Virus record (IMG/VR): IMGVR_UViG_3300025402_000703
Coordinates: 1 to 26,939 of that record
Strand: one strand, 5' to 3'
DNA from: a virus
DNA length: 26,939 nt
This document shows positions 1-26,939 of the stretch, in pieces (position 1 is the first letter of the stretch; each line of letters begins with the position of its first letter). A program made the position numbers and the translations under genes. Under the pieces are notes generated by a model. That model saw only the letters and a program-made list of their open reading frames with translations. It was not told the DNA's origin and did no database searches.

Positions 1-241
1 GTAATAGGTCGCTCCTATTGCGAGGTCGGGGAGGTCGTTCCTCATAACCTTGGGAACCCGTGCACTGAAAAGAGGATGCATACTCGTTCCTGTTGATCCG
101 GAATAGATGGTTGTGCTTTTGCTGAGAAGAAGCACACGTAAGTGAAACTCAGAATCAGCCATCTACAATTATTCGTTTAAGGGTTCACGGGAGCCCAGTA
201 GCTTTATGCACACAGTAGATATAAGTATCTTGTTGAAGATA
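1..241 (+). ncRNA. Structured non-coding RNA, 3' portion (5' end outside window)
   Basis: No convincing ORF lies here, but helices are dense. Visible pairings: 3-8/14-19 (AATAGG/CCTATT, loop TCGCT); 31-34/40-43 (GAGG/CCTC, loop TCGTT, almost the same apical loop as the first hairpin); 53-57/86-90 enclosing TGCA 61-64/TGCA 77-80; 104-110/159-165 (TAGATGG/CCATCTA, 7 bp); nested 112-118/130-136 (TGTGCTT/AAGCACA, 7 bp); and 181-186/191-196 (GGGTTC/GAGCCC, one G-T pair, loop ACGG). CTGAG 122-126 in the loop of the 112-136 hairpin can pair with CTCAG 148-152, an H-type pseudoknot. A last hairpin 226-231/236-241 precedes AT-rich sequence. Large ornate phage RNAs such as GOLLD and ROOL are known to lie beside phage tRNAs and would fit, but I cannot identify the family by eye. 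The strand is inferred from the neighbouring tRNA. Confidence 0.55.
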
Positions 242-268
242 AAATTAATTTATATTTGAAAGAAAAAT

Positions 269-347
269 GGGGCTAGGGACTGCTTGGGGTGGTCACCTCA
301 CTTGCAATGAGGATATCAGTAGAGTTCAAAACTCTATAGCTCCACCA
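269..347 (+). tRNA. tRNA-Ala (anticodon UGC), CCA encoded
   Basis: The acceptor is GGGGCTA 269-275 with TAGCTCC 337-343 (one G-T pair), discriminator A344, and CCA 345-347 encoded. The D-stem is GACT/GGTC, the anticodon stem CCTCA/TGAGG with loop CTTGCAA (UGC), and the T-stem TAGAG/CTCTA with loop TTCAAAA. The variable loop is 7 nt, slightly long for a class I tRNA. It lies between the structured RNA and a run of small genes. Confidence 0.85.
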
Positions 348-360
348 AAAGGTTTTAGTT

Positions 361-543
361 ATGTCTGATATTGATAATGATCCAAGATTTGTTCAAGCAT
401 TTTGGGATTGGTTTGATAGTCTACCAATAGAACAAAAAGAGTTCTATTGGAACATGAAAGCTGACATGGCAAAGATATATTTTTATAATAAATTCTATAA
501 AGGTTCTAAAAAAAATGCAGATAGTAAGCGCAGCAGGAGTTAA
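361..543 (+). CDS. Small hypothetical protein (60 aa)
   Basis: I do not recognise this gene. The N-terminal two thirds is acidic and aromatic (FWDWFDSLP, then EFYWNMKADM); the C-terminus is basic and serine-rich (KKNADSKRSRS). There is no signal peptide or membrane segment. It starts 13 nt after the tRNA-Ala CCA and overlaps the next gene by 29 nt, so the two are probably translated from one transcript. The Shine-Dalgarno is weak (AAAAGG, about 8 nt upstream). Confidence 0.6.
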   Translation: MSDIDNDPRFVQAFWDWFDSLPIEQKEFYWNMKADMAKIYFYNKFYKGSKKNADSKRSRS

Positions 544-940
544 GGTTGAATATGCACTATCATCTATAATGAATATTGAACAAGCATCTTTTGCTGGAGA
601 TTATATCACTATCGATGACTTCAACGAACATTATGAAAGAACATATCTTCTGTTAGATATAGATCAAAATATTTTAGGGTATTATATGTGGTACCCACAA
701 AATGACAATCAAGCATATCTTTACAGCATTGCTATTGATAAATACCATCAGGGCAATGGTTACTCTAAATTGATGTTAGAACATTTCTTAACTGTTAGTG
801 GTTACAATACTCATTGTTTGCACGTCAATCCTAGTAATACAAAAGCTATGCACCTTTATTCTAAGTATGGGTTTGTTCAAACTCAATTTATCGAAAACTT
901 TTATGAAGATGGGGCATCTGCTGCGTTAATGTTTAAGTAA
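515..940 (+). CDS. GNAT-family N-acetyltransferase
   Basis: This 141-residue protein has the GNAT layout. The central strand AYLYSIAIDKYHQGNGYSK leads into the acetyl-CoA pyrophosphate-binding loop HQGNGYS (the Q/RxxGxG/A motif), and the C-terminal part NPSNTKAMHLYSKYGF is the usual N-x-x-A-x-x-x-Y-x-K-x-GF motif. It probably transfers an acetyl group from acetyl-CoA to an amine on a protein or small molecule; the substrate cannot be read from the sequence. It overlaps the upstream small gene by 29 nt and its stop is 1 nt before the next start. Confidence 0.8.
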   Translation: MQIVSAAGVKVEYALSSIMNIEQASFAGDYITIDDFNEHYERTYLLLDIDQNILGYYMWYPQNDNQAYLYSIAIDKYHQGNGYSKLMLEHFLTVSGYNTHCLHVNPSNTKAMHLYSKYGFVQTQFIENFYEDGASAALMFK

Positions 941-941
941 G

Positions 942-1628
942 ATGAAATACAAAATAGTCCATTTGTTTGGAAACATAGATGATTATGACCTACAAACTTA
1001 TAGATTATTATTGGATCCAGAAGACACCAAAGAGAGTGAAATTCTCGATAACGGCTGGTACGTGTTTGATGGCCGTTGGCTAGCAAATCGTCTTGTAAGA
1101 TTAAAACTTTCACAGTACACCAAAGAACCTAAACAAATTAAAGGTTATAGATTTGTCTTTAAAGAGCGTTTGGATGATTTGTCAGAAGTTGAAAGAGTAT
1201 TTCAAACTTTCATTAAGCTAAAGGGCCTTAGCCCAATTTATAGCCTTGGTTGTGATCCAGAAAGAGCCTCGTGGCTATTGGTGTATAAAGATGATACACT
1301 TGTTGCATTTACAAAATTTACAAACTATGATGGTGCTTTAGAAAGTCAATTTACAGCTTGGGATTATTCAGAACCAAAAATATCACTGGGTGTAAAGATT
1401 GTTGACTATGAAGTTAAACACGCAAAAGAAAAAGGATATCCTTATCTTTATATTGGTCCAGGATATGGCACGATTGCCACATATAAATCAAGGTTTCAGG
1501 GGTTTGAGTGGTGGACAGGATCAGAATGGTCTAATGATGTAGATAAATATGTCGAAGTTTGTAACAGAGACTCTTCTATCGAAACACTTGAGGATCTCAA
1601 TAGATTGTTTAATGATTTAAATGCATAA
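942..1628 (+). CDS. Arginyltransferase-like (ATE C-terminal type) GNAT-fold protein
   Basis: A 228-residue protein. The segment from about residue 165 (HAKEKGYPYLYIGPGYG, then ATYKSRF and FEWWTGSEWS) resembles the C-terminal acyltransferase fold of arginyl- and leucyl-tRNA-protein transferases, where an A..kGypYlYlG strand is followed by YKxrF. The cysteine-bearing N-terminal domain of true ATE1 is absent. By family it could transfer an aminoacyl or acyl group to a protein N-terminus or amine; the donor is unknown. It follows the GNAT gene at 1 nt and overlaps the next gene by 8 nt. Confidence 0.6.
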   Translation: MKYKIVHLFGNIDDYDLQTYRLLLDPEDTKESEILDNGWYVFDGRWLANRLVRLKLSQYTKEPKQIKGYRFVFKERLDDLSEVERVFQTFIKLKGLSPIYSLGCDPERASWLLVYKDDTLVAFTKFTNYDGALESQFTAWDYSEPKISLGVKIVDYEVKHAKEKGYPYLYIGPGYGTIATYKSRFQGFEWWTGSEWSNDVDKYVEVCNRDSSIETLEDLNRLFNDLNA

Positions 1629-2139
1629 AAGTAAAACACAGCTTATTAAGGTTCTTTCTTTCAAAGCACATAAGATGCTTTCTGACCCTAGAGTACAGAA
1701 AAGAGTGGACGAGAAAGTGACTATCAATAGAAAGTATGATGTTCCTTTTATTGCTGGTTATTCAAAAGATGGTAAAACAATTTACATAGATCGCCATTTT
1801 AATCCTATGTTTGGTGATATCAATGTAATGCGTTTTTTGCTAATTCATGAGAAAACTGAAAAGGCTTTATTAGATTTTTATAATTTAGATTATCAGCAGG
1901 CACATCACCTTGCTACACACTATGAACATCAGCAAGTAGATTTAGCAGGAATTAACTGGCGAGAGTATACGAAGCACTTTAGTGTATATGAGAAGAACCT
2001 TGAACATGAACACCTAACTAAAGTACCTCCTGATCTAGATCTTGAGCCATATAAAGACGAGCGTGATTCTAATTTTAAAAAATTAGAAGATATGCAGAAA
2101 AAAGAAATTAAGTTTGACAGAGTTAATAAGCGCGTGTAG
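1621..2139 (+). CDS. Conserved phage protein with HExxE putative metal site
   Basis: 172 residues, soluble. The central segment LLIHEKTEKALLDFY (H76, E77, E80) followed by YQQAHHLATHYEHQQV (H95/H96, E102) looks like a zinc-peptidase-type helix pair in which the second histidine of HExxH is replaced by Glu, followed by a second metal-binding helix. Before it, KTIYIDRHFNP resembles the edge strand of minimal metallopeptidase folds. Function is unproven. It overlaps the previous gene by 8 nt, and its last three codons (KRV) and TAG stop lie inside tRNA-Leu, so RNase P processing would remove the stop from the message. Confidence 0.6.
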   Translation: MHKSKTQLIKVLSFKAHKMLSDPRVQKRVDEKVTINRKYDVPFIAGYSKDGKTIYIDRHFNPMFGDINVMRFLLIHEKTEKALLDFYNLDYQQAHHLATHYEHQQVDLAGINWREYTKHFSVYEKNLEHEHLTKVPPDLDLEPYKDERDSNFKKLEDMQKKEIKFDRVNKRV

Positions 2140-2206
2140 TCCAATTGGTAGAGGCGCCAGTCTTAGAAACTGGATGTTGTGGGTTCGAGTCCCTCCACGC
2201 GCACCA
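2130..2206 (+). tRNA. tRNA-Leu (anticodon UAG) with short variable loop, CCA encoded
   Basis: The acceptor is GCGCGTG 2130-2136 with CACGCGC 2196-2202, discriminator A2203, CCA 2204-2206. The anticodon stem is CCAGT/ACTGG with loop CTTAGAA (UAG, reads CUA). The D-loop AATTGGTAGA is typical of tRNA-Leu. The variable region is only ATGTT, whereas tRNA-Leu normally has a long variable arm. The T-stem has one T-T mismatch (2180/2194). The gene overlaps the end of the upstream CDS by 10 nt. Confidence 0.85.
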
Positions 2207-2212
2207 TAAATA
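2205..2212 (+). promoter_or_regulatory. Possible T4-type late promoter (CATAAATA) before the adhesin gene
   Basis: CATAAATA differs at one position from the T4-type late consensus TATAAATA found exactly elsewhere in this window. It begins in the tRNA CCA end and lies 35 nt before a structural-type gene. An AT-rich hairpin (AAATAAAAGAA 2208-2218 with 2223-2234, one bulge) lies between it and the Shine-Dalgarno TTTGGAGA. Confidence 0.3.
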
Positions 2213-2246
2213 AAAGAACAATTTCTTTTTATTTGGAGACGACCCT

Positions 2247-3317
2247 ATGTTCACTATATGTCCTGCCAGTGGTGCAATCAGTGAAAACGATGTAAACCTT
2301 GCGTATGGCTTAGGAACAAACCTCGATGCTTATCATGGCGTGACATATTATGTTGGTTCATCAAGCAGTGTGTCTGGTGTCTTTCCTCCAGCAGGTCAAC
2401 CACTCTCACTCAATATGTTCTACAATACATGGATAGTAGGACCTCCTCGCAAGATTACTTTTAATGCAGGTGAATCTGGTACATTCAAAATACCAGGCTT
2501 TCGTAACTTCATCGTAGTTCACGTATGGGGTGGCGGTGGTCGTAATCAAGGTGGTTCTGGTGGTGGTGGTGCTTTTAGACAATTTAACTATTCGTTAGAT
2601 GGAAGAACTAACTATCCTACGACTACCATTGGCACTCCTATGGCTTATTCTGTTGGTATAGCAAGTAACGGCCAAGCACAGAATGGTGTAACAAATAGCT
2701 TTTGGAACGGTAAGCTGATTGGTGGTGGAGGAGATTGTAGCCCTGGTGATCAGTATGGTGGTGGAGGCGGTGGTTGGCTATCTCAAGGTGGTAAGATAGG
2801 ATCTTCTGGTTGGTACCAAAATCCTGGAAAGCCTTATATTGCTAACACACACGTTAATCAAAATGTATACAACGGTGCCTCAAGAAGAGGCAGTGGGTAT
2901 TACGATACACAAAACAAATATAGAACACACACAACAACCTATCATTTCTTTGGTGAAACTTTTACAATAACTAATTCATATCCATCAAATGATGGCAACT
3001 GCAGCCCCTTTGGTGGTGGTGGCGGCGAGAATGGCAATCCAATTGGTTATGGTCCAGCAGGTGGATTTGCTGTATTTGGTGGTGCTGGTGGTGCATTGGA
3101 TGATGGTGGCTACAGCATATACGGTGGTGCTACTAGTGGTGGATCTTCTAACGGCAAATCAATATATGGTGGCCAACCAGGAACTGTTCCAGGAGGATCT
3201 GGAGCAGGTGGAAGAATAGATGTGTACATTGATCTTGCTCCACCATTTGATGCAACAGCTGATATGATTTATTATGGTGCCCCTCCTAATCAAGATGCTC
3301 CAGCAACACCTTCGTGA
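2247..3317 (+). CDS. Polyglycine-rich tail adhesin / receptor-binding protein
   Basis: 356 residues. The N-terminal part (about 1-75) resembles the attachment region of phage tail-fibre proteins (ISENDVNLAYG, NMFYNTW). After a beta strand (FIVVHVWGGGGRN) the chain has repeated glycine runs (GGSGGGG, IGGGGD, YGGGGGGW, FGGGGGE, FGGAGGALDDGG, PGGSGAGG) separated by short variable segments. This matches glycine-rich adhesins of T4-like phages (gp38 type), where polyglycine II helices support receptor-contacting loops. It probably sits at the tail-fibre tip and sets host range. The Shine-Dalgarno TTTGGAGA is clear. A late promoter-like sequence lies upstream. Confidence 0.65.
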   Translation: MFTICPASGAISENDVNLAYGLGTNLDAYHGVTYYVGSSSSVSGVFPPAGQPLSLNMFYNTWIVGPPRKITFNAGESGTFKIPGFRNFIVVHVWGGGGRNQGGSGGGGAFRQFNYSLDGRTNYPTTTIGTPMAYSVGIASNGQAQNGVTNSFWNGKLIGGGGDCSPGDQYGGGGGGWLSQGGKIGSSGWYQNPGKPYIANTHVNQNVYNGASRRGSGYYDTQNKYRTHTTTYHFFGETFTITNSYPSNDGNCSPFGGGGGENGNPIGYGPAGGFAVFGGAGGALDDGGYSIYGGATSGGSSNGKSIYGGQPGTVPGGSGAGGRIDVYIDLAPPFDATADMIYYGAPPNQDAPATPS

Positions 3318-3360
3318 ATACAATTTAAAACAATTACGTTTATTTTTAGAGTGAATGACA

Positions 3361-4233
3361 ATGAAAACTATTTTGGTTACTGGTGGATATGGATATATCG
3401 GTTCTCATACAATTAAAGCTCTCGCCGAGTCAGGATGTGTTGTTGACAGTATCGATGTTAAGCAATCTTCAAACGACATAGAGAAGTATCTCCGTAAGAA
3501 CAGAATTAAGGATATATCAAGTCCACAGGATTGGAGTCAATCATGGGGTGAGTATGATGCTGTTGTTCATCTTGCAGGTTTGATCTCTGTAGAAGAATCC
3601 GTTCGTCAACCATGGTTATATTTTAAAAATAACGTGGTTGGAACTAAGAATGTGCTCGATTGTGTTAACACAGATCATGTAATATTTGCATCCACGGCAG
3701 CTGCATTTAATCCATCTTCACCATACGCAACTTCTAAGATTGCTGGCGAGCAGTTGATTAAAGCAGACAAGAAGAACCACACAATCTTTAGGTTCTTTAA
3801 TGTAGCAGGCAACAATGGTGATTTCCATCAAATTGGTGCAGCAACACATTTAATTCGTGTTGCAGCTCAAACAGCAGCTGGCAAAAGATCATATATGAAT
3901 GTCAACGGAACAGATTGGAATACACGTGATGGAACTTGTATTCGTGACTATGTTCATGTAATGGATCTCGTTGATTGCATTGTAAAGGCAGTAGAAGTTC
4001 CTGCCAATACCGACTATGAATGTATTGGTAGTGGTATTGGATATACGGTAAATGAAGTGATTGACATGATGAAGGATGTGTCAGGAAACAACTTTAAAGT
4101 GTTTAATTCCGAACGCAGACAGGGCGACACTGCTGAAGTGTTAATGCCAGAGCAAAAGTCTAAGTACTTCTACGGTAATAGAACACTAGAGGATATGTGC
4201 CTCAGTGCATATAAAGCAGAACTATTACGATAG
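3361..4233 (+). CDS. galE: UDP-glucose 4-epimerase-like extended SDR
   Basis: Interconverts UDP-glucose and UDP-galactose (or the N-acetyl forms), supplying sugar donors. The N-terminus carries the NAD-binding VTGGYGYIGSHT glycine motif. The catalytic set is present: FASTAAAF (S111/T112) and SPYATSK (Y122xxxK126), followed by FRFFNVAG and RDGTCIRDYVHVMDLVD, both characteristic of GalE. It is 290 residues, shorter than the usual ~338, mainly through a reduced C-terminal substrate domain. I prefer ATG 3361 (MKTILVTGG) over the in-frame ATG at 3355. Its stop abuts the end of the convergent lipase gene with no gap. Confidence 0.88.
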   Translation: MKTILVTGGYGYIGSHTIKALAESGCVVDSIDVKQSSNDIEKYLRKNRIKDISSPQDWSQSWGEYDAVVHLAGLISVEESVRQPWLYFKNNVVGTKNVLDCVNTDHVIFASTAAAFNPSSPYATSKIAGEQLIKADKKNHTIFRFFNVAGNNGDFHQIGAATHLIRVAAQTAAGKRSYMNVNGTDWNTRDGTCIRDYVHVMDLVDCIVKAVEVPANTDYECIGSGIGYTVNEVIDMMKDVSGNNFKVFNSERRQGDTAEVLMPEQKSKYFYGNRTLEDMCLSAYKAELLR

Positions 4234-4980
4234 TTATTTGTTGAGGTCTATATTTTTAATCTTACTAGCATATAGATCTACACTGTGGTCATCGATTGCA
4301 TCAAACCACTTGCCGCTCAACCACGATCTCTTATGTGCACGCCACTTGTCTTTAATTGTCTGCCATGTAGTGAGTGGACGAATGTTTCCGTAAAAATTAA
4401 TGTAGTGTAGGTTGCCATCATGTCTAAATCCTAACCACGTTGGTGGAACAGTTGTCACTACATCGTTACAATTGACATATCTATGATGTTCTGTTTTTAT
4501 GCAATTGACATATGTTTGATTGCCCAAACGAGGGCATCCATATGTAAACAACATGGTTGGATTTAACCCTTCATACTCTAGCTCTTGTGTAATATAAAGA
4601 GCCATTGCAGCACCAAGACTGTGACCTGTCAACCATATAGTACGATTGGGATATTGTCTTACATAGTTTATAATCATAGGAAGAAGTTTTCTCGCTTCTC
4701 TCCTAAAACCTTCGTGGACCCAACCCTCAGCATGTCTTTTTGGAATTGTATCCAGATCGGCATACAAATCATTTACTTGGGTTGGTTGCGTGCCGCGACA
4801 GGTTATTACAAGATCCTCATTATTACAAGCAGCATGACCTTGAGCACCATCATTGGTAAAAAACACATAGTTCTTTAGGTTATATTTCTTAAAGTCTAAC
4901 GAGCAGTCATCTTTATAGGCTGCTGATGCAAATGTAGCAAACACGTATGACTTTTCTAAAAATGACCAATTCTGTATCAT
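4234..4980 (-). CDS. Class 3 lipase (alpha/beta hydrolase)
   Basis: 248 residues with the lipase-3 signature: ITCRGTQ (oxyanion strand), the nucleophile elbow WLTGHSLGAAMA (S121), then FTYGCPRLGN, the acid NDVVTTVPP (D173) and the histidine DGNLHYI (H192), so the triad looks complete. No signal peptide is visible, so the protein is probably cytoplasmic unless released at lysis. It may hydrolyse acyl esters in host lipids. Start chosen at ATG 4980, preceded by GGAG 6 nt upstream; an in-frame TTG at 4992 is less likely. It is the only minus-strand gene in the window, wedged tail-to-tail against galE. Confidence 0.85.
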   Translation of the reverse strand: MIQNWSFLEKSYVFATFASAAYKDDCSLDFKKYNLKNYVFFTNDGAQGHAACNNEDLVITCRGTQPTQVNDLYADLDTIPKRHAEGWVHEGFRREARKLLPMIINYVRQYPNRTIWLTGHSLGAAMALYITQELEYEGLNPTMLFTYGCPRLGNQTYVNCIKTEHHRYVNCNDVVTTVPPTWLGFRHDGNLHYINFYGNIRPLTTWQTIKDKWRAHKRSWLSGKWFDAIDDHSVDLYASKIKNIDLNK

Positions 4981-5019
4981 GTCATGCTCCAATAAATATC
5001 CTATATAGTAATGTAATAT

Positions 5020-5027
5020 TATTTATG
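5020..5027 (-). promoter_or_regulatory. Possible T4-type late promoter for the lipase gene
   Basis: Read on the minus strand this is CATAAATA, one mismatch from TATAAATA, placed about 40 nt upstream of the lipase ATG in the 57-nt divergent spacer. It is the only promoter-like sequence I see for the lone minus-strand gene. Confidence 0.3.
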
Positions 5028-5037
5028 GGAGATTGGC

Positions 5038-5238
5038 ATGAAAGAGTTCGATCAATTTATTGGTAAAAGCTATGGCGATGTGAACAATCAAATTACTGAC
5101 CTTGCTAAAGCACATGGCTGGCAAGCTGTTCCTTGGCCAGTTGGTATTGGGATGGTAGCGCTCGATGAAACCACTTTAATTGTTGAAATTAAAAGTGATA
5201 TCGATGATATTATTGTAAGCATCAAAAGAGACATTTAA
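5038..5238 (+). CDS. Small hypothetical protein (66 aa), weakly I78-inhibitor-like
   Basis: The start is supported by GGGAGA 7 nt upstream. The order FIGKSYGDVNNQI, then a GWQAVPWPVG turn, a MVALDETTLIVEI strand and a final DDIIVSIKRD strand is reminiscent of the fold order in I78-type peptidase inhibitors, but the resemblance is weak and no inhibitory residue can be assigned. It is divergent from the lipase and 7 nt before tRNA-Ser. Confidence 0.6.
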   Translation: MKEFDQFIGKSYGDVNNQITDLAKAHGWQAVPWPVGIGMVALDETTLIVEIKSDIDDIIVSIKRDI

Positions 5239-5245
5239 AAAGTTT

Positions 5246-5337
5246 GGAGAGTTGGCTGAGTGGCCGAAAGCACTCGTTTGCTAAATGAGCGAAGGTAGCG
5301 ATACCTTCCGTGGGTTCGACTCCCACACTCTCCGCCA
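5246..5337 (+). tRNA. tRNA-Ser (anticodon GCU), CCA encoded
   Basis: The acceptor is GGAGAGT 5246-5252 with ACTCTCC 5327-5333, discriminator G5334, CCA 5335-5337. The anticodon stem is CTCGT/ATGAG with loop TTGCTAA (GCU). There is a proper long variable arm (GAAGG/CCTTC) and the T-stem is GTGGG/CCCAC. This is a normal class II serine tRNA reading AGC/AGU. Confidence 0.93.
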
Positions 5338-5352
5338 TTATATAAATAGAAA

Positions 5353-6081
5353 ATGATAAAATATAAATCAGTATTCATCTCAGATATTCATTTAGGCACT
5401 AAAATGAGTCAGGCAGACAAACTGCTTGACTTCATGAAAACATTTGAGTGTGATAATCTATTTCTCGTTGGTGATATAATTGATGGTTGGGCATTGAACA
5501 CAGGGTTCTACTGGCCTCAAACACATAACGATGTTATACAAAAGATTTTAAGAAAAGCACGCAAGGGTACCAAGGTAGTCTACATTCCTGGCAACCACGA
5601 TGAATTTCTACGTTCATTTTGTGATACAGAATTTGGTAATTTAATTTTAACAAAACAATATATTCATACAGCGGCAGATGGAAAAAAGTATCTTCTGATG
5701 CATGGCGATGAGTTTGATGCTGTTGTATCTAAAATGAAATGGTTGTCTCATCTAGGAAGTTGGGCATATGATTTCAGTATCTTTTTTAATATATTTGTTG
5801 CTAAAATTAGAAACAAATTAGGTCTTCCATATTGGTCATTGAGTGCCTGGTTAAAGTATAAGGTGAAACGTGCAGTTAATTTCATTAGCGATTACGAAGA
5901 GAATCTCTCCAATTATGCCTTATCTAAGGGTGTACAAGGGATTGTTTGTGGTCATATCCACCATCCTAATATGCGAGATATCCAGGGAATTACATACCTT
6001 AATTGTGGGGATTGGGTCGAAACTTGCTCAGCAATTGTTGAACACCAAGACGGCACCATTGAAATAATTTATTGGAAATGA
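5353..6081 (+). CDS. LpxH-like calcineurin-type metallophosphoesterase
   Basis: 242 residues with the full metallophosphoesterase motif set: ISDIHLG (D11, H13), LVGDIIDGW, IPGNHDE, LMHGDEFD and CGHIHHP. The spacing and the W-x-L-S-A-W-L insert match the UDP-2,3-diacylglucosamine pyrophosphatase (LpxH) group, which acts at the inner membrane in lipid A synthesis. A related phospholipid or nucleotide-sugar phosphoesterase role is also possible. It starts 15 nt after tRNA-Ser with no clear Shine-Dalgarno, but a later start would remove D11. Together with galE, lipase and the downstream cassette it points to envelope lipid or glycan chemistry. Confidence 0.8.
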   Translation: MIKYKSVFISDIHLGTKMSQADKLLDFMKTFECDNLFLVGDIIDGWALNTGFYWPQTHNDVIQKILRKARKGTKVVYIPGNHDEFLRSFCDTEFGNLILTKQYIHTAADGKKYLLMHGDEFDAVVSKMKWLSHLGSWAYDFSIFFNIFVAKIRNKLGLPYWSLSAWLKYKVKRAVNFISDYEENLSNYALSKGVQGIVCGHIHHPNMRDIQGITYLNCGDWVETCSAIVEHQDGTIEIIYWK

Positions 6082-6085
6082 ACTG

Positions 6086-6113
6086 TTGACATTTATGTCA
6101 AACCGACTATAAT
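6086..6113 (+). promoter_or_regulatory. Near-consensus sigma70 promoter, leaderless arrangement
   Basis: TTGACA 6086-6091, a 16-nt spacer, then TATAAT 6108-6113; both hexamers are perfect. The ATG at 6121 is only 7 nt past the -10, so transcription would begin within a base or two of the start codon, leaving no room for a Shine-Dalgarno. It could drive the small gene at 6121 and the whole cassette behind it. Confidence 0.8.
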
Positions 6114-6120
6114 AGTCTCT

Positions 6121-6405
6121 ATGGAAACAAAATTTGAAGAAATAACTAAACGACTGTGGTTGACATATAAGTTGTACCACAGTGTTGCTGTAACCAATGG
6201 TACGGATAGCACTCAGTATGCTAACGAATCAACAGATAGCTTCTTACAATATCTTGAAGCAACAACAACAGGTGATATGGCATACAATTGGGATATTCCC
6301 TGTGCCATTGAAAACCAGATACGTATCCTTAAAGGGTTTATCGAGTGTTATGATAAGCCTATTAAGAGAGATGCCATTACTAGCAAGACAAGATGGACTG
6401 TCTAA
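6121..6405 (+). CDS. Small hypothetical protein (94 aa), probably leaderless mRNA
   Basis: I do not recognise this protein. It appears helical and soluble: an N-terminal segment (EEITKRLWLTYKLYHSVAV), a polar Thr/Ser/Asn-rich middle, then CAIENQIRILKGFIECYDKP. The start abuts a perfect sigma70 promoter, suggesting early and strong expression. It ends 6 nt before the SDR gene, so it probably leads the biosynthetic operon. Confidence 0.65.
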   Translation: METKFEEITKRLWLTYKLYHSVAVTNGTDSTQYANESTDSFLQYLEATTTGDMAYNWDIPCAIENQIRILKGFIECYDKPIKRDAITSKTRWTV

Positions 6406-6411
6406 TATATT

Positions 6412-7209
6412 ATGAAACACGTTCTCATCGTTGGCCAGAATAGCTTTATAGGATCAAAGCTATTTACCAGCTATTCTCATACACACATGGTTGATATGGT
6501 ACCTCATTCTATTTTGGATGAGGTATCTTTCATTAAGTATGACGTTGTGATAAACTGTTCTATAAATCCTTTGTACAGAAATAGTCCTTACTCTGAAGAC
6601 ATTGATATGGACTTAAAGGTGTCACGCAAATTTGACGGACACTATATCATGCTCAGTTCTCGTAAGGTTTACGGCAGCAATGATCAACTGTATACATATA
6701 CAGAACAGTCACCAATCAATCCAACCGATCATTATGGTTGGAACAAAGCAATGACAGAGCAAAAGATTGCTCAGGAGAAGTCAAGCTATACAATTTTCAG
6801 AGCTTCCAATATATACGGATTAGAATACCAAAGAAATTCTATCATGGGATTTCTTATGACGCAGCTAAAAGACAAAGGCAACATCGAGATAGACATTAGC
6901 CCGTACACTCAGAAAGATTACATTTACTTAGAGGATGCAATCAATTTGATAGTAAAGGCTGTTGAAAAACAATCACAAGGGGTGTACAATTTAAGCTCTA
7001 GTGAAGGTCAATTGTTTGGCAATATTGCTAATTGGTTATTGGAAGGATATGGAAGTGGTTCACTTCTATGTAAATCCAAACAGGTAAAAGATCAATTTAT
7101 TCTAGACAACACTAAACTGCTTGACTTTCTCGATATAGACTACCAATTTAATAACCAACAAATTATTACACTGCTTGGTAAACACTTGTCTAACTTAATT
7201 AATATTTGA
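6412..7209 (+). CDS. NAD-dependent epimerase/dehydratase (extended SDR)
   Basis: 265 residues. It has an N-terminal Rossmann start HVLIVGQNSFIGSKL (GxxxxIG), IMLSSRKVYG in the catalytic strand region, the YGWNKA active-site motif (YxxxK), then FRASNIYG and DYIYLEDAINLI, as in sugar-nucleotide epimerases, reductases and dehydratases. It probably modifies a nucleotide-linked sugar; the exact reaction cannot be assigned. It opens a run of co-directional genes to 14830 and overlaps nothing upstream (6-nt gap). Confidence 0.82.
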   Translation: MKHVLIVGQNSFIGSKLFTSYSHTHMVDMVPHSILDEVSFIKYDVVINCSINPLYRNSPYSEDIDMDLKVSRKFDGHYIMLSSRKVYGSNDQLYTYTEQSPINPTDHYGWNKAMTEQKIAQEKSSYTIFRASNIYGLEYQRNSIMGFLMTQLKDKGNIEIDISPYTQKDYIYLEDAINLIVKAVEKQSQGVYNLSSSEGQLFGNIANWLLEGYGSGSLLCKSKQVKDQFILDNTKLLDFLDIDYQFNNQQIITLLGKHLSNLINI

Positions 7210-7220
7210 TAGGATTGAAA

Positions 7221-7664
7221 ATGAAAATAGGATTTGTTTGCTCTTCATTTGATTTGTTTCATGCTGGTCATGTTACCATGCTTAAGATTGAAAAAGAGCT
7301 GTGTGATCACTTGAAGGTAGCTTTGCAAGTTGATCCTTCAGTAGATCGTCCTGGAATTAAAAACAAACCTATTCAATCAATCTACGAACGATATAGCCAG
7401 CTTGCTGCATGTAAATATGTCGATGAAATCTTGTTGTATGATACAGAAGAAGACTTACTTAATTTAATTAAGAGTCAGACCATGCACATTAGATTCCTCA
7501 GCGAGGAATACAAGAACCGTGACTTTACAGGTAAAGAATATTGCTTGAGCAATGGTATTGAGATACACTATCACCTTAGACAATACAACTACAGCTCTTC
7601 AGAACTTAGAAATCGTATCTATAACTTTGAATTAGAAAAGCAAAAAGAAAAGGTTAAAAAATGA
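7221..7664 (+). CDS. Cytidylyltransferase, glycerol-3-phosphate (TagD) type
   Basis: 148 residues from ATG 7221, preceded by TAGGA; an upstream in-frame TTG at 7206 is less likely. The nucleotide-binding motif FDLFHAGHVTML (HxGH, H14-H17) and the C-terminal YSSSELRNRI (the I/YSS/TxxxR motif) define the TagD/RfaE-type cytidylyltransferases, which join CTP to a phosphate substrate to give a CDP-linked product such as CDP-glycerol or CDP-ethanolamine. In this context it probably activates a head group or sugar for transfer. It overlaps the next gene by ATGA. Confidence 0.85.
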   Translation: MKIGFVCSSFDLFHAGHVTMLKIEKELCDHLKVALQVDPSVDRPGIKNKPIQSIYERYSQLAACKYVDEILLYDTEEDLLNLIKSQTMHIRFLSEEYKNRDFTGKEYCLSNGIEIHYHLRQYNYSSSELRNRIYNFELEKQKEKVKK

Positions 7665-8413
7665 AGAGTTTAATCTTTTGCCCAGTTGGTATTCCAGTTC
7701 ATACCTACCCTGCTCTGTATGATGAAAATAATCATTGGAGATTTACTAAGCCTGAAAGATTGTATGACACAGTAGTCTATCAGTATAAGGATGACTTTGT
7801 TCCAGAGCCAGGAACATACGACTTTATTGAAAAGGCAAAAGGATATAAGTGGGAGATTGCAAAGCATTTCCTTGATACGTTTGATTATAGTGGGTATGAA
7901 TATATTGGGTTCTTTGATGATGATGTGATTACAGACATCGAAAGTGTTAACCATGCAATTACATTGGCAACAGAAAAAAACATTAAACTGTTTCAGCTAT
8001 CACTAGCAGATGGTTCAGAGCGATCCCATCATATCCTATTTCAAGATAAATCTTTAAAGTACAGCATCACAAGTTTTAATGAAGGAATGGGATGTTTTAT
8101 TCATGTCTCTCTTATTCCTATATTCTTGGAGTTCTGCAAATTTCACCAACCTAAGTCTGGTTGTGGATTAGATTTAATCATGGCTCATATCACCAAAGAA
8201 CAAGCAATGGTCATCCATGAAAGATCTATGTTCCATCCACCTCGTGAATTTTATGGATATGTTTCCAAGTACTATGATCAATCTGCTGCAGACTCAGAAA
8301 TGTACCATATTCTTGGCAATGTATATCCTCAATTTATGAGACATAAATATGGTCAGGATACAGGTCCATTTAACATCCCGCATACTGTTCATGCATTAGT
8401 TTTTAATAATTGA
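7661..8413 (+). CDS. Putative glycosyltransferase (GT-A like, DUF707-type)
   Basis: 250 residues. It opens with KSLIFCPVGIPV and has the acidic nucleotide-sugar/metal motif YIGFFDDDVI at about residue 85, followed by a long C-terminal region rich in H and Y (GCGLDLIMAHI, FHPPREFYGYV). The pattern resembles DUF707-like proteins, thought to be GT-A glycosyltransferases. Donor and acceptor are unknown. Start and upstream stop overlap as ATGA, implying translational coupling to the cytidylyltransferase. Confidence 0.6.
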   Translation: MKSLIFCPVGIPVHTYPALYDENNHWRFTKPERLYDTVVYQYKDDFVPEPGTYDFIEKAKGYKWEIAKHFLDTFDYSGYEYIGFFDDDVITDIESVNHAITLATEKNIKLFQLSLADGSERSHHILFQDKSLKYSITSFNEGMGCFIHVSLIPIFLEFCKFHQPKSGCGLDLIMAHITKEQAMVIHERSMFHPPREFYGYVSKYYDQSAADSEMYHILGNVYPQFMRHKYGQDTGPFNIPHTVHALVFNN

Positions 8414-8429
8414 TATTGGAGTTTATATT

Positions 8430-9143
8430 ATGGGTATTGATGTCTCAGCAATGGCATTTCTAATGATGAATAAAAAGTATGTCAAGGGTGACGTACTGCA
8501 GCTTGGTCGCCAAGGAATGCACCTTGGATGGAATCAAGTGGATGCAAACAATGGCAGAAAAGTATTTGAAGCCATGGATACGGAAAATAAATTCCAAGAT
8601 ATCTTTTCAACCAATCCTCATGCAGATGGCTTCTTTACTTACCTTGGTGCCGATAAAGTTGATAGCATGGACTATTCAGACTTTGAGCAAGCATCGATTG
8701 TTCACGATCTAAACAATCCAGTTCCAAAAGAGCTAGAAAATAAGTTTGACTTTATCTATGATGGTGGTACAATAGAACACATATATGATGTTAAAACTGT
8801 TATGGAAAACATCAAAAAGATGTTGAAGCTTAATGGTATATTTGCAGGTCTTGCTGTTGGTAACAATAGTCTAGGTCATGGATTCTATCAATTTAGTCCA
8901 GAACTATATCGTACTGTGTTCTCAGAAGAAGCAGGATACCAGATACACTCGTTGCAGTTAATTGAGAATACAGACATTCCAAACTTTATTGACCTTCCTA
9001 CTCCTCCTAAAGGTGAGCGACAGGAAATGAGAACTAAGGATGTTCCAATCTACGTTTGTTTTATTATCGAAAAGATTAAAGAAGTGTCAGACACGAAGAA
9101 CTTCCAGCAAAGTGACTATCTGAAGAATTGGGGTGAACTATGA
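8430..9143 (+). CDS. Class I SAM-dependent methyltransferase-like protein
   Basis: 237 residues. GDVLQLGRQGMHLG matches the first Rossmann strand, SIVHDLNNP the second acidic strand, and KFDFIYDGGTIEHIYDV then MKKxLKxNGIF-like KKMLKLNGIFAGL are typical of class I methyltransferases where an E-H pair follows the fourth strand. The SAM-binding glycine motif is degenerate, so activity is uncertain. It probably acts on a sugar or peptide made by this cassette. Shine-Dalgarno TTGGAG precedes it; its stop overlaps the next start as ATGA. Confidence 0.7.
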   Translation: MGIDVSAMAFLMMNKKYVKGDVLQLGRQGMHLGWNQVDANNGRKVFEAMDTENKFQDIFSTNPHADGFFTYLGADKVDSMDYSDFEQASIVHDLNNPVPKELENKFDFIYDGGTIEHIYDVKTVMENIKKMLKLNGIFAGLAVGNNSLGHGFYQFSPELYRTVFSEEAGYQIHSLQLIENTDIPNFIDLPTPPKGERQEMRTKDVPIYVCFIIEKIKEVSDTKNFQQSDYLKNWGEL

Positions 9144-9964
9144 AAGATTTAGTTATTGGTGCCGTTACCAATCTTTCCTGGGATCAGTGTAAGTATTGGG
9201 TAAACTCGCTTAATCAATCTGGATTCAGTGGTGATAAAATCATTTGCATGTTTGGTTCACAACCTGATTTAATTTCAAAGTTTAAAGATAATGGTTTTGA
9301 AGTATATGTGGCAGATAGCTTGCAACCTCATCAACACATATGCTCCTCTCGTTTTTATTTTTACTATAGCATTTTAAATGAATCGCATAGACAGTATAAC
9401 AATGTTATTGCTACGGATGTTTCTGATGTAGTCTTTCAAAAGAATCCTTCTGACTATTTTGATCCTGATCAATATCCTGCACTTTTTGCTTCATCTGAAA
9501 ACATTAAGTATATTGATGAGCCATGGGGTGCTAATAATGTTCGACTAGCGTTTGGTGACTTGGCATATTTGAATGTCAGGCATAACATTATTAACAACGC
9601 TGGTGTTATCGCAGGATCACATATTTACATTAAAGATTTATTCTTTGCTATTAGTATAATGTGTGATGGTAGACAACAATATGTTCCTGGTGGTGGTGCT
9701 CCAGATCAGGCTGCATACAATCTAATGTTGACACAAAAAGCCTATAGTGAAATTACCAACTTTGTTGGTCACGATCAAGGATGGGCTTGTCAAGTTGGTA
9801 CTACTGCAGACCCACATAAACCTTTTGGTCAATTAAATATTGAACCTAATCCAATTATGGATAATGGTATTGTTAAGACATCTGATGGTGTTGAATATTA
9901 TATTGTTCATCAGTATAATAGAAATCCACAATGGAAGCAAGTTATAGAAAACAAGTTTAAATAA
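9140..9964 (+). CDS. Putative glycosyltransferase (GT-A fold, DxxD)
   Basis: 274 residues. The strand VIATDVSDVVFQKNP matches the acidic divalent-metal motif of GT-A nucleotide-diphospho-sugar transferases followed by the usual F..dP segment. A later NNAGVIAGS and GGGAPDQAAYN pair is typical of glycosyltransferases in which a D-Q motif follows the acceptor loop. Substrates are unknown. It is coupled to the methyltransferase by ATGA. The next 62 nt hold only a weak hairpin (9968-9984) and no convincing promoter. Confidence 0.7.
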   Translation: MKDLVIGAVTNLSWDQCKYWVNSLNQSGFSGDKIICMFGSQPDLISKFKDNGFEVYVADSLQPHQHICSSRFYFYYSILNESHRQYNNVIATDVSDVVFQKNPSDYFDPDQYPALFASSENIKYIDEPWGANNVRLAFGDLAYLNVRHNIINNAGVIAGSHIYIKDLFFAISIMCDGRQQYVPGGGAPDQAAYNLMLTQKAYSEITNFVGHDQGWACQVGTTADPHKPFGQLNIEPNPIMDNGIVKTSDGVEYYIVHQYNRNPQWKQVIENKFK

Positions 9965-10026
9965 TAACCTATATACAACATAGGCTGCAACGTTTTTAAT
10001 GTGGTATAGATTAATAGAGGATTAAA

Positions 10027-11112
10027 ATGGCTAATGTAGTTCTAGATTCAAATAATAAAGTACAAGGTCGCAGTTACACTAGCAACCATGTTAAACTCCT
10101 CAAGCACATGGATCGTCTTTCGATCATTCAAGAAGGTGGTCGGCCTAAGCCTATCATGTTCCACATGTCGCCCTGTAACCCATGCAACTTGACTTGTTCC
10201 TTCTGTTGCTTTGCCAATCGTTCAATGAAGGAAATGCTTACAGTTGAACAGATGAAGTCTGCTGTTGACCAGTTTGCAGCTCTTGGTGTGCTTGGTATGG
10301 AATTTACTGGTGGTGGTGAACCTACTCTACATCCTAAGCTAGATGAAATGATTGAGTACATTCATGCAAAGGGAATTAAGATTGGTATTGTCACTAATGG
10401 TTCTCGTTTGAAAAAGATCAAGAATTGGCATTTAGTTTCTTGGGTTCGTCTAGGAATGTATGGCTTCGATGAAGGTTATGACTATGACCTTTCAGTATTT
10501 GATGGTCTTGATAACATCGAGATCTCTGCTGCATATGTTTGGGATGGTGCTCCAGAAACCTCAACCAATCCAAACGTCACAGGTAAGTGGACAGATCCTA
10601 CCAAGAAGATTCTTTCTAAGGCACACTACAAGGAAGAGAACTTCTTCCGCATGCTTGATTGGGTTCAGGAAAAGAAGATCCCTACTCGTATTGCTTTTAA
10701 TGCTATTAAGGATCCTACAGAGACTGCAAAAGACATCGAGAAGATTCGTGCTCTTCTTGCTACCTACGAAGAGAAGAATGGTGCATTGACTCATGCATTC
10801 CTTTCTGACTTCAACTTCAAAGGCACTCGTCGTAATGATCATTGCTACATGCACATGGTTAAGCCTTGCGTGTTCACTGATGGTAATGTCTATGTGTGTC
10901 CTTCTGCAGAACTTGCTCCAGAAAATGAATACCATGTAAATGATAAGTTTAAGGTCTCAGACATTGCAGGTATTACTGACTTCTACAACTCACAAGTTGG
11001 TGGTGCTGGTGTATCTCGTCGCCACCATGATTGCTCATTCTGTAAGTATGCCTACCAGAATGAATTGATCGATGATGTTGTTACTGAAACTCGCCACAAC
11101 GAATTCGCGTAA
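10027..11112 (+). CDS. Radical SAM enzyme with C-terminal auxiliary cysteine cluster
   Basis: 361 residues. The radical SAM motif CNLTCSFC (C53, C57, C60) would bind the [4Fe-4S] cluster that cleaves SAM; MEFTGGGEPTLHP is the GGxxP SAM-binding motif and GIVTNGS follows. The C-terminal part has C273, C281, C291, C336 and C339 in a SPASM-like arrangement (PCVFTDGNVYVCPSAEL, DCSFCKYAYQ), so a second cluster is likely. The substrate is unknown; SPASM-type enzymes modify peptides, sugars or alcohols. Codon use (CGT, TTC, AAG) is more biased than in neighbours, suggesting high expression. It sits inside the glycan cassette. Confidence 0.88.
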   Translation: MANVVLDSNNKVQGRSYTSNHVKLLKHMDRLSIIQEGGRPKPIMFHMSPCNPCNLTCSFCCFANRSMKEMLTVEQMKSAVDQFAALGVLGMEFTGGGEPTLHPKLDEMIEYIHAKGIKIGIVTNGSRLKKIKNWHLVSWVRLGMYGFDEGYDYDLSVFDGLDNIEISAAYVWDGAPETSTNPNVTGKWTDPTKKILSKAHYKEENFFRMLDWVQEKKIPTRIAFNAIKDPTETAKDIEKIRALLATYEEKNGALTHAFLSDFNFKGTRRNDHCYMHMVKPCVFTDGNVYVCPSAELAPENEYHVNDKFKVSDIAGITDFYNSQVGGAGVSRRHHDCSFCKYAYQNELIDDVVTETRHNEFA

Positions 11113-11127
11113 AAGGAAAATTATATT

Positions 11128-11739
11128 ATGAACGTATTTGATGAAAAGTATTACGAAGACGGTATCAACAACCATGTTAGTGGTTATGAGAATTACCGTT
11201 GGATGCCTGAACGTACAATTCGTGAAGCTACTTCTATTATCGATAAGATTGATTTTGAAACCGTGTTGGATTTTGGATGTGCAAAAGGATTCATGGTCTA
11301 TGCAATGAGTCTCCTTGGTAAGAATGCATCAGGTGTAGATATCTCAGAGTATGCTATCAGTGCAGCTATGCCTCAGGTTAAAGATCAGCTCACATTAATT
11401 AATACTGCAGAGGATATTGCTGGCCATTACAATTTGCTTATGGCTAAGGATGTTCTTGAGCATGTACCTTATAATATTCTTCCAAGCATGTTAAAGACAT
11501 TCCGTCAGAAGTGTGATAAAATTCTTGTTGCTGTTCCTCTTGGAGAAAATGGTAAGTTCCGTATCCGTCAGTATGAGATGGATGTTACTCATATCATTCG
11601 TGAACCTGAAGAGTTTTGGTTGAAGGCTCTTGGTGATGCAGGATTCAAGATTAAGTTCTTTGATTACCAGATGGGGCATCTAAAGAGTAACTGGACCGAG
11701 TCACATGAATTTGGAAATGCCTTTATTGTTGGTGAGTGA
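11128..11739 (+). CDS. Class I SAM-dependent methyltransferase
   Basis: 203 residues. The SAM-binding motif VLDFGCAKGFMVYAM (DxGxxxG-like), ASGVDISEYAI (acidic end of strand 2), LLMAKDVLEHVPY (strand 4 with the E-H pair) and KILVAVPLGENGKF fit the methyltransferase 11/23 group. The biased codon use matches the radical SAM gene 15 nt upstream, suggesting the two proteins act together, for instance methylation of the radical product. The substrate is unknown. Confidence 0.85.
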   Translation: MNVFDEKYYEDGINNHVSGYENYRWMPERTIREATSIIDKIDFETVLDFGCAKGFMVYAMSLLGKNASGVDISEYAISAAMPQVKDQLTLINTAEDIAGHYNLLMAKDVLEHVPYNILPSMLKTFRQKCDKILVAVPLGENGKFRIRQYEMDVTHIIREPEEFWLKALGDAGFKIKFFDYQMGHLKSNWTESHEFGNAFIVGE

Positions 11740-11758
11740 TGGATCATTTCTATAGAAA

Positions 11759-11766
11759 TATAAATA
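11759..11766 (+). promoter_or_regulatory. T4-type late promoter TATAAATA
   Basis: Exact TATAAATA in the 54-nt gap before the next methyltransferase, with TAAGGAGT as Shine-Dalgarno about 20 nt downstream. In T4 this element is read by the gp55 sigma with the sliding clamp and starts transcription about 6 nt past the last A. Confidence 0.65.
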
Positions 11767-11793
11767 AAAAATAGTTACAATAAGGAGTCTATT

Positions 11794-12363
11794 ATGGATC
11801 ATTTTGCCGGTCAATTGAATGGGTATTGCAATTACTCTTCAGTATATAACTTTGTTATTCCTCGTCTTCCTACCGATGGTAAGATGGTAGAGGTTGGTGT
11901 GTTGTTTGGACAAGGTGTCTGCTATGCAGCAGTAGAAATTATTAATCACGAAAAGAATGTCAATATTACCGCTGTAGATACTTGGACTGGTACACCAGAC
12001 AACTCTACAATTATGACACTCTACAATGATAATGATGTGTATAACCAATTTCTAACAAACATTACACCTGTTCAAGATCACATTACTGTTGTTAAATTAG
12101 ATAGTGTATCAGCAGCTGCAACATTTGCGGATGGTAGCGTAGACTTTGTATACCTCGATGCAGATACAAGCCACGATGCTGTAAAAGCTAACATCGATGC
12201 GTGGCTTCCAAAGGTTAAGTCTGGTGGATTTATTGGTGGTCATAATTATGACCTCGATACAGTAAAGCAAGCTGTTACTGAAGCATTCCCAGAAGGCACA
12301 CCTAACTTCCTTACCTACAATGGTACAGGCTGGGGCGATAGCTGGTTAGTCACAAAGGCATAA
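11794..12363 (+). CDS. Class I SAM-dependent methyltransferase (Methyltransf_24 type)
   Basis: 189 residues. MVEVGVLFGQGVCYAAV is the SAM-binding loop of the Methyltransf_24/CmcI-like group, ITAVDTWTGTP the second strand, and FVYLDADTSHDAVKANIDAW plus VKSGGFIGGHNYD match this family's metal or acceptor region (D-x-x-H, G-x-H-x-Y-D). It may O-methylate a sugar or acid. It has its own late promoter and a strong Shine-Dalgarno (TAAGGAG), so it can be expressed apart from the upstream genes. Confidence 0.85.
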   Translation: MDHFAGQLNGYCNYSSVYNFVIPRLPTDGKMVEVGVLFGQGVCYAAVEIINHEKNVNITAVDTWTGTPDNSTIMTLYNDNDVYNQFLTNITPVQDHITVVKLDSVSAAATFADGSVDFVYLDADTSHDAVKANIDAWLPKVKSGGFIGGHNYDLDTVKQAVTEAFPEGTPNFLTYNGTGWGDSWLVTKA

Positions 12364-12378
12364 TATTTAAAACATATT

Positions 12379-13125
12379 ATGATTAGTGAAATAATAATTA
12401 AAAAACTCGATGGCTTTTCAGGCAGTCGAGTTTTTTTAATGAAGAATAAAGATCGGTTGTTTATCCGTAAGATTGGTAATGTTGAACGCAATTACGAACA
12501 ACTACCAGTCTTGTCGAAGCTTGACATAAATTGTCCTGCTGTGTTGTCAAAAAATGGTGATGTGTTGGATATGGAATATATCCATGGGCTCGATATGATT
12601 ACATACCTCAAACACAACAGCGAGAAACCATTGATTGACTTCTTAATGAAGTCTCTGGATACTTTAAGCAAAGGATCACAAAGCAAGAATTACTTTGATG
12701 ATTATGTCAGCAAGATTACTAATGTAGATTTTAAACATTTTAAATTTACAAAGATTCAGTTATTGGATAGTCTTCCTGCTTGTACACAACAATCAAACTA
12801 TCACGGTGACATGACACTAGAGAACATTATATTCTCTGAAGGGAAGTTTTTCTTTATTGATCCAGTTTCAATTGAATATGATTCCTTTATTTTTGACATT
12901 GCAAAATTAAGACAAGATTTGGAATGCAAATGGTTCCTAAGAAAGTCAAAAGCAAGACTAGACACTAAGTTATATAATATACAGAATGCTTTGTTGGATA
13001 ATTATCCAGAAGCAAGATGTGATAGTTTTTTAATTTTAATGTTATTGAGAGTATTCAACCATAGCATTGAAGATAGTTTTGAACAAAGATTTTTAATATC
13101 GGAGATTAATAAATTATGGAAGTGA
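12379..13125 (+). CDS. APH/choline kinase-type phosphotransferase
   Basis: 248 residues. It has the small-molecule kinase catalytic loop SNYHGDMTLENIIF (H142-G-D144...N149) and the metal-binding FFFIDPVS (D161), both intact. The N-lobe is short (FIRKIG for the ATP-binding lysine region, MEYIHG at the hinge). Family members phosphorylate choline, aminoglycosides, sugars or similar alcohols. The next gene, overlapping by 10 nt, is a nucleotidyltransferase, so kinase plus NTP-transferase probably make an activated NDP-linked product from a free substrate. Confidence 0.82.
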   Translation: MISEIIIKKLDGFSGSRVFLMKNKDRLFIRKIGNVERNYEQLPVLSKLDINCPAVLSKNGDVLDMEYIHGLDMITYLKHNSEKPLIDFLMKSLDTLSKGSQSKNYFDDYVSKITNVDFKHFKFTKIQLLDSLPACTQQSNYHGDMTLENIIFSEGKFFFIDPVSIEYDSFIFDIAKLRQDLECKWFLRKSKARLDTKLYNIQNALLDNYPEARCDSFLILMLLRVFNHSIEDSFEQRFLISEINKLWK

Positions 13126-14147
13126 TTGTACCTGCTGCTGGTCTTTCTACTAGATTTCCAAATATGAGACCAAAGTACACTCTTACAGGGTATGATGGTA
13201 GAACAATGTTGTATAATGCATTGAGGCCGTTTATTGATAATACAGAACATCATATATCAATTGGTGTATTGGCTAATCACATTGATGAGTATGACGTTGT
13301 CAAGTTTATTAGAAATGATTTGGGTTGGAATAACATCGACATTGCCGTAATAAAACAACCTACAAGAGGTCCTGCCGAAACAGTATTCAATATTATTAAT
13401 AACATTGGAATTAATCCCAACAGTAGTATTCTTATTAAAGACTGCGATAGTTTCTTCGAACATGATGACACAGAAGGTAACTATGTATGTACATCCAGCA
13501 TTTCAGACCATAGTGTTTTGAGGAAGGTATACAATAAGAGCTTTGTTGTTGCCAACGATCAAGATATCATCGTTGATATTATAGAAAAAGATATTGTGTC
13601 AGATAGCTTTTGTGTTGGTGGTTATAAGTTTGAGACGGCTAAGTTATTTTGTGATTCCTACACACAGATTAAGGATAGTGTTGAAGAGCCTTTTGTCTCT
13701 CATGTAATCCAGCATGCTCTTTCCAAAGGAAACATTTTTACCAAAAAAGCTGTAACTAACTATACTGATGTCGGTACACTAGAAGAGTGGAATGCATACA
13801 ACGATAGGCCTGTTATCTTCTGTGACATAGATGGAACAATTGTCAAAGCTAATCCTGCATTCATGGATCAATCGCCAGCTGTACCTTTGAGTAACAATAT
13901 TAAAAGGTTAATCCAATTACAAACCAAAGGTGCTCAAATAATATTCACTACGGCAAGAAAGCAATCAAACTTTGATAGCACAAAGATGATGTTAGAAGAT
14001 TTAGGGTTTATTAATTTCAGCTTGATATGTGGATTACAAAACTCTCGTAGGATCCTTATCAACGACTATAATAATGCTAATCCATTTCCAAGAGCCACAG
14101 CAATAAACCTTAAAAGAGATACGGATAATCTGGAAGACTTCCTATGA
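13116..14147 (+). CDS. Nucleotidyltransferase-HAD phosphatase fusion
   Basis: 343 residues with two enzymes in one chain. Residues 1 to about 225 are a sugar-phosphate-type nucleotidyltransferase: VIVPAAGLSTRFPNMRPKY (signature loop with the RPK lysine) and LIKDCDSFF (D109/D111 metal site). Residues from about 232 on are a HAD hydrolase: VIFCDIDGTIVK (D237, D239), FTTARK (motif II), and SRRILINDYNNANPFP (motif IV aspartate), close to capsular-polysaccharide HAD phosphatases. The fusion suggests activation and dephosphorylation in one route. It overlaps both neighbours (10 nt and ATGA). Confidence 0.82.
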   Translation: MEVIVPAAGLSTRFPNMRPKYTLTGYDGRTMLYNALRPFIDNTEHHISIGVLANHIDEYDVVKFIRNDLGWNNIDIAVIKQPTRGPAETVFNIINNIGINPNSSILIKDCDSFFEHDDTEGNYVCTSSISDHSVLRKVYNKSFVVANDQDIIVDIIEKDIVSDSFCVGGYKFETAKLFCDSYTQIKDSVEEPFVSHVIQHALSKGNIFTKKAVTNYTDVGTLEEWNAYNDRPVIFCDIDGTIVKANPAFMDQSPAVPLSNNIKRLIQLQTKGAQIIFTTARKQSNFDSTKMMLEDLGFINFSLICGLQNSRRILINDYNNANPFPRATAINLKRDTDNLEDFL

Positions 14148-14830
14148 AAGTAGCTATTGTTATAACAGGTCACATGAGGTGTTGGAAACAGCTAGCACCA
14201 CACTTCAAAGAGAAATACCTTGATGTATACAACCCTGACATTTACATCAGTACGTGGAATACAGAGGGTTGGTGGCAGTGGGGTGATTATTTTAAACAAT
14301 CACCTTTGGTCAATGCAGATGAGTTGAGAGAGTTCTACAAACCTAAAAGATTGGTAGTCGAGCCATTTGATCCATTGTTTAACTATCTATTTACAGAAAA
14401 AGCTACCAAGTATACTAATGCAATTGGCCATCCTAAAAATATGATATCGATGTTTTATAAGTGGATGAGTGGAATTAATCTACTGGAAGACCAATATGAT
14501 CTTGTAATTCGTATGAGACCTGATGTACAATATTTAAATACTTTGCCTGACTTTGATCCTTCTAACTTCTATGTAGCAGAGATACCAGGACTAAAGCAAG
14601 GTGGTTTGGGTGATATGTTCCACGCTGGCAACCAAACAGATATGTCTTCGTTTTGTTCTATCTTTGATCACTTGGATCCTCTATATCAACAAACAGATAG
14701 CTTTTGTACACATCTTTTATCTCAACAACATGCAAAGAATTTAAATTTAAAGTTGATTGAATTCTCAAACGAATATATACTACATAATACTCCTTTTGGT
14801 AGTCATCAGGACGTATTGAAATTCCTATAG
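14144..14830 (+). CDS. Putative glycosyltransferase-like protein (WavE-like)
   Basis: 228 residues. VAIVITGHMRCW at the start, DIYISTWNTEGWW, then LLEDQYDLVIRMRPDVQYL and a C-terminal NEYILHNTPFGS. The pattern is found in phage and bacterial proteins near lipopolysaccharide or capsule genes, where the R-x-R-x-D strand replaces the classical DxD. The reaction is not known. It ends the tight operon; the next gene starts after 11 nt with its own Shine-Dalgarno (AGGAGA) and a signal peptide. Confidence 0.6.
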   Translation: MKVAIVITGHMRCWKQLAPHFKEKYLDVYNPDIYISTWNTEGWWQWGDYFKQSPLVNADELREFYKPKRLVVEPFDPLFNYLFTEKATKYTNAIGHPKNMISMFYKWMSGINLLEDQYDLVIRMRPDVQYLNTLPDFDPSNFYVAEIPGLKQGGLGDMFHAGNQTDMSSFCSIFDHLDPLYQQTDSFCTHLLSQQHAKNLNLKLIEFSNEYILHNTPFGSHQDVLKFL

Positions 14831-14841
14831 GAGAATTTAAT

Positions 14842-15645
14842 ATGAAGAAATTTGTTATGTTATTGTCGTTGCTATTTGTCTCTACTGTATCTTATGCAGC
14901 AGATCAAATTGCACCACAACCAAAGGCTTCTTGCTCTGCACAGATTCCTTTTGGAGAACCTTCTGAGAAGGCAGGCTTGCCTGTTGTATGTCGTAAGGCT
15001 TATATCCTTGAATCTGATGTCACTGCAAAGATTCCTGTATGGGTTGCATGGACTCTTACTCCAGATCATGCTATTGGTTGTGTAGCACGTACTAATGCTT
15101 TTGCTACAGACCAGTCACTTCCTGCAACAGGTCGTGCAACACCACAAGACTATGCAGCTTCGGGTTATGATCAGGGACATCTTGCAAACGATGCAGATAT
15201 GTCGTGGGATGATCAAGTCGAACACGAATCTTTCTATATGTCTAACATGAGCCCTCAGCTTCCTGCTGTTAATCGTGGTACATGGAAGAACTTAGAATCA
15301 GCTGCACGTGCATGGGTATATCAGACCAAACATCCTTTTACAGAGTATGCTGGTAACATCTGGTCTGCTTCAAGCAAGACAATTGGTGCAGATAAAGTTG
15401 TTATTCCTGATGCATTATATAAAATTGTTGTTGATGATGTAAGCAAGAAATCATATGCTTTTATTATGAACAATACTCCTGGTTTGGATTCAGACTTTAC
15501 CAAATATCAGGTTACAGTATCAGACGTTGAAAAGGCTACAGGCGTTACTTTTCCTGTTCCTGATTCAAAGACTGTAAAAAACCCTCTTATCGTAGCAGAT
15601 CTCAAGACTCTTGCTGCTGATAAGAAGAAGCAATGTAAAGAATAA
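14842..15645 (+). CDS. Secreted DNA/RNA non-specific endonuclease (NUC family)
   Basis: 267 residues with a signal peptide (MKKFVMLLSLLFVSTVSYA, cleavage before A20), so it acts in the periplasm or outside. The beta-beta-alpha-Me active site is SGYDQGHLANDADM (H113 as general base), followed by YMSNMSPQLPAVNRGTWKNLE, which supplies the Mg-binding Asn. The usual DRGH is DQGH here. Cysteines at 31, 50, 80 and the C-terminus fit disulfides. Codon use is strongly biased, suggesting high expression. Roles could be host DNA salvage after lysis or destruction of competing DNA. Confidence 0.88.
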   Translation: MKKFVMLLSLLFVSTVSYAADQIAPQPKASCSAQIPFGEPSEKAGLPVVCRKAYILESDVTAKIPVWVAWTLTPDHAIGCVARTNAFATDQSLPATGRATPQDYAASGYDQGHLANDADMSWDDQVEHESFYMSNMSPQLPAVNRGTWKNLESAARAWVYQTKHPFTEYAGNIWSASSKTIGADKVVIPDALYKIVVDDVSKKSYAFIMNNTPGLDSDFTKYQVTVSDVEKATGVTFPVPDSKTVKNPLIVADLKTLAADKKKQCKE

Positions 15646-15681
15646 ATATAAAACCATTTGTCCTTTAAAATGGTATGGGAA

Positions 15682-15705
15682 GTGGAGGAGACCAATCTCC
15701 TCCAC
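15682..15705 (+). other. 10-bp hairpin just upstream of the SLT gene ribosome site
   Basis: GTGGAGGAGA 15682-15691 pairs perfectly with TCTCCTCCAC 15696-15705 around CCAA. No T-run follows, so it is not a standard terminator. The 3' strand CTCCTCC could instead pair with the Shine-Dalgarno TAAGGAGT at 15712-15719, so the element could control translation. A second hairpin (ACCATTT 15653-15659 with AAATGGT 15668-15674) lies before it. Confidence 0.55.
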
Positions 15706-15723
15706 CAACACTAAGGAGTATAA

Positions 15724-16164
15724 ATGAAGAAACTAATATTAGCATTGGCAACAATGCTTAGTATGGTTGTTTCTGCATCCTACGCTAAAGATCTAAACTT
15801 AGATAATTACATCTATGATATGGTGACGATACAAGCAGAAAAACATAATGTTCCAATCAAGCTTGCGCATGCGGTGATACAATTGGAATCGAAATACGAC
15901 CCTAATGTCAGGGGCAAAAGAGGCGAGTACGGATTAGGTCAAATCCTTTGTTCTACAGCAAAGCAACAAGGATTGAATGGTAAATGCGATCAGCTTAAGG
16001 ATCCTTATACCAATCTAGAATACACTATGACCTATCTAAGATATGCTATGGATTTAACTGACAATGATATATGTCAAGCGGCTTCCTTCTATTCAAGTGG
16101 AGTCATTGTTAAATCTAAAAAGAAATCTGCATATTGCAGAAAAATGCTTGACAGCATAAATTGA
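15724..16164 (+). CDS. Secreted lytic transglycosylase (SLT domain)
   Basis: 146 residues with a signal peptide ending SASYA, before K22. The mature part is one SLT domain: IKLAHAVIQLESKYDP (catalytic E55 in the ES motif), RGEYGLGQILCSTAKQQG (the GLMQ-type motif) and AASFYSSG at the end. It would cut peptidoglycan glycan strands from the periplasmic side, for lysis, virion release or insertion of envelope complexes. It is preceded by the RBS-proximal hairpin and followed by a strong terminator, so it may be the last gene of its transcript. Confidence 0.88.
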   Translation: MKKLILALATMLSMVVSASYAKDLNLDNYIYDMVTIQAEKHNVPIKLAHAVIQLESKYDPNVRGKRGEYGLGQILCSTAKQQGLNGKCDQLKDPYTNLEYTMTYLRYAMDLTDNDICQAASFYSSGVIVKSKKKSAYCRKMLDSIN

Positions 16165-16184
16165 TTATAGTAATATAATAATAG

Positions 16185-16225
16185 GTGGCAACTTGTAAGA
16201 GTTTGTTACAAGTTGCCACTTTTAT
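16185..16225 (+). terminator. Intrinsic-type terminator after the SLT gene
   Basis: A 14-bp perfect stem, GTGGCAACTTGTAA 16185-16198 with TTACAAGTTGCCAC 16206-16219, loop GAGTTTG, then a short T-rich tail (TTTTATT). The tRNA-Gln gene begins at once, so the hairpin may also act as a processing site. Confidence 0.75.
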
Positions 16226-16300
16226 TGGGGGATCGTCTAATCGGTAGGACTACAGACTTTGAATCTGTCTATCGGGGTTCGAGTCCCTGTCCCCCAGCCA
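16226..16300 (+). tRNA. tRNA-Gln (anticodon UUG), CCA encoded
   Basis: The acceptor is TGGGGGA 16226-16232 with TCCCCCA 16290-16296, discriminator G16297, CCA 16298-16300. The anticodon stem is ACAGA/TCTGT with loop CTTTGAA (UUG). The U1-A72 pair with G73 is typical of tRNA-Gln. Confidence 0.93.
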
Positions 16301-16326
16301 ATAATTTTTAAAGTATGGAGTTGCCA

Positions 16327-16740
16327 ATGGCTCTGCAATGGGTTAAATGTTCTTATGGTGATAAGGAAAGCGAGTTTGAAAAAACAGCTAAGAAATATTC
16401 AGATGACCAGCATTTGAAGGTTAACATTGCCCTTATTAAGAAACAATATAGCATTTCAAAGCAAATTAGTCTAACTAATGCCATATGGTCTAAAATGAAG
16501 AATACTAATAGTTACAATACTAAGACAATAGAAGATATGCAAGCAGCTATAAAAATTGCAAAAGAATCTAAAGATATAACATCAATATTAAAAGAATTTT
16601 TTTCGGGTAAAGTTGAATCACCTATTGCCATGAGGTTAGGTGATGGCTCGTATGAATTGATATCTGGTAGTTCAAGACTAATGGCAGCTAGAGTATTGGG
16701 TATAACACCCAAAATTCAAATTGTTGATATTAATTGGTAA
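16327..16740 (+). CDS. ParB/sulfiredoxin-like domain protein
   Basis: 137 residues from ATG 16327, which has GGAG 7 nt upstream; an in-frame ATG at 16315 overlaps that Shine-Dalgarno and is less likely. The C-terminal third, SPIAMRLGDGSYELISGSSRLMAARVLG, matches the ParB-N core in which the IxGxxR..AA motif binds nucleotide or acts as a nuclease. The N-terminal part is lysine-rich and helical. Phage ParB-like proteins take part in DNA modification or nicking; the role here is unknown. Confidence 0.68.
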   Translation: MALQWVKCSYGDKESEFEKTAKKYSDDQHLKVNIALIKKQYSISKQISLTNAIWSKMKNTNSYNTKTIEDMQAAIKIAKESKDITSILKEFFSGKVESPIAMRLGDGSYELISGSSRLMAARVLGITPKIQIVDINW

Positions 16741-16748
16741 TCAACTAG

Positions 16749-16756
16749 TATAAATA
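16749..16756 (+). promoter_or_regulatory. T4-type late promoter TATAAATA
   Basis: Exact TATAAATA 33 nt before the speD-like ATG, with a clear Shine-Dalgarno GAGAGGA at 16775-16781. The predicted transcript start is near 16762. Confidence 0.65.
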
Positions 16757-16789
16757 ATCTTTTATAAACCGTGTGAGAGGATATGTGAA

Positions 16790-17155
16790 ATGACTACATC
16801 TACTTGGGGCTACCATCTTTTGATCGACGCTACTGCAGGTCAGAAAGACCTTATTGGTTCAAAGGAAAACATTAACGCTTTTATTAAGGAATTGGTAGTT
16901 GCCATTGACATGGTAGCTTTTGGTGAACCTTGGATTGAAACTTTTGCAACTCATGATATTTCAAAGTCTGGATACAGCATGTGCCAGATGATTGAAACAT
17001 CAAACATTACTGGTCACTTTGTTGACAAGAATGGCAACTTCTACATCGATATTTTTAGTTGTAAACCATTTGATAATGAAGTAGTATTTAATGTAGTAGA
17101 CAAATACTTCAAGCCAGAAAAGATGCGTCATCACTTTATCTCTCGTGATGCCTAA
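16790..17155 (+). CDS. speD: S-adenosylmethionine decarboxylase-like protein
   Basis: 121 residues, the length of the prokaryotic SpeD proenzyme. WGYHLLIDATAG matches the family's G-x-H-L-x-x-D start, FYIDIFSCKPFD its catalytic cysteine region (C91), and the centre MIETSNITGHFVD aligns with the self-processing site (normally ESHISIHTWPE). Here E-S-H reads E-T-S-N, with S71 the candidate pyruvoyl residue, a form I associate with phage homologues. If active it would make decarboxylated SAM for spermidine, which can neutralise packaged DNA. It is driven by a late promoter. Confidence 0.72.
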   Translation: MTTSTWGYHLLIDATAGQKDLIGSKENINAFIKELVVAIDMVAFGEPWIETFATHDISKSGYSMCQMIETSNITGHFVDKNGNFYIDIFSCKPFDNEVVFNVVDKYFKPEKMRHHFISRDA

Positions 17156-17161
17156 TATTGA

Positions 17162-17234
17162 CGCGCGGTAGTGAAACAGTATCACAGCGGTCTCATAATC
17201 CTCAATTCTAGGTGCAACTCCTAGCTGCGCAACA
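17162..17234 (+). tRNA. Degenerate tRNA-Met-like gene (CAU anticodon)
   Basis: A cloverleaf can be drawn: acceptor CGCGCGG 17162-17168 with 17225-17231 (first pair mismatched), D-stem GTGA/TCAC, anticodon loop CTCATAA (CAU), T-stem CTAGG/CCTAG. It departs from a normal tRNA in several ways: no GG in the D-loop, T-loop TGCAACT, two mismatches in the anticodon stem, and the 3' end reads ACAT with no full CCA. It may be a decayed or atypical tRNA (Met, or Ile2 if lysidine-modified). It sits just before the homing endonuclease. Confidence 0.5.
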
Positions 17235-17238
17235 TGAG

Positions 17239-17289
17239 GACCCTGTTATTATAAATAGCTATTAGTAAGTCTATTATAATAACAGGGTC
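17239..17289 (+). repeat. 15-bp perfect inverted repeat before the homing endonuclease
   Basis: GACCCTGTTATTATA 17239-17253 is exactly complementary to TATAATAACAGGGTC 17275-17289 across a 21-nt loop. The 3' arm ends 4 nt before the ATG at 17294 and covers the purine-rich AACAGGG that would bind the ribosome, so long transcripts should hide the start. Confidence 0.85.
17250..17257 (+). promoter_or_regulatory. T4-type late promoter inside the hairpin
   Basis: Exact TATAAATA spanning the end of the 5' arm and the loop of the 17239-17289 inverted repeat. Transcripts starting about 6 nt downstream (near 17263) lose the 5' arm, freeing the ribosome site of the GIY-YIG gene. This is the arrangement known for T4 td I-TevI. 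Confidence 0.72.
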
Positions 17290-17293
17290 GGTT

Positions 17294-17923
17294 ATGTACT
17301 ATACAATTTATAAAATTACTAATAAAATAAACAATAAATTTTATATAGGTAAGCATCAAACTAAAAATCTAGACGATGGTTATATGGGTTCTGGTAAATT
17401 AATCAAAGCTGCAATTAAAAAATACGGTATAGAGAATTTTACCAAAGAAATATTATTTGTGTTTGATAATGAAAAAACAATGAATGATAAAGAAAAAGAA
17501 CTGGTTGTATTGTCTGAGAATTCTTATAACTTGTGCGAAGGTGGACAAGGTGGGTTTAGCTATATAAATTCCAACCTCCTTCAAAATACAGAAAAAGCTA
17601 TCGAAGTTAGAAAACAAAATGGTGCAAATACTCTAAGGTTACTATCAGAACGAAATAGATCTGATCCAGATTTTTATGATATGTGGTATAGTAGAATAAT
17701 AGAAACACGTAAGGATAAACCCGGCACATTTACAGGCAAAAAACACTCTCAACATTCTAAAAATATCATGAGTGAAAAAGCATCATTGAATATGAAGGGT
17801 GCAAAAAATCATAGGTATGGTACAATGTGGATAACTGATGGTAATAATAACAAACAGATTAAAAAAGATATTGATATTATTCCTTCAGGGTGGTATAGTG
17901 GTAGGGTTATAAAAAATAGGTGA
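17294..17923 (+). CDS. GIY-YIG homing endonuclease (Seg-like)
   Basis: 209 residues, a free-standing mobile endonuclease. The N-terminal catalytic domain is YYTIYKITNKINNKFYIGK (GIY as TIY, YIG intact), with IKKYGIENFTKEIL and the Glu-bearing DKEKELV. The C-terminal part holds a NUMOD3-like GKKHSQHSKNIMS DNA-binding motif and the MWITDG...NKQIKKD...IPSGWYSGR tail common in phage HNH and GIY-YIG enzymes. It probably nicks or cuts a related phage genome to copy itself in. AT-rich codon use and its place between a decayed tRNA and a GT gene fit a mobile insert. Expression looks limited to late infection by the hairpin upstream. Confidence 0.9.
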   Translation: MYYTIYKITNKINNKFYIGKHQTKNLDDGYMGSGKLIKAAIKKYGIENFTKEILFVFDNEKTMNDKEKELVVLSENSYNLCEGGQGGFSYINSNLLQNTEKAIEVRKQNGANTLRLLSERNRSDPDFYDMWYSRIIETRKDKPGTFTGKKHSQHSKNIMSEKASLNMKGAKNHRYGTMWITDGNNNKQIKKDIDIIPSGWYSGRVIKNR

Positions 17924-17926
17924 CAT

Positions 17927-18691
17927 ATGAACATACAGCATGCCTACATTCTTTATATTGATAAACCAGATCCAATTCAATACATGGAAGAATGTAAGGC
18001 TTCCTGTGACCAATATGGAATCCCTGTTACTCCTTTTCTTGGAATGAAACTTCCCACTACTACAGCAGAAGTTAAAGAGAAGTGGGGATTCCGTGTTGAT
18101 CCTAAGGTTGATCAATTCTATGATGAACCAGTTCACAATGTGTGGTTTAGAGAACAACTTTGTACAACAGGGCATCTTGCAATGTGGAAAGATGCTGTGG
18201 AGAAATATCCAAATGCAGCAATTGCTTTCATGGAACACGATGCTCTTGTCAAGCGTAATTTTCTTGATATTGATGTCCAAGATAACGAAATAGTATTTCT
18301 TGGCTATCGCGTAGACGATAGGGATGATTATGAATGTATTGATGATCCCTTTATAAAATACCCAGTGACAAAATTTGAAGGGACTCATGGCTATGCAATC
18401 ACAACTAACACCGCGAGAGCTATTTTACATGGAATTGATCAACAATGGCCATTGCTTCCTCTTGGAGTTTCTATTGATTTCTACCTTGGCGTGCAGAATA
18501 TTTTCAAGCTGAATATGACTGTTGCTGATCCAGCTCCACTGGTTGCTGTGATGGAACAAAAGGCTTCCGAGACACAACCTGAAGGTAAGGTTGCTCGCTA
18601 CAATATGGCACCTCATAATGGATTCATTAAGGGCCTAAAGAATACAGATAAGTACACATATGATCCTGAAAATAATTGGTTGATATTCTGA
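17927..18691 (+). CDS. Glycosyltransferase family 25-like protein
   Basis: 254 residues. CTTGHLAMWKDAVEKYPNAAIAFMEHDALVKRNF matches the GT25 core, in which a conserved S/G-H-x-x-x-W helix precedes the strand ending in the acidic L-E-D-D motif (here MEHDA). THGYAITTNTARAIL is the second GT25 signature, then a D in GVSIDFYLG. The family adds galactose or glucose to lipooligosaccharide or protein. The variant H in EHD should be noted. It follows the homing endonuclease by 3 nt, its Shine-Dalgarno (AGGTG) lying inside that gene's end. Confidence 0.75.
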   Translation: MNIQHAYILYIDKPDPIQYMEECKASCDQYGIPVTPFLGMKLPTTTAEVKEKWGFRVDPKVDQFYDEPVHNVWFREQLCTTGHLAMWKDAVEKYPNAAIAFMEHDALVKRNFLDIDVQDNEIVFLGYRVDDRDDYECIDDPFIKYPVTKFEGTHGYAITTNTARAILHGIDQQWPLLPLGVSIDFYLGVQNIFKLNMTVADPAPLVAVMEQKASETQPEGKVARYNMAPHNGFIKGLKNTDKYTYDPENNWLIF

Positions 18692-19203
18692 TGAAAGTAA
18701 CACTTGGTAAGTTTCCTAAGAGTACAAGCAAAACAGAGCGTAAGATATCTGTAAAGATTGATTATTGGGACACATGGTCAATGGACCATTCGTTAAGTCT
18801 CATCATTCATCCTATGCTTATTCAACTTCAACAAACAAAGCATGGTGCTCCATTTACTGATGATGAGGATGTTCCAGAAGAACTACGTTCAACATCAGCA
18901 CCTCCCAAAGAGTATGAATATGACGTCGATGATAACCACCACAAAAGATGGGAATGGATTCTCGATGAAATGATTTGGGCTTTTGCACAAAAGCTCGATG
19001 ACAATGCAGAAAGCCAATTTCACACTGGCGATCATGATATTAAATGGGTCGACATTACCGTAGATGGTGAGGAAATGTTTGAGATGGTCCGTGGACCCAA
19101 TGATACTCATGTTTTTGATAAAGAAGGATGGGAGGCTTGGAATGCTAGAAAGACTAACGGTTTCAAATTATTCGGAAAGTACTTCGAAGGTCTCTGGGAT
19201 TGA
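18691..19203 (+). CDS. Conserved phage hypothetical protein (171 aa)
   Basis: A soluble acidic protein that I recognise only as a type common in T4-like phages. The segment IDYWDTWSMDHSLSLIIHPM, then KHGAP..DDEDVPEELRS, and HHKRWEWILDEMIWAFAQ are its conserved blocks. The C-terminus (EGWEAWNARKTNGFKLFGKYFEGLWD) is aromatic. Function is unknown. The start is ATG 18691, overlapping the GT25 stop as TGATG; the next gene starts inside its last 62 nt. Confidence 0.75.
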   Translation: MKVTLGKFPKSTSKTERKISVKIDYWDTWSMDHSLSLIIHPMLIQLQQTKHGAPFTDDEDVPEELRSTSAPPKEYEYDVDDNHHKRWEWILDEMIWAFAQKLDDNAESQFHTGDHDIKWVDITVDGEEMFEMVRGPNDTHVFDKEGWEAWNARKTNGFKLFGKYFEGLWD

Positions 19204-19354
19204 TACTCACAACTACTCTGTAGATGCTTTGAGGAAAGCAGCATTTGTGGATGAGATTAATAATGTACTTAATGTTCACAATCCCGTTGACAAAGATATC
19301 ATAGTAGGCTATCTTAAAAATAGAATTGCTGAGATAGACAAAAGGTACAAATAA
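19142..19354 (+). CDS. Small hypothetical protein (70 aa), start inside previous gene
   Basis: Unrecognised. ATG 19142 is preceded at 6 nt by GGGAGG, the best Shine-Dalgarno in this area, so I choose it although it overlaps the upstream gene by 62 nt in another frame. The part free of overlap (DTHNYSVDALRKAAFVDEI, NNVLNVHNPVDKDIIVGYL, KNRIAEIDKRYK) is helical and looks like the real core, so a shorter form is possible. It ends 5 nt before a tRNA. Confidence 0.5.
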   Translation: MLERLTVSNYSESTSKVSGIDTHNYSVDALRKAAFVDEINNVLNVHNPVDKDIIVGYLKNRIAEIDKRYK

Positions 19355-19359
19355 GTTAT

Positions 19360-19451
19360 GGGCGTGGGTGTTGGTACACAGGGAGTCCTTATAAGGCTTT
19401 CAGCGGCAGATTACCGTTCTCGACAGGGTTCAAATCCTTGCACGCCTACCA
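19360..19451 (+). tRNA. Type II tRNA with apparent UAU anticodon, CCA encoded
   Basis: The acceptor is GGGCGTG 19360-19366 with CACGCCT 19441-19447 (one G-T pair), discriminator A19448, CCA 19449-19451. The T-stem is CAGGG/CCTTG with loop TTCAAAT. There is a long variable arm (19400-19423, GCGG/CCGT stem), as in Leu, Ser or Tyr tRNAs, but the anticodon loop CTTATAA gives UAU (Ile, AUA). The D-loop is very short (GTGT-TGGT-ACAC) and three nt separate the D and anticodon stems. Amino-acid identity is unclear. Confidence 0.65.
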
Positions 19452-19468
19452 AATTCTAGGAGATTAAA

Positions 19469-19702
19469 ATGCCATATGTAAATGTCTGGGTAGATGATGA
19501 TGAGTTTGACATTAGCGAGTGTGATGACGAAGATTTGATCAAAGAACTTCAGAAGCGTGGGTACTTTATTGGTGGTAAATTGTACGATGAGGTACGTGGT
19601 CTCTCTGGGTTATATTCAACATATATGACAATGTCTCCTGAATTTTTTCAGAAGGAATTGAAGAGATTCTTTCGTGAAAATCTAGATGTGAGTATTTACT
19701 GA
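19469..19702 (+). CDS. Small acidic conserved phage protein (77 aa)
   Basis: It begins MPYVNVWVDDDEFDISECDD, followed by EDLIKELQKRGYFIGG, an acidic beta hairpin leading to a helix, a type I recognise from other T4-like phages without known function. A Shine-Dalgarno (TAGGAG) lies 8 nt upstream. The stop overlaps the start of the next small gene (TGATG). Confidence 0.7.
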   Translation: MPYVNVWVDDDEFDISECDDEDLIKELQKRGYFIGGKLYDEVRGLSGLYSTYMTMSPEFFQKELKRFFRENLDVSIY

Positions 19703-19833
19703 TGAAAGTAAAGAAGTTAGTTGCCAAGCTCTACGAGAAGATTCTTCTTGGTGATAAGCAAGGCGAAAAGAAAGTATGGCTTAAGATTATGAAAAAGAGT
19801 CTTAAAGGCAAACATACGGAAGCCGTTAAATAA
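19702..19833 (+). CDS. Very small basic protein (43 aa)
   Basis: It opens MKVKKLVAKLYEKIL and ends KGKHTEAVK; about a third of the residues are lysine, with a probable amphipathic helix. It is coupled to the acidic protein upstream by a TGATG overlap, which raises the chance that it is real. An acidic/basic pair in one transcript could interact, but that is speculation. It ends 11 nt before tRNA-Arg. Confidence 0.6.
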   Translation: MKVKKLVAKLYEKILLGDKQGEKKVWLKIMKKSLKGKHTEAVK

Positions 19834-19844
19834 ATATAACAATT

Positions 19845-19921
19845 GGTTCCATAGTTCAACTGGATAGAGCACCCGCCTTCTAAGCGGATTGTTGCAGGTT
19901 CGAGTCCTGCTGGGACCGCCA
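19845..19921 (+). tRNA. tRNA-Arg (anticodon UCU), CCA encoded
   Basis: The acceptor is GGTTCCA 19845-19851 with TGGGACC 19911-19917 (one G-T), discriminator G19918, CCA 19919-19921. The anticodon loop CTTCTAA (UCU) reads AGA, a codon common in this AT-rich phage. The T-stem is GCAGG/CCTGC with loop TTCGAGT. Confidence 0.93.
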
Positions 19922-19927
19922 AATTTA

Positions 19928-20003
19928 GCCCACGTAACCCAATGGCAGAGGTAGGAGACTTAAAATCTCCAAAGTGTCAGTTCGAGTCTGACCGTGGGCA
20001 CCA
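19928..20003 (+). tRNA. tRNA-Leu (anticodon UAA) with short variable loop, CCA encoded
   Basis: The acceptor is GCCCACG 19928-19934 with CGTGGGC 19993-19999, discriminator A20000, CCA 20001-20003. The anticodon stem is GGAGA/TCTCC with loop CTTAAAA (UAA, reads UUA). The T-stem is GTCAG/CTGAC. The variable region is only AAAGT, as in the UAG tRNA at 2130, unlike standard tRNA-Leu. It lies 6 nt after tRNA-Arg. Confidence 0.88.
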
Positions 20004-20021
20004 AATATATAGGATGGAAAC

Positions 20022-20243
20022 GTGACCAGATTAATTAAACTTACCAACGATCATGATGCCCATAAGGGCAGTCCAATCTACATTAATGTAGATCATATTT
20101 GTGCTGTATATGAAGCACCAGGACAGTCGGGTGGAATGAAGACGTTTATTTTTGGTGGGTACACAGGAGTCCAGTGGGAAGTGGAAGAATCCCCAAAAAG
20201 AATCTTAGAATTAATTACCCCTGTAACGATGCTAGTTGAATGA
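20022..20243 (+). CDS. Small FlbD-like beta protein (73 aa), GTG start
   Basis: The pattern LIKLTNDHD..PIYINVDHICAVYE, then FGGYTGVQWEVEESPKRILELI, resembles small FlbD-type proteins (strand, VN-x-D-x-I, G-x-x-x-V-E-E-S-x-x-x-V/I), which occur in flagellar operons and often in phages. No function is known for phage versions. The start is GTG 20022, supported by AGGATGG 5 nt upstream; no ATG fits. Confidence 0.7.
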   Translation: MTRLIKLTNDHDAHKGSPIYINVDHICAVYEAPGQSGGMKTFIFGGYTGVQWEVEESPKRILELITPVTMLVE

Positions 20244-20259
20244 GAGTTAAGGATATAAA

Positions 20260-20538
20260 ATGATTAGAGAATGTTTAGTTAAAAAGAAACCATTTCAACA
20301 AAAAGCAATTCAATTTACTCCAGAATTAACCAATGAAGAATTGAAGCGTTGGACTAACGATCGAGCATTCATTGCACACCTAGACCGCGATGATCATCCT
20401 TGTGCAATGATAATTACAATTGAAGGTGCAATGAAGGCATACTATGGTGATTATATCATGCAGGGTGTTAATGGTGACGACTTTTATCCCGTTAAAGAAT
20501 CAATCATGATGAAATCTTATGATTTTTTGAGGGATTGA
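20260..20538 (+). CDS. PGDYI-motif phage protein (92 aa)
   Basis: The C-terminal block YYGDYIMQGVNGDDFYPVKE...MKSYDFL matches the widespread small phage family with a P/G-D-W/Y-I-x-x-G-x-x-G-E/D-x-Y-P motif, and the N-terminus KKKPFQQKAIQFT and FIAHL..DDHPCAMIITIEG follow the same pattern. The family's function is unknown. It has a clear start 16 nt after the FlbD-like gene and ends just before thyX. Confidence 0.78.
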   Translation: MIRECLVKKKPFQQKAIQFTPELTNEELKRWTNDRAFIAHLDRDDHPCAMIITIEGAMKAYYGDYIMQGVNGDDFYPVKESIMMKSYDFLRD

Positions 20539-20540
20539 AT

Positions 20541-21197
20541 ATGAGTGTAAATCTTATTGCTGTCACTCGTCCTGTCAATGGTATGGACGTGAATGAGTTC
20601 GTTGCATATGTTGCACGTGTTTCAAATCCATCCAATCAAAACAACACGGAAACATCAGCAAAGCTGATGAAGTACCTAATCAAGAACAAGCACTGGTCAC
20701 CATTGGAAATGGTCCACGTCGTCATGGAGATCAATACCACACGTGATATCGCTCGACAGATTTTACGCCACCGTAGCTTCTCTTTCCAAGAATTCAGCCA
20801 ACGATATGCGGACCCAACGAAAGACCTTGGATTCGTCACTCGTGAAGCCCGTTTGCAAGATCCAAAAAATAGACAAAACTCAGTTGAGTTTGATGACGAG
20901 TCAACAAAAGAACTTTGGGAAGAAATGCAAGACAGAATCACCCGTGAAGTGAAACAGGTTTATGAATGGGCAATTGAAAATGGAATTGCAAAAGAACAAG
21001 CTCGTGCTGTCCTTCCAGAAGGTCTTACTGTTTCTCGTCTTTATATGGCTGGTTCTGTTAGAAGCTGGATTCACTATTGTCAGTTACGGATGGCTAACGG
21101 TACGCAAAAAGAACACCGCGAAATAGCGATAGATTGTTGGTATAATTTGATTGGGGAATTTCCCTCACTCAAAGACTTGGATTTAATCTCTCCATAA
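20541..21197 (+). CDS. thyX: FAD-dependent thymidylate synthase ThyX
   Basis: 218 residues. It makes dTMP from dUMP using methylene-tetrahydrofolate and reduced FAD, raising thymidylate supply for phage DNA synthesis. The ThyX motif RHRSFSFQEFSQR (76-88; RHRxxSxNExSxR with Q for N) is present, with HWSPLEMVHVVMEI before it and RAVLPEGL...RSWIHYCQLR in the C-terminal half. ATG 20541 follows GAGGG; an in-frame TTG at 20535 is discounted. The gene ends in a strong terminator whose stem overlaps the next promoter. Confidence 0.97.
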   Translation: MSVNLIAVTRPVNGMDVNEFVAYVARVSNPSNQNNTETSAKLMKYLIKNKHWSPLEMVHVVMEINTTRDIARQILRHRSFSFQEFSQRYADPTKDLGFVTREARLQDPKNRQNSVEFDDESTKELWEEMQDRITREVKQVYEWAIENGIAKEQARAVLPEGLTVSRLYMAGSVRSWIHYCQLRMANGTQKEHREIAIDCWYNLIGEFPSLKDLDLISP

Positions 21198-21220
21198 TTC
21201 AATAAAATCCCTGTAATATC

Positions 21221-21256
21221 AAGGCAACTTTTTTTAAATAAACAGTTGCCTTTTTA
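21221..21256 (+). terminator. Intrinsic terminator after thyX
   Basis: AAGGCAACT 21221-21229 pairs with AGTTGCCTT 21244-21252, loop 21230-21243 is T/A-rich, and TTT follows the stem. The stem shares GGCAACTT with the terminator at 16185. Its 3' arm also supplies the -35 box of the next promoter. Confidence 0.75.
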
Positions 21257-21274
21257 TCGTTCTTATGTTATATT
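21246..21274 (+). promoter_or_regulatory. Sigma70-type promoter with shared leader (copy 1)
   Basis: TTGCCT 21246-21251, a 17-nt spacer, TATATT 21269-21274. Downstream to the ATG at 21302 is a leader (AATAATATAAGCAATGGAG, then AGATACAA) repeated almost exactly at 21631 and, in its first part, at 24513. Confidence 0.75.
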
Positions 21275-21301
21275 AATAATATAAGCAATGGAGAGATACA
21301 A

Positions 21302-21601
21302 ATGCAGCAGATTCCAACCACCCGCTTCGACAAGAACCTCTTTACCACTTTCAGTGGATATCTTTATTATCCTTACAATGGTAAGCAGAATGCATTCGTA
21401 GCTCGGTTCAAGCATTCCAAGAGCCCATTCACAAAAGCTAATTTCCTTAAGGAACTGATTGCTAATCATACGGTTGAGAGCTATTTTCAAGCTTTGGAGC
21501 AACGTAAGGCTCCTCTTGAAATTCTTCGCGATAAGAACGAAGATTGGTATTATGATATCCTTGAAGCTTATGGTGGTCATGATCTTAGGAAGGTAGCATA
21601 A
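21302..21601 (+). CDS. Small conserved phage hypothetical protein (99 aa)
   Basis: Basic and soluble. YLYYPYNGKQNAFVARFKHS is a predicted beta region, followed by FLKELIANHTVESYFQAL (helix) and KNEDWYYDILEAYGG. I know the look of this protein from phage genomes but not its role. It has its own promoter and the Shine-Dalgarno GGAGAG. It is the first of two neighbouring genes under twin promoters. Confidence 0.72.
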   Translation: MQQIPTTRFDKNLFTTFSGYLYYPYNGKQNAFVARFKHSKSPFTKANFLKELIANHTVESYFQALEQRKAPLEILRDKNEDWYYDILEAYGGHDLRKVA

Positions 21602-21607
21602 TAGCTG

Positions 21608-21636
21608 TTGACCTTTTTTAATAAAACCTCTATATT
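21608..21636 (+). promoter_or_regulatory. Sigma70-type promoter with shared leader (copy 2)
   Basis: TTGACC 21608-21613, a 17-nt spacer, TATATT 21631-21636. The leader that follows matches copy 1 at nearly every base up to the ATG at 21664, including GCAATGGAGAGATACAA. Confidence 0.8.
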
Positions 21637-21663
21637 ATTAATATGAGCAATGGAGAGATACAA

Positions 21664-22002
21664 ATGACTGCAATCGTAACCAAAGAAAAGCTGATTCAGA
21701 TGCTTGATACCGCTGATGAGCACAAGAAGGCTCAAATCGTTGGTCGGGCTTGTTTGGTTCTTTTTAACCGTCAGCTTGAAGATGAAAAGCAAACCAATTC
21801 AACTCGTACGACCAATAACCGTGGATTCACTCAGGCAGATGCTCGTCAGGGTTCGATCACAGCCAAGTACTTCATTAAGCGCAAGACTCTTGAGGATTGG
21901 CAGGTCAAGCAATGGCTCAAGGTTGACGTACGTGGTACGCCTCGGATTGTAAAATATTGGAAGCAGCTGGATGAAGCTGCAAAACAAAAGGTGGCAGCAT
22001 AA
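21664..22002 (+). CDS. Conserved phage hypothetical protein (112 aa)
   Basis: Conserved-looking blocks: QIVGRACLVLFNRQLEDE, TTNNRGFTQADARQGSITAK, LEDWQVKQWL and TPRIVKYWKQLDEAA. The protein is basic and has the pattern of a widespread phage family without known function. I choose ATG 21664 by analogy with the twin leader, where GGAGAG lies 8 nt upstream; the in-frame ATG at 21643 lies in the leader before the Shine-Dalgarno. The stop overlaps the next start (TAATG). Confidence 0.75.
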   Translation: MTAIVTKEKLIQMLDTADEHKKAQIVGRACLVLFNRQLEDEKQTNSTRTTNNRGFTQADARQGSITAKYFIKRKTLEDWQVKQWLKVDVRGTPRIVKYWKQLDEAAKQKVAA

Positions 22003-22157
22003 TGGATAATTCAAAAGTGCCTTACGAGTTCCGTGGAGAGCTTGGTTACGCAATTCAAAAAATGCGCACAATGCAGCGAGCTGGGTATCGTACGATTAAG
22101 CAGCATGTCCATTCAGATAGGACTGTGACGATCACAATGGAAAAGAAGTTGTATTGA
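22002..22157 (+). CDS. Very small basic hypothetical protein (51 aa)
   Basis: It begins MDNSKVPYEFRGELGYAIQK and ends with a probable beta strand, HSDRTVTITMEKKLY. The TAATG overlap with the previous gene suggests coupled translation. Not recognised. Confidence 0.6.
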   Translation: MDNSKVPYEFRGELGYAIQKMRTMQRAGYRTIKQHVHSDRTVTITMEKKLY

Positions 22158-22158
22158 T

Positions 22159-22245
22159 ATGGAAAACCTCAAGGTATCAACTACCGAGTTTATGTTGGAT
22201 GGTGCACGCTGTGAACGCACTGATGCTACGAAGGTATTCGTGTAA
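22159..22245 (+). CDS. Possible micro-ORF (28 aa)
   Basis: MENLKVSTTEFMLDGARC and ten more residues. It starts 1 nt after the preceding stop and ends in TAATG, which would pass ribosomes to an 8-codon ORF ending just before the SprT-like gene. Only the coupled spacing supports it; it may be no more than a translational bridge. Confidence 0.35.
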   Translation: MENLKVSTTEFMLDGARCERTDATKVFV

Positions 22246-22272
22246 TGCAGGTTGCACCAGGAGACTTCTAAT

Positions 22273-22758
22273 ATGATCAAGTTTTATAATGCTAAGCACA
22301 TTGACGACACTAACCTTAACATGCTTAAAAGCTTGACGGACTTTGTGCTGAACAAATTCTTTACCAAGCCTAAACAAAACAAGCTAAATATTGTTGTGAC
22401 ATTTAAGAAGGGTCTTTTTGAACAGACCAATCAGTTTGCTAATTGTATCTGGGAAGATGAACATTATCGCCCATTTGATTTCACCATTCAGATTGATCCA
22501 GACCAAAAGATTCAATTACTGCTAAATAGTTTGGCTCATGAGCTTGTTCACGTCAAGCAGTGGGCCAAAGGCGAATTTTATCAACTTCAACGTGAACGCA
22601 GTGTATATAAGTTTAACGGGCAGCGTTTTGATACAGAGAAGGTTGATTATTGGGATACGCCATGGGAGATTGAAGCTCATGGACGTGCAATCGGATTAGT
22701 CGTTCAGTGGGCAAAGCTAAATAAACTCACTGGAAAGAATTTAGTCGTAGAAGGCTAA
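22273..22758 (+). CDS. SprT-like zinc metallopeptidase-fold protein
   Basis: 161 residues from ATG 22273, with CCAGGAG upstream; an in-frame TTG at 22252 is unlikely. NSLAHELVHVKQWAKG carries the zinc motif HExxH (H89, E90, H93), and DTPWEIEAHGRAIGL the downstream acidic ligand helix, both typical of SprT-like and related phage metalloproteins. A DNA-protein crosslink or structural-protein protease role is possible but unproven. It closes the run of genes after copy 2 of the promoter. Confidence 0.78.
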   Translation: MIKFYNAKHIDDTNLNMLKSLTDFVLNKFFTKPKQNKLNIVVTFKKGLFEQTNQFANCIWEDEHYRPFDFTIQIDPDQKIQLLLNSLAHELVHVKQWAKGEFYQLQRERSVYKFNGQRFDTEKVDYWDTPWEIEAHGRAIGLVVQWAKLNKLTGKNLVVEG

Positions 22759-22789
22759 TCCATATTTAAATGAAACTGAGGAGTACTAA

Positions 22790-23464
22790 ATGAAGAAGCT
22801 ACTTATTACTGTTGCCGCTGTTATGCTTGCAACTTCCGCATATGCTACTGATCTTCCTAAGAAGAAGAAGGCTCCAGCTGCACCTGTACCTGTTGCTGCT
22901 ACCGAGACTGTTGTCCCAGCTGCACCAGCAAGCACAGATAGCTTGACTGTTGCTTATGGACAGGACACCGCTGTTGGTGATCTTGGTTCCAAGACTGATG
23001 ACATCTATCAGTTGACCTATTCCCACAAGCTAGGCAATGGCTTTAGCGTTGGTGGTATGGCTCAGACATCCCAGGCTCCTGATTCTGCTTTGAAGCAGAA
23101 CCTTGAAGCACAGGTTGGTTATGCACTTCCTGCTTTTGCTGGCGTTACTGTTTCTGGTAAGGTTGGCGTTGGTGAGAAGTTCAACACCACCAACTTCAGC
23201 TATTACGCATTGTATGGTGCAGCTGATGTTAAGTTGACTGATAAGTTGACTTGGAATGCTGTTTCCTACCGTTACCGTTCTGCATTTGATACTGATGCCA
23301 ATGGATATCAGTCTCATCAGATTGGTACTGGTGTGACGTATGATCTTGCTTCTAACTACGCTGTTAGCGCAAAGATCTATCGTAACTACGATGCATCAGG
23401 CAGCTTCACTAATGCAGCTGCAACTGGCGATCAGTTCATGCTTGGCTTGACTGCTAAGTTCTGA
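22790..23464 (+). CDS. Phage-encoded outer-membrane beta-barrel protein
   Basis: 224 residues. A signal peptide (MKKLLITVAAVMLATSAYA) is followed by a Lys stretch and a Pro/Ala-rich linker (DLPKKKKAPAAPVPVAATE), then alternating strands (LTVAYGQDTAVGDLG, DDIYQLTYSHKLGNGFSVGG, YALYGAADVKLTDKLTWNAV, QIGTGVTYDLASNYAVSAKI) ending in an aromatic LGLTAKF, the expected C-terminal Phe of outer-membrane proteins. The linker resembles alphaproteobacterial porins. Codon use is strongly biased toward high expression. It could replace or block a receptor porin or alter permeability. A Shine-Dalgarno (GAGGAGT) and terminator frame it. Confidence 0.82.
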   Translation: MKKLLITVAAVMLATSAYATDLPKKKKAPAAPVPVAATETVVPAAPASTDSLTVAYGQDTAVGDLGSKTDDIYQLTYSHKLGNGFSVGGMAQTSQAPDSALKQNLEAQVGYALPAFAGVTVSGKVGVGEKFNTTNFSYYALYGAADVKLTDKLTWNAVSYRYRSAFDTDANGYQSHQIGTGVTYDLASNYAVSAKIYRNYDASGSFTNAAATGDQFMLGLTAKF

Positions 23465-23491
23465 TTCGTATAGCCTGATGATATCAGGTAG

Positions 23492-23520
23492 AAAGGGCAC
23501 CTTCAGGGTGCCCTTTTTTT
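23492..23520 (+). terminator. Intrinsic terminator after the outer-membrane protein gene
   Basis: AAAGGGCACC 23492-23501 with GGTGCCCTTT 23507-23516 and loop TTCAG, then an uninterrupted T-run. A smaller hairpin (CCTGAT/ATCAGG, 23474-23488) precedes it. The last T is also the first base of a late promoter. Confidence 0.93.
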
Positions 23521-23527
23521 ATAAATA
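23520..23527 (+). promoter_or_regulatory. T4-type late promoter TATAAATA
   Basis: Exact TATAAATA starting in the T-run of the preceding terminator; the gene start is 42 nt further on, with Shine-Dalgarno GAAAGGA. Back-to-back placement isolates the gene from upstream transcription. Confidence 0.75.
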
Positions 23528-23569
23528 GATGATAATTGTTTTTACCACATTATCGAAAGGACTAATGCA

Positions 23570-24466
23570 ATGACTGATAGAATAAATTTTTATGCTGAAA
23601 TGATCTCCAAGCAAATTTCTAAGGAAATTGAAGAGGGTGTTGAACAGGTAGATGAAAAATCTATGGGTCAAGGCTTAGGTCATTCTATTAAGAAACCTTT
23701 AGGTTCTAAGGATCAAAGTGGTACTGCTACACACGTGTCAGCAGATCATACAATTTCAACTGTTGGTCAAAAAGATAATACTACACCCGTAAAGGCTAAG
23801 CCAACAGCGCCAAAGGGTGAATTTGGTCCACGTTCTGATAAGCCAGACAATGTATCAACTCCTCCATTTAGAGGACCACGTTCTGATAAGCCTGGTATAT
23901 CAAAAATGTATAAAATGAAAGAAGAAGTTGAACAGTTTGAGGAAGCATCAAAATCTTCACCTACGAAAAAAACACCAACCTTAAGTTCAGCTAAAATTGC
24001 AAAGATGGAACGTGATGAAAGACGTGATGCATCTAAGCAAGCATTTGGTAATATGTTTGGTGGCGGCAATCCTGTTGGTAATTTGCGTGTTAAAAAAGAA
24101 GATGTTGAATTCTCAGAAGCAGAATTGAATGCCATTGAGGATATCCTCAATGAGGGAGCAACAAGAAATCCATATCTCAATAAAAAACACAAAGAAGACC
24201 ACAGCGTTGATAAAAAAATAGAGACTCTTGAACCAAAAACACACGCCGGTGTTAAGGTTACTGGAGATGCATATTCACACACAAGTGAGCTGTCTGATGG
24301 TGGTCACATAATTGGTAAAGTTGATGGGATTCCTTATCATCTAGCAGTTAGAGATGCAGGTTATGAACACAAACTCCATTCTGCTTCACCTCTCTCACCA
24401 GCTCATAAAAAAGCATTGACTAGATTTATTAATTCGCATAATTACGGCGTAGATGGTAAATTATAA
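23570..24466 (+). CDS. Putative internal head protein A (298 aa)
   Basis: Late-promoter gene. The N-terminus INFYAEMISKQISKEIEE is a charged helix like a prohead targeting leader. The middle is low-complexity and Lys/Pro/Ser-rich with a repeated GPRSDKP block at about 85 and 104. After ILNEGATRN (L-N-E before G, a match to the T4 prohead-protease L/I-x-E site) comes a C-terminal domain of about 70 residues: HTSELSDGGHIIGKVDGIPYHLAV, then LSPAHKKALTRFI. The same order (HTS, G-x-V-x-G, LSP) is seen in the protein at 24811, suggesting a shared mature domain. Function after injection is unknown. Confidence 0.6.
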   Translation: MTDRINFYAEMISKQISKEIEEGVEQVDEKSMGQGLGHSIKKPLGSKDQSGTATHVSADHTISTVGQKDNTTPVKAKPTAPKGEFGPRSDKPDNVSTPPFRGPRSDKPGISKMYKMKEEVEQFEEASKSSPTKKTPTLSSAKIAKMERDERRDASKQAFGNMFGGGNPVGNLRVKKEDVEFSEAELNAIEDILNEGATRNPYLNKKHKEDHSVDKKIETLEPKTHAGVKVTGDAYSHTSELSDGGHIIGKVDGIPYHLAVRDAGYEHKLHSASPLSPAHKKALTRFINSHNYGVDGKL

Positions 24467-24489
24467 CAATTAGCGATAAAAAATATTTG

Positions 24490-24518
24490 TTGACATAATT
24501 AAGCCTCCATGCTATTAT
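24490..24518 (+). promoter_or_regulatory. Sigma70 promoter nested in a terminator hairpin (copy 3)
   Basis: TTGACA 24490-24495, a 17-nt spacer, TATTAT 24513-24518, followed by the shared leader AATAATATAAGCAATGGAG. The 5' arm of the terminator stem lies in the spacer and the -10 is in the hairpin loop. Confidence 0.8.
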
Positions 24519-24547
24519 AATAATATAAGCAATGGAGGCTTTTTTTA
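24501..24547 (+). terminator. Terminator hairpin enclosing a promoter
   Basis: AAGCCTCCAT 24501-24510 pairs perfectly with ATGGAGGCTT 24532-24541; GCT/AGC can extend it past one bulged A; a run of seven T ends it. It should stop transcripts coming from the gene at 23570. RNA begun at the nested promoter has no 5' arm and should pass. The 3' arm also carries the Shine-Dalgarno GGAGG of the next gene. Confidence 0.72.
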
Positions 24548-24768
24548 TGTCTAATCAACGTGCAGGCAAGACTCATTCAGCAGCTTTGGTGGATGGTGGT
24601 GATAAGGTAACGCTACAGGCTTTGATTAACTTTTGCAAAGAAGCTAGGGGCGATCTAATCAAAGAAGGTGAAGAAGAATCTGCTATTCGGTTTGAGATTC
24701 TAGAAGAATGGCTTCGTAATGACTTTCGTGGATCGTTTAAATATCATTCAAGAATGATTGGTTTATAA
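24547..24768 (+). CDS. Small hypothetical protein (73 aa)
   Basis: MSNQRAGKTHSAALVDGGDK, then ALINFCKEARGDLIKEGEEE, an amphipathic helix pair, and FEILEEWLRNDFRG. Not recognised. I choose ATG 24547, 8 nt after GGAGG, matching the other shared-leader genes; an in-frame ATG at 24532 would place the Shine-Dalgarno inside the gene. Its stop codon overlaps a late promoter, so early and late units meet here. Confidence 0.68.
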   Translation: MSNQRAGKTHSAALVDGGDKVTLQALINFCKEARGDLIKEGEEESAIRFEILEEWLRNDFRGSFKYHSRMIGL

Positions 24769-24771
24769 ATA
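24764..24771 (+). promoter_or_regulatory. T4-type late promoter TATAAATA
   Basis: Exact TATAAATA overlapping the TAA stop of the preceding gene, 39 nt before the next ATG, with the Shine-Dalgarno AAAGGA downstream. Confidence 0.72.
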
Positions 24772-24810
24772 GATTATTAAATAATATTTTTAACACCTAA
24801 AGGAAACACA

Positions 24811-25275
24811 ATGAGTAATGATAATTTAGTAAACAAGTACGCTAACTTCATTAGAGGTCAGATCCAAGAAGAAATTAAAAAATGTGTGATTATAACAGAA
24901 GCCAAGGCACGCAAGTCTGGCGAAACATATGGCAATGATGATCAACACCAAGCTTTGAATAATCACAACACAAAAGATGCCAATGGCAATAAATCAACCA
25001 TCACCCATACTTCTTTCGAAGGTGGTGATGAAGGGTTTGTGCATGGTAGAGTAAATGGTAAGAAATTTGTATTTCATTATGAACCAGATCACAGCAATGT
25101 GGATCGTGCTAAAGGTGCCTATCATGCTACTGTAAAAGGTATTGTAAGAGATTATGGTAATAAGCCTAACGAGCATGGTTATGGTGGTGGTATGGAGCAT
25201 CTTTCCCCAGAAGAGCAGCACACAGTCGCTCATCATGTTGCTTCAACACTTCACGAGCTTACACCAGAAAAATAA
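24811..25275 (+). CDS. Putative internal head protein B (154 aa)
   Basis: The N-terminus NKYANFIRGQIQEEIKKC resembles the T4 capsid-targeting leader (F-I near L/I-x-E), and VIITEAKARKSG has I-T-E before A, a good prohead-protease site at about residue 30. The presumed mature part holds ITHTSFEGGDEGFVHGRVNG, KKFVFHYEPDHS and GMEHLSPEEQHTVAHHVAS, in the same order as the C-terminal domain of the protein at 23570. It is histidine-rich and soluble. It has its own late promoter and a terminator after it. No activity can be assigned. Confidence 0.62.
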   Translation: MSNDNLVNKYANFIRGQIQEEIKKCVIITEAKARKSGETYGNDDQHQALNNHNTKDANGNKSTITHTSFEGGDEGFVHGRVNGKKFVFHYEPDHSNVDRAKGAYHATVKGIVRDYGNKPNEHGYGGGMEHLSPEEQHTVAHHVASTLHELTPEK

Positions 25276-25294
25276 GTTATTAGGATTTGTTGTT

Positions 25295-25322
25295 AAAGAG
25301 GGCCATGTGGCCCTCTTTTTTT
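25295..25322 (+). terminator. Intrinsic terminator
   Basis: AAAGAGGGCC pairs with GGCCCTCTTT around ATGT, with a T-run after it. A textbook terminator that separates internal head protein B from the next unit. The following 60 nt hold TATATAATA (about 25358), which may be a variant promoter, and the Shine-Dalgarno TTGGAG. Confidence 0.93.
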
Positions 25323-25388
25323 GTTTGAACTTATGGTAGTATTTTTAATTACCTAAATATATAATACAAATTATTTTGGAGTATCTCT

Positions 25389-26339
25389 ATGTTAACATTT
25401 TATTCTTTTATTGCCGAATTGGCAGGACCTCAACCTATGCAATCTTCCGGTCCTATGGGTGATAGACATGCTGGTAAGTATCTTAGTTCAGATAAGATTG
25501 GCAGCACTACATATACAACCACTGGTGGCAAACAAGTGAGAGTACATAGAGTTTACAAACAAGAAGGTGGCAAACATGATGGTAAATGGTTTGCTCATGT
25601 CTCACATGTTGAGAATCCTGATAAAGAAGAGCATATTCCTATTAGTAGAATATTAAAGCCAACACATAAAGATATTCGTAAAAAAGAAACAAGTTTTGTG
25701 ACGGATTTACACAATCAAATTACTGGTAGCAAGAGGCCCGTCATGATGTATGATCGTCATGGCAACAAACATCGCATCGTTGGTGCACAACAAGTATCTG
25801 GCAATCCAAAAGCTGATATCGCTTTAGTGAATGATAAGGGTGAGCATGTCATACATATTTCTCACAAGGAAAGCGAAGAAAGTCATCAAGGGTATGGTGG
25901 CCTCAATGGCAAAAAAAACCAATCACATCCTGTGATGAAAGAATTTGCAGAGAAAATTAAGAAAAAGATTCCAGACGAGCACATGGCTTTGAAGGGCAAA
26001 TCGAGAACAATGCCTCTAGATCATACAAAGCCAGAACATGATGATATGATTAAAAAAGCATTGTTTGGCCAACACCACGACTCTGATAAATCTGGACCAG
26101 AAAATGTTGATGTTATTTCTCATGGCAAAATGAATTTAAAATTTAATAATCGTGGTGTTGCATCCATTAAGTCTGATAAAGATGTCACTCACAAAAACTA
26201 CAAAGATCAAAAGTATGAAATAGTAGCCAAGCATGCTACAGATAGAACAATTCCAGGCACCAAGATTGGTGGTATTGTTGGCATTACGCATGCTGGACAC
26301 CGTAAAGGCAGAGATGTTAAGCCACTGGAAGGGGAATAA
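25389..26339 (+). CDS. Putative capsid-targeted nuclease-like protein (316 aa)
   Basis: The first residues MLTFYSFIAELAG closely match the T4 internal-protein leader (MKTYQEFIAEA), with cleavage expected after E10 (I-A-E). The central block GNKHRIVGAQQVSGNPKADIALVNDKGEHVIHISHK is a pattern I associate with T4-like phage proteins that look like PD-(D/E)xK endonucleases (D in KAD, then S-x-K at the end of the next strand); the nuclease assignment is tentative. The C-terminal part ends in a basic GITHAGHRKGRDVK. The start of the next gene is 1 nt after its stop. If injected, it could act on host DNA or defence systems. Confidence 0.65.
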   Translation: MLTFYSFIAELAGPQPMQSSGPMGDRHAGKYLSSDKIGSTTYTTTGGKQVRVHRVYKQEGGKHDGKWFAHVSHVENPDKEEHIPISRILKPTHKDIRKKETSFVTDLHNQITGSKRPVMMYDRHGNKHRIVGAQQVSGNPKADIALVNDKGEHVIHISHKESEESHQGYGGLNGKKNQSHPVMKEFAEKIKKKIPDEHMALKGKSRTMPLDHTKPEHDDMIKKALFGQHHDSDKSGPENVDVISHGKMNLKFNNRGVASIKSDKDVTHKNYKDQKYEIVAKHATDRTIPGTKIGGIVGITHAGHRKGRDVKPLEGE

Positions 26340-26340
26340 G

Positions 26341-26939
26341 ATGTATACATTTAAATCATTTATATCTGAGTCAAACTACATCATAGAAGCAACTTCTGTG
26401 GATGATGAAGCTCTAGGACATTTAACACACGTTAAGGATCTGCCACACGAAGATGCCAGACATTCTAAAATGGCTGTAGATCTCCTTCGTGATTTTCATA
26501 ATAAAAGACAAGGTAAGCCTAGCTCAATTGGTGCTTCATTAAAGACTGATGGTGGTGCTTCTGTTCACGTAATTCACGATGAACATGGCGTAGGCGTTTC
26601 TGATAAGCATAGAATGGCTCGTGGTGTTGTTGCTAGAACACCAGAAGAGGTTGATAAACATTTTGGGCATGCACCTGAATATGCTGAATCTTTAAAGCAC
26701 GTTTTGAAACATGCTCATGAGTTTGTAAACAAAGGTCATCATATTCAAGGCGATCTTCTTCATACTCCAAACGAAAAGCCAACTGAACATGGCGATAAGA
26801 TCTCCACAACACCAAATAGACTTACCTATCACATGAAAACTAAAGCTCCTCTTGGCTTGGCTGTTCACACAGAGGTTAAAGGTGGTGTTGCTCGTGCAGT
26901 TTCTAAAAAAGCATTGAAGAAGACACCTCATGTTTTTGT
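26341..26939 (+). CDS. DUF6267-like KxDG protein with capsid-targeting leader (partial)
   Basis: Open to the right edge (199 codons seen). MYTFKSFISESNY is a second T4-type targeting leader (I-S-E, cut after E10). IGASLKTDGGASV (K68-x-D-G) has the nucleotidyl-lysine signature of ligases and capping enzymes; HIQGDLLHT (136-142) and LGLAVHTEVKG (171-181) fit the following motifs. The order SxKxDG, QGDLxxT, N-x-L-x-Y, VHTxxxG matches what I recall of the phage family DUF6267. It may seal, cap or adenylylate a nucleic acid or protein. Coupled to the preceding gene by a 1-nt gap. Confidence 0.7.
   Translation, partial: MYTFKSFISESNYIIEATSVDDEALGHLTHVKDLPHEDARHSKMAVDLLRDFHNKRQGKPSSIGASLKTDGGASVHVIHDEHGVGVSDKHRMARGVVARTPEEVDKHFGHAPEYAESLKHVLKHAHEFVNKGHHIQGDLLHTPNEKPTEHGDKISTTPNRLTYHMKTKAPLGLAVHTEVKGGVARAVSKKALKKTPHVF

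Follow-up and report, generated by a model that had tools for sequence, protein, structure and literature searches.

A probable cargo island for candidate capsid-packaged proteins in a freshwater T4-like phage

The window is an entire virus record of 26,939 bp, a 27-kb fragment with its candidate cargo genes in the final 3.4 kb, where four genes and a conserved 78-aa ORF are found. Genes are named below by their start positions, and arrows mark predicted cut sites in or near the N-terminal leaders. The features of this region are as follows.

23520..23527, plus strand: T4-type late-promoter octamer TATAAATA, about 50 bp 5' of gene 23570
23570..24466, plus strand: 298-aa protein with a class-2 leader, no Pfam or PHROG match, candidate packaged protein (moderate)
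24532..24768, plus strand: conserved 78-aa ORF without leader, 62-77% identity at 15 loci
24764..24771, plus strand: T4-type late-promoter octamer TATAAATA, upstream of gene 24811
24811..25275, plus strand: 154-aa protein with an IPI-like class-2 leader (MSNDNLVNKYANFIRGQIQEEIKKCVIITE↓A), candidate packaged protein (moderate)
25389..26339, plus strand: 316-aa basic protein (pI 9.6), relative of phrog_13937, with a capsid-targeting sequence (CTS) MLTFYSFIAE↓L, candidate packaged protein (strong)
26341..26939, plus strand, open at the window end: DUF6267 protein with CTS MYTFKSFISE↓SNYIIE↓A, candidate packaged protein (strong)

The sequence-only reading of this DNA had described ORFs at 23570, 24811, 25389 and 26341, and all four are present with the leaders as it wrote them. 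Gene 26341 is completed at positions 1721-2857 of L001, an IMG/VR contig identical to the window across the compared proteins, to give a protein of 378 aa. A fifth gene follows in L001 beyond the window; its product starts with MKTFKSFISE↓A and has a cytidylyltransferase-like domain (PF01467; phrog_3041, E = 5e-40). The proposed cluster of four is found and is larger than supposed, its next gene encoding a leader-bearing HIGH-type nucleotidyltransferase. Late promoters had been claimed for at least two of the genes. The octamer TATAAATA does lie about 45-50 bp upstream of both 23570 and 24811, but the six octamers in the whole window (3.0 expected) are not significant alone (9 of 100 shuffles); all six are on the coding strand. 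The region is best explained as a cargo island in a T4-like phage of fresh water, with relatives among the Kyanoviridae such as methylophage Melnitz and cyanophages. The 78-aa ORF shows where the variable island lies in relatives. A search for bacterial relatives of the outer-membrane protein at 22790, made for host assignment, found none.

The T4 internal proteins IPI, IPII and IPIII carry a CTS, are processed by gp21, are injected and have anti-GmrSD activity. In the T4 record, IPII and IPIII start with MKTYQEFIAE↓A, IPI reads MKTFKEF...STITE↓A (F4, F7, cut at E19), and the gp23 cut site is FGSFLTE↓A. Mutational data on IPIII show that residues 4 and 7 serve targeting, that residues 8 and 10 serve processing, and that a stretch of 10 residues is sufficient (PMC9026906). 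Both 25389 (MLTFYSFIAE↓L) and 26341 (MYTFKSFISE↓S) keep F4, F7, I8 and E10. The I/L-x-E sites at the leader ends are IAE↓L in 25389, ISE↓S and IIE↓A in 26341, ITE↓A in 24811 and IEE↓G in 23570. At the level of sequence it is confirmed that 25389 and 26341 carry a T4-type CTS leader with a predicted prohead-protease site. Their likeness to the T4 internal-protein leaders, already noted in the sequence-only reading, held up under the start-anchoring and spacing controls given below. In 25389 the residue after E10 is Leu, not a small residue, which counts against cleavage there.

The codon pattern for MKTFxxFIxE was found in at least 120 stretches, compared to 13 in the entire collection for a spacing-shifted control with the same residues. 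Among the matches listed (131 in total), 122 lie in frames that stay open for 60 codons or more, and all but two of them (120) are found within 45 codons of an ORF start. Clustering of the protein bodies among the matches listed gave 92 groups, 78 of them with a strict leader, so that in this set the leader is shared by about 80 families of aquatic T4-like phage proteins that are not otherwise related. The 88 cluster representatives in the same set align over M1, F4 and E10 only (M--F-----E). The residue after E10 (P1') was no selection criterion in the search, and among the matches listed it is Ala in 28 of the 78 strict-leader families (7% expected, P = 1.5e-13) and Ala, Ser or Gly in 40 of 78 (P = 2e-8). 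The Ala bias at this unselected position points to a prohead-protease cut. In composition, proteins with the leader are rich in Lys and poor in Cys (0.23% vs 0.99%, P = 2e-17), with a basic median pI of 9.4.

Homologs of the DUF6267 protein from viral contigs supplied 33 distinct leaders, all 33 of which have F4, F/Y7, I/L8, E10 and A/S11, while positions 2, 3, 5, 6 and 9 vary. These leaders were located via the protein bodies; the conservation is strong and not fully independent, because one of the six search peptides included the leader. The DUF6267 bodies of the window and of contig L002 are approximately 98-99% identical and their N-termini differ. The window protein has an extra MYTFKSFISES ahead of NYIIEATS where L002 has MKTFLNYITEATS, and therefore carries two predicted cut sites in tandem.

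Genes 23570 and 24811 have no class-1 leader, and searches of Pfam and PHROG gave no family match for either. They have a common N-terminus, M..D[RK]I..YA.[FM]I..Q, which also occurs in five proteins of relatives (L002:1644, L027:8064, L027:8474, L215:1396 and L221:2708). This class-2 leader retains the [FY]xx[FM][IL] core without the E two residues further on, and the aromatic core is shifted (Y8xxM11 in 23570, Y10xxF13 in 24811). An [IL]xE motif is found at residues 18-32 in six of the seven class-2 proteins versus 18% of background ORFs; in 24811 it is IITE↓A. In T4 IPI, too, the cut site lies downstream of an aromatic core. In 23570 the leader MTDRINFYAEMISKQISKEIEE↓G is followed by a low-complexity linker, ILNE↓GA at residue 195 and a C-terminal domain of approximately 100 aa. 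Cut sites similar to those of 25389 and 26341 had been claimed for these two proteins. Bare [IL]xE motifs are weak by count (three observed vs 1.0 expected in 24811, two vs 2.4 in 23570), and on this count ILNE↓GA was ruled out as significant by itself; what stands of the claim is the common class-2 leader with its downstream [IL]xE. When the collection was scanned for the class-2 leader, 13 stretches matched and few were genuine, so this exact form is not widespread. Judged on seven partly related proteins, the class-2 leader is probably a second, T4-IPI-like type of CTS, and by analogy with IPI the packaging of 24811 and 23570 by a CTS-type route is rated as moderately likely.

The strongest alternative concerns these two proteins. 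In it, packaging would be limited to 25389, 26341 and the HIGH enzyme downstream, and 23570 and 24811 would be ordinary late proteins with an N-terminus that reflects homology within one fast-evolving family. The class-2 bodies are somewhat similar to one another, and the near-chance [IL]xE counts and the rarity of the second leader are consistent with this possibility. However, conservation of the class-2 N-terminus greatly exceeds that of the bodies, the aromatic core and downstream IxE are kept as in T4 IPI, and the class-2 genes sit in the same island as the class-1 cargo. We regard this alternative as possible, at clearly less than even odds, and prefer a second CTS type for 23570 and 24811.

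The cargo had been described as including a nuclease-like and a KxDG nucleotidyltransferase-like protein. Protein 25389 has a motif, PKAD...ISHK, reminiscent of PD-(D/E)XK folds, but no family match was found: Pfam gave nothing above cut-off, searches against annotated phages at the DNA and protein levels gave no match, and the AlphaFold model (pLDDT 43) was too poor for a fold search. The second description is borne out. Protein 26341 is a member of DUF6267 (PF19782, E = 8.7e-9, 35.6 bits against a cut-off of 27) and of phrog_455, with which it shares the invariant KxDG, EGxV and K. In 33 sequences with identity down to 23%, residues K68, D70, G71, E346, G347, V349 and K359 are invariant, and they fit motif I (KxDG), motif IV (EGxV) and the motif V lysine of covalent nucleotidyltransferases and polynucleotide ligases. 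The DUF6267 model has a pLDDT of 87 with residues 1-26 disordered, and ligases of DNA or RNA make up nearly all of its top 20 Foldseek matches in the PDB (best E = 0.008, with low TM-scores). PDB sequence searches with the DUF6267 protein and the HIGH enzyme gave nothing meaningful. Based on the motifs, and less firmly on the modeled fold, DUF6267 is most likely a covalent nucleotidyltransferase. The family phrog_455 combines a DUF6267 portion with a cytidyltransferase portion, which ties DUF6267 to its downstream neighbor. The sequence-only reading had suggested an injected toolkit against host DNA or defenses; for the present proteins it is plausible that they act against host defenses or in seizing nucleotide or NAD pools.

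Elsewhere the leader is found on ADP-ribosyltransferase, adenylate kinase, HD, HicA, Zeta-like, HNH and GNAT domains and, in S-CREM2, on a SAM lyase. This repertoire bears on a second alternative, that the leader acts as a scaffold tag or anchors proteins in the prohead core and that these proteins are head-assembly factors working inside the prohead with no delivery to the host. The CTS residues of T4 bind the core, I/LxE sites are numerous in the core proteins gp22, gp67 and gp68, and some leader proteins are small and of low complexity, as this alternative would have it. Yet SAM lyase, HD, adenylate-kinase, Zeta-like, HicA, HNH and ADP-ribosyltransferase cargo makes little sense as scaffold, and the T4 internal proteins with such leaders are injected into the host (PMC12373910). 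A scaffold tag is considered unlikely, and packaging followed by delivery is preferred.

The sequence-only reading had called for a homolog of the gp21 protease. None was found in the window record, as expected for a 27-kb fragment, but gp21 (PF03420, S77 protease) was found in three of 12 relatives (G001, G002 and G007), beside gp22-like scaffold genes, and also in Melnitz. It is present in seven of 18 leader-bearing contigs and none of 13 control contigs (Fisher P = 0.025), a comparison that is confounded because the control contigs are shorter.

Published virion proteomes of other phages include leader-bearing enzymes. The S-CREM2 genome (OR473000) has exactly three strict-leader ORFs, which encode a SAM hydrolase/SAM lyase (MKDFDSFLEE), an APH kinase (VKRFDAFLTE, GTG start) and a cytidylyltransferase (ORF154, MKNFSSFLTE↓A). 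The virion proteome of 52 out of 219 proteins includes all three (PMC10665884). Detection of 3/3 has P = 0.013, or P = 0.003 among non-structural genes, in a whole-genome test that covers one of three MS datasets (S-CREM2) and just three leader genes. Near-matches also occur in the S-CREM2 virion proteome, namely a Cas9-like protein (ORF12, internal LRFASFMAE↓A), ORF13 (MKDLHSFLTE) and ORF136 (MQTFSMFFSE). The GC190 enzyme of S-SM1 starts with MKKFSAFLNE↓A and was detected in virions, unlike the leaderless S-PM2 homolog (PMC3037559). The S-SCSM1 NMNAT starts with MKSFLQFLKE↓A and is likewise reported from virions (PMC9602691). The S-SCSM1 virion proteins adjoining NMNAT were suspected to include DUF6267; on checking, none do. 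Since leader enzymes are detected in the virions of S-CREM2, S-SM1 and S-SCSM1, we regard it as well supported that aquatic T4-like phages package leader proteins. The S-CREM2 and S-SCSM1 authors considered carry-over in CsCl preparations possible (PMC10665884, PMC9602691), and those of S-CREM2 left genuine carriage undecided. This would suit a third alternative, very improbable in our view, that the leader targets another late destination (the host membrane, the baseplate or another phage complex) and that virion detection reflects abundant contaminants. Against it, the leader matches the T4 CTS at exactly the experimentally defined functional positions, the excess of Ala at P1' suggests the prohead protease, and all three S-CREM2 leader products fall within the small detected set (52 of 219 proteins).

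Capsid targeting and cleavage of 25389 and 26341, as proposed in the sequence-only reading, are supported by the leader, by gp21 in relatives, by the P1' Ala/Ser bias and by published finds, in virions, of homologous or analogous enzymes with the leader. From these reports on other phages we strongly infer the virion presence of 25389 and 26341 themselves, and give their CTS-type packaging a probability of about 0.8. Their injection into the host is proposed by analogy.

In the proposed route, 25389, 26341 and the next gene product (HIGH-type, NMNAT/cytidylyltransferase-like) would be made late in infection with the 10-residue leader. As in T4, F4 and F/Y7 would bind the prohead core, and a gp21-type protease would cut after I/L-x-E10 and free the enzyme inside the head, where it would be packaged alongside the DNA until its ejection into the next host. 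Proteins 24811 and 23570 would probably follow the same route with an IPI-like leader and a cut site further downstream. In the host, the nucleotidyltransferases would most likely act in the first minutes on nucleic acids or on nucleotide or NAD pools, before phage gene expression; this action is put forward tentatively, at somewhat below even odds.

The packaged and injected proteins of T4 are a famous, small set. The proteins described here are of a known kind and their cargo is new. It is rather probable that a short N-terminal "head-loading code" throughout aquatic T4-like phages exports, along with the DNA, a large and rapidly exchanged enzyme arsenal (nucleotidyltransferases, SAM lyases, kinases, ADP-ribosyltransferases, HicA/Zeta-like) to the hosts, akin to secretion signals that define effectors, with a second leader (YAxFIxxQ) in this lineage that separates targeting from cleavage. 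If so, the injected proteome of uncultured phages could be predicted from the leader alone. Were dozens of enzyme families in abundant freshwater and marine phages marked in this way, this arsenal could be deduced from sequence, and a capsid-targeting tag would explain the recurrence of NMNAT-like enzymes, SAM hydrolase and kinases in cyanophage virions. Many natural cargo/leader pairs would also be at hand for studies of T4-type protein packaging.

Like the T4 internal proteins, the class-1 proteins 25389 and 26341 have a 10-residue leader with aromatics at 4 and 7, I/L8, E10 and an I/LxE↓A site, and basic variable bodies behind a common leader. Unlike these small inhibitors, the cargo of the window lineage consists of a 378-aa ligase-like protein and HIGH nucleotidyltransferases; the host lineage is different, there is no similarity outside the leader, and a second leader type is present. 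T4 Alt is also injected. It is a capsid-packaged ADP-ribosyltransferase cleaved by gp21 (PMC9026906), and is similar in its enzyme cargo; unlike Alt, none of the proteins of the window itself was found to have an ADP-ribosyltransferase domain, and leader-bearing proteins with such domains (PF03496, PF18760) occur among relatives. The closest parallel in cyanophage virions is the NMNAT/cytidylyltransferase (T4-GC190; S-SM1, S-SCSM1 and S-CREM2 ORF154), a virion-detected homolog, with the same leader, of the L001 gene directly after DUF6267. In the available text of the S-SM1, S-SCSM1 and S-CREM2 papers, its virion presence is unexplained or treated as possible contamination, and the leader is not mentioned. 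The marine cyanophage copies of DUF6267 that were checked (S-SM1, S-PM2) have no leader as annotated, whereas the freshwater group always carries one (33 distinct leaders).

A second type of N-terminal leader, with a YAxFIxxQ core and an IxE site downstream, was found at seven loci in the window and in viral contigs of relatives (L numbers):

window, 23570 and 24811
L002, 1644
L027, 8064 and 8474
L215, 1396
L221, 2708

A fifth leader gene lies just past the window end, at 2854-3480 of L001, the contig that completes the last gene of the window. Its product starts with MKTFKSFISEA and carries a HIGH-type cytidylyltransferase/NMNAT-like domain; homologues occur in 470 phage records, the majority from cyanophages. 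Cysteine is strongly depleted in the leader-bearing proteins of contigs L081-L200 (0.23% vs 0.99%), perhaps in connection with storage in the head or ejection from it.

The slot before the conserved 78-aa ORF, occupied by 23570 in the window, holds PstS-like phosphate-binding proteins in several relatives (by-eye reading). The gene at 22790-23464 adjoins the cargo island and is kept in relatives; a search for a bacterial relative of its product found none. Features read by eye, except the barrel-like protein, are:

L010:1240, L014:1928, L019:1389, L020:3128, PstS-like phosphate-binding proteins
window 22790-23464, outer-membrane beta-barrel-like protein, signal peptide
window 3355-14830, a lengthy series of genes of sugar-nucleotide, glycosyltransferase, radical-SAM and methyltransferase-like types
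window 14842-15645, protein that resembles a DNA/RNA non-specific endonuclease and looks secreted; it has a signal peptide and the sequence DQGHLANDADMSW
window 15724, after the endonuclease-like protein, small transglycosylase-like protein, signal peptide

Eight tRNA genes are spread across the window.
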